The notes beneath the pieces are model-generated. The model worked only from the letters and a program-made list of their open reading frames with translations. It was not told the origin of the DNA and did no database searches. A DNA stretch of 64,000 bases, from contig CACFCI010000001.1 of the NCBI GenBank assembly GCA_902564785.1, positions 1 to 64,000 on the forward strand. The letters are read 5' to 3'. The translations under genes were made by a program, and so were the position numbers. How positions within the stretch are numbered: position 1 is the stretch's first letter; each line of letters opens with the position of its first letter. Below, piece after piece: positions 1 to 64,000 of the stretch. The stretch comes from an uncultured Pelagibacteraceae bacterium (GTDB lineage: Bacteria > Pseudomonadota > Alphaproteobacteria > Pelagibacterales > Pelagibacteraceae).

Positions 1-1814
1 TTACCTGTGGACATTAGGTCAAAAACTTTTTGATCTTCGTAATTAATTTTATCTATATGAAAATCTTGAATTTTTTTTCTTACAAGTTTTTGGGTATTAT
101 TAATTACAGTAAGTGTTTTTAAGCCCAGAAAGTCGAATTTTACTAAACCTGCGTTTTCCGCTGAATACATATCAAATTGTGTAGATGGTAATAATAGGTC
201 CGCAGAAATATCCTTATACAATGGAACAACTTCAGTAAGTTTTTTATCTGCTATTACTACTCCAGCGGCATGCGTAGCAACGTTTCTGTTAAGACCTTCT
301 AATTTTAAAGATAAATCAGTAAGTTTCTTTACTCTTGGATCATCATTAATAAGTTTTTGCAATCTTGGTTCCCCTGCAATGCACTGAGTTAAATTTTGTG
401 GTCTAGACGGATCGAAAGGTATCATTTTTGATATACTGTCAACATATCCATAAGCTAAACCCAAAACTCTTCCAACGTCTCTAATTACCATTCGAGCTTT
501 TAATTTACCAAATGTTATAATGTGTGCCACGCAATCTTTGTATTTTGTTGTTAAATACTCAAAAACTTGATCTCTTTTATCCTCACAAAAGTCTATATCA
601 AAATCTGGCATTGAAATTCTATCTGGATTTAAAAATCTTTCAAAAATAAGATTAAATTTTATTGGATCAACATCTGTAATTGATAAACACCAAGCTACTA
701 ACGAACCAGCACCTGAACCTCTTCCAGGACCTACAGGGATATCATTATTTTTAGCCCATTTAATATAGTCAGCAACTATAAGAAAATAACTAGAATATTT
801 CATTTCTATAATAATAGAAAGTTCATGATTAAGCCTGTCCTTATACTCTCTATAAGAATTGTTATTTTCTAGATCTTCATCACTTAAATTAAAAATTTCA
901 TTGAATTTGACTTTTAATCCTTCTATTGAATCTTTTTTTAAAATTTCGTCTGCATTTCCATCTTTATCGCTGCTAATATTAGGCAATATTGGGTTAGAAA
1001 ATAATGGTCTATAGCTACATCTTAATGGAAAATTATAATTATTTTCTAAAGCTTCAGGTAAGTCAGCAAATAATTCTGACATCTCTGAGTTAGTTTTTAG
1101 GTAATGCTGATCTGATAATCTTAACCTGTTTTTTTCATTTACATATGTCTTGTTACCTATACAAATTAAAGCATCGTGTGCTTCATGCATTTCTTTATGT
1201 AAATAAAAAACTTCATTAGTTGCAATAATAGGTATTTCTAAATCTAAAGATTTTTTTAAATTAAATTTTTCAAATCCAATTTCGTTTAGATCATTATGTC
1301 TTTGAATCTCTAAATAAAATCTGTCATCAAAAGTATTTTTAATCTTACTATAAAGATCATTAATTTCAGTAAACTTTCCTTTATCGAATAATTTACCAAA
1401 CAAACCAAAAACAGTTCCTGAAAATACAGCAACACCTTTTGAGTTATTTAATAATAATTCAAAATCTACATGTGGGTCTGATAATTCATCGTTTTTTAAA
1501 TACGAAAAAGATGATAGCTCTATTATATTTTTATATCCAACTTCATTGAGGGCAAACAAAGGAAGTAAACCTTTTGTATCTCCGATTTTAAAATTAATTT
1601 GAGTTCCTATTATTGGTTGAGTTCCAGTTTTTGAAATCTTTTCAGCAAATTCTAGTGCACCACATAAATTTGAAGTATCACACAAACCTAAGGATTTTAT
1701 TTCATTTTTCTTAGAATATTCTTGCAAATCATCAATTCTAGCAGCTCCTTCGCAAATTGAATATTGGGTATGAATTTTTAAATGATTAAAATTTTGTGAG
1801 ACAGATTCAGGCAT
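1..1814 (-). CDS. dnaE: DNA polymerase III alpha subunit, N-terminal part (truncated by window start)
   Basis: Catalytic subunit of the replicative DNA polymerase. I translated it by hand because the frame is open to the window edge: about 604 codons from ATG at 1814. The N-terminus (MPESVSQNFNHLKIHTQYS) begins the PHP domain. The polymerase signature PGRGSGAGSLV is followed by PDFDIDFCE, which holds two of the catalytic aspartates. The C-terminal half (fingers, beta-binding and OB regions) lies outside the window. The start overlaps the stop of the upstream lolD gene (ATGCCTGA), so translation is probably coupled. The identification is very secure. Confidence 0.96.
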   Translation of the reverse strand, partial: MPESVSQNFNHLKIHTQYSICEGAARIDDLQEYSKKNEIKSLGLCDTSNLCGALEFAEKISKTGTQPIIGTQINFKIGDTKGLLPLFALNEVGYKNIIELSSFSYLKNDELSDPHVDFELLLNNSKGVAVFSGTVFGLFGKLFDKGKFTEINDLYSKIKNTFDDRFYLEIQRHNDLNEIGFEKFNLKKSLDLEIPIIATNEVFYLHKEMHEAHDALICIGNKTYVNEKNRLRLSDQHYLKTNSEMSELFADLPEALENNYNFPLRCSYRPLFSNPILPNISSDKDGNADEILKKDSIEGLKVKFNEIFNLSDEDLENNNSYREYKDRLNHELSIIIEMKYSSYFLIVADYIKWAKNNDIPVGPGRGSGAGSLVAWCLSITDVDPIKFNLIFERFLNPDRISMPDFDIDFCEDKRDQVFEYLTTKYKDCVAHIITFGKLKARMVIRDVGRVLGLAYGYVDSISKMIPFDPSRPQNLTQCIAGEPRLQKLINDDPRVKKLTDLSLKLEGLNRNVATHAAGVVIADKKLTEVVPLYKDISADLLLPSTQFDMYSAENAGLVKFDFLGLKTLTVINNTQKLVRKKIQDFHIDKINYEDQKVFDLMSTG

Positions 1815-2484
1815 TAGATGATTTTATACTACCATCTCTCATCTCCAATAGATAATCTGCTTTTTTTGCAAAAAATCTATTATGAGTTGCAAATATAATT
1901 ATTCTGTCTGATCTTTTTTGATTGTTTAAAAGTTTAAAAATATCTTTAGCCGTATTCATGTCTAAACTACCGGTTGGTTCATCAGCTAAAATAATTTGAG
2001 GATCATTAATAATCGCTCTTGCTATTGCAACTCTTTGAGCTTCACCTCCAGAAAGTTGAGAGGGAAAATGATTTAATCTGTTAGAAAGTCCAATTTTTTT
2101 TAATAATTTTTCAGCTTTAGATAATGCTAATTTTTTGTCATTATTAAGAGATAAAGAAGCAAAATAAACATTTTCCAGTGCTGTAAAATCAGAAAGAAGA
2201 TTATTTTCTTGGTAAACAATACCTATTCTTTTAGCTCTAAATAAATCATTTTTTTCATTTTGACTGAAATTTATCTCTTGATTATCAAACTTAATGGTAC
2301 CAGATGTTGGTTTATCAATTAATGAAATTAAATTAAGTAAAGTTGATTTTCCAGATCCAGAGGGTCCCATTATTGAGTAAGTTTTACCTAACCTAAATTT
2401 TCTAGATAGACCTCTTAATACATTAATTTTTTTTTCCGTAGTAAAACTTTTTCGTATATTAGTTAATTCTAAAAAATTATTCAT
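1807..2484 (-). CDS. lolD: Lipoprotein-releasing ABC transporter ATPase
   Basis: Cytoplasmic ATPase of the LolCDE complex, which extracts outer-membrane lipoproteins from the inner membrane. Walker A GPSGSGKST is at residues 40-48, the signature LSGGEAQR near 143, Walker B ILADEPTGSLD near 165 and the switch histidine in FATHNR near 198. At 225 aa it is normal for LolD/MacB-type ATPases. It directly follows and overlaps by 8 nt the permease gene, which fixes the pairing. A MacB- or FtsE-like role is the alternative, but the lolC partner makes LolD most likely. Confidence 0.9.
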   Translation of the reverse strand: MNNFLELTNIRKSFTTEKKINVLRGLSRKFRLGKTYSIMGPSGSGKSTLLNLISLIDKPTSGTIKFDNQEINFSQNEKNDLFRAKRIGIVYQENNLLSDFTALENVYFASLSLNNDKKLALSKAEKLLKKIGLSNRLNHFPSQLSGGEAQRVAIARAIINDPQIILADEPTGSLDMNTAKDIFKLLNNQKRSDRIIIFATHNRFFAKKADYLLEMRDGSIKSSNA

Positions 2485-3688
2485 ACTTCAGTGATTTGAT
2501 AGGATCCATATTTGCAGCTTTAAGCGCTGGAAATATAGAAACTACTATTGTTATTAATATTGAACAGATTGTTATAATTGCTATTGAATTAATATTTATT
2601 TCTGAGGGCATCTTGCTTAAAAAATATATTTCCTCTGGAAATAAACTAATATTAAAAGTAGAGCTTAAAAATTGTCTAATGTTTTCTACATAAATTGAGA
2701 ATGTTACTCCTAAAAATATTCCAAAAATTGTTGCTGAGGTTCCAATTGAAACACCAACAAGAAAAAAAATTTTAATTATAGATTTATTCAAAACTCCAAT
2801 AGATTTTAAAATTGCAATATCTCGAGTTTTATTTTTAACTAAAATTGTTAAACCTGAAATTATATTAAAAGCAGCGACAATAATAATTAGAGATAAAATA
2901 ATAAACATCACATTTCTCTCAACTTTAAGTGCTGAAAATAATGAGCTATTCATATCAGCCCATGTATATACAAATGCATCAGGGTATAGTTTCATCAGTT
3001 TTTCTTTATGATTTTCAATATTTTTTGGATCTTTAAAATAATACTCGGTAAATCTATCATTTTTATTTTTGTCAAAAAAATCTTCTAAAGTGTTTAAATT
3101 TATATAAACAATATTTTCATCATATTCTGATAATCCACTTTCAAATATTGAAGTTATTAGAAATAATTTTTGCTTTGGTAAAGATCCAACTAACGTTTGA
3201 ACTCCAGAGGGTGAAGTAATTGAAACCTCATCTCCAATATCTAATCCTAAGATGTTACTTAAATCCCGACCAATAGAAATTGTATTTTCATTTAAATTTT
3301 TAGAACCAAAAAAACTATCATTATTTGAAATTTCTAGATCTTTAAAATCTTTTTCCAAATAACCTTTTAGCAAAACTCCTTTAGTGCCATTTTTATGAAA
3401 AATAACTGCTTCTCCGTCATTTGATAAAACTTCTTTAGCAAAATCTTTATCTGGCAAGGAAGCTAAAGGTTTGTCGTAAGGTTTGACAACTGCATGAGCA
3501 TTAAAGCCAACTATCTTGTCAATTAATTCAGTTCTAAATCCATTCATGACAGACATTACAATGATAAGAACCGCAACTCCAAGACTTATGCCTATAAAAG
3601 AAAAAATTGATATAACATTCAAAAAACCATCTTTTTTTCTGGCTTTTAAAAATCTAAAAGTAATTTCTTTTTCTAAAGTAGAAATCAA
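2477..3688 (-). CDS. lolC: Lipoprotein-releasing system transmembrane protein
   Basis: Inner-membrane permease of the Lol lipoprotein export system (LolC/LolE family, FtsX-type fold). The 403-aa protein has one N-terminal membrane segment (about 22-45), a large periplasmic domain, and three C-terminal segments (about 260-290, 305-330, 365-395). The conserved ISIFSFIGISLGVAVLI and NIISGLTILVKNKTRDIAIL stretches are typical. Only one permease gene is present, as in many alphaproteobacteria where a single LolC/E-type protein forms the homodimer. It overlaps lolD by 8 nt and proS by 4 nt, consistent with one transcript. Confidence 0.9.
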   Translation of the reverse strand: MISTLEKEITFRFLKARKKDGFLNVISIFSFIGISLGVAVLIIVMSVMNGFRTELIDKIVGFNAHAVVKPYDKPLASLPDKDFAKEVLSNDGEAVIFHKNGTKGVLLKGYLEKDFKDLEISNNDSFFGSKNLNENTISIGRDLSNILGLDIGDEVSITSPSGVQTLVGSLPKQKLFLITSIFESGLSEYDENIVYINLNTLEDFFDKNKNDRFTEYYFKDPKNIENHKEKLMKLYPDAFVYTWADMNSSLFSALKVERNVMFIILSLIIIVAAFNIISGLTILVKNKTRDIAILKSIGVLNKSIIKIFFLVGVSIGTSATIFGIFLGVTFSIYVENIRQFLSSTFNISLFPEEIYFLSKMPSEININSIAIITICSILITIVVSIFPALKAANMDPIKSLKYE

Positions 3689-5019
3689 ATTGAATTTTTT
3701 TGTTTAGTTATAATTTCTATAATTTTACTTAATGGTAAATTTTGAGTTTCACCACTTGTTTCCTTGAACTCTAATAAATCACCCTCACTTTTCTTGCCAA
3801 TAATAATTTGATACGGGGCACCAATTAAATTCATTTTTTTTATTTTTGATGAGAAATTCTCATCTGTATCATCAATGATTGCATCAATATTATTTTTGAT
3901 TAATTCTATATTGATATTATTTGCTTTATCTAAAGCTGAGGTATCATTTTTATTTATCATAGGTATTAAAGCAATGTCATAAGGAGCAACAGACAATGGC
4001 CATTTCATGATTTCATTTTTGTCATCATATTTTGCTTCAATTATAGCCCCTACTAACCTTGACACACCAATTCCATAAGAGCCCATTTTAACAAAATCTT
4101 TCTTTCCACCTGGTAAATCAACTGATGCACCCATTGGTTTTGAATACTTGTCACCAAAATAAAATATATGACCTACCTCTATACCTTTTGTAATCAATTG
4201 ATTTTCCTTAGAAACAATTTTTTCAAAATCTTCTTTATTAAACTTTTCATCAGTTACAGCATAAAACTGTTCATATTTTTTTCTCATACTTTCCAAAGAT
4301 GCTTTTTCTAGTTGAGTATCAGCATTATCAAGATCAAATATTCTTTTGTCAGTGAAAATTTTACTTTCACCTGTATCTGCAAGAATAATAAATTCATGAG
4401 ATAAATTTCCACCTATAGGTCCTGTGTCAGCAGCCATAGGTATTGCTGTCAAAGATAATCTTTTAAAAGTTCTCAAATATGAAAGAAAGAATTTATTATA
4501 AGAATAAAAAGCTTCTTCATCAGATACATCAAATGAATAGGCGTCTTTCATATAAAATTCTCTACCACGCATAATTCCAAATCTAGGTCTAATTTCATCT
4601 CTGAACTTCCATTGAATATGATACATAAGTTGTGGGAGTGATTTATAAGATTTTATTGATGATCTAAAAATTTCAGTAACTTGTTCTTCATTAGTTGGTC
4701 CATATAACATTTCTCTATTTTGACGGTCGGTTATTCTTAACATCTCTTCACCATAATCATCATAACGACCACTTTCTTTCCAAATTTCACTGGATTGAAT
4801 TGTAGGCATTAATATTTCTTGAGCTCCAATTTTGTTTTGTTCTTGTCTGACGATGTCTTCTATTTTTTTCATTACCTTAAAACCTAAAGGTAACCATGAA
4901 TAAATACCTGCTGAGGCTTGCTTGATCATTCCTACTCTCAACATCAATTGATGAGATTTAATTTTTGCTTCTGAAGGATTATTTTTTAATATTGGTATAA
5001 ATGAATTTGATAAAAGCAT
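3685..5019 (-). CDS. proS: Prolyl-tRNA synthetase, short alphaproteobacterial type
   Basis: Charges tRNA-Pro with proline in the cytosol. Class II motifs are visible: motif 2 region WKFRDEIRPRFGIMRGREFYMKDAYSFD and motif 3 region GSYGIGVSRLVGAIIEA. At 444 aa it matches the short form that lacks the editing insertion domain present in the 570-aa E. coli-type enzyme. The C-terminal anticodon-binding domain follows from about residue 345. It lies in the conserved order RNase J - DUF1467 - proS - lolC. Confidence 0.96.
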   Translation of the reverse strand: MLLSNSFIPILKNNPSEAKIKSHQLMLRVGMIKQASAGIYSWLPLGFKVMKKIEDIVRQEQNKIGAQEILMPTIQSSEIWKESGRYDDYGEEMLRITDRQNREMLYGPTNEEQVTEIFRSSIKSYKSLPQLMYHIQWKFRDEIRPRFGIMRGREFYMKDAYSFDVSDEEAFYSYNKFFLSYLRTFKRLSLTAIPMAADTGPIGGNLSHEFIILADTGESKIFTDKRIFDLDNADTQLEKASLESMRKKYEQFYAVTDEKFNKEDFEKIVSKENQLITKGIEVGHIFYFGDKYSKPMGASVDLPGGKKDFVKMGSYGIGVSRLVGAIIEAKYDDKNEIMKWPLSVAPYDIALIPMINKNDTSALDKANNINIELIKNNIDAIIDDTDENFSSKIKKMNLIGAPYQIIIGKKSEGDLLEFKETSGETQNLPLSKIIEIITKQKNSI

Positions 5020-5020
5020 C

Positions 5021-5266
5021 TTAATTAATCATATTTCTTAAATTTAAATATTCAAATTTAATTAATAAGTAAATTATTATGAAAATGACAGTAGTAATTC
5101 CAGTGCAATAAAGGAATTTTTTCAGCATTTTTGGATTTTCAGGTGAGCCAGGATCCTCACCGTCAATTTTTACAGTCTTTGTTCGATTCACATCAATAGG
5201 TAGAATAGCAAAAAAAACTATCCACCATATAATTATATAAATAATAGCTAAGCCTGTTGCGCTCAT
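5021..5266 (-). CDS. DUF1467 family small membrane protein
   Basis: 81-aa protein with two predicted membrane helices (about 5-23 and 50-68). It carries the family hallmarks: an N-terminal WWIVFFAILPI stretch and a GEDPGSPENP turn between the helices. DUF1467 proteins are conserved in alphaproteobacteria next to RNase J and proS, but their function is unknown. The start codon abuts the RNase J stop (1-nt overlap) and the stop is 1 nt before proS, so it is surely translated as part of this operon. Confidence 0.85.
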   Translation of the reverse strand: MSATGLAIIYIIIWWIVFFAILPIDVNRTKTVKIDGEDPGSPENPKMLKKFLYCTGITTVIFIIIYLLIKFEYLNLRNMIN

Positions 5267-6924
5267 TAAATTCTTACTAAATTGATATTGGTAAAAGGTT
5301 TTTTCCCTGTTCTCTCTTTTGAAAACTTTCTACAGGCAATTTTTAATGCATCAATAAGATTGTGTTCTTGTTGTTTGCTTCCAATTTTAAAAGTTCTAGA
5401 GGTTTTCTCTATTTCCTCTTCTAATCCATAAACAAAATCATCTCGATCATCTACAGGTAAACCACGAAATGAAAGAATAGGGTTATTGTGTATATTACCT
5501 TTAGGTGTAATCATTATTGTTACCTCAAGATATCCATTAGCACTTAAATTTTTCCTATCTTTTATCGATTGTGAATCTGGATCAACGCTTACACTACCAT
5601 CTAAATAAAGTCTGCCGCTCGGGGCCTTGTCATATACTTCAGGTTTTTCACCTGGATATAACTTAACAATATCACCATTTTCGACTTGAACTGGATGTGG
5701 CACTTGCATTTCTTTTGCAAAATTAATGTGTTCTATCATGTGCCTATGTTCACCGTGTACAGGTATTACACATCTAGGTTTTACCCATTGATACATCTCT
5801 TTAAGGTCTTCTCTATTTGGATGACCAGAAACATGAACAAACTCGGTTTCTTCAGATATTACTTCTATTCCATCCTTAACAAGTTGGTTGTGAAGTTTAT
5901 AAAGTTTTTTTTCATTACCAGGTATAATTTTTGAAGAAAAAATTACAGCATCACCTTTTTCAATAAAAACATCTGGATGAACATAACTAGAAATTCTCAT
6001 CATTGCACCCATTGGTTCGCCTTGGCTCCCAGTACATAAATACACAATTTTTTCTCTTGAAAAATTTTTAGCTTCTCTTGGATCAATTGGCTCAATTGTA
6101 TTTTTTAAATATCCGCATTGACGTGCAGCTTTATAAATACGATGCATTGATCTACCTACTAAAGAGATTTGTCTTCCTGTTTGTTCTGCACAATAAAAAG
6201 CTGTCTCCATTCTAGCTACGTTGGAAGCAAATGATGTTATGATAATTCTTTTTTTTAATCGAGACATAACGTTTAACATATTTTTTCTTACATCTAACTC
6301 TGAACCTGATCTACCAGCGCTAAAAACATTTGTTGAATCGCAAATCATTGCTAGCACGCCTTCTTCACCAATTTCCTTTAATCTTTTTTCGTTTATATTG
6401 TCTCCAATCAAAGGATTTGGATCTACCTTCCAATCTCCAGTATGCAAAATAACTCCTGCAGGAGTTTTTATTCTAAGTCCATTTGGTTCTAATATAGAAT
6501 GCGTTAAAGTAATATATTCAATTTCAAATGGGTCTAAAGAAACTTTTCCATTTAACTCAACAATCTGTAAATCATTGGTTATGTCGATTTGTTTTTCTTT
6601 AAATTTCTCTCGAATTAATACAGCTGTAAAAGGGGTTGCAAAAATTTTACATTGTAATTTTGGCCATAAATGAGCAATTGCACCTATATGATCCTCGTGA
6701 GCATGTGTTAAAACTATTCCTAATAAATTATCTTTTCTTTCAACTATAAACCCTGGATCTGGATAAATTAAATCAACACCTGGAATAGTATCATCTGCAA
6801 ATGTTACCCCTATGTCGACCATAATCCATTTATGATCACTAGGTTGTCCATAACCGAACAAATTCATGTTCATGCCTATTTCACCTGATCCACCTAAGGG
6901 ACAAAATAATAGTTCATCTTTCAT
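5266..6924 (-). CDS. rnj: Ribonuclease J
   Basis: Metallo-beta-lactamase/beta-CASP ribonuclease of mRNA decay and rRNA processing. The zinc motif LTHAHEDHIGA is near residue 75, followed by HTGDWKVDPNP and the CASP-region VSGHPNREDLKEMYQW and PVHGEHRHM motifs. At 552 aa it is full length for RNase J. Alphaproteobacteria commonly carry RNase J alongside RNase E. It sits 1 nt downstream of coaX in the usual birA-coaX-rnj order. Confidence 0.94.
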   Translation of the reverse strand: MKDELLFCPLGGSGEIGMNMNLFGYGQPSDHKWIMVDIGVTFADDTIPGVDLIYPDPGFIVERKDNLLGIVLTHAHEDHIGAIAHLWPKLQCKIFATPFTAVLIREKFKEKQIDITNDLQIVELNGKVSLDPFEIEYITLTHSILEPNGLRIKTPAGVILHTGDWKVDPNPLIGDNINEKRLKEIGEEGVLAMICDSTNVFSAGRSGSELDVRKNMLNVMSRLKKRIIITSFASNVARMETAFYCAEQTGRQISLVGRSMHRIYKAARQCGYLKNTIEPIDPREAKNFSREKIVYLCTGSQGEPMGAMMRISSYVHPDVFIEKGDAVIFSSKIIPGNEKKLYKLHNQLVKDGIEVISEETEFVHVSGHPNREDLKEMYQWVKPRCVIPVHGEHRHMIEHINFAKEMQVPHPVQVENGDIVKLYPGEKPEVYDKAPSGRLYLDGSVSVDPDSQSIKDRKNLSANGYLEVTIMITPKGNIHNNPILSFRGLPVDDRDDFVYGLEEEIEKTSRTFKIGSKQQEHNLIDALKIACRKFSKERTGKKPFTNINLVRI

Positions 6925-6925
6925 A

Positions 6926-7672
6926 TTATTTTATTAATTTTGAAATCTTTATTAAGCCTTTAATTGTAATATCTTGGTTGTGACTTGCTTTCGTTTTTAT
7001 TGAGTTTTTAAATAAATTTGAAAACCCACCAGTAATAACTACTTTAAAAGATTTTCTGGTCTCTTTCTTAATTAAATTAATAATATTGTCAATTAAACCT
7101 GCATAACCCCAAAAAAACCCTGATCTAACAGCTGAGATTGTATTGTTACCAATGACTTTATTAATCTTTTTTAAATCTATTTTTGGTATCAAAGTTGCTT
7201 TGTCAGACAAGGTATTAAGAGATAATCTCACACCCGGGGCAATAATTCCTCCATAATAAGTATTTTTAATTAGTACATCAAAAGTTGTTGCTGTACCAAA
7301 ATCCAAAATTATAAAATTATTTTTATCGTTCATTAAACTTATAGCATTAGTAATTCTATCTGAGCCTACCTGTTTATAATCTACTTTGATTTTTATAAGT
7401 GATTTTAAGTTTAATTTTTTAACCTCATAGCATTTTAATTTAACTTTTTTCGATAAAAATTTATTTATTATAGAGAAAGTTTTTGGAACAACACTACAAA
7501 ATAATATTTTTTCAATTTTATTTAATTGAATTTTATTTTTTTTAAATAAAATATTAAGCTGCTTGTTGTTTATAGATTTTGATAAAAAAGTAATTTTTTT
7601 TTTAATTTTATTACTTTTAGATACAATACATAATTTTGTTTCCGTATTACCAATATCACCTAGAATATACAT
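6926..7672 (-). CDS. coaX: Type III pantothenate kinase
   Basis: Phosphorylates pantothenate, the first step from vitamin B5 to coenzyme A. The ASKHA-fold phosphate loop DIGNTETKL is at residues 5-13 and the second phosphate motif DFGTATTFD near 124. GGIIAPGVRLSLNTLSDKAT is the conserved substrate region. At 248 aa it is the usual size. It overlaps the birA stop by 1 nt. The lysine-rich, low-complexity composition is typical of AT-rich genomes and not a sign of decay. Confidence 0.9.
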   Translation of the reverse strand: MYILGDIGNTETKLCIVSKSNKIKKKITFLSKSINNKQLNILFKKNKIQLNKIEKILFCSVVPKTFSIINKFLSKKVKLKCYEVKKLNLKSLIKIKVDYKQVGSDRITNAISLMNDKNNFIILDFGTATTFDVLIKNTYYGGIIAPGVRLSLNTLSDKATLIPKIDLKKINKVIGNNTISAVRSGFFWGYAGLIDNIINLIKKETRKSFKVVITGGFSNLFKNSIKTKASHNQDITIKGLIKISKLIK

Positions 7673-8208
7673 TATTTAATTTTATATAGTTTAGATAAAT
7701 TTTTTTCAAAAAGTTGTTTTAGTTTATTTTCTACAATTAATTTACTAATACTTTTTTTAGTTACCTCTTGCAAGTTTGTGGCAGGATAATTCCTTATAAT
7801 TGGATTTTTTTTAATATTTATGCCTATACCAGTAATTAAAAATTTTTTATTTCTTACAAATATGACTTCTTGTAAAATGCCACTAATTTTTTTTTTATTA
7901 ATTAATAAATCGTTTGGTTTTTTAAATAAAATTTTTTTACTTGTAAATAAAGAGAGTAATTTTTTGACTAAAAGACAATTAATTTTTGTTATAGTGTTAA
8001 TCGATAGCTTCGTTTTATTTAGTTCATTGAAAAAAGAGACAAATAAATTTCCTTTTGATGATATCCATTTTCTTCCATACTGTCCTCTACCATTTATTTG
8101 TGTTTCAGCAACAACCATACCTAATTTGTGTTTAGTTTCTTTAATAATTCTTATTGCAGTATTGTTTGTGCTTTTAACTTTTTTAAATTTAAATTTTTTA
8201 AATTTCAT
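7672..8208 (-). CDS. birA: Biotin--[acetyl-CoA-carboxylase] ligase
   Basis: Attaches biotin to carboxylase carrier proteins. The 178-aa protein is short: it has the catalytic core with the biotin/ATP loop NGRGQYGRKW (near residue 41) and KKPNDLLINKKKISGILQE. It has no N-terminal helix-turn-helix, and the C-terminal SH3-like domain is reduced or absent. It is therefore a ligase only and not a repressor. The stop-start junctions on both sides (nuoN and coaX) share a single base, indicating coupling to the complex I operon as in other alphaproteobacteria. Confidence 0.86.
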   Translation of the reverse strand: MKFKKFKFKKVKSTNNTAIRIIKETKHKLGMVVAETQINGRGQYGRKWISSKGNLFVSFFNELNKTKLSINTITKINCLLVKKLLSLFTSKKILFKKPNDLLINKKKISGILQEVIFVRNKKFLITGIGINIKKNPIIRNYPATNLQEVTKKSISKLIVENKLKQLFEKNLSKLYKIK

Positions 8209-9626
8209 TAAATAATATTAATTCTTGAAACAACTTCTACTAACTGACTTGGGAATATGAAGTATAAAAGAATTAATATAGTTGAAACTGTCAGTGAAAA
8301 TTTTAGCCATAAGCTATGGTCTGTATCATATTTATCTTTTTCCTTATCAAAATACATAATTTTTATAATTCTTAGATAATAAAAAGCTGCAACCACAGTT
8401 GATAACAACCCTACTATAGCTAAGAAATACATTGATTGTTCCAATACTGCTTTAAAAACGTAAAATTTTGCGAAGAAACCTGCTAGGGGTGGTATGCCTG
8501 CTAAAGAAAATAGTATTAACAACAAACACAAAGACAACAATGGATGATTTTTTGATAATCCTGAGAGATCATCAATGTCTTCATAATATTGATCTTTTCT
8601 TCTTAACATTAATAGACATGAAAAAAGAGCTAAATTCATAACAACATAAATAGAAATATAAATTATCGAACTTTGAATACCCTCGTTTGATGCTGTGGCT
8701 AAACCAGCCAATGTGTAACCAATGTGTCCTATAGAACTGTAAGCAATTAGTCTTTTAATATTAGTTTGCCCTATAGCAGCAACTGCTCCAAAAACCATAG
8801 AAGCTATAGATAAGAAAACTATTATCATTTGCCATTGATCAATTAAATTTAAAAAAGGAACATATAAAAATCTAATAAATACAGTCAAAGCAGCTACCTT
8901 TGGTACTATTGTAAAAAACAAAGTTACAGTTGTTGGAGATCCTTCATAAACATCAGGTGCCCACATATGGAATGGAACTGCAGAAATTTTGAATGCTAAA
9001 CCAACTAATATGAACACAATTCCAAAAGTTAAAACATATTCCTCAGAATTTAGTTGATTTGATATTATATCAAAATTAGTAGAACCTGAAAAACCATAAA
9101 CTAAAGAACATCCATATAATAAAAGTCCTGATGATAATGCACTTAAAACAAAATATTTCAAACCCGCTTCTGATGATTTTAATTGATCTCTGTTATATGT
9201 AGCTAAAACATAAAGAGCTAATGATTGTAATTCTAAGCCCATATAAAAAACAATTAAATCATTTGAGCTGATCATTACCATCATACCAAGAATAGAACTC
9301 AAAATAAGAACAGGATATTCTATATTGTATATTTTAAATGTTTTTAAATAAGTTGACGAAATAACTAAAACTATAAAACCTCCAATTAAAGTTATAATTT
9401 TCATTAGCGAGGACATACTGTCAATCACAACACTTTCATTAAACAAAGTTTCTCTAGTTACAGAGAAAGTTTCATTGATTGTTATTATTGTTGTAATTAA
9501 GATTGCAAACAAAGATAAATTGAACGTAATTTTAGAACTGTCATTTTTGAACACACCTAAAATAAGTAGAAACATAATTGATAGAGAAATAAAAATTTCA
9601 GGTAATATTAAATTTAAATTTTCCAT
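8208..9626 (-). CDS. nuoN: NADH-quinone oxidoreductase subunit N
   Basis: Antiporter-like proton-pumping subunit of respiratory complex I. The 472-aa protein has about 14 membrane helices and the Mrp-type core, including the conserved VSIGHIGYTLAGLA-like segment (here YSSIGHIGYTLAGLA). It is the last nuo gene of the operon, 1 nt after nuoM and overlapping birA by 1 nt. Confidence 0.95.
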   Translation of the reverse strand: MENLNLILPEIFISLSIMFLLILGVFKNDSSKITFNLSLFAILITTIITINETFSVTRETLFNESVVIDSMSSLMKIITLIGGFIVLVISSTYLKTFKIYNIEYPVLILSSILGMMVMISSNDLIVFYMGLELQSLALYVLATYNRDQLKSSEAGLKYFVLSALSSGLLLYGCSLVYGFSGSTNFDIISNQLNSEEYVLTFGIVFILVGLAFKISAVPFHMWAPDVYEGSPTTVTLFFTIVPKVAALTVFIRFLYVPFLNLIDQWQMIIVFLSIASMVFGAVAAIGQTNIKRLIAYSSIGHIGYTLAGLATASNEGIQSSIIYISIYVVMNLALFSCLLMLRRKDQYYEDIDDLSGLSKNHPLLSLCLLLILFSLAGIPPLAGFFAKFYVFKAVLEQSMYFLAIVGLLSTVVAAFYYLRIIKIMYFDKEKDKYDTDHSLWLKFSLTVSTILILLYFIFPSQLVEVVSRINII

Positions 9627-9627
9627 A

Positions 9628-11109
9628 TTATTTACTTGCTATATTTGTGTTATGCATATTAATTAAATCAGTAACAGAAACTTCAATAGTTTTTATTAAT
9701 GGATCAGGATAAAAACCAAAAAACAAGATTGGTGCAGCCAAACAACTTAAAATAAAGTATTCAGATCTATTTAAATCTAAAATTTTTTTAAGATCTTCGT
9801 TTATTAATTTTCCAAATACTACTCTTTTATACAGCCACAACATGTATGCAGCACCTAAAATCACCCCAATACTAGCTATAACAGCTACTAAAAAATTATC
9901 CTTGAAAGCTCCCATTAATATTAAAAACTCACCAATAAATCCACTTGTTCCAGGTAAACCAAGAGACGCTAAAGCAAATAACATGAACAATATTGAATAT
10001 TTTGGAATTACAGAAACTAGTCCACCATACGTACTTATCAATCTAGAATGCATTCTGTCATAAACTACACCAACAGTTAAAAATAATGCTGCTGAAACTA
10101 AGCCATGGCTTATCATTTGAATTATACTTCCTTCAATACCTTGTTGTTGCAAAGTGAATATACCTAAAGTTACAAAGCCCATATGCGCTACTGATGAATA
10201 AGCAATCAACTTTTTCATATCTTCCTGCATTAAAGCTATCAGTGAAGTAAATATGATTGCTATAACACTCAAGGTGTAAATTAAAGGTGTAAATACCTCT
10301 GATGCAACTGGGAAAAGACCTAAAGAAAATCTTATAAAACCATATCCAGCCATCTTTAACAAAATTGCAGCTAGTAATACAGATCCTGCTGTAGGAGCTT
10401 CAACGTGAGCATCTGGTAACCATGTATGAACTGGCCACATAGGTGTTTTAACAGCAAATGAACTAAAAAATGCTAACCACAATAAATTTTGATATTTAAC
10501 ATCAATTCCAATATCGTATAGTTGAACCACGTCAGTTGTTCCTGTAATCCAATAAATTGAAATTATTGCAACCAACATCAAAACAGAACCTAACAATGTG
10601 TATAAAAAGAATTTGAATGCAGAATAAACTCTTCTTGCACCTCCCCAAATACCGATAATTAAAAACATTGGTATTAATCCAGCTTCAAAAAATAAATAGA
10701 ATACAACTAAATCAAGTGCACAGAAAACACCAATCATGAAACTTTCCATGATTAGAATTGCAATTAAAAAATCTCTTAATCTATTTTTAACAGAATTATT
10801 TACAGATATTATACAAAGGGGAGTTATAAATGTTGTTAATATTATAAATAAAATTGAAATACCATCAACTCCAACTTTATAATTAATAAATCCTTCAATC
10901 CATGTTCTATCTTCTACAAATTGAAAACTAGACGTTGATTGGTCAAAAGAAATCCAAAGATAAATCGAAATTAAAAAATTTACTACAGTTGTAAATAAAG
11001 CGACATATTTAGCAGTTAAATTATTTCCTTCTTTATCTTTGGTAAAAAATAAAAATAAAGCACCAACTATTGGTAATAATATTAAAGATGAAAGAATAGG
11101 AAAATTCAT
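9628..11109 (-). CDS. nuoM: NADH-quinone oxidoreductase subunit M
   Basis: Proton-pumping membrane subunit of complex I. At 493 aa it has about 14 helices. Family motifs include the conserved lysine/glutamate segments FEAGLIPMFLIIGIWGG and TWLPDAHVEAPTAGSV, and AYSSVAHMGFVTLGIF. It shares one base with nuoL and lies 1 nt from nuoN. Confidence 0.96.
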   Translation of the reverse strand: MNFPILSSLILLPIVGALFLFFTKDKEGNNLTAKYVALFTTVVNFLISIYLWISFDQSTSSFQFVEDRTWIEGFINYKVGVDGISILFIILTTFITPLCIISVNNSVKNRLRDFLIAILIMESFMIGVFCALDLVVFYLFFEAGLIPMFLIIGIWGGARRVYSAFKFFLYTLLGSVLMLVAIISIYWITGTTDVVQLYDIGIDVKYQNLLWLAFFSSFAVKTPMWPVHTWLPDAHVEAPTAGSVLLAAILLKMAGYGFIRFSLGLFPVASEVFTPLIYTLSVIAIIFTSLIALMQEDMKKLIAYSSVAHMGFVTLGIFTLQQQGIEGSIIQMISHGLVSAALFLTVGVVYDRMHSRLISTYGGLVSVIPKYSILFMLFALASLGLPGTSGFIGEFLILMGAFKDNFLVAVIASIGVILGAAYMLWLYKRVVFGKLINEDLKKILDLNRSEYFILSCLAAPILFFGFYPDPLIKTIEVSVTDLINMHNTNIASK

Positions 11110-13019
11110 TATTTAACTATTAAAAAAGTTAGTAAAGCAGAAAAACCTAACAACATTACAAATGCATATTGATAGATAAAACCACTTTGAAATTTAGTTG
11201 CTTTAATTGAACATTTTTTTATAAAAGAAGAAATTCCATCAGGACCAAAACCATCGATTATAGTTCCATCACAAAATTTCCACAAAAATAGACCTAGTTT
11301 TTTTGAGGATTTAATAAACAGCACATCGTACAACTCGTCAAAATACCATTTATTAACTAAAAAATTATATAAAGGTTTGTTCATAGAAACTATTGAATTA
11401 GGTAACTCTTTGTTTTTTACAAATAAGTAATAAGCAATTGGAATAGATACTAAAACTAAACAAGGTGTTAAAAGTAAAAACCATAAAGGTGGATGTATCG
11501 TGCTTAAAGGCTCTAAAAACTTAATAGACTCTGCCCAGAATAAATTATCACCATGACCAATAAATAGTCCTTTAAATAGAAATCCTGCAAATACCGCTCC
11601 TATTGAGAGGATAAATAAAGGAACAAGCATTACTAATGGAGACTCATGTGTTTCCTCTATCTTGATTTCTTTGTTATTGTACTCTCCATGGAAAGTTTTA
11701 AAGATTAATCTCCATGAATAAATAGATGTTAAAAATGCTGTAATTATTCCAATCCCAGCAGCATAATAACCAGTAGTATTACCTTTTAAATACGCAAATT
11801 CTATAATTGCATCTTTAGAATAAAATCCTGATAAAAATGGAAAACCTGTTAAAGCAAGTGTTCCAATAATCATTAAAGCATAGGTATATGGTAACTTTTT
11901 CCATACACCACCCATATTATTTATATTTTGCTCATCTTTAAATGCATGGATTACTGAACCAGATCCTAAAAATAATAAAGCTTTGAAAAATGCATGAGTA
12001 AATAAGTGAAACATGGCAACATTGTATGCACCTACTCCAGCTGCAAAAAACATATAACCAAGTTGGCTGCATGTAGAGTAAGCAATAATTTTTTTTATAT
12101 CTGTTTGAACTAAAGCGACAGTTGCTGCAAAGAATGCGGTAGTCATTCCAACGATAGTTATAAAATTTAGTATTAACGGTGAATATTCATAAACTGGAGA
12201 ACATCTTACTACTAAGAAAACACCAGCTGTTACCATCGTTGCTGCATGAATTAATGCAGAAACTGGAGTTGGACCCTCCATCGCATCGGGTAACCAAGTA
12301 TGTAGCAATATCTGTGCAGATTTACCCATTGCTCCAATAAATAGAAGTAAACAAACTAAATCTATTGCTTTAACTTCAAAACCTAAAAATGGTAAGTTTT
12401 TATCTACAACTGTTGGAATTTGTTGAAAAACTTCTGAGTAATTAACAGTTCCAAATAAATAAAATATTAAGAAAATTCCTAAAGCAAAACCAAAATCGCC
12501 GACTCTGTTTACAACAAATGCTTTAATGGCTGCAGCATTTGCACTTTCTTTTTTAAACCAGAAGCCAATTAGGAAGTAAGAACATAATCCAACACCTTCC
12601 CAACCAAAAAATAATTGAATAAAATTATCTGAAGTTACAAGCATCAACATCGCAAATGTGAACAATGATAAATAAGCCATAAATCTTGGCTTATGAGGGT
12701 CATGAGACATATAACCAATTGAGTAGATATGTACTAAAGCAGATACAGAAGTTACAACTACTAACATTACTGCTGATAAAGGATCAATTAACATTGACCA
12801 ATTTACATCAAGTGACCCAGAGCTTATCCAGGTTGCTATAACAATATTTTCTTCGTATTGATTTACAATCACTTGATAAAGAACATAAATTGATAAAAAT
12901 GCAGAAATAGAAACTAAAACACTTGTTACTATTTCTGAGTTTCTATCACCGATATATCTTCCAAAAAAACCAGAGATAATTGAAGCAATAAGTGGAAGAA
13001 ATATAATTGATAGTTCCAT
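11109..13019 (-). CDS. nuoL: NADH-quinone oxidoreductase subunit L
   Basis: Largest antiporter-like subunit of complex I (636 aa), carrying the distal proton channel and the long lateral helix. The motifs FFGWEGVGLCSYFLIGFW, TWLPDAMEGPTPVSALIHAA and AYSTCSQLGYMF are diagnostic. The C-terminal residues from about 540 form the amphipathic lateral helix and final membrane anchor. Confidence 0.97.
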   Translation of the reverse strand: MELSIIFLPLIASIISGFFGRYIGDRNSEIVTSVLVSISAFLSIYVLYQVIVNQYEENIVIATWISSGSLDVNWSMLIDPLSAVMLVVVTSVSALVHIYSIGYMSHDPHKPRFMAYLSLFTFAMLMLVTSDNFIQLFFGWEGVGLCSYFLIGFWFKKESANAAAIKAFVVNRVGDFGFALGIFLIFYLFGTVNYSEVFQQIPTVVDKNLPFLGFEVKAIDLVCLLLFIGAMGKSAQILLHTWLPDAMEGPTPVSALIHAATMVTAGVFLVVRCSPVYEYSPLILNFITIVGMTTAFFAATVALVQTDIKKIIAYSTCSQLGYMFFAAGVGAYNVAMFHLFTHAFFKALLFLGSGSVIHAFKDEQNINNMGGVWKKLPYTYALMIIGTLALTGFPFLSGFYSKDAIIEFAYLKGNTTGYYAAGIGIITAFLTSIYSWRLIFKTFHGEYNNKEIKIEETHESPLVMLVPLFILSIGAVFAGFLFKGLFIGHGDNLFWAESIKFLEPLSTIHPPLWFLLLTPCLVLVSIPIAYYLFVKNKELPNSIVSMNKPLYNFLVNKWYFDELYDVLFIKSSKKLGLFLWKFCDGTIIDGFGPDGISSFIKKCSIKATKFQSGFIYQYAFVMLLGFSALLTFLIVK

Positions 13020-13021
13020 GA

Positions 13022-13333
13022 TTATCCTTTCAACTTATCAATTTCTTCAACTCGTATTGTTCCAGAATTTCTGAAATAGACAACAATGATTGCTAATCCT
13101 ATAGCTGCTTCTGCAGCTGCAACAGTAAGAATAAATAAAGTAAAGACTTGTCCTGCCAAATCTCCTAAATAAATAGAAAAAGCAACTAAATTGATATTTA
13201 CAGCTAGTAATATCAATTCAATACTCATTAAAATGACAATGATGTTCTTCCTATTAAGGAATATACCAATTACTCCAATTGAAAATATCACTGCTCCTAA
13301 AGTTAAATAATGTCCTAAACCTATATCAATCAT
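13022..13333 (-). CDS. nuoK: NADH-quinone oxidoreductase subunit K
   Basis: Small three-helix membrane subunit of complex I (103 aa). The conserved glutamates of the proton path are visible in [16 protein letters not shown] and [13 protein letters not shown]. It overlaps nuoJ by 8 nt and is followed 2 nt later by nuoL. Confidence 0.96.
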
Positions 13334-13958
13334 CTATTTTAACCCCTTTATTACTCTGAACTTCTAACACCTCAACACCTTCTGCTCTTTCTCTAGATAT
13401 TTGCTTGATATAACTTTGTCTTTTTACACCTGATCTTTGTCTAAATGTTAATACAATAGCCCCAACCATAGCTACTAACAGGATCATTCCACTTATTTGA
13501 AACACATGAATATAATCTGTGTATAAAATCTGTCCTAATGAGTGAGTATTGCTAATGCTTGTTTGAGCAATTGAATTATTAATATCAAAAATTTCTGGTT
13601 TATATTTCCAACCACCAATTACAATTATTACTTCAACGAATATAAGCGTACTGATAATTAATCCTACCGGGATATGTTTGGAACTTTGTTGACCTGCAAA
13701 CCATTGATTTTTTTGTTGGGCTACGTTTAACATCATAACAACAAATAAAAACAGAACTGCAACAGCTCCAACATAAACAATTAGCATTATCATTCCCAAA
13801 AATTCAGCACCAATCATTATAAAAAGACAAGAAATACTTATGAAATCAAGAATTAAGAAAAATACTGAGTGAACAGTATTTTTAGAAGCAGTAACCATTA
13901 TAGCTGAAACAACAGCAATTATAGAAAATGTATAAAAGAAAATAGCGTGTGCAATCAT
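13326..13958 (-). CDS. nuoJ: NADH-quinone oxidoreductase subunit J
   Basis: Membrane subunit of complex I (210 aa, five helices), adjacent to NuoK and NuoA. The conserved third-helix region [20 protein letters not shown] is present. A charged tail (about residues 172-210) extends into the cytosol. It lies 2 nt after nuoI. Confidence 0.95.
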
Positions 13959-13960
13959 TT

Positions 13961-14446
13961 TTATCTGTGGATATTGTCAGCTTTAATATTAGCCTCTAAA
14001 ACATTCTCCCATCTATCACCATTATCTAATAACTTTTCTTTTGTATAATAAAGTTCTTCTCGTGTTTCTGTTGAAAATTCAAAATTTGGACCTTGTACTA
14101 TTGCATCTACTGGACAAGACTCTTCACATAATCCACAATAAATACATTTCATCATATCAATATCGTAACGTGTTGTTTTTCTACTTCCGTCTTCTCTTTC
14201 AGTAGATTCTATTGTTATTGCTTGTGCAGGACATACTGCTTCACATAATTTACAAGCAATACATCTTTCTTCTCCATTTGGATATCTTCTTAAAGCATGC
14301 TCACCTCTAAAACGAGGACTTATTTTACCTTTTTCAAAAGGGTAATTAATTGTTTTTTTTGATTTAAATAATTCTTTAATAGCAATAAATAAACCACCGA
14401 TGAAGTCAGTCATAAATATTGTTTTAAAAAATCTTGAAATATTCAT
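13961..14446 (-). CDS. nuoI: NADH-quinone oxidoreductase subunit I
   Basis: Peripheral-arm subunit holding iron-sulfur clusters N6a and N6b. Two 4Fe-4S ligand motifs are visible: [12 protein letters not shown] (near 61) and [12 protein letters not shown] (near 100). At 161 aa it is the usual length for alphaproteobacterial NuoI. Confidence 0.97.
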
Positions 14447-14448
14447 TA

Positions 14449-15447
14449 TTAATTCACTGGTAAAAGATTAAAATAAAATAAATAGCTAGATGTTAATACT
14501 ACCCAAATTAAAGAAAGAGGAAGAAATACTTTCCAACCAAGTCTCATTAATTGATCATATCTGTATCTAGGCACTATTGCCTTAACTAAAGCAAAAAGAA
14601 TGAATAAAAGAAGAATTTTTAATATTAACCAAATTGCTCCTGGTACTAAAGTGAATGGATAAATATCAATAGGAGACATCCAGCCACCTAAGAATAATAT
14701 TGCTCCCATTGCGCACATTAATAAAATATTTGCATACTCTCCTAACCAAAACATAGCATACATCATTCCTGAATATTCTGTTTGGTAACCAGCAACCAAC
14801 TCCGCTTCTGCCTCTGGTAAGTCAAAAGGAGGTCTATTCGTTTCAGCTAAAGCAGAAATAAAGAATATTACAAACATTGGAAATAATGGGATTACAAACC
14901 ACATATTTTGTTGAGCAATAACGATGTCGTTTAAATTCAGTGAACCTACACAAAGTAAAACGTTGATAATTATTACACCAATTGAAACTTCATAAGATAC
15001 CATTTGAGCTGCAGAACGAATTGCTCCAAGAAAAGGATATTTCGAGTTTGATGCCCACCCACCCATGATTATTCCATAGACACCTAGTGAAGAAACAGCA
15101 AATAAATAAAGAATTCCAACATTGATATCGGCCAAAACCTGAGTTGCGCTAAATGGAATTACAGCCCATGCGATCAAAGCTAAAGTCATAGTCACTATAG
15201 GAGCCAATATAAAAATTACTTTATTTGAGCTAGATGGAATAATGATCTCTTTAAATATATATTTTAAAGCATCAGCTAAAGATTGTAATAAACCAAACGG
15301 ACCAACAACGTTTGGTCCTTGTCTTTTTTGAACAAAAGCCCAAACTCTTCTATCTAGCCAAACAATCATTGCTACAGAAACAAGAACAGGAACTAGTAAG
15401 AATAAAATTTTATAAACTTCTTGAAAAACTATGCTCAAGTATTCCAT
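14449..15447 (-). CDS. nuoH: NADH-quinone oxidoreductase subunit H
   Basis: Membrane subunit forming the quinone-binding site with NuoB and NuoD (332 aa, eight helices). Diagnostic segments are [20 protein letters not shown] and [20 protein letters not shown], plus [20 protein letters not shown] near the C-terminus. Confidence 0.97.
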
Positions 15448-15448
15448 A

Positions 15449-17476
15449 TTAACCTTCTGTACCTGTTAATTTAAAATTTAGTTTAGAATTATTACATTCA
15501 ACCATCGTTTTTGATGACCTTGCAATAACATTTGAAAAATAATAATCTTTTACTTTGATTGTTAAAGTTTCATTTTGAAACTCATTAGTAAAATTATTAA
15601 TGTCATTTACTTGTTTTTCCTTTTGTAAATTTAAATAATTAAACATGCTGCTTTCTAATTCATCTTTGTCATTAAATAATTTTCTATTATTCATAAATTC
15701 AGCGAGTTCGTTTATTATTTGCCAATCTTCTTTTGCTTCACCTGGTGGATAAGATGCTTTGAAGGCTTTTTGAATTTTTCCCTCTAAATTTGTGAAGTAT
15801 CCGTCTTGTTCAGTATAAGCAGCGCCTGGTAAAATAATATCAGCAGACTCAGCACCTTTATCACCATGGCTACCTTGGTAAATTATAAATTCATCTTTTT
15901 TATCAAATTCTAAATTGTCTTGACCTACAAGATAAACAATATCAAATTTATGTTCTTTTAAATCACTTATTAAGTTATTTTCATTATTAATTATTCCAAG
16001 ATCAATATTTCCTACAGTTGCTGCATCAGTTGATAAAATATTTAAAGAGTTCCATTCATCTGAAATTTTATTATTTTTTGATAAAAATGCTTTGGTTTTA
16101 TTAAATAAAAATTCTGAAGACTTTAATCTAAGTAGAGACTCACCAATAATGATTATTGGTTTTTTTGAATTTATAATTTCTTTAGATACGTCATGATTTC
16201 CCTCAAGAATATTATTTAAAGTTTGCGTTTGACCATCTAAACTTTGATAAGGATAAGTTAAATCACCAGCATCATTAAGTGAAATAATTTTTGTATTATT
16301 GTTTAAGTAAGCTTTTCTAATTCTAGCATTTAAAATTGTTGCTTCATATCTTGGGTTTGCGCCTGCTATAAAGATTAAATCTGCTTCCTCAATGCCATTT
16401 ATAGAAGAATTAAATAAATAGTTTTCTCTTTTTGAAGTATTTATGAATCTGTTATCAGATCTTGACTCGTAATTTTTAGTATCAATTGTTCGATCAAAAA
16501 ATTCTTTAAAAATATAACTAGTCTCCATATTGGTTAAATCGCCAACAAAGCCACATATTTTTTCTTTTGATGTGTTTTCAAATTTAGATTTAATTATTTT
16601 ATACACTTCATCCCATGAAGCCTTTTCAAACTTACCGTTGTATTTGATAAATGGAACATCTAATCTTTGATGTAGAAGACCATCACAAGCATATCTTGTT
16701 TTGTCTGATATCCATTCCTCATTAATATCTTCATTTATAATTGGAAGTACTCTTTTGACTTCCCAATCATATGTATCTACTCTTACATTTGATCCTATTG
16801 CATCCATTACATCAATTGTTTCAGTTTTCTTTAATTCCCATGGTCTAGCTTCAAATACATAAGGTTTTGATGTTAGTGCTCCCACTGGACATAAATCTAC
16901 AACGTTAGCAGATAATTCAGATTGCATTGATTGCTCTAGATAAGTCGTAATTTGCATATCTTCACCTCTTCCAATAGCGCCAAGCTCTGGAACTCCCGCA
17001 ACTTCCGTTGCAAATCTCACACATCTCGTACAGTGAATACATCTTGTCATTTGAGTTTTAATCAATGGTCCCATATTTTTTTCAGGAACAGCTCTTTTAT
17101 TTTCTTTAAATCTTGATTTATCTACTCCGTAGTACATTGATTGATCCTGAAGATCACATTCACCACCTTGATCACATACTGGGCAATCTAAGGGATGGTT
17201 AGCTAATAAAAATTCCATCACTCCTTTACGAGCTTTTTCTACTAAAGCAGTATTTGTTTTAATGTTCATACCCTCAGCAGCTGGCATAGCGCAGGAAGCA
17301 ATTGGTTTAGGAGACTTTTCCATTTCAACTAAACACATTCTACAATTACCTGCTATCGATAATTTTTCATGGTAACAAAATCTTGGAATTTCTACTCCAG
17401 CTTTTTCGCAAGCTTGAAGAACAGTTAAACCCTCTTCAACTTCAACTTCGATTTCATTTACTTTTAATTTAAGCAT
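15449..17476 (-). CDS. nuoG: NADH-quinone oxidoreductase subunit G
   Basis: Large iron-sulfur subunit of the NADH-oxidising arm (675 aa). The N-terminus has a 2Fe-2S ferredoxin domain ([19 protein letters not shown]), then the [18 protein letters not shown] histidine/cysteine cluster N5 site and the [17 protein letters not shown] cluster. The C-terminal molybdopterin-oxidoreductase-like domain has no cofactor. It overlaps nuoF by 8 nt. Confidence 0.96.
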
Positions 17477-18800
17477 TTTTTTTATCCAATAAATGTTGAT
17501 CTACCAAATATGGAATACTGTTTTTCTTTTGAACAATAGGATCCAAATTGTTTCTTTTCTCAATTTCTTTTTTAAAGTGTCTAAGCAATCCTTGAACTGG
17601 CCATGATGAACCTTCTCCAAAAGCACAAATAGTATGTCCTGCAATTTGATTTGTAACATCACCTAACATATCTACTTCATCCTTCGTTGCATCACCTTTT
17701 GCCATTCTCTCAAGCATTCTCCACATCCAACCAGAACCTTCTCTACAAGGTGTACATTGACCACAACTCTCATGTTTATAAAATCTTGCAATCCTTGCCA
17801 TACATTTAATTATGTCCTGATCTTTATTAATGACCACTATGCCTGCCGTTCCTAAACCACTTTTCTCAGCCATAAGTGAGTCAAAATCCATAGTTAATGT
17901 TTCACATTTCTCTTTAGGAATTAGAGGCATTGAAGAACCACCAGGAATTACTGCTTGAAGATTATCCCAACCTCCAATAACACCACCTGCATGAACTTCT
18001 ATCAATTCTTTTAAAGGGATATTCATTTCTTCCTCAACATTGCACGGTGTATTAACATTTCCAGAAATACAAAAAATTTTGGTTCCAGTATTTTTTTCTC
18101 TTCCTAAAGAAGCAAACCATTTGCCTCCTCTTCTTAAAATGGTTGGAACCACTGCAATTGTTTCAACGTTATTTATTATTGTAGGACATCCATATAGGCC
18201 AATCAAAGCTGGGAAAGGTGGTTTTAATCTAGGTTGACCTTTTTTACCTTCTAAACTTTCAAGTAGCGCAGTCTCTTCACCACAAATATATGCACCAGCT
18301 CCGTAATGAATATAAATATCTAAATCCCATCCTGTACCAGCTGCATTTTTACCTAACAATTTTTTTTCATAAGCTTCATCTATTGCTGCTTGAAGTTTTT
18401 GACCATCAACAAAATATTCTCCTCTTATGTAAATATAACAAACATGTGCTTGGACTGCATAAGATGCTATTAAACAACCTTCTATTAATTTGTGAGGTTC
18501 AAATCTTAAAATGTCTCTATCTTTGCAAGTACCTGGTTCAGACTCATCGCCGTTAATAACTAAGTAATGTGGTCTAGATCCAACTTCTTTTGGTGCAAAT
18601 GACCATTTTAAACCTGTAGGAAATCCTGCCCCACCTCGACCTCTTAACTGAGATTCTTTAATTTCATTAATTATCCAATCTCTTCCTTTGTCAGTAATTT
18701 CTTTTGTATTTACCCAATCACCTCTCGCTTGCGATGAAGATACATCTGAACCTTTATCGTTATATAAATTTTGAAAAATTCTATCTTGATCTTTAAGCAT
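17469..18800 (-). CDS. nuoF: NADH-quinone oxidoreductase subunit F
   Basis: NADH-binding, FMN-containing subunit of complex I (443 aa). Visible motifs are the NADH/FMN site [33 protein letters not shown], and the N3 4Fe-4S ligands in [12 protein letters not shown] plus a downstream cysteine in [10 protein letters not shown]. It overlaps nuoE by 8 nt. Confidence 0.97.
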
Positions 18801-19401
18801 TTTTAAAATCCATTAAGGTTTTTCTGTTATTTTCTGGTTCATTATTTACTCTTCCTCTATATGAACCTGGTTTTGGAGTTTCTCCATTTAAAATTTTATC
18901 TAAAATATCTAAAGTTTTTTGTTTATCTAAATCTTCATAATAGTCATCATTAATTTGCATCATTGGGGCATTGACACATGCCCCTAAACATTCAACTTCC
19001 ATCCATGAACAACTTTTATTATTAGATAATTCATACTCATTTTCAGAAATTTTTTCCTTACATGCCTCAACTAATTTATTTGCACCTCTTATCATACAGG
19101 GTGTTGTGGTGCATACTTGAACAAAGTATTTGCCTACAGGAGCTAAATTATACATTGTATAAAAAGTAGCTACTTCATAAACTTTAATATAAGGCATATC
19201 TAAAAACTTGGCGATGTACTTCATTGCAGCTAATGGTATCCAATTATCATTTTGTTTTTGAGCAATATAAAGTAAAGCCATTACAGCACTTTGCTGTTTG
19301 CCTTCAGGATATTTTGCAACAATAACATTTGCTGCTTCTAGAGATGAAGAATTAAATTCAAAATTTTCTGGCTGGTCTTTTGCTGGTCTTCTTAAACTCA
19401 T
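18793..19401 (-). CDS. nuoE: NADH-quinone oxidoreductase subunit E
   Basis: Thioredoxin-fold subunit carrying the 2Fe-2S cluster N1a (202 aa). The four cysteine ligands lie in [10 protein letters not shown] and [11 protein letters not shown]. The start overlaps the nuoD stop by 4 nt (ATGA-type junction), indicating translational coupling. Confidence 0.96.
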
Positions 19402-20573
19402 CTGTCTACCTCACCGAAAACAATATCTAAAGAACCCAATACCGCAGGCACATCAGCTAACATATGACCTTTAATTAAATAATCCATTGATTGTAAATGT
19501 GAAAATCCTGGTGCTCTTATTTTGCATTTGTAAGGTTTACTTGATCCATCTGATATTAAGTAAACTCCAAATTCTCCTTTTGGTGCCTCAACTGCTGTAT
19601 AAATCTCATCTTTTGGAACTCTGTATCCCTCTGTGAAAAGTTTAAAATGATGTATTAAAGCTTCCATTGATTGCTTGATTTGTGCTTTAGGTGGGGGACT
19701 AATTTTACCATCTAATGATTTAATTGGACCTTTTTCCATTTTAGATAGACATTGTTTAATAATTGAAACACTTTCTTTCATTTCTTCAATTCTACATAAA
19801 TATCTGTCGTAACAATCTCCATTTTTTCCAACTGGAATTTTAAAGTCTAAACTTTTATAACAGTCATAAGGTTGAGATTTTCTTAAATCCCATGGAACAC
19901 CCGAGCCTCTAATCATCACTCCTGAAAAAGAATAATCTAATGCATCTTCTTTTGTGACTACTCCAATATCAACATTTCTTTGTTTAAAAATTCTATTATC
20001 AGTTAGTAAACTTTCTAAATCGTTTATTATTTTTGGAAAAGTTTCACAAAATTTTGCAATATCTTCTTCTAAACCTTTTGGTAGGTCTTGATGAACACCA
20101 CCTGCTCTAAAGTAATTTGCATGAAGCCTTGATCCTGAGGCTCTCTCATAAAATGTCATTAATGTCTCTCTTTCCTCAAAACCCCATAGAGATGGAGTTA
20201 ATGCTCCTACATCAAGTGCTTGAGTTGTGACATTTAAAATATGACTTAAGATTCTTCCAATCTCACAAAATATAACTCTTATATATTGCGCTCTGATTGG
20301 TACATCTACATTGAGTATTTTTTCAACAGCTAGAGCGAAAGCATGTTCCTGATTCATTGGAGCTACATAATCTAAACGATCAAAATAAGGAACTGCCTGC
20401 ATATAAGTTTTGTTTTCTATAAGTTTTTCTGTTCCTCTATGAAGTAAACCAATGTGAGGATCTGCCTTTTCAACTACTTCGCCATCTAGCTCTAAGATTA
20501 GTCTTAGAACACCATGAGCTGCAGGATGCTGAGGACCAAAATTTAAATTTAAATTTTTAATTTTTTTTGTCAT
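19398..20573 (-). CDS. nuoD: NADH-quinone oxidoreductase subunit D
   Basis: 49-kDa subunit forming the quinone cavity with NuoB and NuoH. I place the start at the internal Met ([21 protein letters not shown]) rather than the upstream Met of the ORF track. The extra 26 residues have no family counterpart and would overlap nuoC by 95 nt instead of 17 nt. The conserved [26 protein letters not shown] and C-terminal DIVFGEVDR are present. Confidence 0.95.
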
Positions 20574-21162
20574 TATTTTCAATTTCTTCTTTGATGTATT
20601 GTGTTCCTTCCCAAGGACTTTCATAATCAAAATTTCTATAATTTTGCTCAAGTTTCACTGGTTCGCTAATCACTTTTTTTTGATCTTCGCTATATCTGAC
20701 TTCTGAGTGACCAGTTAATGGAAAATCTTTTCTTAATGGATGACCTTCAAATCCATAATCCGTTAATATTCTTCGTAGGTCAGGATGATCTTTAAATGAT
20801 ACTCCATACATATCAAAAACTTCTCTCTCCATCCAATTTGCTGAAGGAAAAATGCTGGATAATGATGGGATAACTTCATTTTCTGCAATACAGTATTTTA
20901 AAATCAATCTTTGATTAAATTCATGGCTTAAAAACAAATACACTACTTCAAATCTTTGATTGTTTTCAGGATAATCTACTGCAGTAATATCTATTAATTG
21001 GCTAAATTTTGTATCTTGGTTTGTTTTTAAAAATAAAGTTACATCAATTAAATCGTCTTTATCTATATCTATATAAATTTGATTATGTTTTATTTTTGTA
21101 TTATTGATTTTTGTAGTTAACTCAGAGTTAATTTTTTTTTCTAGATCTTCTAAATTTTTCAT
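20557..21162 (-). CDS. nuoC: NADH-quinone oxidoreductase subunit C
   Basis: 30-kDa subunit of the peripheral arm (201 aa). The family signature ERESWDMYGVxFxGHPDLRR is represented by [20 protein letters not shown], followed by [19 protein letters not shown]. It overlaps nuoD by 17 nt and lies 2 nt after nuoB. Confidence 0.96.
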
Positions 21163-21164
21163 AG

Positions 21165-21680
21165 CTATCTAATAAAAGATCCTTTTTTTCTAATTTTTTT
21201 TTGTAATTGAAGTATTCCATATAACAATGCCTCTGCTGATGGGGGGCATCCTGGTACGTACACATCTACTGGAACAATACGATCACAACCTCTAACAACT
21301 GAATATGAATAATGATAATAGCCACCTCCATTTGCACAACTACCCATAGAGATTACATATCTAGGTTCAGGCATCTGGTCATAAACTTTTCTTAAAGCTG
21401 GAGCCATTTTATTTGTTAATGTTCCTGCAACTATCATAACATCTGATTGTCTAGGTGATCCTCTTGGTGCAGCACCAAATCTTTCCAAATCATATCTTGG
21501 CATTGCTGTCTGCATCATTTCAACGGCACAACATGCTAAACCAAAAGTCATCCAATGAAGCGATCCTGATCTAGACCAATTAATTAAATTATCTATTGAG
21601 GTAGTTATAAAACCGTTCTTACTAAAATCTTCTGCGAGTTGTTTAAATTCCTCAGGAACTTGATCTATTTTATTATTCAT
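21165..21680 (-). CDS. nuoB: NADH-quinone oxidoreductase subunit B
   Basis: Subunit carrying the terminal cluster N2 that reduces quinone (171 aa). The tandem cysteines in [11 protein letters not shown], and the ligands in [20 protein letters not shown] and [13 protein letters not shown], are all present. Confidence 0.97.
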
Positions 21681-21694
21681 TGTGGTTTATATAT

Positions 21695-22063
21695 TTATTC
21701 CCAGTCTAAAGCACCTTTTTTCCATTCATAAATAAAACCTATAGTAAGTATGAACAAAAAAATCATCATTGATGAAAAACCTAATAATCCAATATTTCCA
21801 AGAGATATCGCCCATGGAAATAAAAATGCTATCTCTAAATCAAAAATAATAAATAGAATTGCTACCAAATAAAACCTTACATCAAATTCCATTCTTGAGT
21901 CTTGAAATGGTTCAAAACCACACTCATAAGCTGAAAGTTTTTCAGGATCAGGTTTTTTTGGTGATAAAATAAAGTTTACTACGACAAAAGCACAACTCAA
22001 ACCAAGAGCCAGAACTAAAAATATTATTATCGGTAAGTAATCTTTTAAAAAATCAGATAACAT
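21695..22063 (-). CDS. nuoA: NADH-quinone oxidoreductase subunit A
   Basis: Three-helix membrane subunit (122 aa) and first gene of the 14-gene nuo operon. The conserved loop [24 protein letters not shown] and the acidic residues in [14 protein letters not shown] are visible. About 87 nt separate it from the upstream tRNA-Asp gene, so the operon promoter must lie there or further upstream. Confidence 0.96.
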
Positions 22064-22118
22064 GGAATTCTATATATCAGTTTTTATCTGTTGTTGAAGG
22101 GCTGATACGTCACATTTT

Positions 22119-22132
22119 TGTTAATATTAACA
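22119..22132. promoter_or_regulatory. Perfect 14-bp palindrome upstream of nuoA
   Basis: TGTTAATATTAACA is a perfect palindrome between nuoA and the tRNA-Asp gene, about 55 nt before the nuoA start. It could be an operator for the complex I operon, part of an AT-rich tRNA transcript end, or chance in AT-rich sequence. I see no clear sigma-70 promoter fixed to it. Confidence 0.25.
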
Positions 22133-22150
22133 TTAAAAAATGCGAAAAAG

Positions 22151-22227
22151 TGGCGGGAGTGAAGGGACTCGAACCCTCGACCTATCGCGTGACAGGCGAT
22201 CGCTCTAACCAACTGAGCTACACCCCC
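22151..22227 (-). tRNA. tRNA-Asp (anticodon GTC)
   Basis: The reverse complement folds as a 77-nt tRNA. The acceptor GGGGGTG pairs with CACTCCC, the anticodon stem is ATCGC/GCGAT with loop CTGTCAC (anticodon GTC), and the T-arm contains GGTTCGAGTCC. The CCA end is encoded in the DNA (22151-22153). It is 12 nt downstream of tRNA-Val, so the two are probably co-transcribed. Confidence 0.97.
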
Positions 22228-22239
22228 ACTTTTTTGTTT

Positions 22240-22315
22240 TGGTGGGCAGTAAAGGACTCGAACCTTTGACCCCCTCGGTGTAAACGAGATGCTCTACCAA
22301 CTGAGCTAACCGCCC
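22240..22315 (-). tRNA. tRNA-Val (anticodon TAC)
   Basis: The reverse complement folds as a 76-nt tRNA. The acceptor GGGCGGT pairs with ACTGCCC (one G-T pair), the anticodon stem is TCTCG/CGAGG with loop TTTACAC (anticodon TAC), and the T-arm contains GGTTCGAGTCC. CCA is encoded. It precedes tRNA-Asp on the same strand. Confidence 0.97.
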
Positions 22316-22328
22316 AAAACAAGGCTAC

Positions 22329-22357
22329 TTATTACATCAACACTTAAATAATGTAAA
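22329..22357 (-). promoter_or_regulatory. Probable sigma-70 promoter for tRNA-Val/tRNA-Asp
   Basis: On the minus strand TTTACA and TAATAA are separated by 17 nt, with the -10 element ending about 13 nt before the tRNA-Val 5' end. This is the right place for the tRNA pair. The elements are only partial matches to consensus in AT-rich DNA. Confidence 0.4.
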
Positions 22358-22364
22358 TTAATTA

Positions 22365-24743
22365 TTATTGAATACTAGCTTGAGATTTATCGTCTTTTTT
22401 AGATATATCGACCTCAACCCATTCAGTTGGTTTGAGTTCTTTTGTGAGAGCTATTTTTATAACCTGATCGGCATACTCAACTGGGGTAATCTTTATGTCA
22501 TCAATAATTTTCTTAGGCATATCTACCAAATCTTTTTCATTTTCTTTTGGAATTAAGACTTCTTTTATACCAGCCCTATGTGCTGCTAGTAACTTTTCTT
22601 TTAATCCACCGATTGGTAATACTTGACCAGTTAAAGTTACCTCACCTGTCATAGCAACATCTCTTCTTACAGGGATATTTGTAATTGATGAAACAATTGA
22701 TGTTACCATACCAATACCTGCTGATGGACCATCTTTTGGTGTTGCCCCTTCTGGGACATGAATGTGGAAATCTTTTTTCTCAAAAATTGGGGGAATGATA
22801 CCATACTCTAAACACTTTGATCGAACAAAAGATTTTGCAGCTTTAACCGACTCCTGCATAACATCACCCAATTTACCTGTAATTTGCATTCTTCCTTTTC
22901 CAGGCATTGTTACAGTTTCAATTTTTAAAATTTCCCCACCATATTCTGTCCAAGCAAGACCTGTTACTATACCTACTCTATTCTCAGACTCTAATTCTCC
23001 AAACTTAAATTTCGGAACACCTAAAAAATCTGATAAATTTTTCTTATTTATCCCAACTTCTTTTTCTTCGCCAGCAACAATTTTTTTAACAACTTTTCTA
23101 GCAAGTTTAGAAATTTCTCTTTCAAGATTTCTTACTCCTGATTCTTTTGTGTAGCCTCTAATTACCTCTTTAATAATTTCATCATCTAGTTTCATTTCTT
23201 TTTCTTTAACACCATTATCCTTTATTTGTTTGGGTAGTAAATATTTGTTAGCAATATTTATTTTTTCATCTTCTGTATATCCAGCTAATCTTATCACCTC
23301 CATTCTGTCTAGCAAAGGTGGTAAAATATTTAGTGTATTAGCTGTCGTTACAAACATCACATCAGATAAATCATAATCAACCTCCAAATAATGATCATTG
23401 AATGTTGTATTTTGCTCTGGATCAAGTGCCTCTAATAAAGCCGAGGACGGGTCACCTCTGTAGTCATTTCCAATTTTATCTATCTCATCCAACAAAATTA
23501 ATGGATTTCTTGTTCCAGCTTTTTTCATCATCTGGATAATTTTTCCTGGTAAAGAACCAATATAAGTTCTTCTGTGACCTCTAATTTCTGCTTCATCTCT
23601 CATTCCCCCAACAGACATTCTAACAAACTCTCTGTTAGTAGCTTTTGCTATTGATTTACCTAATGAAGTTTTTCCAACACCAGGAGGACCTACTAAACAT
23701 AAAATTGGACCTTTAATTTTTTCCATTCTTTTTTGAACAGCTAAAAATTCAATTATTCTTTCTTTAACTTTTTCTAATCCAAAGTGATCTTTATCAAGAA
23801 TATCTAAAGCTTTCTTTAAATCTATGTCAACCTCACTTTTTTTATGCCAAGGAAGGTCGGTCATCCAATCTAAATAATTTCTTACAACAGTTGCCTCTGC
23901 AGACATGGGACTCATATTTTTAAGTTTTTTTAATTCTTGTAAACATTTCTTCTCTACTTCTTTCGGCATCTTGGCTTTTGTAATTGCTTTATTTAGACTA
24001 GCTGTCTCATCTTTACCATCTTCAATTTCACCAAGTTCCTTTTGAATAGCTTTTAGTTGCTCATTAAGGTAATATTCCCTTTGAGTTTTTTCCATCTGTG
24101 TTTTAACTCTTCCCCTAATTCTTTTCTCAACACCAATAATACTTGTCTCGTTTTCCATTATTTTAATAATGGCGCTTAATCTTTTTTTAACATCAACAGT
24201 TTCAAAAATTTGTTGTTTTTCAGAAATAGTTGCAGTTATATGAGATGCAATATTATCAGCAATGTGCGATGGGTCTTTCAATTGCTTAATATTGTTTATT
24301 GTTTCGTTAGAAATTTTTTTGTTAATTGATGTCAATTTTTCTAATCTTCTTAAAGCTGTTGCAGCTAATGGAAACAAATCTTCATCTTTAGGCAAAATAT
24401 CGTTGTAATTTGTATAATCACATGTAATAAATTTTTCATTATCCTTAAAGTCTAAGATTTTAACTCTTTTAATACCTTCTACTAAAACTTTAACTGTGCC
24501 ATCTGGCAATTTTAATAATTGCAAAATACTTCCCTCACAACCATACATAAAAACATCTGTTTTTTTAGGATCATCTATCTCAGAATTTTTTTGAGTTACT
24601 AGAATAATTTTTTTATCTTTTTTCATTACTTCATTTAGCGCTGAAATAGATTTATCTCTTCCTACGAACAAAGGAATTACCATGCTCGGAAAGACTACAA
24701 TGTCTCTCAGTGGAAGTAATGGTAGTGAAATTTTGACATCCAT
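22365..24743 (-). CDS. lon: ATP-dependent protease La
   Basis: Homo-oligomeric cytosolic protease degrading misfolded and regulatory proteins. The 792-aa protein has the N-terminal LON substrate domain, an AAA+ module with Walker A GPPGVGKTS (near 352) and Walker B ILLDEIDKIG, and a C-terminal serine protease domain. The catalytic Ser is in PKDGPSAGIGM and the catalytic Lys in GGLKEKLLAAHRAG. Length is standard. It follows clpX in the conserved tig-clpP-clpX-lon order, with a 60-nt gap that could hold its own promoter. Confidence 0.97.
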   Translation of the reverse strand: MDVKISLPLLPLRDIVVFPSMVIPLFVGRDKSISALNEVMKKDKKIILVTQKNSEIDDPKKTDVFMYGCEGSILQLLKLPDGTVKVLVEGIKRVKILDFKDNEKFITCDYTNYNDILPKDEDLFPLAATALRRLEKLTSINKKISNETINNIKQLKDPSHIADNIASHITATISEKQQIFETVDVKKRLSAIIKIMENETSIIGVEKRIRGRVKTQMEKTQREYYLNEQLKAIQKELGEIEDGKDETASLNKAITKAKMPKEVEKKCLQELKKLKNMSPMSAEATVVRNYLDWMTDLPWHKKSEVDIDLKKALDILDKDHFGLEKVKERIIEFLAVQKRMEKIKGPILCLVGPPGVGKTSLGKSIAKATNREFVRMSVGGMRDEAEIRGHRRTYIGSLPGKIIQMMKKAGTRNPLILLDEIDKIGNDYRGDPSSALLEALDPEQNTTFNDHYLEVDYDLSDVMFVTTANTLNILPPLLDRMEVIRLAGYTEDEKINIANKYLLPKQIKDNGVKEKEMKLDDEIIKEVIRGYTKESGVRNLEREISKLARKVVKKIVAGEEKEVGINKKNLSDFLGVPKFKFGELESENRVGIVTGLAWTEYGGEILKIETVTMPGKGRMQITGKLGDVMQESVKAAKSFVRSKCLEYGIIPPIFEKKDFHIHVPEGATPKDGPSAGIGMVTSIVSSITNIPVRRDVAMTGEVTLTGQVLPIGGLKEKLLAAHRAGIKEVLIPKENEKDLVDMPKKIIDDIKITPVEYADQVIKIALTKELKPTEWVEVDISKKDDKSQASIQ

Positions 24744-24803
24744 ATGAACAATATGGATATTATATTTTATAATGCAATAGGTATTTATTACTTATTATGG
24801 ATA

Positions 24804-26072
24804 TTAAGCCGCTGTAGTCTTATTTGACTTAGATTTATTGTCACCTTTAGCATGAACCAAAATTGGTTGTGACTGCCCTTTGGCAGCGCCGGCATCAACA
24901 ATAACTTCCTCAATATTGTCTTGACTCGGAAGATCATACATAGTTTTCAATAAAATATTTTCTAAAATTGATCTCAAACCTCTTGCTCCAGTTTTTTTGT
25001 TAATAGCTTTTTGAGCTATTTCTTTTAAAGCATTTTCTTTAAAACTTAATTTGGCACCATCTAATTTAAATAATTCTTGATATTGTTTTGTTAAAGAATT
25101 TTTTGGCTCTTGTAATATTTTTATCAATGATTTTTCATCTAAATCTTCAAGGGTTGCTATCATTGGAAGTCTTCCTATAAATTCTGGAATTAATCCGAAT
25201 TTTAATAAATCTTCAGGTTCTAATCCTTTCATCCACTCGCCAGTTTTCTTATCTTGTGTATTTTTAACATCTGCACCAAAACCAATTGAAGTTCCTTTAT
25301 CTCTTTGAGAAATTATTTTATCAAGGCCAGCAAATGCACCCCCGCAAATGAACAAAATATTTGTTGTATCCACTTGTAAAAATTCTTGTTGAGGGTGTTT
25401 TCTACCACCTTGAGGTGGAACACTCGCGACTGTTCCTTCCATTATTTTAAGAAGAGCTTGCTGTACACCTTCTCCAGATACATCTCTTGTTATTGATGGG
25501 TTTTCAGATTTTCTGCTTATTTTGTCAACCTCATCGATATAAACTATTCCTCTTTGAGCTTTCTCAACATTATAGTCTGAAGCCTGCAATAATTTTAAAA
25601 TAATATTTTCAACATCTTCACCGACATATCCTGCCTCGGTTAAAGTAGTTGCGTCAGCCATTGTAAATGGAACATCTAGAATTCTAGCAAGAGTTTGGGC
25701 AAGCAAAGTTTTTCCACATCCCGTAGGACCCACTAAAAGTATATTGGATTTTGATAATTCGACATTTTTACTTGTCTTCCCCTCATAATTTAATCTTTTA
25801 TAATGATTGTGCACCGCAACAGACAAAACTTTCTTAGCGTGAGCTTGACCGATTACATAATCATCTAAAACTGAGCAAATTTCTTTTGGAGATGGAAGGC
25901 CATCTTGATGTTTTACAAAAGTATCTTTGCTTTCCTCTTTAATTATATCCATACATAGCTCAACACACTCATCACAAATGAATACTGTTGGGCCTGCAAT
26001 TAGTTTTCTTACCTCGTGTTGACTTTTACCACAGAAAGAACAGTAAAGAATATTTTTATTATTTGTTGTCAT
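24804..26072 (-). CDS. clpX: ATP-dependent Clp protease ATP-binding subunit ClpX
   Basis: AAA+ unfoldase feeding ClpP. The N-terminal zinc-binding domain has CSFCGKSQ and CDECVELC, Walker A is [15 protein letters not shown] (near 114) and Walker B is [10 protein letters not shown]. The sensor and pore regions follow, with the GARGLR motif near the end. At 422 aa it is typical. It lies 94 nt downstream of clpP. Confidence 0.97.
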
Positions 26073-26107
26073 TTTAATTTTTTATAACGAATCAATTAAA
26101 CTACTTT

Positions 26108-26113
26108 ATTATA
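26108..26113 (-). promoter_or_regulatory. Candidate -10 element upstream of clpX
   Basis: TATAAT (minus strand) is a perfect -10 hexamer in the 94-nt clpP-clpX gap, about 36 nt before the clpX start. No good -35 lies at 16-18 nt: the nearest TTGATT is only 13 nt upstream. A separate clpX promoter is plausible but unproven. Confidence 0.3.
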
Positions 26114-26166
26114 GAAGACTCACACTAATCAAGTTTGGATTATTTTATATCTCAATATATTGTGTA

Positions 26167-26778
26167 TTAAGATCTTTTTTCTACTACTTCATCAATAAGA
26201 CCAAATGATTGTGCGACATCAGGGGTCATAAAATTATCTCTTTCTAGAGCAGATTTTATTTGATCAACACTTTTTCCTGTATGTTTTGAATAAATTTCAT
26301 TTAATCTTTTCTTTAAAGATAACACTTCGTTTGCATGTATTTCGATATCAGTAGCTTGCCCTTGAAAACCAGCTGAAGGTTGATGTACCATAATTCGAGA
26401 ATTTGGTAATGAAAATCTTTTTCCATTAGTACCTGCGGCTAGTAAAAAGGAACCCATAGACGCTGCTTGGCCAATACATAAAGTCGAAATATCAGGTTTC
26501 ACATATTGCATTGTATCATAGATTCCAAGTCCAGCTGTAACTAAGCCTCCAGGACTATTAATGTATAAAAAAATTTCTTTTTTTGGATCTTCTGCCTCTA
26601 AAAATAATAATTGAGCCGTAACTAATGAGGCAACATTATCATTAATCTGACCTGTTAAAAAAATAATTCTTTCTTTAAGTAATCTAGAATAAATATCATA
26701 AGCTCTTTCACCTTTGCTTGATTGTTCAACAACCATTGGCACAAGATTGCTCATTTGTTCTGATAATTTTGTTGTCAT
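26167..26778 (-). CDS. clpP: ATP-dependent Clp protease proteolytic subunit
   Basis: Serine protease chamber for ClpX (203 aa). The catalytic Ser is in [15 protein letters not shown], the catalytic His in [10 protein letters not shown], and the Asp in the [16 protein letters not shown] region. Encoded between tig and clpX, the standard arrangement. Confidence 0.97.
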
Positions 26779-26810
26779 AAGTTGATTCGTTCTACTTATA
26801 CAACTTGAGA

Positions 26811-28235
26811 TTACTTTTTGCTAACTTTTTTTGTTTTTTTTACTGCTGGGTTAGATTTTACCTTTTTAGTTGCTGGTTTTTTTTCTTTAGCAGATGTTGT
26901 AGATGATTTTTTCTTAGTTTCCTTTTTTTCTTCTAAATGGTCATTTTTATGAGCTTCTTTTAAAATTTTTTCTGCTTCTTCTTTTGAGATTTCTTTTTTA
27001 TTTGCTTTACCTTTTTCTTTAATCAAATTTAAGATTTTCTCCTCATATACTGTTCCTCTAAGACTAGCTATTGCAGAGGGATTTTTTTGATAAAAATCCA
27101 TAACCATTTTTTCTTGTCCAGGCATCATTCTTAGTTGTTTTTGTACTTCAGCTTGAACTTCTTGTTCTGTAACTTTAATCTGATTTTTTTCACCAAATTC
27201 GTTTAAGATCAATCCAGTTTTAATTCTAGTTTTTGCCTTTTTCTCAAAATCTTTTTTATTTTTCTTGGCTTCCTCTTCTGACATACCTTGAGAAAGAATT
27301 TTTAACTCTTCCTCAATTAAATTTTCTGGTACTTCATCTACTTTGATTTTCTCTATTTCTTTTAAAATTTGATTTTTAGATAATTGATCTAAAGAATTTT
27401 TGTATTCATCGTTAATTTGTTTTGAAATTAATGTTTTTAAATCTTTTAAATCTTTTGCTCCTAAATTTTTTGCAAAATCGTCATCAATTTTAACTTCTTC
27501 TGATTGCTTAACACTTAAAATTTTACAATTAAATTTAGCTTTTTTATTTACTAATTCCTTTTCAGGAAAATTTTCTGGTAAAGTTGCCTCTACAATTTTT
27601 TCATCATCTTTCTTAACTCCAATCAATTGTTCATCGAAGCCTTTTAAAAATAAATCTTTACCTAAGGTTAATTGAGTATTCTTCCCTTCACTTCCTTTAA
27701 AATCCTTACCATCTACTGTTGCTTTGTAGTCTAAAGAAACTAAATCACCTTTTTTAGCTTTTGTATCAGTACTTACTTCTTTAAAATTTGGTTGGTTTTT
27801 TGCTATTTCTTTAATTCTTTTATCTGTTTCACTCTCATCTATTTTTACAGTATATTCATCAAATTTAATACTCTCTAAAGATTTTATTTCTATTTTTGGT
27901 AATTCCGTTACTGATAAAACATATTCTAGATCTTTGTCTTCACCGTATGTCTTTAAGTCTAGCTTTGGTTGACCAGCTGGTTTAATTTTTTTTTCTTCTA
28001 ATGCTTTAGTAGATGTTTCTTTTAAAACTTTATCTAAAACTTCTCCGAAAACTGCTTTACCAAATTGTCTTTTTAATATTTCTTTTGGAACTTTGCCTGG
28101 TCTAAATCCTTTAAGATTTACACTTCCTTTAATCTCTTCATATTTTTCATCCATATAAGAGTTCATAGTCTCCTTATCAATAAAAATTTTAAGGTTTTTA
28201 TTAAGTCCTTTTTTATTTTCTACTGTAATTTTCAT
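26811..28235 (-). CDS. tig: Trigger factor, with lysine-rich C-terminal tail
   Basis: Ribosome-bound chaperone and peptidyl-prolyl isomerase meeting nascent chains. The ribosome-docking signature is [10 protein letters not shown] (near 43-52). The FKBP-type domain (about 150-240, [17 protein letters not shown]) and the helical arm domain follow. At 474 aa it is longer than the usual 430-450. The last about 40 residues are a Lys/Ser/Thr/Ala tail (KKTKKVSKK at the end). It is the first protein gene after tRNA-Leu and is followed by clpP after 32 nt. Confidence 0.94.
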
Positions 28236-28245
28236 AATATATTAA

Positions 28246-28330
28246 TGGTAGGGCGAAAAGGACTCGAACCTTCACATGTTGCCATATTGGTTCCTAAGAC
28301 CAACGCGTCTACCAATTCCGCCATCGCCCC
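28246..28330 (-). tRNA. tRNA-Leu (anticodon TAG)
   Basis: The reverse complement gives an 85-nt class II tRNA. The acceptor GGGGCGA pairs with TCGCCCT (terminal G-T), the anticodon stem is TTGGT/ACCAA with loop CTTAGGA (anticodon TAG), there is a long variable arm, and the T-arm contains GGTTCGAGTCC. CCA is encoded. It ends 10 nt before tig, so the tRNA and trigger factor may share a transcript. Confidence 0.96.
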
Positions 28331-28344
28331 ACAAATTACGAGGT

Positions 28345-28373
28345 TTTATATATTATTGAAACTATTTGTCCAA
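28345..28373 (-). promoter_or_regulatory. Probable sigma-70 promoter for tRNA-Leu and tig
   Basis: The minus strand reads TTGGAC, 17 nt, TATAAA, with the -10 ending about 14 nt before the tRNA-Leu 5' end. Spacing and position are ideal. No separate promoter fits in the 10 nt between the tRNA and tig, so this one probably serves both. Confidence 0.55.
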
Positions 28374-28379
28374 TGACAA

Positions 28380-28409
28380 TTGTTAAAAAATTATCTATTT
28401 ATCTAATAT
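28380..28409 (+). promoter_or_regulatory. Candidate promoter for DUF1289 gene
   Basis: TTGTTA, 18 nt, TAATAT on the plus strand, about 22 nt before the DUF1289 ATG, divergent from the tRNA-Leu promoter. The match is moderate and the region is very AT-rich, so other hexamer choices exist. Confidence 0.3.
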
Positions 28410-28431
28410 AATTTATACTAATTTATAAAAA

Positions 28432-28683
28432 ATGATTATTTCACCTTGCATAAGCATTTGTAAAACTGATCCATCAACAGGCTATTGTTATGGTTGTGGA
28501 AGAAGTAATGAGGAAAAACGACTTTGGAAGCTAGAAGAAACAACTGATGATTGGAAAAAAGAGAATATAATTGAAATTGAAAAAAGGCTTACAGGTTGGC
28601 AGCTTGAGAGTTTTAAAGAGTCTTACTCTTTTAAAATCAAAAATGGTATGTCTCTTTTCAAGAAGAACTTGATCAAAAAGTAA
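28432..28683 (+). CDS. DUF1289 family cysteine-rich protein
   Basis: 83-aa cytosolic protein. The N-terminus SPCISICKTDPSTGYCYGCGRS carries the four spaced cysteines that define DUF1289, followed by WKLEETTDDWK. The cysteines may bind a metal or an iron-sulfur cluster, but this is not established. The family is widespread in proteobacteria and of unknown function. It is first in a small plus-strand cluster. Confidence 0.85.
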   Translation: MIISPCISICKTDPSTGYCYGCGRSNEEKRLWKLEETTDDWKKENIIEIEKRLTGWQLESFKESYSFKIKNGMSLFKKNLIKK

Positions 28684-28691
28684 TTTAAAAT

Positions 28692-28865
28692 ATGAGTAAA
28701 GTTAAAATTGTAAGTATTTTTTATGCTATAGGCATAATTATTGGTGCTTTATTCTTTGATGTTTGGGGAGCTGATACCACTCCTTTAAAAACATTTTCTG
28801 TATTTGCATGGACTGTAATATTTATTATTGCTTTATTTTTTGTAGATAAAAATGAGAGAAAGTAA
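28692..28865 (+). CDS. Small two-helix membrane protein (57 aa)
   Basis: Too short for the ORF track. ATG at 28692 gives 57 codons to a TAA at 28863-28865. Two hydrophobic stretches (about 5-22 and 36-51) flank FDVWGADTTPLKT, with a charged C-terminus DKNERK. It starts 8 nt after the DUF1289 stop and its end overlaps the next ORF start by 14 nt, as in a translated operon. I do not recognise the family. Confidence 0.6.
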   Translation: MSKVKIVSIFYAIGIIIGALFFDVWGADTTPLKTFSVFAWTVIFIIALFFVDKNERK

Positions 28866-29274
28866 GTTTTTAATATTTATTTTATCATTTTTTTTCATAT
28901 CTTTTAATTCTCTCTCAGAAATTATTATATTAAAAAAATGCGATCATAAAGAGGACGGCTTTTTGAAAAATGAATATATTTTAAATCTAAATGAATTAAT
29001 TATGACGAGAAATTATATATATAACGAAAAAACATATCAAAAATATAGAGTAACAGATTTAAGTGTAAAAAAGATAAACTCCTATGTGAGAAATATTTAT
29101 ATAGAGGAGGGAAAAATACTTACATTGAAACATGGATATCCACAATTTTATACTCAAATTTTATTTGAAAAAGATAAACCTGAAATATTTGTTAAGGCTG
29201 TTTTAAATGACGTTGAAAGTTTGTCTAAAATCTCTACTTGTGAAATAATTGAGAAATTTGATCGAGAAAGTTAG
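28852..29274 (+). CDS. Hypothetical secreted protein (140 aa)
   Basis: The N-terminus MRESKFLIFILSFFFISFNSLSE looks like a Sec signal peptide, giving a periplasmic protein of about 117 aa with two cysteines (one in ILKKCDHKEDG, one in STCEIIEKF) that could form a disulfide. No known domain is recognised. It is the last gene of the plus-strand cluster and its stop overlaps the stop of a minus-strand microprotein by 4 nt. Confidence 0.7.
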   Translation: MRESKFLIFILSFFFISFNSLSEIIILKKCDHKEDGFLKNEYILNLNELIMTRNYIYNEKTYQKYRVTDLSVKKINSYVRNIYIEEGKILTLKHGYPQFYTQILFEKDKPEIFVKAVLNDVESLSKISTCEIIEKFDRES

Positions 29275-29408
29275 TTTTTATTTTTTTTTTCTACTTTATT
29301 TTTTAATAGAAGTTTTTTCTTAAATTCAAGTCTGCTATTTGTAATGTTTGAACGATGCTTTGAATATGCTTGCTTTTGTGCTTGTCTCATAGCTCTTTTT
29401 GATGACAT
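29271..29408 (-). CDS. Basic microprotein (45 aa), function unknown
   Basis: Not in the ORF track. Reading from ATG at 29408 gives MSSKRAMRQAQKQAYSKHRS and a lysine-rich tail ending KVEKKNKN. It has no membrane segment or cysteine and is strongly basic, as expected of an RNA-, ribosome- or DNA-associated peptide. It starts 11 nt after the histidine-phosphatase stop on the same strand and converges on the 140-aa secreted protein. Reality is supported by spacing and composition only. Confidence 0.45.
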   Translation of the reverse strand: MSSKRAMRQAQKQAYSKHRSNITNSRLEFKKKLLLKNKVEKKNKN

Positions 29409-29419
29409 AATTATTTAAT

Positions 29420-29977
29420 CTAATATTCAATTTCTAAAGTATCAATAACTTTTAAACTAATATCTGATATTACAATCTCTCCAGATGAAGGTGCATAATT
29501 TAAAATTTCAGAAATCACTACATAATGTGTGACAAATACTAAATTTTGATCTTTATCCCAAGTACTAATAAACTTATCAAAATCAACTATTTGATTTTTT
29601 TTATTTTTAGTAAATTTCGGACTAAAAAAAGAGTTTAAAAAGTTTTTAATTTCGTATTTTTTGAAAGCAATAAATGCTGTTTCTTTGCATCGACACCATT
29701 CACTAGAATAAACTTTTCCAATTGAAATTTTATTTTTCTTAAAAAAATTACCGATTTTTTGTGACTGAATTCTACCACTATGACTTAAATTTCTTTGAGT
29801 TGTACAATCATTAATATCAAAATTATCTGGATCACCGCCACCAGGGGCATAGGCATGTCTTATGAAAATTAATTTCCCCCCCTTTTGCAATTCATTAATT
29901 AAATTTTGTTTTGAATCTGCTTTAATTGAAGGATTAATGCATATAAATATTACAATTAAATAATTTAAAATTTTCAT
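29420..29977 (-). CDS. Histidine phosphatase family protein, exported
   Basis: 185 aa with an N-terminal signal-like segment (about 1-20). The phosphatase signature is FIRHAYAPGGGD (near 38, the RH-A catalytic histidine), with SSEWCRCKETA and the second histidine in VFVTHYVVIS. This fits the SixA/phosphoglycerate-mutase-like superfamily acting on an unknown periplasmic phosphoester. It is divergent from the uracil-DNA glycosylase gene with a 2-nt gap between start codons, so promoters must lie within the neighbouring genes. Confidence 0.8.
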   Translation of the reverse strand: MKILNYLIVIFICINPSIKADSKQNLINELQKGGKLIFIRHAYAPGGGDPDNFDINDCTTQRNLSHSGRIQSQKIGNFFKKNKISIGKVYSSEWCRCKETAFIAFKKYEIKNFLNSFFSPKFTKNKKNQIVDFDKFISTWDKDQNLVFVTHYVVISEILNYAPSSGEIVISDISLKVIDTLEIEY

Positions 29978-29979
29978 TT

Positions 29980-30660
29980 ATGAATATTAAAATAGATAAT
30001 TTAAATAAAACAATTCTTAAATGTAAAAAATGTCCGAGACTTGTTAATTTTGTAAAAAAAGTTTCAACAGAAAAAAGAAAACAAAATATAAATGAAACTT
30101 ACTGGGGAAAACCAGTTACGGGTTTTGGTTCAATTGATGCAAAAATTTTAATAATTGGGTTGGCACCAGCAGCGCATGGGGGAACAAGAACAGGGAGAGC
30201 TTTTACAGGCGATAAATCTGGAGATTTTTTATTTAAATGTTTATTTAAAGCTAACATATCAAACCAACCAAATTCAGAAAACTTAAATGATGGTCTTAAA
30301 TTAAAATCAACATATATAACTAATATTTTAAAGTGTGTTCCTCCAGGAGACAAACCTAAAATAGAAGAGCTTAATAATTGTTCTAAATACTTTGATAGCG
30401 AGATTTATAATTTAAAAAAATTAAAAACTATTGTTGCATTAGGAAAGGTGGCATTTGATAATTGTATTAAATTTTATAAAAAAAAATACAATTTAAAAGA
30501 AAAGATAAAATTTATTCACGGGAAATCCTATTTACTACCCAATAATAAAAAATTAATTGCCTGTTATCACCCTAGCCCCAGAAATGTAAATACTAAGCTA
30601 GTGTCTGAAAGAATGATTGTAGATTTATTTAAAAAAGCTAGAAAAATATCTATGAACTAG
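29980..30660 (+). CDS. Type-5 (UdgB-like) uracil-DNA glycosylase
   Basis: Base-excision repair enzyme removing uracil or hypoxanthine from DNA. The N-terminal CKKCPRL cysteines belong to the 4Fe-4S cluster. GLAPAAHGGTRTGRAFTGDKSG is the family-5 active-site motif A (Ala in place of the catalytic Asp/Asn of family 1) and HPSPRNVN is motif B. At 226 aa it is standard. It overlaps the convergent thioesterase gene by 11 nt. Confidence 0.92.
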   Translation: MNIKIDNLNKTILKCKKCPRLVNFVKKVSTEKRKQNINETYWGKPVTGFGSIDAKILIIGLAPAAHGGTRTGRAFTGDKSGDFLFKCLFKANISNQPNSENLNDGLKLKSTYITNILKCVPPGDKPKIEELNNCSKYFDSEIYNLKKLKTIVALGKVAFDNCIKFYKKKYNLKEKIKFIHGKSYLLPNNKKLIACYHPSPRNVNTKLVSERMIVDLFKKARKISMN

Positions 30661-31063
30661 AAGTATAGGGTTTAAAGTCTGATAAGATTTTTTCTGGAAT
30701 TTTAACTGGCTTTAATTTTTCATTTATAAATACTAGATGAATTTTAGCTTCTACGATCAATTCCTTGTCTTTAAATATTAATTGATTCATTAAAAAAGAG
30801 GTTTTTGAAGTAGAGTTTACAAATGATTTAATTTCTAAATCATCTTCTAAATATGCAGATTTTTTATATTCAATATTACATGATTTAACTATTATAAGAG
30901 CACCAAAATCATTTTTTATTTTTGTATTGCTTAATCCAATAGTTGATAACGCTTCAGTTCTAGCTCTTTCTAAATATTTTAAATAGTTAGCATAGTACAC
31001 GACTCCGCCAGCGTCTGTATCCTCATAATACACTTTAACATTATGAATAAAATTTTTATGCAT
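30650..31063 (-). CDS. ybgC: YbgC/FadM-family acyl-CoA thioesterase
   Basis: Hot-dog fold thioesterase hydrolysing acyl-CoA esters. The catalytic motif YYEDTDAGGVVYYANYLKYLERART (residues about 13-37) is the YbgC signature with the active Asp. At 137 aa it is standard. In many proteobacteria ybgC begins the tol-pal operon, but no tol genes are next to it here. Confidence 0.88.
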   Translation of the reverse strand: MHKNFIHNVKVYYEDTDAGGVVYYANYLKYLERARTEALSTIGLSNTKIKNDFGALIIVKSCNIEYKKSAYLEDDLEIKSFVNSTSKTSFLMNQLIFKDKELIVEAKIHLVFINEKLKPVKIPEKILSDFKPYTSSS

Positions 31064-31259
31064 AAATTAATAATATCAAATAAATTAAAATTTAATAGAA
31101 ACCAGATATAATATCTTAGATGAAAATTTATATAATTTGATTAATCGAAGTAATTTCATGGAACTTTAGATTTCCAAATGCAATTCCAATCGCTGATATT
31201 ATCGCAGCTATTTATTATTGTTTTTAAGTATCGATTTAAGAAAATATCTAAAATATTAA

Positions 31260-31910
31260 TTAATCTGCTGAAAAATAAATATTCTGAAAATAAGAAATTG
31301 ATTTCATTTTAGAATTGTCGGTATCAGCCATTATAGCCAAACCATCTAGTTCATTCACATCTAGATCATGAAATTTTTTAAAATCTTCCTTAACATTGGC
31401 TTTTACTGTTACCCAAACATTCAGATTATCTTTTGTAGTTGCTAATACATTATCTATTGATTTTTTTGTGTATGGGCTTGGCCAACTCTCGCCGACTGCA
31501 CTATTACTTGAAAAAACGTAATTAACAGCTCTATTTGAAAGTGGTGTTACTCCTGTTTTTTTTACTACAAAAACTCTAGCTGCAAAATCATGACCTTTTT
31601 TGGAATTCTCATTAATACCTTGCAAATCTTTTTCAATTTTCCATGTTATATTAATAAATGGCGTCTTGTTTAAGTCAATTTTTACTTCTTTTCCAAGGCC
31701 TGAAGCAGCGTTATCAGCTACTGCTTTTAAAAAATTACCATTCTCATTTGAACCAACAGAATAAACTGTTTTGTTATCTGCTCCTCTTATTTTACGGATC
31801 TCAAGAGCTGACAATTCTTTTTCAGTGAACTCAAAAATTTTTACAGTTTCTGCATATAGAGAATTAACAAATATTAAATATGTAATAAAAATATAAAAAA
31901 TTTTTAACAT
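31260..31910 (-). CDS. DUF3047 family exported protein
   Basis: 216 aa with a signal peptide (MLKIFYIFITYLIFVNSLYA). The mature part matches the DUF3047 pattern: early ADNAASGL, FINITWKIE, HDFAARVFVV, NYVFSSNSAVGESWPSPYT and a final LDGLAIMADTDNS. The fold resembles carbohydrate-binding-like beta sandwiches and the function is unknown. It stands alone. About 200 nt on its downstream side and 89 nt upstream contain no supported gene. Confidence 0.8.
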   Translation of the reverse strand: MLKIFYIFITYLIFVNSLYAETVKIFEFTEKELSALEIRKIRGADNKTVYSVGSNENGNFLKAVADNAASGLGKEVKIDLNKTPFINITWKIEKDLQGINENSKKGHDFAARVFVVKKTGVTPLSNRAVNYVFSSNSAVGESWPSPYTKKSIDNVLATTKDNLNVWVTVKANVKEDFKKFHDLDVNELDGLAIMADTDNSKMKSISYFQNIYFSAD

Positions 31911-31999
31911 GTTATCCTTATAGATAGATTATTTATAAATTCAATATTCAGTCACAATTTCAACATCCTAAATTCAAAATTCATTGTTAAATTAATAAT

Positions 32000-32122
32000 A
32001 TGAAAATAATTTCTGTATTTATACTTTTAATATATTGGTCAATAATGATTTCGGCTCCAGTTATGGGTAAAAATTCCATTAAATATCAAAAGAAAGATAT
32101 AAAAATAGTCTCAAATTTTTGA
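32000..32122 (+). CDS. Possible 40-aa secreted/membrane microprotein
   Basis: The ATG at 32000 opens MKIISVFILLIYWSIMISAP followed by a lysine-rich tail and a TGA at 32120-32122. It looks like a signal peptide or single anchor with a short basic tail. The stop lies inside the hairpin shared with the convergent SDR gene. No SD sequence is evident, so it may be a chance ORF. Confidence 0.35.
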   Translation: MKIISVFILLIYWSIMISAPVMGKNSIKYQKKDIKIVSNF

Positions 32123-32126
32123 GACT
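32107..32126 (-). terminator. Hairpin terminator after the SDR gene
   Basis: AGTCTCAAA-TT-TTTGAGACT is a perfect 9-bp inverted repeat. On the minus strand it is followed by a T-rich tract (ATTTTTATA), the form of an intrinsic terminator. It overlaps the SDR stop codon (32125) and also the stop of the small plus-strand ORF. Confidence 0.5.
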
Positions 32127-32871
32127 AATATGTAGATCTTCCACCACTTATGTCGAAAACTGCAGCTGTAGAGAAAGTGTTCTCTTGAGAAGAAAGCCAG
32201 CAAACTAATGAGGTAAACTCATGTATTTCAAGAAATCTCCCTCTTGGAACCTTTGATAGCATTCTTTTTACGTGCTCTTTACTCATCTGATCTAAAATTC
32301 TAGTTTTAGCACCAGCTGGGGTGACTGCGTTTACAGCTATGTCTTTATCAGCTAATTCTTTACCTAAAGCTTTAGTTAATCCAATTGCACCAGCTTTTCC
32401 AGAGCTATATGCGCTTGCATTTGCATTACCATCTTTACCCGCAACAGAAGCGACATTAACAATTCTTCCATAATTATTTCTAATCATATTTGGGACAATT
32501 GCTCTGCAGCAGTTAAAAGTACCCATTAAATTTATCTGGACTACTTTATTCCACATATCGACATCATACTCCCATAAAGGACCTGTAGGACCTGTTATGC
32601 CAGCATTATTTATTAAAATATCAATATTTGTTTTTGAGGTTATGTCTGCAACGTTTTTCTCTACATCTTGATAATTTGAAATATCAACAACGCTATAAAA
32701 TAAATTGGGGTTTTTAAACTCATCAACTGCTGATTTAAGAAGCTTTTCATCGATATCCCATATAAATACTTTAGCACCAGACTCTAAAAATCTTTTTGCA
32801 ACATCCAAACCAAACCCTTGAGCTCCACCAGTAACTACAGCTGTTCTATTTTTAAAATCGAATGTGTGCAT
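32125..32871 (-). CDS. Short-chain dehydrogenase/reductase
   Basis: NAD(P)-dependent oxidoreductase (248 aa from the chosen start). Cofactor motif TGGAQGFG, NNAGITGPTG, and catalytic Ser with AYSSGKAG (Tyr-x3-Lys) are present. I use the internal Met of MHTFDFKNRTAVVTGG, since the upstream 21 residues of the ORF track (cysteine-rich, overlapping the permease) are not family-like. It follows the NCS1 permease by 5 nt and is probably co-transcribed with the TRAP cluster. The substrate is unknown, perhaps a hydroxy acid or alcohol imported by this cluster. Confidence 0.88.
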   Translation of the reverse strand: MHTFDFKNRTAVVTGGAQGFGLDVAKRFLESGAKVFIWDIDEKLLKSAVDEFKNPNLFYSVVDISNYQDVEKNVADITSKTNIDILINNAGITGPTGPLWEYDVDMWNKVVQINLMGTFNCCRAIVPNMIRNNYGRIVNVASVAGKDGNANASAYSSGKAGAIGLTKALGKELADKDIAVNAVTPAGAKTRILDQMSKEHVKRMLSKVPRGRFLEIHEFTSLVCWLSSQENTFSTAAVFDISGGRSTY

Positions 32872-32876
32872 TAAAA

Positions 32877-34334
32877 TTATTTTTTTGCTAACAAGTAGTA
32901 TGTTATCCAGGCAACAAATGCACCTATTATCCAAGCATAAGATTGTAAAAACATAAAATTAGTATTCCAAATTGTTGAAGCTGAAAAAATAAATCCTATC
33001 AATAAAGAATAAACACCTTTAATATGCCAGCCACCTGAATAATAATATATGCTGTCTCTACCAATTGAATATAAATCTTTATTACTTAATTCTTGATTTT
33101 TAATTAAATAATAATCAGCCACCATCACTCCAAATAAAGGACCAAAAAAAGCACCAAAAGTATCTATAAAGGATAAAATTCCTATTTGACTCAAAATAGT
33201 CAACCAGAATACCGCAATCAATAAACCAAAAAATGAAATTAAATAACCTGCACTTTTAAAACTTAATTTAGAAGGAGCAAAATTTATTAGAGAATATTGA
33301 GATGGTATATAATTAGCAACTAAATTTGTAGAAGCTGAAGCTATTATAATGAAGCATAAAACAACTATTGTTATTTGTATATTGTCAAATTTTCCAACTA
33401 TATCTGTTGGATTGGTAAAAATTCTATCAATATCCGAAAATTTTTGATTAAGAAATAAATCAGAACCTGTAACAATGAAAACTGATAAAAAAGAAAAAAT
33501 AATTAAATTCAAAATTAAACTTAAGTTTCCTTTTTTTAATTCTTTCTCATTTTTTACATACCTAGAAAAATCACCAAAACTAATGATTAAAATTGAAAAA
33601 TAAGCAAATATTGTTCCAGCAACTGTCATTAAAGGTGCTAAATTATTAACATCTAAAAAATTATTGAGGTTAAAAATATTTGAAAAAGCTTCGGTAGTTA
33701 TTTTTACATCACTTAATAAAACAACAAAGAAAAAAATAAACATACCAGTGTAGACTGTCATTGTAGAAAAATTAATTAATTTTTTATTGTACTGCATCCC
33801 AACAATAAATAATAAAGTCTGTAGAATAATTGTTATTACTATTGCAGACCAATCAATAATGTTCATTCCAAAATAATAAAAAATAAATATTTCCTGCTGT
33901 AATAAAGAATTATCTATAGAAAAAATAACTATTCTAATTAAATAAACTAAAATTTTAGATAAAAAGTAAGTTTGAATTCCAAAGAAAAAAATTCCAACTA
34001 AACTTCTGATTAAACCAAAAAATTTAGCACCGTTAAATCCTAATGAAGATCTTAACAATACTGCAAATGGTAAACCAAATTTTTGGGAAGGTTTTCCAAT
34101 AATATTTGAAAACAAACAAACAAACAAAGATCCTAATATTATTCCAAAAAAAACTACAAATACATTTAAACTATACATTAAGTAAAGTGAGGATATTAAT
34201 GAGAAACCAATTACACTTTGTACATTTGCTCCCCAAAAACAAAATAAATCTTTCCGATTCCAAGTTTTATAATTTGGATTAACTGTTACTAAGTCCCAAT
34301 TAGAAAGAGAGTATTTTACTTTTGGCTGATTCAC
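32877..34334 (-). CDS. NCS1-family permease (nucleobase/hydantoin/cation symporter)
   Basis: 485-aa, 12-helix inner-membrane transporter. The N-terminal motif region (NWDLVTVNPNYKTWNRKDLFCFWGANVQ) with GKPSQKFGLPFAVLLRSSLGFNG and later ANYIPSQYSLINFAPSKLSF matches the NCS1 family (cytosine, allantoin, thiamine, hydantoin carriers). The substrate cannot be read from sequence. It is 26 nt downstream of dctM. Confidence 0.85.
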   Translation of the reverse strand: MNQPKVKYSLSNWDLVTVNPNYKTWNRKDLFCFWGANVQSVIGFSLISSLYLMYSLNVFVVFFGIILGSLFVCLFSNIIGKPSQKFGLPFAVLLRSSLGFNGAKFFGLIRSLVGIFFFGIQTYFLSKILVYLIRIVIFSIDNSLLQQEIFIFYYFGMNIIDWSAIVITIILQTLLFIVGMQYNKKLINFSTMTVYTGMFIFFFVVLLSDVKITTEAFSNIFNLNNFLDVNNLAPLMTVAGTIFAYFSILIISFGDFSRYVKNEKELKKGNLSLILNLIIFSFLSVFIVTGSDLFLNQKFSDIDRIFTNPTDIVGKFDNIQITIVVLCFIIIASASTNLVANYIPSQYSLINFAPSKLSFKSAGYLISFFGLLIAVFWLTILSQIGILSFIDTFGAFFGPLFGVMVADYYLIKNQELSNKDLYSIGRDSIYYYSGGWHIKGVYSLLIGFIFSASTIWNTNFMFLQSYAWIIGAFVAWITYYLLAKK

Positions 34335-34360
34335 TAAACCTTATTTTAAACTAATAAATT

Positions 34361-35695
34361 CTACTGTCCATATAAGAGAGTTGGTAGCCATAGAGCAATC
34401 TGTGGGAATATGATTATTAAAATTAAACCTATTACTTGTAGAACCATAAATTGCATCATTCCATAATAAATGTCTTTTAAATCCCATTCAGGAACTACAC
34501 CTTTTAAGAAATAGGCAGACAAAGCTACAGGTGGAGATAGCCAGGCGGTCTGTAGATTTACAGCGACCAATATTGCAAACCAAGTTAAATTAAATTCCAA
34601 AGCTTCAATTAATGGTAAAAGAATTGGAACAATAATCATAACAATTGGTACCCATTCTAATGGCCAACCTAATAAAAATATTGCAACCATAACAATTCCT
34701 AGAATTAAATATTTATTCATTTCTAATCCTAACAAAAATTCAGTTAATAAGGTTGGAGTACCAAGTCTTGCAAATACAGCACCAAAAAAGTTTGATGCAG
34801 CAACTAAAACCATTATTAAAGCAGTAATTTCTAGAGTTTTAACGAGCGCTTCTTGAAGTTTAGATAAAGTTAATTTTTTATAAGCTAATGAAAGTAATAA
34901 AGCTCCCATAGCACCACAACCTGCTGCTTCTGTAGGTGTTGCAAAACCAAATAAAATACTCCCCAATGCTGCAAAGACGAGCGCTGCAGGAGGAACCAAA
35001 CCTAAGAAGAATTCAATCCAAACTTCTTTAATGCTTGCTGCCCTCATTTCTTCAGGAATTACAGGTCCTAATTTTGGATTTATCATACATCTTATTGTTG
35101 TGTAACCAGCGTATAAACTAGCAAGAAGAATTCCAGGTATTATAGCAGCAGCAAATAAATCAATTACAGGAATTTCCATAATTGGGCCCATTACAACAAG
35201 CATAATGCTTGGTGGAATTAAAATTCCTAAAGTACCACCAGCTGTAATTGTACCAGCTGCAAGTCTTACATCATAACCAGATCTATTCATTGATTTTGCA
35301 GCCATGATTCCTAGTATAGTTACTGAAGCACCAACAATTCCTGTTGCTGCAGCAAAGATAACTGAAACAAACAATACAGCATAATACAATGCACCTCTTA
35401 CTCTAGCCAACATCATTTGAAATGATGAGAACAATCTTTCCATTAGTCCTGCTTGCTCCATCATTATGCCCATAAAAACAAAGAGTGGGACGGCGGCGAG
35501 TGTTTGTTCGGTCATGACCATCGAAAACTGAAGAGTCATTAAATAAAAAACTAATTTTCCAAATCCCAGATATCCAAATACAAAACCTAAGAAAATTAAT
35601 GTAAATGAAATTGGAAATCCAACAAAAATAGCAAAAAGCATTACTCCAACTAAAATAAAGCCTAAGATAGCCGGATCTATTAATTCAGCAATCAT
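34361..35695 (-). CDS. dctM: TRAP transporter large permease (DctM)
   Basis: Twelve-helix secondary transporter subunit of a tripartite ATP-independent periplasmic system (444 aa). Diagnostic segments are GFPISFTLIFLGFVFGY, GIMAAKSMNRSGYD, GTLGILIPPSIMLV and the matching second repeat. It overlaps the dctQ stop by 4 nt. Sodium-coupled import of a carboxylate- or sulfonate-type solute is the usual role. Confidence 0.93.
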   Translation of the reverse strand: MIAELIDPAILGFILVGVMLFAIFVGFPISFTLIFLGFVFGYLGFGKLVFYLMTLQFSMVMTEQTLAAVPLFVFMGIMMEQAGLMERLFSSFQMMLARVRGALYYAVLFVSVIFAAATGIVGASVTILGIMAAKSMNRSGYDVRLAAGTITAGGTLGILIPPSIMLVVMGPIMEIPVIDLFAAAIIPGILLASLYAGYTTIRCMINPKLGPVIPEEMRAASIKEVWIEFFLGLVPPAALVFAALGSILFGFATPTEAAGCGAMGALLLSLAYKKLTLSKLQEALVKTLEITALIMVLVAASNFFGAVFARLGTPTLLTEFLLGLEMNKYLILGIVMVAIFLLGWPLEWVPIVMIIVPILLPLIEALEFNLTWFAILVAVNLQTAWLSPPVALSAYFLKGVVPEWDLKDIYYGMMQFMVLQVIGLILIIIFPQIALWLPTLLYGQ

Positions 35696-36306
35696 TCATC
35701 TTCTCCTGGCCACTTTCCTCGTGTGGCAGCCCAATAGCTTTTAAATAATTCTGAAATACCTTGGATTAGTAAAAATATTATTCCAATAAGTAGACAACTT
35801 TTAATTGGCCACATATATGGCATCCAAGTTGTATCCATTCCTCTCTCACCTCTTTGAATAGACTCCCCAACATATCCAATAGTCATGTAAAGAAATACTA
35901 ATAAGCCTGGAAAGTAAAATAATATATACAACCAAAAATCAATTTTGCCTTGAATCTTAGTTTTAAAATTTCTGTATAAAAAATCAGCTCTTATATGAAC
36001 ACCTTTAGAAAGTGCATATCCAGCACCTAACATAAAAAGTGCACCATATAAAAAACGACTTATGTCATAGGCCCAAATTGTTGGAGAGTGAAATAATTTT
36101 CTAGCAAGAACTTCGTAAGTCATTGCAAGAATTAATGGCATCAAAATCCAACAAACTACGTTGCCAACCCATTTACTAAATTTATCAATATTTACAATTG
36201 AACTTGCCATCCATGGTGGCATATCACTTGGCATTTTTCCTGAACCACCTCGCCTTTCAGCAATCATTTCATCAGAAATATCTAATTTACCTGGTTCGTC
36301 TGCCAT
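35692..36306 (-). CDS. dctQ: TRAP transporter small permease (DctQ)
   Basis: Four-helix membrane subunit (204 aa) coupling the binding protein and DctM. The segment YDISRFLYGALFMLGAGYALSKGVHIRADFLY is typical of the family. The N-terminal about 40 residues are a hydrophilic cytosolic extension. It is separated from dctP by 64 nt that hold a strong hairpin. Confidence 0.9.
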   Translation of the reverse strand: MADEPGKLDISDEMIAERRGGSGKMPSDMPPWMASSIVNIDKFSKWVGNVVCWILMPLILAMTYEVLARKLFHSPTIWAYDISRFLYGALFMLGAGYALSKGVHIRADFLYRNFKTKIQGKIDFWLYILFYFPGLLVFLYMTIGYVGESIQRGERGMDTTWMPYMWPIKSCLLIGIIFLLIQGISELFKSYWAATRGKWPGEDE

Positions 36307-36323
36307 AAATTTTTATAAAAAAA

Positions 36324-36351
36324 TTAGAGCGGACTTTATAGTCCGCTCTAA
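36324..36351 (-). terminator. Intercistronic hairpin between dctP and dctQ (attenuator/partial terminator)
   Basis: TTAGAGCGGACT-TTAT-AGTCCGCTCTAA is a perfect 12-bp stem with a 4-nt loop, unusually G+C-rich for this genome. On the minus strand it is followed at once by TTTTTTTATA, so it has the exact form of a Rho-independent terminator. Because dctQM lies downstream, it most likely ends most transcripts after dctP (or stabilises the dctP mRNA 3' end), giving more binding protein than permease. Confidence 0.8.
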
Positions 36352-36370
36352 CATAAAGATTATTTAATGA

Positions 36371-37465
36371 TTACTTTAATGTTGCTGCGTGAGCCATTCC
36401 TAGCTTAGCATTAGACATTTGAGCACCACTCCAGAAAGGAACTGCAATATCAGCAAATTCTTTCATAGAGTCCCAAACTTCAGCAAAGAATGCATTTTTA
36501 GCTGCGTTTGTTTCCAAACTTTTCTTAGCAGCTGCCATGTATTCAGTGAAGTAATCAGAAGGAGTATCTTCTAATTTTACACCATGAACTTCAGTAAGCT
36601 CTTTTAAAGCTTTTCCGTTTTCATAGATTCTATAACTTAGAGATTTCGCTAGAGATGCATTTGCTGCAACTTCTAGAGACTTCTTCTCATGAGCACTCAT
36701 AGCATTGTATGTTTTTCCAGTAATATAAAAGTCAGCATTTACGACTACTTGGTGCAAACCTTGTAAGTAGTAGTGCTTTAATACTTTTTGGAAACCAAAC
36801 GTTAAGTCTGGCTTTGGACAACACCATTCAGCAGCATCAATAGTTCCTGCTTCTAGAGCTGGTAGAATATCTCCACCACCCATAGCTACAGATGCAATAC
36901 CAATGTCTTTGTATGTTTGTCCTGGAATTCCTGGAGGAGTTCTGAATTTATATTTTCTAAAGTCAGCCATATCTTTAATTGGTTTAGGGAACCAACCTAA
37001 AGCTTCTGGTCCAACTGGTTGAATCATAAATCCTTTAATATCTCTTCCCATTTCTTTCCATAGTCTGTCATATAGTTCTTTTCCTCCACCATATTGAAAC
37101 CATGATAGGAATGCGATGTTGTCAATACCAACACCACCACCAGCTACTGGCGAACCAAATAGCATAGCTGCAGGGTGATCACCTGACCAATAATGCGTCC
37201 AAGCGAATCCACAATCGATTAAACCTTTGTCAACTGCGTCTAGAGTTTCTTTTACACCAACAACTGCTCCTGCAGGCATAATTTCAAACTTTAGAGATCC
37301 ACCAGTCAATTCGGTTACAGTGTCAGTAAAATCCTTTAACATTTTAACTTCATCAGCTTTAGTGTTAAGAACAGTCTGACATTTTAGTGTTTTTGCCGCA
37401 TTAGCATTTGAAATAAATCCAAATACCATTGCAACTGCAAATAACATTGAAATGATTTTTTTCAT
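36371..37465 (-). CDS. dctP: TRAP transporter solute-binding protein (DctP)
   Basis: Periplasmic binding protein (364 aa) with a signal peptide ending near ANAA (about residue 23). The DctP-family region IDCGFAWTHYWSGDHPAAMLFG and the conserved Arg-containing segment KFRTPPGIPGQTY are visible. DAAEWCCPKPD lies at the ligand-site helix. The aromatic-rich binding region resembles the keto acid/TakP-like subgroup more than C4-dicarboxylate DctP. A good SD (GAGAGGGAAACA) precedes the start. It is divergent from a GMC oxidoreductase gene, with 142 nt between them. Confidence 0.9.
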   Translation of the reverse strand: MKKIISMLFAVAMVFGFISNANAAKTLKCQTVLNTKADEVKMLKDFTDTVTELTGGSLKFEIMPAGAVVGVKETLDAVDKGLIDCGFAWTHYWSGDHPAAMLFGSPVAGGGVGIDNIAFLSWFQYGGGKELYDRLWKEMGRDIKGFMIQPVGPEALGWFPKPIKDMADFRKYKFRTPPGIPGQTYKDIGIASVAMGGGDILPALEAGTIDAAEWCCPKPDLTFGFQKVLKHYYLQGLHQVVVNADFYITGKTYNAMSAHEKKSLEVAANASLAKSLSYRIYENGKALKELTEVHGVKLEDTPSDYFTEYMAAAKKSLETNAAKNAFFAEVWDSMKEFADIAVPFWSGAQMSNAKLGMAHAATLK

Positions 37466-37607
37466 TTGTTTCCCTCTCTTTATTTTTAAAAACGAAAGCT
37501 TGTCAAAGAATGAAATCTAAAACAAGTGTTATTATTGGATTATTTTAATTTTTTTGTGTACAGAAATGTTACAAATAAAAAATTTTAATTTATAAAAGTT
37601 CTAATTA

Positions 37608-39203
37608 ATGGATAATTTTGATTATATTATAATTGGTGCTGGATCTGCAGGATGTGTTCTTGCAAACAGAATTTCATCAAACCCTAAAAATAAAGTCTTA
37701 CTTTTAGAGGCAGGTGGCAAAGATACTAATCCATGGATACATATTCCTGGAGGATATTTTAAAACAATGCACAATCCTGAGACAGATTGGTGTTTTAACA
37801 CAGAAGAAGAGCCCTTTTGTGACAATAGAAAGATGACTTACCCAAGAGGTAAAACACTTGGAGGAAGTTCTTCTATTAATGGAATGCTTTATATTCGAGG
37901 GCAATCAAATGATTACAATTATTGGAGACAATTAGGAAATGTTGGATGGTCATGGGATGATGTACTTCCTTATTTTAAAAAATCTGAAGATTTTCAATTT
38001 GGAAAAAATGAATTTCATGGATCTGGTGGCCCATTAAAAGTTGAAAAAATTAGATCTACTTTTAAAGTTTTAGATTTATTTTTAGAAGCTGCAGAGGAAT
38101 TTGGATATAAAAAAACTGATGATTTTAATAATGGTGATAATGAAGGAATGGGGTATTTCCCTTTAACAATTAAAAATGGATTTAGATGTAGCACAGCAGT
38201 CGGATATTTAAATCCAATAAAAAATAGAAGTAATTTAAAGATTATAACTAAAGCTCACATAAAAAATATTGAGTTTGAAAATAAAATTGCCAAAAAAGTT
38301 AATTTTTGGACTGGTGATAAGTTAAACACTGTAGAAGCAAATGGTGAAATTATTTTAAGTGCTGGTACTATTGGATCTCCACATATTCTTCAAGCTTCCG
38401 GTTTGGGTCCTGCTAAATTATTAAAAGATAACGGTATTGAAGTATTAATGGAAAATAAAAGCATTGGCCAAAACTTAACGGACCATCTTATGTTAAGACC
38501 TGTTTATAAAATAAAAAATTTAGAAACATTAAATGATATTTATTATAGTTTAACTAAAAAAATATTTACTGGATTAAAATTTTTCTTAACACGAACTGGC
38601 CCACTTACTGTTGGCGCTAGTTATTTGTGTGGTTTTGTTAAGAGTGACCCACATTTAGAAACTCCTAACTTACAATTTCATGTTTCTCCAGCTAGTACCG
38701 ATCTTTTAGGAAAATCATCATTACATAAATTTCCTGCTTTCACACCAACTATCACTAATGTAAGACCTACTAGCAGAGGATCAATTGAACTAAAATCTTC
38801 AGATACGAGAATTCCTCCAAAAATTAAAATGAACTATTTATCTACACATGAAGATAGAGAGATAGCAGGTAAGTCTCTTAAAATAGTAAGAAAAATAGTT
38901 ATGGAGTCCAAAGCCTATAAAGATTATGAACCAGAGGAATTAAGACCAGGCATAAATATTAATAATATTGAGCAGCTGGCTATTGAAGCGGGAAAATATG
39001 CTAATACAATTTTCCATCCTGTAAGTACGTGTAGAATGGGTAAAGATGAAAATGCAGTAGTTTCTGATCAGTTAAAAGTTCATGGAATAAAAAACTTAAG
39101 AGTGATTGATGCATCAGTAATGCCATATATCACCTCAGGAAATACAAATGCACCTACAATAATGATTGCAGAAAAAGGTGCGGACATGATACTACAGCAA
39201 TAA
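37608..39203 (+). CDS. GMC-family FAD oxidoreductase (choline/alcohol dehydrogenase type)
   Basis: Flavoprotein oxidising an alcohol to an aldehyde (531 aa). The FAD fold is at the N-terminus (DYIIIGAGSAGCVLANRIS). GGSSSINGMLYIRG is GMC signature 1, GEIILSAGTIGSPHILQASG signature 2. The catalytic His is in FHPVSTCRMG and the C-terminal NTNAPTIMIAEKGADMI is typical. The frame gives no signal peptide. Divergent dctPQM and nearby xsc make an isethionate dehydrogenase (IseJ-like) role attractive, but choline or other alcohols remain possible. Confidence 0.9.
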   Translation: MDNFDYIIIGAGSAGCVLANRISSNPKNKVLLLEAGGKDTNPWIHIPGGYFKTMHNPETDWCFNTEEEPFCDNRKMTYPRGKTLGGSSSINGMLYIRGQSNDYNYWRQLGNVGWSWDDVLPYFKKSEDFQFGKNEFHGSGGPLKVEKIRSTFKVLDLFLEAAEEFGYKKTDDFNNGDNEGMGYFPLTIKNGFRCSTAVGYLNPIKNRSNLKIITKAHIKNIEFENKIAKKVNFWTGDKLNTVEANGEIILSAGTIGSPHILQASGLGPAKLLKDNGIEVLMENKSIGQNLTDHLMLRPVYKIKNLETLNDIYYSLTKKIFTGLKFFLTRTGPLTVGASYLCGFVKSDPHLETPNLQFHVSPASTDLLGKSSLHKFPAFTPTITNVRPTSRGSIELKSSDTRIPPKIKMNYLSTHEDREIAGKSLKIVRKIVMESKAYKDYEPEELRPGININNIEQLAIEAGKYANTIFHPVSTCRMGKDENAVVSDQLKVHGIKNLRVIDASVMPYITSGNTNAPTIMIAEKGADMILQQ

Positions 39204-39796
39204 TGTTTGTAGAATTTTTTACACCTGAACAAATTGCAATAGTAACTCAAATAATTCTTATTGATTTAGTTTTAGCAGGTGACAATGCAATAATAATTGG
39301 AATGGTTGCATCTAAATTTCCAGTCGAACAAAGAAAAAAAGTTATTTTTTGGGGAATTGGTGGTGCTGTAATTTTAAGAATCCTACTAACATTGATTACA
39401 GCATATCTTCTGCAAATCACTGGCTTAAGATTAATTGGGGGATTATTATTACTTTACATTGTTTATAAGCTTTATGTAGACGTAATAAAAGGTTCAGAAA
39501 CAGAAGAGGATGTAAAAGTAGATAATTCAAGTTTTATAAAAGCAATTTGGACTGTTTTACTAGCTGATTTTACAATGAGTTTAGACAATGTATTGGGTGT
39601 TGCTGGTGCAGCTGGTGATCACTATGGGCTTCTTGTTTTTGGATTAGTGTTATCAATTGTTTTGATGGCAACTGCAGCAACATTAATTTCTGGATGGATT
39701 AAAAAATACAGATGGATAGCCTGGCTTGGGTTATTAGCCATTTTAATTGTAGCTGTTGAGTTGATTTACACAGATATTAAAATATTATTCTTTTGA
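39203..39796 (+). CDS. TerC/YjbE-family integral membrane protein
   Basis: 197 aa with six or seven helices. The paired acidic motifs LVLAGDNAIIIGMVA and FTMSLDNVLGVAGAA are the hallmark of the TerC superfamily (implicated in manganese export and envelope metal handling). Its ATG shares a base with the GMC stop codon (TAATG), and its stop overlaps the next gene, so the four genes here are translationally coupled. Its relation to the oxidoreductases is unclear. Confidence 0.88.
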   Translation: MFVEFFTPEQIAIVTQIILIDLVLAGDNAIIIGMVASKFPVEQRKKVIFWGIGGAVILRILLTLITAYLLQITGLRLIGGLLLLYIVYKLYVDVIKGSETEEDVKVDNSSFIKAIWTVLLADFTMSLDNVLGVAGAAGDHYGLLVFGLVLSIVLMATAATLISGWIKKYRWIAWLGLLAILIVAVELIYTDIKILFF

Positions 39797-40554
39797 TGTA
39801 TCTTCAAAAAATAAATCTTAAAAACAAGTATGCTTTAGTTACAGGAGCAGGTAAAGGATTAGGACGAGCATGTTCTGTTGCTTTAGCTGAGGCAGGTGCA
39901 ACTGTTATAGCTTTAAGCAGAACTGCAACAGATCTAAATAAATTAGAAAAAGATATTAAAAAAGTTAAAGGTAAAGTTATTAAAGTTTCTTGTGACGTAA
40001 TGAATTATGAAGATTTAAAACAAAAATTAGATAAAATTAAAATTATCGATATATTAGTTAATAATGCAGGAACTAATATTCCGGAACCTTTTGAAAAAAT
40101 AAAACAAAAAAACATGAATTATCTTGTAGATTTAAATTTAAAGGCGGCATTTAACGTGGCGCAACTGGTTGTAAAAAAAATGCTTAAAAATAAAAAAAGA
40201 ACTGGCTCAATTATAAATATGTCATCTCAACTAGGTCATGTTGGTATGAGTGGTAGAAATGTATACAACATGACAAAGTTCGGGATTGAAGGATTAACTA
40301 AGGGCATGGGTGTCGAGTTAGCTAAAAAAAATATAAGAGTTAATACGGTAGCACCTACTTTTGTTGAAACACCGATGGTTAAAAATTTTTTTAAAAATAA
40401 AAAATTTAAAAAATTAGCACTTGGAAATATTCCAATGGGAAAAGCGGCTTCCGAAAGTGATGTTGCTACAACAGTATGCTTTTTGGCATCATCAGCATCT
40501 TCAATGATAACTGGAACATCAATAATTATAGATGGTGGATGGACAGCTCAATAA
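39796..40554 (+). CDS. Short-chain dehydrogenase/reductase
   Basis: 252 aa from the ATG at 39796 (TGATG junction with terC; the track uses the TTG one codon earlier). Motifs: TGAGKGLG, NNAGTN, MSSQLGHVG with catalytic Ser, VYNMTKFG (Tyr-x3-Lys), and IDGGWTAQ at the C-terminus, classic for gluconate 5-dehydrogenase/FabG-like SDRs. The substrate is unknown. Co-transcription with the GMC enzyme suggests sequential oxidation or reduction of the same carbon skeleton. Confidence 0.9.
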   Translation: MYLQKINLKNKYALVTGAGKGLGRACSVALAEAGATVIALSRTATDLNKLEKDIKKVKGKVIKVSCDVMNYEDLKQKLDKIKIIDILVNNAGTNIPEPFEKIKQKNMNYLVDLNLKAAFNVAQLVVKKMLKNKKRTGSIINMSSQLGHVGMSGRNVYNMTKFGIEGLTKGMGVELAKKNIRVNTVAPTFVETPMVKNFFKNKKFKKLALGNIPMGKAASESDVATTVCFLASSASSMITGTSIIIDGGWTAQ

Positions 40555-41339
40555 TTTATAGACTTTTTTTTGTTTTTTTAATTTTTATATCACCTGTAAA
40601 TGCTATTGAATTTCAAGGTAAATTTCTACAAGGTCATTTTATATTAGGTAAAACTGATCCTAACGCTAAAATCTTAGTTGGAAAGAAACAGGTAAAAGTT
40701 TCAAAAGATGGTTTTTTTGTTTTTGGTATAGATCGAGATCAAAAATATGACCTAACATTTACAAAAATTATTAATGGAAAAAAATCAATAACTACAAAAA
40801 AAGTTTTAAAAAGAAAATACAATATACAAAGAATAGATGGTCTTGCAGAAAGTAAGGTAACCCCGCCTGAGTCTGTTTATAAAAGAATTAAAAAAGAAAA
40901 TAATGCAATTGGAGAAGCAAGAGCAATTAATTCTGATCTACAATTTTTTAAAGAAAAATTTATAATGCCAGTTGAAGGTATAATTAGTGGTGTTTATGGT
41001 AGTCAAAGAATTTTAAATGGTAAACCAAGATGGCCTCACTATGGAATAGATATTGCAGCTAAACAAGGAACAATGATTAAATCATCTGGTTCAGGCGTAG
41101 TTACTATGGCTGAAGATGATTTATATTATACTGGAGGAACAGTTATAATGGACCATGGTCATGGGATATCAACGATATATTCCCATTTAGAAAATGTACT
41201 AGTATCAGTTGGTGATCAAATAAATCAAGGGGATATAATAGGAACTGTAGGGTCAACAGGAAGATCAACAGGACCACATTTAGATTTTAGAGTTAATTGG
41301 TTTCAAACTCGTTTAGATCCGATGTCGGTGATAAATTAA
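40539..41339 (+). CDS. M23-family peptidase (peptidoglycan hydrolase), exported
   Basis: About 266 aa from the chosen start MDSSIIYRLFFVFLIFISPVNA, a clear signal peptide. The track start 21 codons earlier would lie deeper in the SDR gene. The C-terminal LytM domain has the zinc motif HYGIDIA (His-x3-Asp) and GPHLDFRVNW. The usual HxH is HLD here, as in a subgroup of proteobacterial M23 proteins. It overlaps the SDR gene by 16 nt. Its role is probably wall remodelling, or activation of amidases if the catalytic site is inactive. Confidence 0.85.
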   Translation: MDSSIIYRLFFVFLIFISPVNAIEFQGKFLQGHFILGKTDPNAKILVGKKQVKVSKDGFFVFGIDRDQKYDLTFTKIINGKKSITTKKVLKRKYNIQRIDGLAESKVTPPESVYKRIKKENNAIGEARAINSDLQFFKEKFIMPVEGIISGVYGSQRILNGKPRWPHYGIDIAAKQGTMIKSSGSGVVTMAEDDLYYTGGTVIMDHGHGISTIYSHLENVLVSVGDQINQGDIIGTVGSTGRSTGPHLDFRVNWFQTRLDPMSVIN

Positions 41340-41378
41340 ACTAAAATTTTAAGGGCACCTATCAACAGAATAAACCTT

Positions 41379-41609
41379 TTAAACTACTTTATTTTTTCTT
41401 CGCTCTTTTCTCCAAAGTATAAAAAATAATAGAATTAATGCTGGTTGCAAAAAAATAAAAATAATAATGTTTATCGCCTCATATGATATTCCTATTAAAT
41501 TTGCCAAATCAACCAGAACTATTACACAAACTTTAAAAACAAAGTCTATTAATTCAAACCCTGAATTTCCCATACTATTGTAAGCATCTATATATTTGTT
41601 CATATTCAA
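41379..41609 (-). CDS. Hypothetical small membrane protein (76 aa)
   Basis: Two hydrophobic stretches (about 18-40 and 45-66) and a basic C-terminus WRKERRKNKVV, giving a positive-inside tail. No family is recognised. It is divergent from the 79-aa membrane protein and convergent with the M23 peptidase. Coding reality is supported by clean membrane topology and lack of an overlapping gene. Confidence 0.55.
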   Translation of the reverse strand: MNMNKYIDAYNSMGNSGFELIDFVFKVCVIVLVDLANLIGISYEAINIIIFIFLQPALILLFFILWRKERRKNKVV

Positions 41610-41697
41610 AATGTAATGTTTTTTTCTAAAAAGTATTGTCCAAATTTATAAATTATCTTGGACAAGAATTTATCCAATTAAACATTATATTGAGATC

Positions 41698-41937
41698 ATG
41701 ATTAAAAATAAAATAAACAAATGGGTCTTGTTTTTATACTTTTTGACTGTAGGTAACTATGCGCATGCACGTGTTATAAATGTCAACTCATGTCCAGTTC
41801 CTTTTGACTTCACGGTTGCAGACTTTTGCGTGTTAAGTACGATTGGAATGTGGATTGCAATTCCATTAATCTTTATGGTAATTTATGTTGCTTTTGCGTT
41901 ATTTACAGGATTAATAAAAAATATATTTTCAAGATAA
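41698..41937 (+). CDS. Hypothetical small exported/membrane protein (79 aa)
   Basis: Hydrophobic N-terminus with a likely cleavage site after AHA (MIKNKINKWVLFLYFLTVG...), then a short segment with three cysteines (NSCPVPFDFTVADFC region), and a C-terminal helix (about 52-74). The cysteines could form a periplasmic disulfide. No family is recognised. It is followed by a hairpin. Confidence 0.55.
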   Translation: MIKNKINKWVLFLYFLTVGNYAHARVINVNSCPVPFDFTVADFCVLSTIGMWIAIPLIFMVIYVAFALFTGLIKNIFSR

Positions 41938-41945
41938 TTTCATTG

Positions 41946-41969
41946 GGTGTCCTTATCATTAAGGACACC
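41946..41969 (+). terminator. Hairpin after the 79-aa gene
   Basis: GGTGTCCTTA-TCAT-TAAGGACACC is a perfect 10-bp stem with a 4-nt loop, starting 9 nt after the stop codon. There is no T-tract after it on either strand, so it may act as a transcript-end stabiliser or weak terminator. Confidence 0.5.
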
Positions 41970-42037
41970 TGACATTACAAAGCACCTACATATTAAATTA
42001 TTATTTAAATTTGAGTTTAACTAGTTTATAAATTCTT

Positions 42038-42409
42038 ATGGATTTTGGAACATCTATAAAAACCTGTTTTTCTAAATATGCTATTTTTTCTGGAAGAGCA
42101 TCTAGATCTGAATTTTGGTGGTTTGTACTTTTTGGTGTTATTGGGGGAATAGTAACTGTAGTAATAGATGTGATGATTTTAGGTTATTCTACTGAAGTAT
42201 ATGGACCTATAAATATAATATTTACTGTGATAACTTTTCTACCTTCTATTGCTGTTGGAGCAAGAAGACTTCATGATATAAACAGATCGGGATGGTGGCA
42301 GTTAATTACATTAACTGTTATCGGATTAATTTTATTAATAATTTGGTGGGCAACTATTGGTGAAAATAAAAAAAATGTCCATGGATCATCCTTAAAATTA
42401 AAAAATTAA
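42038..42409 (+). CDS. DUF805 family membrane protein
   Basis: 123 aa, four helices. The N-terminal CFSKYAIFSGRASRSEFWWF and ARRLHDINRSGWWQL are diagnostic of DUF805 (YhaH/YhaI-like inner-membrane proteins of unknown function). It is a monocistronic plus-strand gene ending 25 nt from the convergent flavoprotein gene. Confidence 0.88.
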   Translation: MDFGTSIKTCFSKYAIFSGRASRSEFWWFVLFGVIGGIVTVVIDVMILGYSTEVYGPINIIFTVITFLPSIAVGARRLHDINRSGWWQLITLTVIGLILLIIWWATIGENKKNVHGSSLKLKN

Positions 42410-42434
42410 GTAAGTAAATTAAAGAGCACAAAAG

Positions 42435-43739
42435 CTAAATTTCAGATCTAGCTTTGAAACGTTCATAAATCAATCTTGTTTTTACTCCTAAAGTTAAAAA
42501 TGGCTCAGGTGGAAGCCAAGTAGGTTTACTTCTTGACTCAATAGTTTCTATCTCTTTGGTATTTTCATTGCTTGCTTTAATTGCTATTTGTTCACCAAAT
42601 AAAGTTCCAACTCCTATACCTGATCCATTATAACAACCTGCAACAAATATATTTTCAGCTATTTTTTCAAAAATTTGAGAACTATTTCTTGTTCTAGAAA
42701 CAATACCTGACCAAGAAGATTGAATAATGTCATTAGGTAAATTAGGAAATCTTTTTTTAATTCCAATCTTTTGTTTAAGTGATCTTTTATTTAATTCAGA
42801 TTGTGACATTTGATAAGGATTAGAAACCTCTGCAGTATTTCTAATTAAAATTCTTCTATCTTTGGTCATTCTGATGGTGGCTCCCATTGGTCTTACTGGC
42901 AAAACTCCCCATTCTTTTGGCCCACCAATAGATTCATATTCTTCACTTGTTAAACATCTGGTCATACTTGCTGTTAGAGTAATGGGAAAATTATAATTAG
43001 ACTTTATTCCTAAAGATTTTAGAAATCCATTTGTTGCAAAAATAATCTTTTTAGTTTTAATTAAACCGTTCTTAAATCTACAAATAACCGTATCTTTAAC
43101 CTTTTCCCAGTTTAATAATGAGGAATTTTCATAAAGCTTTACATTTTCTGGTAATGTATCAATCATTGCTCTAACCAATTTACCTGGATGTAGTAAAATT
43201 CCTCCCTTTGTATAAAGAGCAATGTTGTAAAAATTGGTACCTAATCTTTCATTAAGTTCTTTGCTAGATAATAAATTATGTTCAAAACCCAATTTAGATA
43301 AATTGTAAGAAAAATTGCCTAATATTTTTTTATCCTCTATTTTTGATGAAGCAAAAAACTTCCCACATTCATTCCATTCACAATCTACCTGATGCTCTTT
43401 AATAAATTTTTTAACAGCTTCTACTCCTAATTTGTAAATGTCTGTTTTTTTTTTATAATTATGTAGTTCTTTATTAGATGTAAAACCATCATTAAGAGTT
43501 GTATCAACCAGATAACCTGAATTTCTTGAGCTAGCACCTTCGCCTGCTAACTGAGCATCAATTAATATAATATTTTGATTAGAATGTAATTGAGCTAATT
43601 TTCTTGCAGCTGACAAACCTGTATAGCCAGCTCCTATTATTAACCAATCACAATTTTCATCAGATATTATAGACTTAATATTTGTTCTTGGATTAAGATC
43701 TTTAATCCAACTACAACTATTATCATTTTTCACTTGCAT
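42435..43739 (-). CDS. DAO-type FAD-dependent oxidoreductase
   Basis: 434-aa flavoprotein of the D-amino-acid-oxidase superfamily. It has the dinucleotide motif WLIIGAGYTGLSAARKLAQ (near 32) and GAGASSRNSGYL-type motif EGASSRNSGYLVDT typical of amine/glutamylputrescine oxidase-like members; VAGCYNGSGIGVGTLFGEQ closes the FAD fold. It lies 39 nt downstream of xsc on the same strand. By context it could deaminate an aminosulfonate such as taurine to sulfoacetaldehyde for Xsc (compare TauY of TauXY taurine dehydrogenase), but no small TauX partner is seen. Confidence 0.82.
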   Translation of the reverse strand: MQVKNDNSCSWIKDLNPRTNIKSIISDENCDWLIIGAGYTGLSAARKLAQLHSNQNIILIDAQLAGEGASSRNSGYLVDTTLNDGFTSNKELHNYKKKTDIYKLGVEAVKKFIKEHQVDCEWNECGKFFASSKIEDKKILGNFSYNLSKLGFEHNLLSSKELNERLGTNFYNIALYTKGGILLHPGKLVRAMIDTLPENVKLYENSSLLNWEKVKDTVICRFKNGLIKTKKIIFATNGFLKSLGIKSNYNFPITLTASMTRCLTSEEYESIGGPKEWGVLPVRPMGATIRMTKDRRILIRNTAEVSNPYQMSQSELNKRSLKQKIGIKKRFPNLPNDIIQSSWSGIVSRTRNSSQIFEKIAENIFVAGCYNGSGIGVGTLFGEQIAIKASNENTKEIETIESRSKPTWLPPEPFLTLGVKTRLIYERFKARSEI

Positions 43740-43778
43740 TAAGTGACTTTACGATAATTGATAAATATTTAAAAGATT

Positions 43779-45563
43779 TTAAGAATTTAAAGGATTTTGT
43801 TTTTTCATATCCGATTTATTGATACCTGCAACTTTTACAGGTGCTTTCATAGCATCTCTCCTAAATGGTTCACCAAGCTCTTGATTTAGTATTACTTCAA
43901 TAAATGTTGTAATTCCTTTCTTCTGATCTTCACATGATTTTTTAATAGCTTGTGTGGTTTCTTCCATAGTTCTAACAGTTACTCCTTTTAATCCACATGC
44001 ATCTGCTACTTTTGAATAACTTAACTTTGGATCAAGTTCAGTTCCAATGAAATTATTATTATACCACAAAGTAGTGTTTCTTTTTTCAGCACCCCATTGA
44101 TAGTTTCTAAAAATAACCATTGATATTGCTGGCCATTCTTCCCTAGCACATGAGCTCATCTCGTTCATACTAATACCAAAAGCTCCATCGCCAGCAAAAC
44201 CAATTACTGGAGTGTCAGGACATCCAATTTTGGCACCTAAAATTGATGGAAAACCATAACCACATGGTCCAAATAAACCTGGCGCTAGATATTTTCTTCC
44301 CTTTTCAAAAGTTGGATAAGCATTTCCAATCGCACAATTGTTTCCAATATCACTTGATATAATTACATCATCTGGCATGCCAGCTTGAATTGCTCTCCAC
44401 GCTTGCCTAGGAGACATTCTATCAGCATCTCTTTTTCTTGCTTCTTTATTCCAAACAGTACCCTCATCATCATCTTCATGGTCAAGGCTTGATAATTTTT
44501 GCAACCAAGCAGATTTTGTTTGATGAATAATATCTTTTCTTTTTTGTCTATCTGTATCACCTGCTGTTGTTGAAAGTTGAGCAAGTATTTGTTGTGCAAC
44601 TAATTTAGCATCACCACAAATACCAACTGTAACTTTTTTTGTAAGACCAATTCGATCTGAATTAATATCCACTTGAATAATACTTGCATTTTTAGGCCAA
44701 TAATCCATTCCATAACCAGGTAGTGTTGAAAAAGGATTTAGTCTTGTACCTAAAGCTAAAACAACATCGGCTTGTTTTATTAATTCCATTCCTGCTTTTG
44801 AACCATTATAACCTAATGGCCCAGCGGCTAATGGGTGGCTTCCTGGAAAACTATCATTATGTTGATAACCAGAGCATACTGGTGCATCTAGTTTCTCTGC
44901 AAGTTTTTTACAATCTTCAATAGCACCTCCTATCACTACACCAGCGCCAGATAATATAACTGGAAATTTTGCTTTAGATAATAAGTTGGCTGCTTTTTTA
45001 ATTGCTTCTACTCCACCTGCTTGTCTCTCTAATCTTACAATTGGAGGTAGTTCAATATCAATAACTTGCGTCCAAAAATCTCTTGGGACATTTATTTGTG
45101 CAGGTGCAGACCCTCTAACTGCTTTTTCTATAACTCTATTTAATACTTCTGCCATTCTTGAAGGGTCTCTTACTTCTTCTTGATAGCAAACCATATCTTT
45201 AAATAGATTCATTTGTTCCACTTCCTGAAAACCACCTTGTCCCATAGTTTTGTTAGCTGCTTGAGGTGTAACCAATAAAAGTGGGGTATGATTCCAGTAA
45301 GCTGTTTTAATTGGTGTAACCAATCCCGTGATACCTGGTCCATTTTGAGCAATTACCATTGACATTTTACCTGTAGCTCTTGTGTAACCGTCAGCAATTA
45401 AACCACCATTAGTTTCATGAGCAACATCCCAGAAAGTAATTCCTGCATCAGGAAAAATATCTGAAATAGGCATAAAGGCAGAACCGATAATTCCAAAGGC
45501 GTGTTCAATACCATGCATTTGTAAAACTTTTACAAAAGCTTCTTCTGTTGTCATTTTTGTCAT
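43779..45563 (-). CDS. xsc: Sulfoacetaldehyde acetyltransferase
   Basis: Thiamine-diphosphate enzyme converting sulfoacetaldehyde plus phosphate to acetyl phosphate and sulfite, the key desulfonation step for taurine, isethionate and related C2 sulfonates. The 594-aa sequence has the ThDP family layout: N-terminal Pyr domain (HGIEHAFGIIGSAFMPISDI, catalytic Glu in AHETNGGLIADGY), central domain, and C-terminal PP domain with GDGAFGISMNEM. Residues such as QEVEQMNLFKDMVCYQEEVR are typical of Xsc rather than acetolactate synthase. An SD-like AGAGAGG lies upstream. Acetyl phosphate would need Pta, which is not in this window. Confidence 0.92.
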   Translation of the reverse strand: MTKMTTEEAFVKVLQMHGIEHAFGIIGSAFMPISDIFPDAGITFWDVAHETNGGLIADGYTRATGKMSMVIAQNGPGITGLVTPIKTAYWNHTPLLLVTPQAANKTMGQGGFQEVEQMNLFKDMVCYQEEVRDPSRMAEVLNRVIEKAVRGSAPAQINVPRDFWTQVIDIELPPIVRLERQAGGVEAIKKAANLLSKAKFPVILSGAGVVIGGAIEDCKKLAEKLDAPVCSGYQHNDSFPGSHPLAAGPLGYNGSKAGMELIKQADVVLALGTRLNPFSTLPGYGMDYWPKNASIIQVDINSDRIGLTKKVTVGICGDAKLVAQQILAQLSTTAGDTDRQKRKDIIHQTKSAWLQKLSSLDHEDDDEGTVWNKEARKRDADRMSPRQAWRAIQAGMPDDVIISSDIGNNCAIGNAYPTFEKGRKYLAPGLFGPCGYGFPSILGAKIGCPDTPVIGFAGDGAFGISMNEMSSCAREEWPAISMVIFRNYQWGAEKRNTTLWYNNNFIGTELDPKLSYSKVADACGLKGVTVRTMEETTQAIKKSCEDQKKGITTFIEVILNQELGEPFRRDAMKAPVKVAGINKSDMKKQNPLNS

Positions 45564-45606
45564 AAAACTAGAACCTCTCTAAAGTATAAATTTAAGTATT
45601 TATAAA

Positions 45607-45666
45607 ATTCGTTTGTTAATTTTTGCGATTAATATATAAGTTTTTACAAAATTCAAACAAACAAAT
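45607..45666. promoter_or_regulatory. Divergent xsc/suyA control region with inverted repeat
   Basis: In the 112-nt gap, ATTCGTTTGTT (45607-45617) and AACAAACAAAT (45656-45666) form an inverted repeat matching at 10 of 11 positions. Between and overlapping them is a plus-strand promoter candidate TTGTTA, 16 nt, TATAAG (45613-45640). The left arm overlaps the -35 and the right arm falls just downstream of the expected start, as for a repressor acting on suyAB. No SD precedes suyA. Confidence 0.35.
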
Positions 45667-45675
45667 CGACACGAT

Positions 45676-45960
45676 ATGGCGACAGACATTATAATTCACG
45701 ATGAAAAAGACAACGTAGGAGTAGTTGTTATTGAAAAAATCACACCAAAACAAGATTGCTCTTGTTGGGTAATGGAAAACGATAAAACAGTAGGTATTCA
45801 ATCTGCAGATGAAATTCCCTTAGGTCATAAAATTGCTATGACTGACCTTAATGAGGGTGATACGATAATTAAATATGGTCACGACATTGGAAAAGTAGTT
45901 AAGCCAATCAAAAAAGGTGAGCATGTACATGTTCATAATGTAAAAACAAAGAAGTGGTAA
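45676..45960 (+). CDS. suyA: (2R)-sulfolactate sulfo-lyase, small (alpha) subunit
   Basis: 94-aa SAF-domain protein of the UxaA family. It pairs with SuyB to cleave 3-sulfolactate to pyruvate and sulfite. Features are [13 protein letters not shown], the central [10 protein letters not shown] and a C-terminal VKTKKW. In fused UxaA (altronate dehydratase) this region is the N-terminal domain; here it is a separate gene 4 nt before suyB. Being next to xsc, exporters and aprBA favours SuyA over a sugar-acid dehydratase subunit. Confidence 0.87.
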
Positions 45961-45964
45961 TAAT

Positions 45965-47131
45965 ATGGAAATCCCGAAAAGTTTTTTAGGTTATAAAAGA
46001 GAAAACGGAAGAGCTGGAACAAGAAATCATGTAATTATTCTTCCTGTAGATGATATTTCAAATGCGTGTGCTGAAGCTGTGGCAAACAATATTAAAGGAA
46101 CAATTGCTCTTCCTCATTCATACGGAAGACTACAATTTGGAGCAGATCTAGAATTACATTTTAAAACCATGATTGGAACTGCAAAAAATCCTAATGTAGC
46201 TGCAGCGATAATTATTGGAATTGAACCGAAATGGACAAAAAGAATTGTAGATGAAGTTGCTAAAACTGGAAAACCAGTTGAAGGATTTAGCATTGAAGGA
46301 GCTGGTGATATTGAAACAATTATGAAAGCATCAAAAAAAGCTCAAGAATTTTCTATATGGGCATCTGAAAAACAAAGAGAAGAATGTCCAATTAGTGATT
46401 TATGGATTTCAGTTAAATGTGGAGAATCTGATACTACATCAGGACTTGCATCCAATCCTACTGTTGGAAATTTAATGGATAAACTTGAGCCATTAGGTGT
46501 TCATTTATGTTTTGGAGAGACTTCTGAATTAACTGGCGCCGAAACAGTCTGTGAAAAAAGAGGTAAAACTCCTGAAGCGCAAGAAAAATTTAAAAAAACA
46601 TGGAATGATTATAATGACTTTATTTTAAAAGAGGCTACTGACGATTTATCTGAAAGCCAACCTACTGCTGGGAATATTGCTGGAGGTTTGACAACAATTG
46701 AAGAAAAAGCTTTTGGTAATTTTCAGAAAATTGGTTCAAGACAATTTATTGATGTTTTAACTCCTGCAGAAGAGCCTGAAAAAGGACCAGGATTATATTT
46801 TATGGACACTTCCTCTGCTGCAGCTGAATGTGTAACATTGCAAGCTGCTGGTGGATTTAATATTCATTTATTCCCAACAGGACAAGGAAATATAATTGGA
46901 AATCCTATTGAACCAGTTATTAAGTTGACTGCTAATCCGTTAACAGCGGTTAATATGAGTGAACACATTGATTGTGATGTTTCAAAAATTCTTTCAAGAG
47001 AAATGAATTTATCTGAAGCTGGAGATGAATTAATAAAAACAACTTTAAGGGTAGCTAACGGAAGATTAACTTGTGCAGAAGCTTTAGGTCACAAAGAATT
47101 TGTGATGACTAAACTCTACAGAAGTGCATAA
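45965..47131 (+). CDS. suyB: (2R)-sulfolactate sulfo-lyase, large (beta) subunit
   Basis: 388-aa UxaA-type C-terminal domain protein; iron-dependent sulfo-lyase producing pyruvate and sulfite. The N-terminus [22 protein letters not shown], the segment [19 protein letters not shown] and C-terminal TANGRLT-type motif [18 protein letters not shown] fit the SuyB subgroup as I know it, closer than altronate dehydratase. Length equals known SuyB proteins. It is tightly coupled to suyA and followed after 8 nt by an exporter gene. Confidence 0.88.
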
Positions 47132-47139
47132 AAATTTCT

Positions 47140-48225
47140 GTGGCTATTAAATTACAGTATCTTAAATCAATTTTTCCAGGTGTTATTTTAGCTTTAATAT
47201 TTTGTTTATTTTCCCAAGGTATTAATAATGTATTAGCTATAGAGATCTTTGGAACTGAAAAAAGTCCAATTTCAACTGTACTAATTGCAATACTGCTTGG
47301 AATATTAATGGGAAACGCTTTTACTCCTAGACCAGGTATGATGATTGGTTTGGACTTTACCCAACAATACATTTTAAAATTAGGAATAATTTTTTTAGGT
47401 ATTAGACTAAGTTTTGCTGATTTTATAAAGTTTGGTTCTATTGCTATACCTCTAGTTATATTTTGTATTTTAGGGGTATTAATACTAATTAAACTTCTAA
47501 TAAAAAAAGTATCTATATCATCAAAAATGTCTTATCTGATTGCTATTGGTACAAGCGTTTGTGGTGCCACAGCAATTGTTGCTACTGCTCCAGTTATAAA
47601 TGCAAAAAAAACAGAGGTTGCTTATGCCATAGCTAATATTACATTATTTGGGGTTATTGCTATGCTGTTTTATCCTTATTTTGCAGAATGGTACTTTGAC
47701 AATAATGCTTTGGAAGCTGGTTTATTTTTAGGAACCTCAATTCATGAAACTTCTCAAGTAGCTGCAGCAGGATTAATTTATGACCAACAATTCAATAATC
47801 CTGAAACTTTAGATGTGGCTACAGTAACAAAATTAATTAGAAATACCTTTCTGGTAATACTTATTCCTTTATTTGCTTTCTTATATAATAGAGGTGAATT
47901 TAAAGATAAAAAATATTCAATTTTGAGTATTTTTCCATATTTTGTACTTGGTTTTATTAGCATGATAATTCTTAGAAATTTGGGAGATCAATTATTTTCA
48001 GTTGAAAGTGATAATTTTTATGCCTGGTCTAAATTTATTGAATATTTAAAAATTTTAACGACTGTATTTTTAACAATGGCAATGGCGGCAGTGGGAATTT
48101 CAATAAATTTAAGTGAACTTAAATCAATGGGATATAAACCATTTGTAGTTGGTTTGATTGCAGCAGTTACTGTTGGGATTATTAGTTTATTATATATAGA
48201 AACTTTAAAAAATTTTTTAATTTAA
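47140..48225 (+). CDS. COG2855/UPF0324 (YeiH-type) putative sulfate/sulfite exporter
   Basis: 361-aa membrane protein with about 10 helices, starting at a GTG 8 nt after suyB. The segments GLDFTQQYILKLGIIFLGIRLSF, IGTSVCGATAIVATAPVI and GTSIHETSQVAAAG are characteristic. Members of this family next to xsc, tau or suy genes are named TauZ/SuyZ/CuyZ and thought to export the sulfite or sulfate released from sulfonates. It ends 4 nt inside the convergent TauE-type gene. Confidence 0.85.
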   Translation: MAIKLQYLKSIFPGVILALIFCLFSQGINNVLAIEIFGTEKSPISTVLIAILLGILMGNAFTPRPGMMIGLDFTQQYILKLGIIFLGIRLSFADFIKFGSIAIPLVIFCILGVLILIKLLIKKVSISSKMSYLIAIGTSVCGATAIVATAPVINAKKTEVAYAIANITLFGVIAMLFYPYFAEWYFDNNALEAGLFLGTSIHETSQVAAAGLIYDQQFNNPETLDVATVTKLIRNTFLVILIPLFAFLYNRGEFKDKKYSILSIFPYFVLGFISMIILRNLGDQLFSVESDNFYAWSKFIEYLKILTTVFLTMAMAAVGISINLSELKSMGYKPFVVGLIAAVTVGIISLLYIETLKNFLI

Positions 48226-49301
48226 GATTTTACTAATAACTTTTTTCTCAAGTTTGAAATAAAACGTCTAATAAATGCTGCTCCAACACCTAAAATAATT
48301 GCAAACATAATCGTAAATAATCCATAAAAGAAAGGCATCTCTTTTGAAAAATCAATTATAAATTGAGAAAAGAAATTTAAATCTGAACTAGTTGCATTTC
48401 CAGTTCCATTTATAATCTGATCTGAAAAAAACGTATCGTATGCTATTGCTATACCTACTATTAACAATAAAATTGCTAATAAAGCTCTTAAACCAGAACT
48501 ATCTATTCTTTCTCCTAATTTTTGCCCTACCTGAACTCCTATTATAGATCCTACAACTAACATAAGAACTAATAATAAATCTATAGATCCATAATTAAAT
48601 GAATGAAGAAAAGTAACAATCACACTTACAAAAATTGTTACAAATAAAGATGTACCAGGAACTAATTTAGTAGGCATTTTAATTATATAAATCATTGCTG
48701 GAACTAAAATAAATGCACCTCCAATTCCCATAATAGCAGCAATAAAACCAACTAATAGACCAATTATAATTGGAGTAAAAATACTCTCATATAATTTAGA
48801 CTTTGGAAATCTCATTCTTACTGGAAGACCATGTATCCAATAATGAACATGTAATTTTTTTTTAACTACGACATTTCTTTTTGCTTTATCTATTTCACCC
48901 AAACTTTCAACCAACATTAAAGTTCCGATTATTGCTAATATATACATATAAGCCAGTGAGATAACTGTATCAATTTTTCCAATACCTTTAAAATATGTAA
49001 AAGTATAAATTCCTAAAGAAGTTCCAATTACTCCTCCAATCACAATCATTGAACCCATTTTATAATCTAAAGTATTTTTTAAATAATGAGTGGTAGATCC
49101 TGAAACTGATGTAGCTAAAATATTATTTGCCTCATTGGCAACTGCGTATGCAGGAGGTATTCCTAAAAAGATTAAAAAAGGTGTCATCAAAAACCCTCCA
49201 CCAACACCAAATAAACCCGAAAGCACTCCAACAATTGCACTTAATAAAAGTATCTCAATAGGATTAACAAAAACTTGAGCTATCGGTAAAAATACTTCCA
49301 T
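48222..49301 (-). CDS. TauE/SafE-family sulfite exporter-like protein, long form
   Basis: 359-aa membrane protein. Two homologous halves begin LSAIVGVLSGLFGVGGGFLMTP and GLLVGFIAAIMGIGGAFILVPAMI. It is about 100 residues longer than the common 250-270 aa form because of a charged cytoplasmic loop (about 133-170, KRNVVVKKKLHVHYW) and a longer C-terminus. Context next to suy/apr genes suggests sulfite or organosulfonate export. Different substrates occur in this broad family. Confidence 0.83.
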   Translation of the reverse strand: MEVFLPIAQVFVNPIEILLLSAIVGVLSGLFGVGGGFLMTPFLIFLGIPPAYAVANEANNILATSVSGSTTHYLKNTLDYKMGSMIVIGGVIGTSLGIYTFTYFKGIGKIDTVISLAYMYILAIIGTLMLVESLGEIDKAKRNVVVKKKLHVHYWIHGLPVRMRFPKSKLYESIFTPIIIGLLVGFIAAIMGIGGAFILVPAMIYIIKMPTKLVPGTSLFVTIFVSVIVTFLHSFNYGSIDLLLVLMLVVGSIIGVQVGQKLGERIDSSGLRALLAILLLIVGIAIAYDTFFSDQIINGTGNATSSDLNFFSQFIIDFSKEMPFFYGLFTIMFAIILGVGAAFIRRFISNLRKKLLVKS

Positions 49302-49331
49302 AAAAAAATTTAAAAGTTGCTAAAAAACAAC

Positions 49332-49502
49332 TTAGTTAAAAGTGATAAAAGTTCCAACTATAATCACTCCCCAATAAGCCGTTAAGCTTGCTATAATTCC
49401 TGCTTTAATAAATGTAGTTTTAAAATTTGAGAATTTGTTAATAATTTTTACGTTAGAAAGTAACATTAAATTCGTCAATACACCCACAACGAAATTTGTC
49501 AA
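49332..49502 (-). CDS. Possible small two-helix membrane protein
   Basis: Not in the ORF track. The minus-strand frame reads from a TTG at 49502 (LTNFVVGVLTNLMLLSNVK...), with an internal ATG at 49466 giving 44 aa, to TAA at 49332. Two hydrophobic stretches (TNFVVGVLTNLMLL and GIIASLTAYWGVIIVGTFI) are separated by a basic loop. It lies 32 nt after the 116-aa apr-linked gene. The start codon is uncertain. Confidence 0.4.
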   Translation of the reverse strand: MTNFVVGVLTNLMLLSNVKIINKFSNFKTTFIKAGIIASLTAYWGVIIVGTFITFN

Positions 49503-49534
49503 ACAATTATTTATTATTAAGCAATTTTTTTTGC

Positions 49535-49885
49535 CTAGTAGATGGTAGCTCCAAAAACTTTAATTGCATCGTCCTCAACTCCTAAGACCAGCCTTCCAAG
49601 GAACTCTCCTGGGATCTCTTTATTAGTCTGTTTAATTAAAATAGTTATATAGTCCCCTCTTCTTAGACATCCAAACGGTTCAAAAGTCTCTTTAAGGTTA
49701 GTAATCAGCTTGTTATTAGCCCACTGCTTACCAAGCTCTACTTCGTTAGCACCAAAAAGCATTTGAGTAGAGAAATCTTTAGTGAAACCACCGTAATCTT
49801 TAAGGTTTGATGATTTAACCAAATTATCCCAAATTGGTTTGGCTAATTCATATATCTCATCATCGGTTTTAGATAAAATATCCAT
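49535..49885 (-). CDS. Unrecognised 116-aa protein of the APS-reductase operon
   Basis: Soluble, no signal peptide or membrane helix. N-terminal acidic helices (DDEIYELAKPIWDNLVKSSN) are followed by a beta-rich C-terminal half (GCLRRGDYITILIKQTNKE, FLGRLVLGVEDDAIKVFG) with a single cysteine near residue 73. It begins 21 nt after the aprA stop on the same strand, so it is almost certainly co-expressed with aprMBA. I do not recognise the family. It could be an assembly factor, an electron-transfer partner or a regulator of AprBA. Confidence 0.7.
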   Translation of the reverse strand: MDILSKTDDEIYELAKPIWDNLVKSSNLKDYGGFTKDFSTQMLFGANEVELGKQWANNKLITNLKETFEPFGCLRRGDYITILIKQTNKEIPGEFLGRLVLGVEDDAIKVFGATIY

Positions 49886-49906
49886 AAATTTTATTTGAAA
49901 AGTTTA

Positions 49907-51766
49907 TTAAGAAGCTTTTTTCTTCTCGTTCTCATCCACTATATGGTAGACAGGAACTTTCTCCATACTAAACTTACCAGTCTTAGGGTCTCTTCTAGAA
50001 ACTGTTAAACAATGCCAATTATCATCATCAAGTTTCATATGATCGCCTCTATAATAATATCCAGGCCATCTAGTTTCTTCTCTAAACATAGTATGTTCTG
50101 TTACGCACTGAGATGTCAAAGCTCTGTGTTTAAGCTCCCATGCCCTCATAAGCTGGTGATAATCCTCAGCTCCCACGTTTTCAAGATCTTCCTCAAGCCA
50201 AGCTAACAATTCTAATCCTCTTTTTAGCATATTAGCATTAGTCATATAGTTTGTAGCTATTCCACCTACATATTCATCCATTATTCTTTGTAAACGTTGT
50301 AAGCCTTGAATTGGTGAGATATAGCTTGGAGATACAGTTCCGCCTGTAATCTCATTTTGAGCAACTGTATAATTTTCTAAAGGTTTGTAAACTTTAACTT
50401 TGAAATCTTCACATTGTTTATCTGATACTTTTAAACCCTCAGCTTTTTTGTCTTCAATATATTTTACAGCTGCTTTTGCTGCTAATCTACCCTCAGTAAA
50501 TGAGCCTGACGAAAATTTGTGAGCGCTTCCACCTACAGTATCACCTGCTCCAAATAATCCATCAATTGTTAACATTCTGTTGTAGCCCCAGAAGTACTCT
50601 GGTGGAGACAGGTCCTCTGGTCCACTTACCCAGGCTCCTGAACAAGTAGCATGGGAACCCATTACGTATGGTTCAGACGTTGTTAATTCAGGGTTTGTAT
50701 ATTTTGGATCAATATTTTGAGATGCCCAAACAACAGCTTGACCTACTGTCATTCCTAAAAAATTTTCCCAACCAACAGTTTCTAAATGTGGATCTTGAAA
50801 AGCCTCAGTAGTAACCATATGGATTGGACCTCCACCTGCCATCGTTTCTTGAATAAAAGCATGATTTCTTAAACACGTAGGTGTTGGATGGTGATCTATA
50901 TATTCACCTACTAATTCTTTAGTCTGGTCGTACCATTTCTTCTCATAGTTTTCACCGTTTGCATTTTGTGTATATGTTTTTAAATGTAAGAAGTAAGCGC
51001 CAACAGGTCCATATCCATCTTTAAATCTACATAACACAATTCTATTTTCCATTTGAGTCATTTTAGCACCAGCTGCAATTGGTAATGCATATGCTGAACC
51101 ATTACTCCAAGGAGCGTACCAAGTTCTTCCCATGCCTTCACCAACAGCTCTAGGCTTAAATATGTGTGAAGCTCCACCTGCTGCAACAATTACAGCCTTT
51201 GCTCTAAATACATGGAAATCACCTGTTCTCATATTGAATCCAACAGCTCCACCCACTCTATTCTCTTGAGCCTCATCCATTAAAAGATGAGTAATCATAA
51301 TTCTATTATAAATTTTATCTGCAGATTTTTTTGCTGCTTCTGCAACAATTGGCTTATAACTTTCACCGTGGATCATTATCTGCCACTTACCTTCTCTTAA
51401 ATATCTTCCAGTCTCTTCATTTTTCATCATAGGAAGACCCCACTCATCAAACATATGAACAGTTGAGTCTACATGTCGAGCCATGTCATACCCTAAATCT
51501 TCTCTAACCATTCCCATCAAATCATTTCTTGCGTATCTTACATGATCTTCAGGTTGATTTTCGCCCCACTGCATACCCATGTAACAGTTAATTGCGTAAA
51601 GACCTTGAGCTACTGCCCCACTTCTATCTATGTTTGCTTTTTCAACACAAACAATTTTCATATCTCTACCCCAGTGCCTTGCTTCAAAAGTTGCACCAGT
51701 GCCAGCCATACCTCCACCAACAACTAATACATCACAGTCTTCGTAATGAGTTTTGTGCTTAGGCAT
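49907..51766 (-). CDS. aprA: Adenylylsulfate reductase alpha subunit
   Basis: FAD-containing catalytic subunit interconverting sulfite plus AMP and APS (619 aa). The FAD motif VLVVGGGMAGTGATFEARHWG is at the N-terminus; ANIDRSGAVAQGLYAINCYMG, AVIVAAGGASHIFKPR and the C-terminal GDHMKLDDDNWHCL are typical AprA. It shares 1 nt with aprB. In an aerobic heterotroph with desulfonation genes it most likely runs in the oxidative direction. Confidence 0.95.
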   Translation of the reverse strand: MPKHKTHYEDCDVLVVGGGMAGTGATFEARHWGRDMKIVCVEKANIDRSGAVAQGLYAINCYMGMQWGENQPEDHVRYARNDLMGMVREDLGYDMARHVDSTVHMFDEWGLPMMKNEETGRYLREGKWQIMIHGESYKPIVAEAAKKSADKIYNRIMITHLLMDEAQENRVGGAVGFNMRTGDFHVFRAKAVIVAAGGASHIFKPRAVGEGMGRTWYAPWSNGSAYALPIAAGAKMTQMENRIVLCRFKDGYGPVGAYFLHLKTYTQNANGENYEKKWYDQTKELVGEYIDHHPTPTCLRNHAFIQETMAGGGPIHMVTTEAFQDPHLETVGWENFLGMTVGQAVVWASQNIDPKYTNPELTTSEPYVMGSHATCSGAWVSGPEDLSPPEYFWGYNRMLTIDGLFGAGDTVGGSAHKFSSGSFTEGRLAAKAAVKYIEDKKAEGLKVSDKQCEDFKVKVYKPLENYTVAQNEITGGTVSPSYISPIQGLQRLQRIMDEYVGGIATNYMTNANMLKRGLELLAWLEEDLENVGAEDYHQLMRAWELKHRALTSQCVTEHTMFREETRWPGYYYRGDHMKLDDDNWHCLTVSRRDPKTGKFSMEKVPVYHIVDENEKKKAS

Positions 51767-52236
51767 TAGTAATAGACTCCTTTTTTAAAAGATTCTTTTG
51801 GAACGGCAGGAAGTTCACCTTCGATATTTAGTCCCTCAGGTTCTGTATAAAGTCTTTGTGAGTTTAATTCTCCTTGTTTAATTTTTTCACCATCAGCAAG
51901 TTTAGGAATAAATTTTCCCCATGGTTTTGTTGTTATTGGTGAAACAAAATTCTTTGTAGTTCCATTTCTAAATTTTATTTTCCAAGAAATAGTTCCTTTC
52001 TCCTCCTCACGTCTTACTCTAACACTATGTCCCATTGGAGCAAAATCTGCATAACCTCTTACGTCAATTGCATGATTTGGGCATGCTTTTACACATGAAT
52101 AACATTCCCAACAAAAATTAGGTTCTATGTTTTTCGCACGTCTGATATTTTCATCAATGTGCATTATATCAGATGGACAAATATCTACACAATGACCGCA
52201 TCCATCACATCTAGTCATATATACAAAAGTTGACAT
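51766..52236 (-). CDS. aprB: Adenylylsulfate reductase beta subunit
   Basis: Electron-transfer subunit (156 aa) with two 4Fe-4S sites: CDGCGHCVDICPSDIM (near 10) and CWECYSCVKACPNHAI (near 42). A C-terminal tail wraps AprA in known structures. It lies between aprM and aprA in the order aprM-aprB-aprA. Confidence 0.95.
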   Translation of the reverse strand: MSTFVYMTRCDGCGHCVDICPSDIMHIDENIRRAKNIEPNFCWECYSCVKACPNHAIDVRGYADFAPMGHSVRVRREEEKGTISWKIKFRNGTTKNFVSPITTKPWGKFIPKLADGEKIKQGELNSQRLYTEPEGLNIEGELPAVPKESFKKGVYY

Positions 52237-52267
52237 AATTTATTTTCTTTCCTTTTTTGTTATCATA

Positions 52268-53062
52268 TTAATAATGTTTTGGCTCTTCTCTTTTTATTCC
52301 CAGGCCAAATTGCTCTGGCGCGTCTGCAGGAGGTGGTAAATTATCTCTAGAACCGTCTGCTTCAGCCAAATTTTTCTGAATTGCTGCTCCAGGCTTGTAG
52401 AACATGTGAGCAAATTTTGACCAATAAACTCCACCGAATAAGACTAGATTTGAAACAACAAATAATGCAAAAAATAAGAATGACAAACCGACTTGATCAT
52501 TAAATTGAGTATAAGACCAAGCTAGTCCAAAAGTTGAACATGCTAATAAAGCTAGAACAAACAAATCAGCTTTAATAATTCTATACCAAGGGTGTGCTTC
52601 GGCAGAAACATCTACTCTTAAAAAAAACCAAAACCAAAATCCACCAACACATGTAAGTATTGCACCTACATGCCATAACATTGACCATAATGTAGAAGAA
52701 GTTTTATCTGCACCTGTATAACAAAACACTAGCATTGCTGAAGCAATCCAAAAGATTATAGTTCCATACATACCAAGAACATGTGCTAATCTTCTTTTTC
52801 CAAAACCTAATTCTGATGTTGTTCCAATGTCATAAACAGTTGTCTTAGCAATAATTTTTGCCTTCTCAGCAGCTCCAACCTCTCTTGTTGCCTGCAATTT
52901 TGCTTTTTTTGCATTGTTAAAGAAATAAGTTAAATTTTTATGATGTATCATCTGAATAATTGTTCCAAAAGCAATTAAAAGAACCATTGCAATTATAAAA
53001 CCTTGCATAACAACAGTAGGAATTACTTCTGATAATAAAGAAAATGGATTTGTTTCAAACAT
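52268..53062 (-). CDS. aprM: APS reductase membrane anchor AprM
   Basis: 264-aa membrane protein with five predicted helices (about 17-38, 92-115, 127-148, 163-183, 190-213) and several histidines near the helices (HVLGMYG, LWHVGAIL, KFAHMFYKP) that could ligate heme. AprM links AprBA to the quinone pool in sulfite-oxidising proteobacteria lacking QmoABC. It is the first gene of the operon, 31 nt before aprB. Confidence 0.85.
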   Translation of the reverse strand: MFETNPFSLLSEVIPTVVMQGFIIAMVLLIAFGTIIQMIHHKNLTYFFNNAKKAKLQATREVGAAEKAKIIAKTTVYDIGTTSELGFGKRRLAHVLGMYGTIIFWIASAMLVFCYTGADKTSSTLWSMLWHVGAILTCVGGFWFWFFLRVDVSAEAHPWYRIIKADLFVLALLACSTFGLAWSYTQFNDQVGLSFLFFALFVVSNLVLFGGVYWSKFAHMFYKPGAAIQKNLAEADGSRDNLPPPADAPEQFGLGIKREEPKHY

Positions 53063-53101
53063 TTTACCCTTATGTTAAATTATTTTAAATAATTTTAAAG
53101 T

Positions 53102-53130
53102 TTTCTATTCTAGTTAACTCATCATATCAA
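53102..53130 (-). promoter_or_regulatory. Candidate promoter for aprMBA
   Basis: The minus strand reads TTGATA, 17 nt, TAGAAA, about 40 nt before the aprM start, inside the only gap (113 nt) upstream of the operon. Moderate match to consensus. Confidence 0.35.
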
Positions 53131-53175
53131 CAAAAACTATTGATAAATTTGTCTTTAATAACAACTACAAAATAT

Positions 53176-53571
53176 TTACTTTCTTTTGTAATGTTGTTTT
53201 TTCGGGATCACTGACCTAACACCACCCTGAGGATTCTCCACATCACCTTCTCTTCTTGGAATTAAATGAATATGACAATGCATAATTGATTGACCTGCAG
53301 ATTTTCCTGCATTTGTACCTATATTGAAACCTTTAACACTATAATCTTGTTTTAAAATTTTTTCTTTAGTTTTTAAAATTAACTCATTACATGCCTGAAT
53401 TTCTTCTTTAGTAAGCTCAAAATATGTCTCAACATGCCTTTTGGGCACAATAAGACTGTGAAATTCTGAGACAGGGTAACTATCTGTCGATGAATAGGCT
53501 AGTTGGTTTTCAAACTGAAGCTTTTCTTTTCTTATTTTGCAAAATATACAAGGGTTATTTGGATCTTTCAT
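53176..53571 (-). CDS. HIT family nucleotide-binding protein
   Basis: 131-aa histidine-triad hydrolase, probably acting on AMP-linked adducts. The zinc-like N-terminal CIFCKIRKEK and the triad HCHIHLIPRREGD (near 103) are present. It lies 2 nt after pabC. Its placement just before aprM on the same strand is noteworthy because HIT proteins can hydrolyse adenylyl sulfate, but the gap and promoter suggest separate units. Confidence 0.9.
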   Translation of the reverse strand: MKDPNNPCIFCKIRKEKLQFENQLAYSSTDSYPVSEFHSLIVPKRHVETYFELTKEEIQACNELILKTKEKILKQDYSVKGFNIGTNAGKSAGQSIMHCHIHLIPRREGDVENPQGGVRSVIPKKQHYKRK

Positions 53572-53573
53572 AT

Positions 53574-54317
53574 TTAAACAAGAGAGTTATATATTTTATT
53601 TAACTTTGTGAAGCAATTACTCTTTCTTCTCTTCCATTTAAGATCGTTTATTTTTGAAACTGATGTTACCCCTTTACCAGATCCAATGAGGATTATTTCT
53701 TCATAATCATTAATTGATTTAATTGAAATATCTCTAAAATATATTTTTATTTTTTTACTAATAAATTTAAGTGTATTTCCAAAATAACAATTTTTTTTAG
53801 GTGAAAAAATTTTTCCATTTTTAACAAAAACTAAATTTGAAGTGCCAGTTTCTAAAATTTTGTCATTTGCGACTAAGGCTATATCAAATTTAGTTGAGTC
53901 AACTTTGCTCAATTTTGCTAATATTTTTTTATAATATAGATTTTTATAATTTGGCTCTACTCGTTTATATTTAAATAATAACAGATTAAAACTGGTCTTT
54001 AGTTTAGGTCTTTTTCTAATTGATACTGATATTAGTTTTTTATTTAACGCTATACGAAATAAATTGTCAGGACCTTTGTATAAAGTATTTTTGTTAATTA
54101 AATCTTTAATAATATTTTTTAAATTTTTTTTTCTTATTCCATATTTTTTTGTAGATTTTATTAAGTTCTTTATATGTGGTTTTAAAAGTATTAACTTAGG
54201 AGGTTTTCCAACCATTCGAATTGTGGTAAATACACCTCTAGATCCCCAAAGATTTTTGAAAGTAACTTCTTTAAGATTACTTAGCTGATAAGATTTTTTT
54301 AATAAGAGTGTTGCCAT
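53574..54317 (-). CDS. pabC: Aminodeoxychorismate lyase (class IV aminotransferase)
   Basis: PLP enzyme releasing p-aminobenzoate and pyruvate from aminodeoxychorismate in folate synthesis. The fold-type IV signature is ILETGTSNLVFVKNGKIFSP (near 145), with the candidate PLP lysine in the NLYYKKILAK stretch. At 247 aa it is short. It overlaps pabA by 41 nt, so a slightly later start cannot be excluded. The pabB-pabA-pabC neighbours support the role over D-amino-acid aminotransferase. Confidence 0.8.
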   Translation of the reverse strand: MATLLLKKSYQLSNLKEVTFKNLWGSRGVFTTIRMVGKPPKLILLKPHIKNLIKSTKKYGIRKKNLKNIIKDLINKNTLYKGPDNLFRIALNKKLISVSIRKRPKLKTSFNLLLFKYKRVEPNYKNLYYKKILAKLSKVDSTKFDIALVANDKILETGTSNLVFVKNGKIFSPKKNCYFGNTLKFISKKIKIYFRDISIKSINDYEEIILIGSGKGVTSVSKINDLKWKRRKSNCFTKLNKIYNSLV

Positions 54318-54837
54318 TTTCTGTTAAAAAAGATTCTGGGTGAAATTGAAATCCATATATTTTGTTTTTATTATCCTCAAGACCCATTGGTATTTTTGTT
54401 TTACTACATCTCATAGTTATTTTAATTGAATTAGATTTAAATGGCTCCATTAATTTTAATGAATGATATCTTCCAACCTTATACTGTTGATTGTTTTTAA
54501 AGATTTTACTTTGATTATTTGTTTTTATTTTAGATTGAAAACCATGATAAATTTTTTTTTGCTGTATTATTTTTCCTCCTTCATTATACAAAATCATTTG
54601 ATAACCAAGACAAATACCAATAATTTTTTTCTTTCCTTTGTATTTTTTATAAATTTTTGATGTAGCAGGATAATCTTTCGGTGATCCAGGTCCTGGTGAT
54701 AAAACAATCACATCACTTTTATCAAGCAATTTATCATTTACATCATAATAGTTTGAACAAACTACTTTATCAAATTTTGCAAATTGATGAACAACATTCC
54801 AGGTAAAAGAGTCTTGATGATCTATAATGTAAATCAT
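54277..54837 (-). CDS. pabA: Aminodeoxychorismate/anthranilate synthase glutamine amidotransferase
   Basis: Supplies ammonia from glutamine to PabB (186 aa). The catalytic Cys is in GICLGYQMILYN, and the His-Glu pair in FQFHPESFLT. DHQDSFTWNVVHQF is the family N-terminus. It overlaps pabB by 4 nt. TrpG function could be shared, since one amidotransferase often serves both pathways. Confidence 0.88.
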   Translation of the reverse strand: MIYIIDHQDSFTWNVVHQFAKFDKVVCSNYYDVNDKLLDKSDVIVLSPGPGSPKDYPATSKIYKKYKGKKKIIGICLGYQMILYNEGGKIIQQKKIYHGFQSKIKTNNQSKIFKNNQQYKVGRYHSLKLMEPFKSNSIKITMRCSKTKIPMGLEDNKNKIYGFQFHPESFLTENGNTLIKKILSAK

Positions 54838-56048
54838 TTAAATAACTCTAACAAAGATTTTGCTTTAATATAATTTTCATTAAATTCTTTCTTTGGTGAA
54901 CTATCTAATACTACACCAGATGCTGCGGAGATCTCCGATTGATTTTTATAATTTAATATAGATCTAATTATAATATTAAACTTCATATCTTGATTAAATT
55001 TAATATATCCAAAACTTCCTGTATAAATATTTCTACTTTCTTTTTCTTGTTTGTTTAAAAGTTCTAAAGTTCTAATTTTAGGACAACCAATTACAGATCC
55101 TCCCGGCATCATTGCCTTAATAATACTAATCAATTTTGTATTTTTATTTAATATTCCGCCAATTGAAGTAACATAATGAAAAAGATGTTTGTATTCCTCG
55201 ACATATTTTTTTTTGAGTATTTTAACACTTCCTGGTTTGCAAATTCTAGATAGATCACTTCTTTCCATATCAACTATCATGTTGTGTTCTTTAGTTTCTT
55301 TCTCATTATTTTTAAAATATTTAAGAGCTATGTTTTTATTGGATAGTAATTTTTTCTTAAAAGTACCAGCTATTGGTTTAGTAATTATTTTATTTTTTTT
55401 CTTATCTATTAATGTTTCTGGAGAGCAGCTTACTATAGAATAATCCTTGTCTTTTATCATAAATGACTCTGGAGATGCATTAACACGCATTAATTTCCAA
55501 AAAAAATTAATAGGATTAATTAATGATTTATTCTTATATTTTGTACAAATTTTAATTTGATAGGTTTCACCTTCTCTTATTTTTTTTGAGAATAATTCAA
55601 ATATTTCTTTATATTTTGCATAAGCAATATTAATCTTGAAAGGACTTAGTATTTGAGTTTTGTTAAACTGATAATTGAATGTATGTTTTTTTATATTAGA
55701 TATAACTTTAATATCTTTTCTAATTTTAATTATGGTCTCAGGTTTATAAAATATTCCTTTATAAAAATTTATCCTTTTTTTATTTTTTAAATTAATACCA
55801 ATTAAATTACATAAAATTTCATAACCAAAAAAACCAAGATATAAATCTGTTTCTTTTTTATATTTTTTTTTCTCTAACGAATTAAGAAATTTATGAATAT
55901 TTTTTTTTGTTAGAATAATTTTTTTAGAAAAATCAGTATAAATATTATACCCATCATCTACTTTATAAATTATTAAAGGTTTATCTGATTGATACAGATC
56001 CTCTAAATATGGGTTAAATTTAAACTTATCCTGGCTGAGTTCTTTCAA
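54834..56048 (-). CDS. pabB: Aminodeoxychorismate synthase component I
   Basis: Chorismate-using subunit making aminodeoxychorismate for folate (404 aa). The chorismate-binding domain shows GETYQIKICTKYK, NPESFMI-like ASPESFMIKDKDY, KPIAGTFKK, EHNMIVDMERSDLSRIC and the diagnostic PGGSVIGCPKIRTLELL. The N-terminal region is reduced. It overlaps the upstream MFS gene by 23 nt. Confidence 0.9.
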   Translation of the reverse strand: MKELSQDKFKFNPYLEDLYQSDKPLIIYKVDDGYNIYTDFSKKIILTKKNIHKFLNSLEKKKYKKETDLYLGFFGYEILCNLIGINLKNKKRINFYKGIFYKPETIIKIRKDIKVISNIKKHTFNYQFNKTQILSPFKINIAYAKYKEIFELFSKKIREGETYQIKICTKYKNKSLINPINFFWKLMRVNASPESFMIKDKDYSIVSCSPETLIDKKKNKIITKPIAGTFKKKLLSNKNIALKYFKNNEKETKEHNMIVDMERSDLSRICKPGSVKILKKKYVEEYKHLFHYVTSIGGILNKNTKLISIIKAMMPGGSVIGCPKIRTLELLNKQEKESRNIYTGSFGYIKFNQDMKFNIIIRSILNYKNQSEISAASGVVLDSSPKKEFNENYIKAKSLLELFK

Positions 56049-57246
56049 TTGCTTTCTCTATTATAGGTAAATGTATCAGACCTGCAAATAATGATAATGC
56101 GATAGATCCGTACCATGCATAGTCAAAATTTCCATTTAATTCATAAAATACACCGCCTAGATATGCTCCTAGGAAAGAACCAATTTGATGGCTTACAAAA
56201 ACTATTCCATATAAAAGTCCAACGTATTTTGTACCAAATATGTGAGCAACAATTCCATTTGTTGGAGGAACTGTGGATAGCCATAAAAAACCAAAAGTAA
56301 CTCCAAAAACTACCGAATTAAATATACTTGGCGGTAAGAATATAAAATAAATTATGGAAACTCCTCTCAATAGATAAATGGCACTTAAAATTTTTTTCTT
56401 ACTATACCTTGTTGCTAAATAACCGCTGGTAATCGTACCGGCCATATTAAATACTCCAATCAAAGCTAAAACCATTGCAGGTGTCCAGTCAGGCAAACCT
56501 TTGTCTGCCATATAAGTAGGAATGTGTGTTGCTACTAAAGCGATATGCCAACCACAAACAAAAAAACCTAAAGTGAGATAAATAAAACTTTTGTTTGCAA
56601 ATGCCTCTTTTAGGGCCTCTCTTGCTGTTTGATTGTTATCTTGATTAACTCCTACAGGTATTTTTGGAGTACTAACAAACAAAGCTACCACTAATCCTAA
56701 TCCTAAAAGAAGAGAAAAATATAAAAGAGTATTCTCCCAGCCTGTTTCAACTAAGGAATATCTTACAAGTAAAGGTGATACAAAATATCCAAATGAACCT
56801 GCGCAAGTAACAATTCCTGTAGCAATAGTTCTATTAGATGCAGGAAAATGTTTAGCTACTACTGATACTGGGATACCTATTGCAGTGGAGCCTAAGCCAA
56901 TTCCAATCATCACTCCTATAGTTAAAGTAAAATAACCTCCAGTATTATAGCCAGAATAAAAAAGCAAAACCCCAACTAAATAAAAAACAAAGCCAATAAA
57001 TATTGCAACCGCTCCTCCATATTTATCAGTAATTACACCAAACAACGGACTGAATACTCCCCAAAGTAATAACTGCAATCCCATAACAAAACCAAAATGA
57101 GAAATGGAAATATCTAAATCTGTATTAAAATCAAAATAAAATAAACCAAATGTCTGTCTTATTCCTAATGAAATTATTACAACTATAGAAGCAGCAATTA
57201 AAGTGATTAGTGCTTTTTTGCTAATAGTAAAACTTTCTGAACTCAT
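56026..57246 (-). CDS. MFS transporter, oxalate/formate antiporter-like
   Basis: 406-aa, 12-helix major facilitator. The loop motif GVITDKYGGAVAIF (loop 2-3) and GYLATRYSKKKIL (loop 8-9) are clear. The overall pattern fits the monocarboxylate/OFA-like group (family with YbfB/YcxA-type carriers). Substrate unknown. It overlaps both neighbours (metC-like by 4 nt, pabB by 23 nt), which argues for one transcript with mixed functions. Confidence 0.85.
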   Translation of the reverse strand: MSSESFTISKKALITLIAASIVVIISLGIRQTFGLFYFDFNTDLDISISHFGFVMGLQLLLWGVFSPLFGVITDKYGGAVAIFIGFVFYLVGVLLFYSGYNTGGYFTLTIGVMIGIGLGSTAIGIPVSVVAKHFPASNRTIATGIVTCAGSFGYFVSPLLVRYSLVETGWENTLLYFSLLLGLGLVVALFVSTPKIPVGVNQDNNQTAREALKEAFANKSFIYLTLGFFVCGWHIALVATHIPTYMADKGLPDWTPAMVLALIGVFNMAGTITSGYLATRYSKKKILSAIYLLRGVSIIYFIFLPPSIFNSVVFGVTFGFLWLSTVPPTNGIVAHIFGTKYVGLLYGIVFVSHQIGSFLGAYLGGVFYELNGNFDYAWYGSIALSLFAGLIHLPIIEKAIERTQPG

Positions 57247-58421
57247 TTCATAAATTTTAATGCTTGTTTTATATCATTTATTATATCTTTAGGATCCTCA
57301 AGTCCAATATGCATCCTAATTATATGTTCATCTTTGTTTACATGTGTAAATTGTCTCTTTCCTAGTGCTTGGTGCGTTTGATAAAGTGCTAAACTTTCAA
57401 AACCTCCCCAACTAAATCCATATCCAAAAAGTTTTAACGAATTTATAAATTTTAACACTGATTTTTTATTTTTTGATTTTATTTTAAATCCTAACAAACC
57501 TGAAGCTCCAGAATAATATTTTTTCCACAATTTATAATTTTGACTACCTTTTTTATATGGATAAAAAACTTTAATTATTTTTTTCTGTTTTGATAAAAAC
57601 TTTGAAACTTTTAAAGCATTTTCTTGGTGTTTGTCTAATCTTACATCTAAAGTTCTTATTCCTCTAAGAATTAAATATGCATCATCTGGACCTAACCTTA
57701 ATCCTGAAACCTTGCTTGTTTGTTCGACCAATTTAAAAACTCTTTTACTTATAGCTAAACTGCCACCCATTACATCTGAATGACCAGAATAATATTTTGT
57801 TGCAGAAACAATTGACATATCAAAACCTAACTTTATTGGTTTTAAAAAATAAGGTGTTCCCCAAGTATTGTCTATTGCTGTATAAATTTTATTTTTTTTT
57901 GCCAATGCAACTATTTTAGATAAATCTTGAAATTCAAAGGTGTTACTTCCGGGATTTTCAACAAAAATTAGCTTTGTTTTTTTTGTAATCTTACTTTTAA
58001 GGTCGTTAAAATCATTTGGATTATAAAATATTGCTCTGATATTAAATTTTTTTAAATATGTTTCTGTTAAAAGTCTTGATGGAGAGTAAACAGAGTCTGT
58101 AACAAGTATTTCATCATCTGGTTTCACAACGCTTAATACTCCAAGAAATATTGCACCAAAACCAGTAGGTGTTAAATAAACTTTATAACATTCTTCAATT
58201 TTTCTTAAAATTTGTTGTAATGCATATGTTGTGGATGTTCCCTGTCGACCATAATCAAAATTTCCACTTACTGGGTCTTTCAAATATTTATTTTGTGTTT
58301 TTTTAATATCCTGCATAGATTTGAAAATAATAGTAGAGGCTCTAACCACAGGAGGATTTACTGACTGATTATGAAAATCTTTAGCTGTATGTTTCAGGAA
58401 AGTCTTGAAGGAATTACCCAT
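57243..58421 (-). CDS. metC: Cys/Met metabolism PLP enzyme, cystathionine beta-lyase-like
   Basis: 392-aa fold-type I enzyme. TPTGFGAIFLGVLSVVKPDDEILV, VENPGSNTFEFQDL and the PLP-lysine region IVSATKYYSGHSDVMGGS are typical; GYGFSWGGFESLALYQ near the C-terminus resembles MetC (beta-lyase) more than gamma-synthases. It would convert cystathionine to homocysteine, pyruvate and ammonia. Related lyases act on other S-substrates, so the exact reaction is open. Confidence 0.83.
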   Translation of the reverse strand: MGNSFKTFLKHTAKDFHNQSVNPPVVRASTIIFKSMQDIKKTQNKYLKDPVSGNFDYGRQGTSTTYALQQILRKIEECYKVYLTPTGFGAIFLGVLSVVKPDDEILVTDSVYSPSRLLTETYLKKFNIRAIFYNPNDFNDLKSKITKKTKLIFVENPGSNTFEFQDLSKIVALAKKNKIYTAIDNTWGTPYFLKPIKLGFDMSIVSATKYYSGHSDVMGGSLAISKRVFKLVEQTSKVSGLRLGPDDAYLILRGIRTLDVRLDKHQENALKVSKFLSKQKKIIKVFYPYKKGSQNYKLWKKYYSGASGLLGFKIKSKNKKSVLKFINSLKLFGYGFSWGGFESLALYQTHQALGKRQFTHVNKDEHIIRMHIGLEDPKDIINDIKQALKFMK

Positions 58422-58428
58422 AATAAAT

Positions 58429-58457
58429 TTGATATGTTATTAAGACAATGCTATATC
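58429..58457 (+). promoter_or_regulatory. Promoter of basic microprotein gene
   Basis: TTGATA, 17 nt, TATATC on the plus strand, 36 nt before the ATG of the 27-aa basic gene. An AGGA SD lies at 58486-58489. Spacing and matches are good and no other plus-strand gene is near, so the promoter is meaningful. Confidence 0.5.
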
Positions 58458-58493
58458 CCATGAAAAACGTCAATAAAATTAAAATAGGATTAA

Positions 58494-58577
58494 ATGAGTT
58501 ACCCAAAAAAACATAGAGGCCGAAGAAAACAAGGGTCTAAAAAAAGAAGAGCTAAAAGAAAAAATAAGAAAAAATAA
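58494..58577 (+). CDS. 27-aa arginine/lysine-rich microprotein
   Basis: Too short for the track. ATG at 58494, after an AGGA SD with a 4-nt spacer, encodes MSYPKKHRGRRKQGSKKRRA and ends KNKKK. Nearly two thirds of its residues are Lys or Arg. It resembles small ribosome-bound proteins in composition (bTHX- or mS38/COX24-like tails) but I cannot assign a family. It is flanked by minus-strand genes on both sides and has its own promoter. Confidence 0.55.
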   Translation: MSYPKKHRGRRKQGSKKRRAKRKNKKK

Positions 58578-58582
58578 TTCTT

Positions 58583-59704
58583 CTACTCCTCTTTAATCCA
58601 TCCACCACCAAGCACTTTGTGGCCAAATTGGTCCTTACGATAAAAAACACATGCCTGACCAGGTGAAATGCCATCTTCAGGAAGTGTTAAATTAACTTTT
58701 GCATTATTGTTGTCTGTTAAATTAACTTTTGCCTCTAAAAGACTTCCTGTGGATCTAACTTTAACAAATAGATTTTGATCTAAATCCTCTTTGTTGGTTA
58801 ATAAATTTATTTCCTTTAAAGAAATTGTTTTTTTTCCAAGTTTTTCTTTAGGCCCAACTATTATTTCATTTTTATCAGAATTTATCTTTAATACATAAAG
58901 GGCTTCTTTATCTGAAACTTTAATGCCTTTACGTTGTCCAATTGTAAAATTAATAATTCCGTCGTGAACACCAATTACATTACCATCCAAATTTTTTATA
59001 TTTCCCTTCTGAAAGGAGTCTGGTCTAAACTTTTGTATTACTGATGCATAATCACCATTTGGAACAAAACAGATATCTTGACTGTCAGGTTTATCAGCAA
59101 CATTTAAATCTAGATTTTTTGCAATTTCTCTAGTTTTGTCTTTTAACATTCCTCCTAATGGAAATCTTAAATAATCTAATTGTTCTCTAGTAGTATTGAA
59201 TAAAAAATAACTTTGATCTCTATTTTCATCTATAGCTCTATACATGTTTGTAGTTTTATTTTCCGTAATACTTTTTACATAATGACCAGTAACTAATGCA
59301 TCAGCTTTGAGTTCTTTTGAAACTTCAAATAGATCTTTAAATTTAACAGTTTGATTACACTGAACACATGGAATTGGAGTTTCACCCTTTAAATAACTCT
59401 CAACAAAATTATCTATAACACCTTGCTTAAACTTGTCTTGGTAATATAAAATCTTATGCTCTATACCTAACTTATGTGCAACACGTTTAGCGTCCATTAT
59501 ATCTTGACCTGAACAACATTGTTTTGATGCAGCTACTTCTTTGCCATCGTCATAAAGTTTTAGAGTTATTCCAATTACATTATATCCCTCTTTTTTCATG
59601 ATACCTGCAACCGTGGAAGAATCTACTCCACCCGACATTGCAACTACTAAAGTAGTATCTGAAGGTTTTTTATCTAAACCGATAGAATTTAAATCTTTAT
59701 TCAT
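58583..59704 (-). CDS. mnmA: tRNA-specific 2-thiouridylase
   Basis: Thiolates U34 of tRNA-Lys/Glu/Gln (373 aa). ATP-pyrophosphatase loop is [14 protein letters not shown]. The catalytic cysteines are in [12 protein letters not shown] and [12 protein letters not shown]. The C-terminal beta-barrel ends [13 protein letters not shown] and GGGWI. Standard length. It converges on the 27-aa gene and is divergent from the DUF3553 gene. Confidence 0.96.
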
Positions 59705-59745
59705 AAGGTGGTATTTATACTGATTTACAATATAAGTTAAATTAA

Positions 59746-59916
59746 ATGATTTTAGATTATGAACCAGGCGACAAAGTCACTAATCCTCAAAAAAAAGAAT
59801 GGGGTATAGGGCAAGTACAATCTATAATTAAGGATAAAGTGACAGTTAATTTTGAAAATGTAGGAAAGAAAGTAATTAACGCAAAAAATATTGAGTTAAA
59901 AAAACTAGGAAAATGA
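59746..59916 (+). CDS. DUF3553 family small protein
   Basis: 56 aa, too short for the track. The sequence [20 protein letters not shown] then [22 protein letters not shown] matches the DUF3553 pattern: a compact SH3-like/CarD-like barrel with unknown function. Its TGA overlaps the cysQ ATG (ATGA), so translation of cysQ is coupled to it. Confidence 0.75.
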
Positions 59917-60683
59917 AGGTGAACTTAAAAGAGATTGTTGAAAGTTTAATTGAAAATTTTTTAGAAGCTGGAGATTTGGCTATTCAATTAAGAGAAAAGG
60001 GATTGGTAAAAAAAATAAAATCAGACAATACACCAGTAACTAATGGTGATTTGGAAGTAAATAAATTTATATTAAACAAAATTTCTAAGGTTACTCCTGA
60101 TCTACCAATCATTTCAGAGGAAACTTCTGAAAATAAAAACAACCCAAATTTGAAAAATTTCTGGCTTGTTGATCCTATTGATGGAACTTATGATTATATT
60201 AACAATCTGGAAGAATTTACCATTAACGCTGGTTTAATCATAAATAATAAGCCTGTTGCAGGATTAATAAATGCTCCTGCAAAAAAAAGAATGTTTTATT
60301 CATATGAAAAAAGTAATGCTTTTGAGCTTAGCAATGGTAAAAAAATAAACTTAAGTAATATACCTGCTAAAAAAACAGAAAATTTAAAATTTATTTCATA
60401 CTCAACTAAAATAAAACCTGAAATTCAAAAAATTTATGATGATTTAGGGGTAAAAGAAAATATAAGGATGAAAAGTTCTTTGAAATTCTGTGTCGTTGCT
60501 GCTGGTGAATATGATGGATATGTTGCTGAACCCAGAGCATATGAATGGGATATTGCAGCTGGTCATGCAATTTTAGAACACTCTGGTGGAGCTATTACTG
60601 ATTTTGAAGGAAATGAAATTTTGTATGGTAAAAAAGATTTAAAAAATTCAAGTATAATTTTAAAAAATAAAAATATCTTATAA
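59913..60683 (+). CDS. cysQ: 3'(2'),5'-bisphosphate nucleotidase (inositol monophosphatase family)
   Basis: Hydrolyses PAP (3'-phosphoadenosine 5'-phosphate) to AMP, a by-product of sulfate assimilation and of carrier-protein priming (256 aa). Metal motifs: ISEETSENK (near 68), WLVDPIDGTYDYI (near 84) and EWDIAAGHAILEHSGG near 208. CysQ is favoured over SuhB by the WLVDPIDGT context and length. Coupled to DUF3553 upstream and a microprotein downstream. Confidence 0.87.
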   Translation: MKVNLKEIVESLIENFLEAGDLAIQLREKGLVKKIKSDNTPVTNGDLEVNKFILNKISKVTPDLPIISEETSENKNNPNLKNFWLVDPIDGTYDYINNLEEFTINAGLIINNKPVAGLINAPAKKRMFYSYEKSNAFELSNGKKINLSNIPAKKTENLKFISYSTKIKPEIQKIYDDLGVKENIRMKSSLKFCVVAAGEYDGYVAEPRAYEWDIAAGHAILEHSGGAITDFEGNEILYGKKDLKNSSIILKNKNIL

Positions 60684-60826
60684 TGGATGAACAATTAAGA
60701 ATAATACTGATAATTATTGTTTCTGTTTCAATTTTTGGGTTGTTGGTTTTTGTTTTCGTAAAAAATTACATAAGAAATAAAATAAATCAGCTTGTTAAAG
60801 AAGAAAAAGATAAAAAATTAAAGTAA
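60683..60826 (+). CDS. Single-helix membrane microprotein (47 aa)
   Basis: Not in the track. The TAATG junction with cysQ starts MDEQLRIILIIIVSVSIFGL and a helix of about 23 residues, then a basic tail (NYIRNKINQLVKEEKDKKLK). It is anchored with the C-terminus probably in the cytosol. The stop overlaps the convergent recX stop by 9 nt. No family recognised. Confidence 0.55.
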   Translation: MDEQLRIILIIIVSVSIFGLLVFVFVKNYIRNKINQLVKEEKDKKLK

Positions 60827-61381
60827 ATTTATTATTTTTAGATATTCACTCTTTTCTATATCCATTACCTTTTTTGATGTTTCAAAATCAAATCCATTTC
60901 TTGCAAGTAGTGAAATATCTTTTTTATAAAATAAAGTTCTATTATCCTCTGCTCTTGCTGGGCCAATTCTTTTTTTTTTACATAACTTTATTGCTGAAAA
61001 AAAATCTTGATCAGAATTATCTTCCCTTATTTTATAGACTGTATCCTTAATAAATGTTTCGTCAATTCCTTTACCAATTAAATAATTTCTAATCTTATTA
61101 ATTGAGTTTCCTCTTTGAATCATGCTTTTAGCTTTACTTTCTGAGTAAAATTGATCATTTATAAATCTGTTTTTTTCTAGATCGGACAAAACAATATCAA
61201 TTAGTTTATTTACATCTTTTTTTCTTACATCGGATGCTGATAGTTTCATGTATTTTTTTAATAAATAAGTTTTGACTTGTTGTTTTGAAGGAGCATATTT
61301 TTCAACATAAGCAAAGGCAAAATTACGCATTTCATCGACAGTTACTTGGAGTGTTTTTTTTTTATTTCTTATAGGAATCAT
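60818..61381 (-). CDS. recX: RecX family regulatory protein
   Basis: 187-aa three-helix-repeat protein that modulates RecA filaments. The features RNFAFAYVEKYAPSKQQVKTYLLKKY (repeat 1) and LEKNRFINDQFYSESKAKSMIQRGNS, INKIRNYLIGKGID match RecX. No recA is adjacent. It diverges from the ABA4-like gene after 26 nt. Confidence 0.85.
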   Translation of the reverse strand: MIPIRNKKKTLQVTVDEMRNFAFAYVEKYAPSKQQVKTYLLKKYMKLSASDVRKKDVNKLIDIVLSDLEKNRFINDQFYSESKAKSMIQRGNSINKIRNYLIGKGIDETFIKDTVYKIREDNSDQDFFSAIKLCKKKRIGPARAEDNRTLFYKKDISLLARNGFDFETSKKVMDIEKSEYLKIINLL

Positions 61382-61407
61382 TGTTAGATTTAATATAATA
61401 TATTTAA

Positions 61408-61881
61408 ATGATTGAACAAATTTATACTTATTTTACACTTGAGACACTTTACATGTGGATCAACCTTGGAGTTTTACCTTTTTGGTTTATCTTGATAGTG
61501 TTTCCTCAGTCACATTTAAGTAGAATTTTTGTAACGTCAATATTTCCTTTTTTTATATTAAGTGGTGTATATATCTTCATTTTATACAAATCGTATTTAA
61601 TTGGTTATGATTTTGATGGAAATTTCACACTATATTTAGGTCTAAGTGATTTATCTAGATTATTTGAAGATCATTTGTACATAATGATATTTTGGACTCA
61701 TTTTATAGCAATAAACTTATTTATTGGTGGATGGATTGTTAAAGACTCTCAAAAGTTTTCTATTAATAAAGTTTTGATGGCTGTACCATTAATTGTGACT
61801 TATTTAACCGGTCCAATCGGTTTATTTTTATATTGGATAATCAGAATTTTTTACGCAAAAAGAATAAGTTTATATGAGTAA
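61408..61881 (+). CDS. ABA4-like (DUF4281) membrane protein
   Basis: 157 aa, four helices. The N-terminal LETLYMWINLGVLPFWFILIVFP, central LYLGLSDLSRLFED, and FWTHFIAINLFIGGWIVKDS with GPIGLFLYWIIR match the family named for the plant neoxanthin-synthesis protein ABA4. In bacteria the function is unknown, although some work suggests a link to carotenoid or retinal chemistry. It overlaps the next gene by 8 nt. Confidence 0.83.
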   Translation: MIEQIYTYFTLETLYMWINLGVLPFWFILIVFPQSHLSRIFVTSIFPFFILSGVYIFILYKSYLIGYDFDGNFTLYLGLSDLSRLFEDHLYIMIFWTHFIAINLFIGGWIVKDSQKFSINKVLMAVPLIVTYLTGPIGLFLYWIIRIFYAKRISLYE

Positions 61882-62452
61882 TCATATAGATTTTTATTTC
61901 GATATAATTAGTCCATATGCGTATATTGCTCACAAAAAAATTCTTAAACATAAAAATATTATTTTTAATTACAAACCTATTTATTTAGGAGGTCTTCATA
62001 AGCTAGCTGGAATAGACTCTCCTGCATTTAATAAATATAAATTGAAAAATAATATAAACGATTGCAATTTAGTATCTGAAAAAAACAATATTGAATTCAA
62101 ATGGAATTCTAATTTTCCGATAAATTCTTTAAATATTATGAGAGGGTATATTAGCGTTAGTAAGAATAAACAAAACGATTACTTAAATTGTTTTTTTGAC
62201 GCGTATTGGAAAGATAATTATGACTTATCTAATGTTGAAAATATTTCTAAATTAATTAGGGAATTAAAAATTGATAGTGAAGATTTTTTTCAATCTATAA
62301 AAGAACAATCTGTTAAAGATAAATTGATTAAATTAACTACAGATGCTTTTCAAAAAGAAGTTTTTGGGACTCCAACATTTATTGTTAATAATAAAATTTT
62401 TTGGGGACAAGATAGACTTGAATATGCTTTAGAAGAGATAAATAATAATTAA
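61874..62452 (+). CDS. 2-hydroxychromene-2-carboxylate isomerase family (DsbA-like fold)
   Basis: 192-aa kappa-class GST/DsbA-fold protein. The N-terminal FYFDIISPYAYIAHKK contains the Ser-Pro active-site pair of the isomerase family rather than a CXXC. GTPTFIVNNKIFWGQDRLEYA closes the thioredoxin fold. Glutathione-dependent isomerase or an uncharacterised relative. The stop overlaps the convergent rhodanese stop by 4 nt. Confidence 0.85.
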   Translation: MSNHIDFYFDIISPYAYIAHKKILKHKNIIFNYKPIYLGGLHKLAGIDSPAFNKYKLKNNINDCNLVSEKNNIEFKWNSNFPINSLNIMRGYISVSKNKQNDYLNCFFDAYWKDNYDLSNVENISKLIRELKIDSEDFFQSIKEQSVKDKLIKLTTDAFQKEVFGTPTFIVNNKIFWGQDRLEYALEEINNN

Positions 62453-62832
62453 ACAATCTTAAAACTACTGTTGCTCATTGCTGCAAATCCACCATCAATA
62501 TGTGAAGTTTTTTTATATCCCATTTCTTTTAATGATTTTACTGCCAAAGCAGATCTCACACCTCCAGCACAAAATAAAACAAATTCCTTATTTTTGTCAA
62601 TTTGTCCACTCTGGAAGATCGGACTATTTGGATCTAAATAAACCTCAAGCATCCCCCTTGGAATATGGTTTGCCCCATCAACTCTTCCTGTATTTTCTAA
62701 CTCAGTTATCTCCCTAATATCAATTAAATTACAATTATTATCTTTTGTCATTTGATAAGCTTCATTTACATCTATAGTTTTAATTTCACTCATGGCATCT
62801 GAAACTAAATTTTGAATTGATTTTATATTCAT
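62449..62832 (-). CDS. Rhodanese-like domain protein
   Basis: 127-aa single rhodanese domain for sulfane-sulfur transfer. Active-site loop FVLFCAGGVRSALAV contains the catalytic Cys; DIREITELENTGRVDGANHIPRG is the typical first half. No signal peptide, so cytosolic. Could take part in thiosulfate or persulfide metabolism near cysteine-handling enzymes. Confidence 0.88.
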   Translation of the reverse strand: MNIKSIQNLVSDAMSEIKTIDVNEAYQMTKDNNCNLIDIREITELENTGRVDGANHIPRGMLEVYLDPNSPIFQSGQIDKNKEFVLFCAGGVRSALAVKSLKEMGYKKTSHIDGGFAAMSNSSFKIV

Positions 62833-62871
62833 GTATTTAATATATAATAAATAATTTAAAAATATATAGTT

Positions 62872-63651
62872 GTGCTTCCAAAATATTTAAAACCATTTCA
62901 TGTAGATAAATCTAATCTTATAAGAATAGGTCCTAAAACAGATGGTGGATATATTATTGATAAACGAATTTTACGAAAAAATAATATTTTAATTACATGT
63001 GGTTTAAATGATGACTGGGAATTTGAGAAACAATTTATAAAAATAAATGGAGATGTACCGATTATTGCTTTTGATCACACTGTAAATAATGATTTTTGGA
63101 TTAAAAGGTTTAAAAAAGATTTAATTTCACTTTTATTGTTAAAAAAATTAAAAATAAACAAAATATTAGATGTATTTAAGTATATTGATTATCGTTTATT
63201 TTTTAAAAAAAATAAAATTCATTATAAAAAAAAAATAGTATCTAAATCAAAAAATAAGTATCAAATATCAATCCCTGAGATACTAAAATCTTTAAAAAGT
63301 GTTGTTTTAAAAGTAGATATCGAAGGTGATGAGTATAAAATTTTAAACGATATTAAAAAAAACTCAAAAAAAATTATTTTTCTAATAATTGAACTGCATA
63401 ATGTTAATAAAAATTTAAATAAAATTAAAAATTTCTTAAAAAATTTAGATCTTAAGGTTATTCATATACATGCTAACAATTATGGCGGTATAGACGAAAA
63501 AAATAATCCCAAAGTAATTGAATTATCTCTTATAAATTCAAAAATAATTAAAATAAAAAATATTTATAGTAAAAAGAAATATCCAATACTTAATTTAGAT
63601 TATAAAAACTTTAAAAGAAGAGATGATATCAAAATCAAATTTAACAAATAA
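62872..63651 (+). CDS. FkbM-family methyltransferase-like protein
   Basis: 259 aa beginning at GTG (no in-frame ATG). The N-terminal LIRIGPKTDGGYIIDKRIL and the motif VLKVDIEGDEYKILNDI with IIELHNV later match FkbM-type sugar or peptide methyltransferases of surface glycan clusters. The middle (about 85-145) is extremely lysine-rich. Overlaps the next gene by 29 nt. Confidence 0.65.
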   Translation: MLPKYLKPFHVDKSNLIRIGPKTDGGYIIDKRILRKNNILITCGLNDDWEFEKQFIKINGDVPIIAFDHTVNNDFWIKRFKKDLISLLLLKKLKINKILDVFKYIDYRLFFKKNKIHYKKKIVSKSKNKYQISIPEILKSLKSVVLKVDIEGDEYKILNDIKKNSKKIIFLIIELHNVNKNLNKIKNFLKNLDLKVIHIHANNYGGIDEKNNPKVIELSLINSKIIKIKNIYSKKKYPILNLDYKNFKRRDDIKIKFNK

Positions 63652-64000
63652 AAATATTTGTGTGGTTTACACGCATCATAAATTAGGAGATTTAATTTGG
63701 CAACTTCCTTATATAAAAGCTATTAGCGAACATCATAATAGTAAAGTTAATTTAATTTTGAGAAAAAAAACTCAAGCTAAAAATATACTAAAAGATCTTA
63801 ATCATATTGAAAATATTTTTTATAACGAATTTAGAAAAGGTATTTATTATTGGATAGATGTGTTCAAATTAATTAAATTATTTAAAAGCAAAAATTTTAC
63901 TTATGTTTATATTTTAGATAAAGTTAATAAACCTGCAATTGCAGCAAAACTTAGTGGGGTTCCAAATATAATCGGACCGGGAATTGGTAATCAAAAAAAA
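63623..64000 (+). CDS. Glycosyltransferase family 9 (heptosyltransferase-like), N-terminal part
   Basis: Cut by the window end: 126 codons from ATG at 63623 with no stop. The early segment VVYTHHKLGDLIWQLPYIKAISEHH and FYNEFRKGIYYWIDVFKLIK match the ADP-heptose:LPS heptosyltransferase family N-terminal Rossmann domain. The overlap with the FkbM-like gene indicates an operon for LPS or polysaccharide decoration. Confidence 0.75.
   Translation, partial: MISKSNLTNKNICVVYTHHKLGDLIWQLPYIKAISEHHNSKVNLILRKKTQAKNILKDLNHIENIFYNEFRKGIYYWIDVFKLIKLFKSKNFTYVYILDKVNKPAIAAKLSGVPNIIGPGIGNQKK

Follow-up and report, generated by a model that had tools for sequence, protein, structure and literature searches.

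A conserved SAR11 locus predicted to use C2 and C3 sulfonates and to dispose of the sulfite

The window (the whole stretch of 64,000 nucleotides that was analysed) carries a conserved SAR11 locus through which C2 and C3 sulfonates of plankton would be converted to cell carbon, the sulfite being disposed of by export and by AprBA/AprM, and the APS leaving by way of a small adenylyl-transfer enzyme. A probability of about 0.75 is given to this reading; its Xsc, SuyAB, export, and Apr steps were inferred from protein families, a tree, active-site residues, and synteny. The sulfonates would serve as a carbon source and perhaps as an electron source. Few organisms on Earth are as abundant as SAR11 bacteria, and sulfonates make up a large share of what passes between plankton and bacteria. 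One fixed suyAB/xsc/apr locus, in a genus in which neither ATP sulfurylase nor sulfite reductase was found, sharpens the question of the fate of sulfite, and two small proteins, a nucleotidyltransferase and a HIT-family protein, are named below as candidates for the missing APS step.

Gene content and synteny

A sequence-only reading had placed xsc, suyA, suyB, two exporter families, and aprM-aprB-aprA in the interval 42435-53062, and all of them were found there as intact ORFs. The interval also holds a DAO-type FAD oxidoreductase (at its start) and a conserved 116-aa ORF, both absent from that reading. The features are listed below, with the neighbouring HIT gene.

42435..43739, minus strand: DAO-family FAD oxidoreductase (PF01266, 134 bits; weak AmaA and Phn_aa_oxid matches)
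43779..45563, minus strand: xsc, sulfoacetaldehyde acetyltransferase (TIGR03457, 964 bits; NCBIfam curated cut-off 676)
45676..45960, plus strand: suyA, predicted sulfolactate sulfo-lyase small subunit, partner of suyB (matches GarD N-terminal part)
45965..47131, plus strand: suyB, predicted sulfolactate sulfo-lyase large subunit (identity to operon SuyB; tree 100/100)
47140..48225, plus strand: suyZ-type COG2855 putative sulfate/sulfite exporter, accessory (PF03601, 232 bits)
48222..49301, minus strand: TauE/SafE family sulfite exporter (PF01925, 155 bits)
49535..49885, minus strand: conserved 116-aa ORF, probably NTF2-like fold (21 bp after aprA)
49907..51766, minus strand: aprA, APS reductase alpha subunit (TIGR02061, 989 bits; cut-off 642)
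51766..52236, minus strand: aprB, APS reductase beta subunit (TIGR02060, 185 bits; cut-off 136; PF12139)
52268..53062, minus strand: aprM, putative membrane anchor of lineage-I APS reductase (position before aprBA; weak QmoC match)
53176..53571, minus strand: HIT-family protein between pabC and aprM (PF01230, 67 bits)

The gene order was common to 47 of the 49 SAR11 loci that span the stretch, and all eight core genes were kept; the clustering is therefore not due to chance. Two complete genomes (G267 and G357) have the order of this locus, as does G012 over the part compared, and two complete genomes of another genus (G158 and G435) are without all three activities. The survey of xsc, suyAB, and apr covered 62 genomes. 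xsc was detected in 30/36 genomes of the genus and in 20/24 of the sister family; suyB was not found in the sister family (24 genomes), where apr and xsc are separated by about 20 kb. The sulfolactate branch thus lies outside the older core. The comparison across relatives that had been proposed with the module idea did not refute it, with one limit: within the genus, xsc and suyAB are conserved together with apr and in synteny, but in the sister family xsc and apr occur without suyB, and the module is not a single inherited block. Promoter and terminator scans of the locus were at or below chance, and an Rfam scan returned tRNAs only.

In the accessible parts of two papers (PMC12636525, PMC5069961), suyAB, xsc, and aprAB are described as core in Pelagibacteraceae and Apr as removing sulfite; core status and sulfite disposal by Apr were therefore already known. 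The genes and their proposed role are the same here, and those parts mention neither the synteny nor any enzyme that could take on the missing APS step. The present account differs in that sulfur assimilation as the purpose is unsupported, since no sulfite reductase was found: NIR_SIR was absent from 21 of 21 genomes, including three complete genomes of the genus. Sulfonate sulfur is therefore not assimilated by the sulfite reductase route and, with this usual route closed, must exit as sulfite or sulfate.

Predicted sulfite oxidation and exit of APS

Part of the sulfite is predicted to leave via TauE, which is present in all 47 syntenic spanning loci, and in some strains also via SuyZ (14/80 SAR11 loci). 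The remaining sulfite would be oxidized to APS by AprBA and AprM, with two electrons passing towards quinone, a delivery that is plausible. AprA conserves N74, W234, R265, and H398 (A. fulgidus numbering), eight cysteines are kept in AprB (two Fe4S4 sets), and both subunits score over their cut-offs. AprM-linked AprBA is the sulfur-oxidiser type, with AprM in place of Qmo (PMC2211403), and the aprM-aprB-aprA arrangement without qmo agrees with lineage I. The sequence support for AprM is weak (no Pfam match; named from its position and a weak QmoC match), and the position is shared with the sister family and other Alphaproteobacteria. Among sulfite-oxidizing enzymes, the search covered Apr. Behind aprA, the 116-aa ORF is 41-100% conserved across SAR11 and the sister family, and it also occurs there in one other alphaproteobacterium, within the same range; its fold is probably NTF2-like (AF2 pLDDT 79.5; best Foldseek matches NTF2-like, borderline, E about 3e-3).

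Unlike SAR11, the 20 other apr-positive Alphaproteobacteria examined all carry an ATP sulfurylase, either Sat (19/20) or CysD (1/20), and in 15 of them no more than about 2 kb separates Sat from aprA. Sat was found in 0/37 genomes of the genus and in neither of the complete genomes G267 and G357, and CysD in 0/9 genomes of the genus. The known ATP-yielding step is therefore missing, with no ATP gain via Sat or CysDN in the genus, and APS must exit by another route. On these counts, the earlier proposal that sulfite, oxidized via APS, becomes an energy source is not supported as it was worded. The most likely exit would be through an NMNAT-type nucleotidyltransferase of about 126 aa or the HIT protein beside aprM.

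The nucleotidyltransferase gene sits elsewhere in this genome, adjoins aprM in some relatives, and was found at the apr locus in 7 of 62 loci. Within the sister family it was present in 16/16 apr-positive and 0/8 apr-negative genomes (Fisher p 1.4e-6, with genomes taken as independent and relatedness and linkage ignored). The protein has a nucleotidylyl-transferase fold with an H-x-G-H motif (GRWQP-H-GH, invariant at key positions). Its best PDB profile matches were NMN adenylyltransferases, no Sat-family sequence match was seen, and the AlphaFold model (5 near-identical sequences) had a pLDDT of 45. A haloarchaeal homologue is fused to an APS kinase and has a sulfotransferase gene alongside; the kinase domain scores over the Pfam APS_kinase cut-off, and the haloarchaeal version also over the apsK equivalog cut-off. 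Its layout, an N-terminal APS kinase followed by the nucleotidyltransferase at the C-terminus, is like that of PAPS synthase (APS kinase and ATP sulfurylase); it differs in that the C-terminal part is an NMNAT-type domain of about 115 aa and not a Sat-family protein.

That this enzyme and its APS-kinase-like partner are unrelated to sulfite oxidation, and are either NadR-like (NAD salvage) or activate another substrate, is given somewhat less than even odds. The NMN adenylyltransferase matches agree with it, as do homologues in phages, where a P-loop kinase is the fusion partner and a NADAR gene lies alongside. Within the genus the gene is mostly away from apr; its neighbours are an APS-kinase-like gene and oxygenases of the Rieske or Fe(II)/2OG type, a setting that fits other roles. 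The two kinase cut-offs, the adjoining sulfotransferase gene, and the strict pairing with apr across the sister-family genomes argue against it. That the protein is an ATP sulfurylase of minimal size, with no relation to Sat or CysDN, is rather doubtful; as such it would complete SAR11 sulfite oxidation (APS to sulfate and ATP), and the haloarchaeal fusion would make PAPS for sulfotransferases. If true, this would be a third, very small enzyme family for sulfate activation, with a bearing on archaeal sulfation. A search outside subscription journals gave no literature link between the nucleotidyltransferase and sulfate activation in SAR11.

The HIT protein passes the Pfam cut-off for PF01230 and has the histidine triad HCHIHLI. 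Fhit- and Hint-type enzymes hydrolyse or phosphorolyse APS, and GalT, a relative of the APAT of Thiobacillus denitrificans, belongs to the HIT superfamily. The protein may be an APS phosphorylase or hydrolase, an uncertain assignment, or its gene may belong to a pab operon (2 bp from pabC and 113 bp from aprM, thus tighter to pabC). Purely protective use of the locus, in which AprBA and the exporters just hold sulfite low and APS is split, for example by HIT, into AMP and sulfate with no energy conserved, is possible but held as a minority view. It would agree with the distribution of the two exporters, with the APS activities of HIT relatives, and with the position of HIT directly upstream of aprM in 49/62 loci; in the distant genome G298, HIT adjoins xsc, behind aprBA. 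That last adjacency was rejected as a general rule (HIT nearby in 0/20 other xsc loci). Against it stand 6 loci with apr but no HIT alongside, and the case for HIT as a general APS enzyme loses force, since the sister family keeps apr but lacks HIT of the window type, and since the gene abuts pabC.

Classical chemolithoheterotrophy, in which AprBA and Sat oxidize sulfite via APS and ATP is conserved, is improbable, and its Sat form is already contradicted. The AprM-type AprBA with intact residues would suit it, and near relatives of Apr in other Alphaproteobacteria adjoin sat, but Sat and CysD are missing from the genus as counted above. The accessible part of PMC5069961 reports apr transcripts in P. 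ubique, and sat and cysDNC as absent.

Predicted release of sulfite from C2 and C3 sulfonates

For the preferred reading of carbon use with sulfite disposal, two sulfite-releasing enzymes are predicted. SuyAB would split (R)-sulfolactate (from DHPS or sulfolactate) to pyruvate and sulfite. suyA ends 4 bp before suyB, and the pairing is conserved across SAR11 loci. Pfam and NCBIfam hold no specific model for either subunit, the matches being limited to GD_AH/GarD models, and the assignment was based on the tree and operon context. SuyB is 66-70% identical to SuyB from hpsNOP, slcC-comC, and suyZ operons and falls with SuyB of sulfolactate/DHPS operons in a 100/100 clade, sugar-acid dehydratases lying outside (27-39% identity). 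The two-subunit form in this clade, apart from UxaA/GarD, supports the sulfolactate type; clustering with sugar-acid dehydratases, which the sequence-only reading had named as fatal to the module, was not seen. A sugar-acid dehydratase, and with it an unreal C3 branch, is hardly credible: the GD_AH/galactarate dehydratase labels fit it, but the identities and the clade do not.

The suyA-suyB-suyZ order matches that of Paracoccus pTAV3 and is shared with operons of other Rhodobacterales. The difference is that the genes there accompany hpsNOP or slcC-comC and transporters (in pTAV3, a sulfite oxidase is near), whereas here they accompany xsc and aprMBA with no dehydrogenases adjoining.

On the C2 side, Xsc would convert sulfoacetaldehyde (from taurine or isethionate) to acetyl phosphate and sulfite. 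Genes for the uptake and oxidation of taurine, isethionate, and DHPS were traced in part in this genome. The DAO-family FAD oxidoreductase is directly downstream of xsc (39 bp gap) and is regarded as accessory because only 18/80 SAR11 loci have it. It is a candidate amine oxidase that may supply sulfoacetaldehyde; the more specific reading as a taurine dehydrogenase, suggested by family and position, was not adopted. Neither the GMC oxidoreductase (37608) nor the TRAP genes were accepted as module members: a 76% homologue adjoins xsc in G221, but the GMC gene was detected in just 17/80 SAR11 loci and is therefore treated as accessory.

Cluster composition and conservation

All genes listed by the sequence-only reading (xsc, suyA, suyB, two exporters, and aprM-aprB-aprA) were present and intact at 42435-53062.

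Genes at 42435-53062, in order
First gene, - strand: DAO-type FAD oxidoreductase, ORF intact
Second gene, - strand: xsc, intact, above the NCBI curated cut-off
After xsc, + strand: suyA, suyB, and COG2855 exporter (suyZ), intact, exporter above the Pfam cut-off
After COG2855 exporter, - strand: TauE, intact, above the Pfam cut-off
After TauE (49535-49885), - strand: 116-aa ORF (orf116), intact
End of the cluster, - strand: aprA, aprB, and aprM, intact, AprA and AprB above the NCBI curated cut-offs

The genes were tightly spaced (suyA-suyB, 4 bp; suyB-suyZ, 8 bp; orf116-aprA, 21 bp; aprB-aprA, 1 bp overlap). The source assembly (1.03 Mb, 70% complete, the window being the start of contig 1) was closest to single-cell Pelagibacteraceae genomes. 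Upstream of the cluster (34361-39203), TRAP genes (DctM, DctQ, DctP) were divergent from a GMC oxidoreductase gene. In genome G221 (L234:6300-9683), a GMC gene 76% identical to it was convergent with and adjacent to xsc, and from this adjacency the enzyme may be an isethionate dehydrogenase. A CysQ-like 3'(2'),5'-bisphosphate nucleotidase (TIGR01331, 198 bits, below the cut-off of 229) was located at 59913-60683, 7 kb from the apr genes.

Synteny was compared in 80 SAR11 loci, 49 of which spanned the cluster. The order xsc-suyA-suyB-tauE-orf116-aprA-aprB-aprM was kept in 47 of the 49, the other two having different genes behind suyB, as well as in the complete genomes G267 and G357 and, over the part fetched, in G012. 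Only 14 of the 80 loci had the COG2855 exporter, and 18 had the DAO gene. The suyB-tauE slot was variable (L027, L029, L039, L041, L046, and others), containing the COG2855 exporter, a ~122-aa secreted thioredoxin-like protein, a HIT protein, or nothing. A second HIT subtype was seen upstream of an HNH-like gene in the variable region ahead of xsc (L053:3829-4237).

Among 36 genomes of the genus (many assemblies incomplete), 31 carried SuyB, 33 AprA, and 30 Xsc; all three were absent from G158 and G435, two complete genomes from a different genus in the family. The sister family had Xsc in 20/24 and AprA in 16/24 genomes, SuyB in none of the 24, and in several genomes ~20 kb between xsc and apr on the same contig. 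Neither suyAB nor apr was found near xsc in 20 other alphaproteobacterial genomes. The compact unit is thus a Pelagibacter feature, and the sulfolactate branch is absent from the sister family's apr/xsc genomes; co-conservation of suyAB with apr and xsc held in the genus, but not in the sister family.

Identity of SuyAB

In Pfam and NCBIfam, SuyAB are named only as a GD_AH/GarD-type protein. Plasmid records were separated by an identity gap, with 13 at 59–70% and the next at ≤39%, and five annotated records in the upper tier were located among sulfonate genes. Alongside this SuyB, Paracoccus versutus and Rhodobacteraceae SC52 carry hpsNOP and suyZ; P. aestuarii, Methylobacterium, and Rhodococcus carry hydroxyacid and Ldh-family (SlcC/ComC-like) dehydrogenases. 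The maximum-likelihood tree placed SAR11 SuyB within the sulfonate-operon group (100/100 support); altronate, galactonate, and related proteins, plus the UxaA paralogue of the same genome (27.8% identity), fell outside. SuyB thus stands apart from sugar-acid dehydratases, and the module idea withstands the first check set by the sequence-only reading.

Fate of sulfite

Xsc yields acetyl phosphate and sulfite, SuyAB yield pyruvate and sulfite, and AprBA interconverts sulfite plus AMP and APS. In the proposed route, AprBA would run from sulfite to APS, electrons would flow through AprM, and APS would leave through a nucleotidyltransferase or a HIT protein.

Among 20 non-SAR11 Alphaproteobacteria with AprA above the cut-off, Sat was found in 19 (one a fragment; 15 within ~2 kb of aprA) and CysD in the remaining one. 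In contrast to these 20/20, neither was found in SAR11: Sat was absent from 37 genomes of the genus and from complete G267 and G357, and CysD from the nine SAR11 genomes searched. This agrees with PMC5069961, which reports that P. ubique lacks sat and cysDNC. ATP yield requires Sat as the second step, according to a SAR202 paper (PMC5864207), so the proposal that sulfite serves as an energy source through APS lacks its last step. Sulfite reductase was absent from all 21 genomes searched, which leaves sulfur acquisition, suggested as a role of these genes in PMC12636525, without the needed enzyme.

Family identity, AprA catalytic residues, gene order, and these absences in the searched genomes are established at the sequence level. 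The genes themselves and a detoxification role are already known; the fixed synteny, the test distinguishing SAR11 from other apr+ Alphaproteobacteria, and the named APS-step candidates were not found in the openly accessible literature searched.

Candidates for the APS step

Contig 5, 38269-38640 (source genome): nucleotidyltransferase, overlapping an APS-kinase-like gene
53176-53571, - strand: HIT protein, between pabC and aprM

An invariant GRWQP-H-GH motif marks the nucleotidyltransferase, and its profile match is to NMN adenylyltransferases. A HalD/WelO5 Fe(II)/2OG halogenase match (PF23169, 46 bits; L189:8409-9260, contig 5) adjoins it and the APS-kinase-like gene. In the sister family, the nucleotidyltransferase/APS-kinase-like pair was convergent with orf116-aprA in 6/6 loci read, and the nucleotidyltransferase tracked apr exactly (16/16 apr+, 0/8 apr- genomes); CysD was absent in the five apr+ genomes tested and present in the two apr- ones. 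On haloarchaeal plasmids, its homologue (27–31% identity, E down to 4e-12) forms the C-terminal domain in a fusion with an N-terminal APS kinase (above the NCBI cut-off), the layout of PAPS synthase, and the gene adjoins a sulfotransferase. A sulfurylase function can be doubted, as other roles fit the neighbours: phage homologues adjoin a NADAR gene, and oxygenase genes lie nearby in SAR11. On gene context, the nucleotidyltransferase as candidate missing sulfurylase is the best lead.

HIT and nucleotidyltransferase folds both move adenylyl groups. Of 62 loci, 49 had HIT upstream of aprM, 7 the 126-aa nucleotidyltransferase, and 6 pabC. The HIT gene is spaced 2 bp from pabC versus 113 bp from aprM and so may belong with either, and in three loci a HIT gene (49–53% identical) begins at the suyB stop instead. 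In the distant genome G298 one lies between aprBA and xsc; locus L166 of this different alphaproteobacterium has sat, aprB, aprA, a CxxCxxCC protein, HIT, xsc, and GMC in a single stretch. At L049:16686-17357 (also L051, L054, L055, L081, L082), where the nucleotidyltransferase is next to aprM, the flank lacks pabCAB and has instead a gene of the CADD family (TIGR04305, 302 bits in L049), so the PABA route may have been switched within SAR11 from PabABC to a CADD-type enzyme.

Follow-up and report, generated by a model that had tools for sequence, protein, structure and literature searches.

Results

Genetic organization of the metC–mnmA region

The analyzed DNA (64,000 nucleotides of the genome of an uncultured Pelagibacteraceae bacterium, referred to as the window) contains a short ORF located between a metC-like and an mnmA-like gene (Table 1). 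The ORF begins with ATG and ends with TAA, and 16 of its 27 codons specify K or R (59%). A sequence-only reading of the window had placed exactly here a tiny gene encoding an almost purely basic peptide, preceded by a Shine-Dalgarno (SD) sequence and without a neighbor on its strand, and each of these features was found. The metC-like gene is divergent, with its start 72 bp upstream of the microprotein ATG, and the mnmA-like gene is convergent, with 5 bp between the two stop codons. An AGGA, GGAG or GAGG core lies no more than 16 nt from the microprotein start in 107 of the 122 distinct upstream sequences examined.

Among the 205 ATG-initiated ORFs of 20–40 aa present in the window, this is the only one with a K+R content of at least 55% (the runner-up reaches 32%), and no ORF as basic was found in Markov-simulated windows (n = 30). 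It is therefore not a basic ORF of the kind that arises by chance. In many members of the genus (L006, L010, L011 and others), extra sequence of at least approximately 0.7 kb separates the microprotein gene from mnmA, marking a site of gene insertion.

Table 1. Features of the microprotein locus (window positions) and microproteins of other host families.
Feature	Position	Strand	Remarks
Microprotein CDS, 27 aa (MSYPKKHRGRRKQGSKKRRAKRKNKKK)	58494..58577 (including stop)	+	Same start and length in relatives; pN/pS ~0.11
metC-like gene	57243..58421	-	Divergent neighbor, outside the transcription unit; named from the sequence and the sequence-only reading
mnmA-like gene	58583..59704	-	Convergent neighbor, outside the transcription unit
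SD-like AGGA	58486..58489	+	4 nt before the microprotein ATG; from sequence; SD-like core in 107/122
-35-like box TTGATA	58429..58434	+	Per-base conservation 87–100% in the genus of the window
Conserved element GACAATGCTATATCC	58444..58458	+	Includes extended -10 TG-C-TATATC (58449–58457); flanking bases 95–100% conserved
Microprotein of family f32 (1.4 Mb), MGYPKKHRGRRKIGSRKRRAKRRAKKK			
Microprotein of family f25, MGYPKKHRGRRKRGSTWRRNKRRNKKK			
Microprotein of family f142, MGYPKKHRGRRKRGSKYRRNKKRQKKK			

The promoter and upstream element

In the genus represented by the window, the microprotein promoter has the nearly invariant form TTGATA-N17-TGCTATATC. The TATATC hexamer follows TTGATA after a 17-nt spacer, has a TG one base ahead of it and ends 36 nt before the ATG. 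A consensus promoter scan of the window did not list this promoter, because its -10 hexamer ends in C. The “good promoter” of the sequence-only reading is only moderate when judged by consensus, but the sequence GCTATATCC is identical in 109 of the 122 distinct upstream sequences of the genus (GCTATATCA occurs in two more). The upstream element shares bases with what is probably the -35 box of the divergently oriented metC gene; the conservation of the element may therefore serve both genes, not the microprotein gene alone. There is strong support for a functional microprotein gene that has its own promoter, and this gene probably forms a transcription unit by itself.

Other genera and families have different upstream sequences, in which promoter-like boxes were read by eye. 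In family f32 (L198, L199 and L200), a -10-like box, also recognized by eye, is located very near the microprotein ATG, and the mRNA may be leaderless. The promoter box was rejected as a regulon marker: near matches at other places in the genome number 22, hardly more than the 14 of a reversed-pattern control, and most of the ones looked at seem to be within genes.

Distribution of the microprotein in host genomes and selection acting on it

The microprotein (85–100% identity) is encoded by the window genome and by 20 of the 24 other genomes of the genus, and in all of them the gene divergently adjoins metC. Across the order, matches were obtained in 222 of 297 genomes (126 of the 150 of good quality) and in all six sampled genera of Pelagibacteraceae, and the 80 database loci fetched are all titled as Pelagibacteraceae or Pelagibacterales. 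Some misses reflect assembly gaps: metC and mnmA are missing from genomes G049, G051 and G089 as well, and the G144 sequence ends inside mnmA. In one genome that is 94% complete (G135, locus L093), metC is kept, a different gene occupies the place of the microprotein gene, and mnmA was not found. The microprotein is absent from the sister family f2; weak matches there (E ~0.05) were dismissed as pieces of unrelated ORFs.

The 155 cellular coding sequences comprise 125 distinct DNA sequences encoding 18 proteins, all of them 27 aa long and all starting with ATG. The length is still exactly 27 aa in genera whose mnmA is only ~57–60% identical. The pN/pS ratio of the 125 distinct sequences is ~0.11 (Nei-Gojobori proportions); purifying selection on the ORF is strong. 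Seventeen columns are invariant across 12 representatives. Residues Y3, P4, H7, G9, G14 and S15 do not vary. No exchange between K and R occurs at K5, K6, R8, R10, R11, K12, R18, R19 or K25, although a one-base change would be sufficient and synonymous sites vary; at positions 21–23 the two residues interchange freely. The fixed choice of K or R at nine positions therefore points to specific contacts made by the N-terminal part and the helix start, not to bulk charge.

Three more alphaproteobacterial families with genomes of 0.8–1.6 Mb (f32, f25 and f142) encode the microprotein (74–81% identity; Table 1), in gene neighborhoods unlike that of SAR11. In a Pseudomonadota-wide sample of 399 genomes, matches were found only in its two Pelagibacteraceae genomes.

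In family f32, the direct divergent neighbor of the microprotein gene encodes an MFS transporter (L198:1648–2850), and the MFS transporter encoded beside metC in SAR11 (window positions 56026–57246) is 35% identical to it over the full length. This similarity hints at an old locus common to SAR11 and f32.

The sequence-only reading had argued for a real function and had named the reading frame in close relatives as the point on which its proposal should be judged; the frame is kept. Because of the purifying selection, the exact length, the conserved promoter and the fact that other lineages have it at unrelated loci, the ORF is regarded as a real, functional microprotein gene, and its status as a genuine, strongly conserved but unannotated gene of SAR11 is strongly supported.

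Relatives encoded by phages

Scans of viral contigs identified 34 relatives of the microprotein, and a scan for an exact YPKKH-type pattern yielded 37. The core pattern GRRKxGSKKRR was found in at least 120 stretches, on at least 120 viral contigs, and characterizes a large family of 27–40-aa ORFs; approximately 70 of 73 new core-pattern stretches are short basic ORFs, mostly stand-alone genes. The N-termini of these short ORFs are of several types: MPHPHKNRPRK-, MSKADLKRKNHK-, MGSVLKKKRHK- and MVARTGLQKYGK-. The sampled contigs are viral, as indicated by PHROGs matches to capsid, protease, integrase, polymerase, primase and helicase proteins. By its sequence, the microprotein is a member of a large family carried by phages. 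Over their first 25 residues, the host protein of f142 and the protein of phage L211 are identical, suggesting that the gene has passed between phages and hosts. DNA searches of annotated phages revealed no homolog of the microprotein.

In L218, the microprotein gene starts 19 nt past a tRNA-Ser gene, and 10 kb of this contig hold 10 tRNA genes and a tmRNA gene; in L210, L260 and L230 it lies in similar tRNA/tmRNA clusters. Of 99 phage loci, 13 lie near tRNA genes, compared to 7.5 expected, only a mild excess in a set in which many loci are related. The regions L218:2056–7738 and L210:1077–7026 derive from large uncultured phages with ~10 tRNA genes plus tmRNA, the microprotein gene being among them. 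Ribosomal protein bS21 is encoded ~0.7–2.5 kb from the motif in L265, L282 and L276 (~0.7–1 kb in L265 and L282).

The gene has a replication-gene context in L312, L309, L351 and L342. Some phage microproteins are encoded in a structural module, and the capsid protein encoded there is 76–78% identical to those of pelagiphages HTVC023P/027P; in HTVC023P, HTVC027P and four relatives, the homologous region, which was the part scanned, lacks the motif. In one phage lineage, represented by L265 (8203–9345, minus strand) and L282 (8464–9588, minus strand), the motif forms the C-terminal tail of a 375–380-aa protein encoded between the head-protease and capsid genes, for which PHROGs gave no match.

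Comparison with known protein families

Searches of Pfam, NCBIfam, PHROGs and PDB gave no match to the microprotein, although HMMER composition filters may hide weak ones in such basic sequences. In Pfam, neither 12 members from the host and its relatives nor 8 phage members were matched. The motif is absent from the main texts of the literature searched. No homology to known ribosomal proteins was detectable by sequence comparison, which is weak at 27 aa.

Among the nearest known counterparts is bS22/mS38 (AURKAIP1/COX24, PF08213), a structural analog of eL41: these proteins have ~24–33 aa, ~60% K/R and one helix, and are prone to be missed in annotation. The size and K/R content of the microprotein fall within this description, as does the helix predicted for a phage homolog. 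In an AlphaFold2 model of the latter (mean pLDDT 82), an extended N-terminus is followed by one helix spanning residues 15–34 from S15; the model resembles the single-helix proteins bS22 and eL41. Borrelia bS22 is likewise a very short ribosomal protein that was unannotated (61% K/R; PMC10618245). The core is loosely similar to bS22 in one register (best hhalign register against F. johnsoniae bS22, RRKIGSKKRR to RHKVATHKRK, P 0.08), and one phage subgroup starts with MGSVLKKKRHK, compared to MGSVIKKRRKR in mycobacterial bS22. A shuffle test against bS22 was not significant; the control pair, Borrelia and Mycobacterium bS22, fails in the same way. Unlike the microprotein, bS22 has no Y-P-K-K-H-R-G-R-R-K tail. 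The Pfam model gives no support for membership in bS22/COX24, as no member tested reached the PF08213 cut-off.

The bS22 pocket of 16S rRNA is formed by h2/h27/h44/h45. Among 41 genomes of the SAR11 order, no protein exceeded the PF08213 threshold, and the pocket is therefore without a known occupant there.

With bTHX/Thx (PF17070) the microprotein shares the length of 27 aa, the M-G start, the KKK end and the highly basic character. Membership in this family is likewise unsupported by its model: no match above the PF17070 cut-off was obtained in 41 relatives or in 385 members of the class, and the locus is not among the weak matches. The likeness to Thx noted by eye (MG start, G-S/T, KKK end) gave alignment scores no better than those of composition shuffles. 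The microprotein may thus work like bS22 or bTHX, yet it is filed as neither.

Like phage-encoded bS21 (PMC6375957, PMC9723584), the microprotein is the product of a small basic gene common to SAR11-type hosts and genuine phage genomes; unlike it, the microprotein of the hosts is not among the known ribosomal proteins, and the two are not homologous. The bS21 encoded by a pelagiphage enters ribosomes (PMC6375957).

Discussion

Binding to the ribosome or the nucleoid, as proposed in the sequence-only reading, is plausible. Specific RNA binding fits best, because the tail has Y, P, H and G residues that do not vary and because of the modelled helix. Some of the phage contexts, with bS22 and phage bS21 as precedents, lead us to infer that rRNA is the most probable partner. 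Quite possibly, then, the microprotein is a tiny rRNA-binding, ribosome-associated protein that acts like bS22, eL41 or bTHX and is carried by phages too. The conserved N-terminal tail (G-Y-P-K-K-H-R-G-R-R-K) and the basic helix from S15 would make specific contacts with rRNA, and the protein would be a small ribosomal or ribosome-associated component with a mode of action like that of bS22/eL41/mS38 or bTHX. Phages would carry their own copies, as some do of bS21, to modify or stabilize host ribosomes in infection.

From the tRNA/tmRNA clusters and nearby bS21 genes of some phages we lean towards a role in translation; against a ribosomal role, other phages hold the gene beside replication or head genes. 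The microprotein cannot be a core part of the ribosome, because it is absent from f2 and most Pseudomonadota. A more specific version, which we put forward only tentatively, is that it represents a ribosomal protein so far unrecognized in SAR11 and further alphaproteobacteria with small genomes, possibly seated in the bS22/eL41 pocket, that phage versions re-equip host ribosomes, and that the host gene may have been exchanged with phages.

The main rival is a DNA-binding microprotein, serving nucleoid compaction or replication in the host and acting as a DNA-binding accessory or packaging tail in phages. Several points favor it: the content of ~60% K+R, the position of phage genes next to those for a Sak4-like protein, DNA primase, DnaB helicase or exonuclease, and the motif at the C-terminal end of a protein whose gene lies between those for head protease and capsid. 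We nevertheless consider it rather unlikely, since the strict choice of K or R and the invariant Y3, P4, H7, G9, G14 and S15 exceed what non-specific binding needs, and the tRNA/tmRNA clusters and bS21 neighbors in phages do not suit it. Basic antitermination peptides are known (e.g. lambda N), and a phage-type regulatory peptide that binds RNA or RNA polymerase for host takeover or antitermination, later adopted by hosts, would account for the large phage family of mostly short stand-alone genes and for the near-identity of the f142 and L211 proteins over their first 25 residues. This is improbable: the host version is fixed and nearly invariant and has a steady-looking promoter, which suits a housekeeping role, and no link to transcription genes was seen in the gene contexts.

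Many Pelagibacter peptides are present in catalogs of predicted antimicrobial peptides (AMPSphere, PMC10491242), and the microprotein is similarly short and cationic. A secreted antimicrobial or bacteriocin-like function is nonetheless very improbable for a peptide without a hydrophobic face, leader or export genes, which recurs in phage replication and structural modules and is too invariant for antagonism; neither its conservation nor its phage contexts fit an antimicrobial. It is even harder to believe that the ORF exists by chance or that only an RNA or a promoter is conserved. The upstream element does show strong conservation of its own, and it overlaps with the promoter of the divergent metC. 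However, variation is seen at synonymous sites but not in the protein, which is also found at unrelated loci and, encoded by different codons, in phages; no Rfam match was obtained at the locus.

Few bacterial groups are as abundant as the SAR11 bacteria, and few that are free-living have so few genes. A gene kept across their main family and missing from the family databases searched matters for this reason. The microprotein family has a clear short motif. If the microprotein is a component of the ribosome, it would be a new part of the SAR11 ribosome and would add one more to the translation proteins that phages carry.
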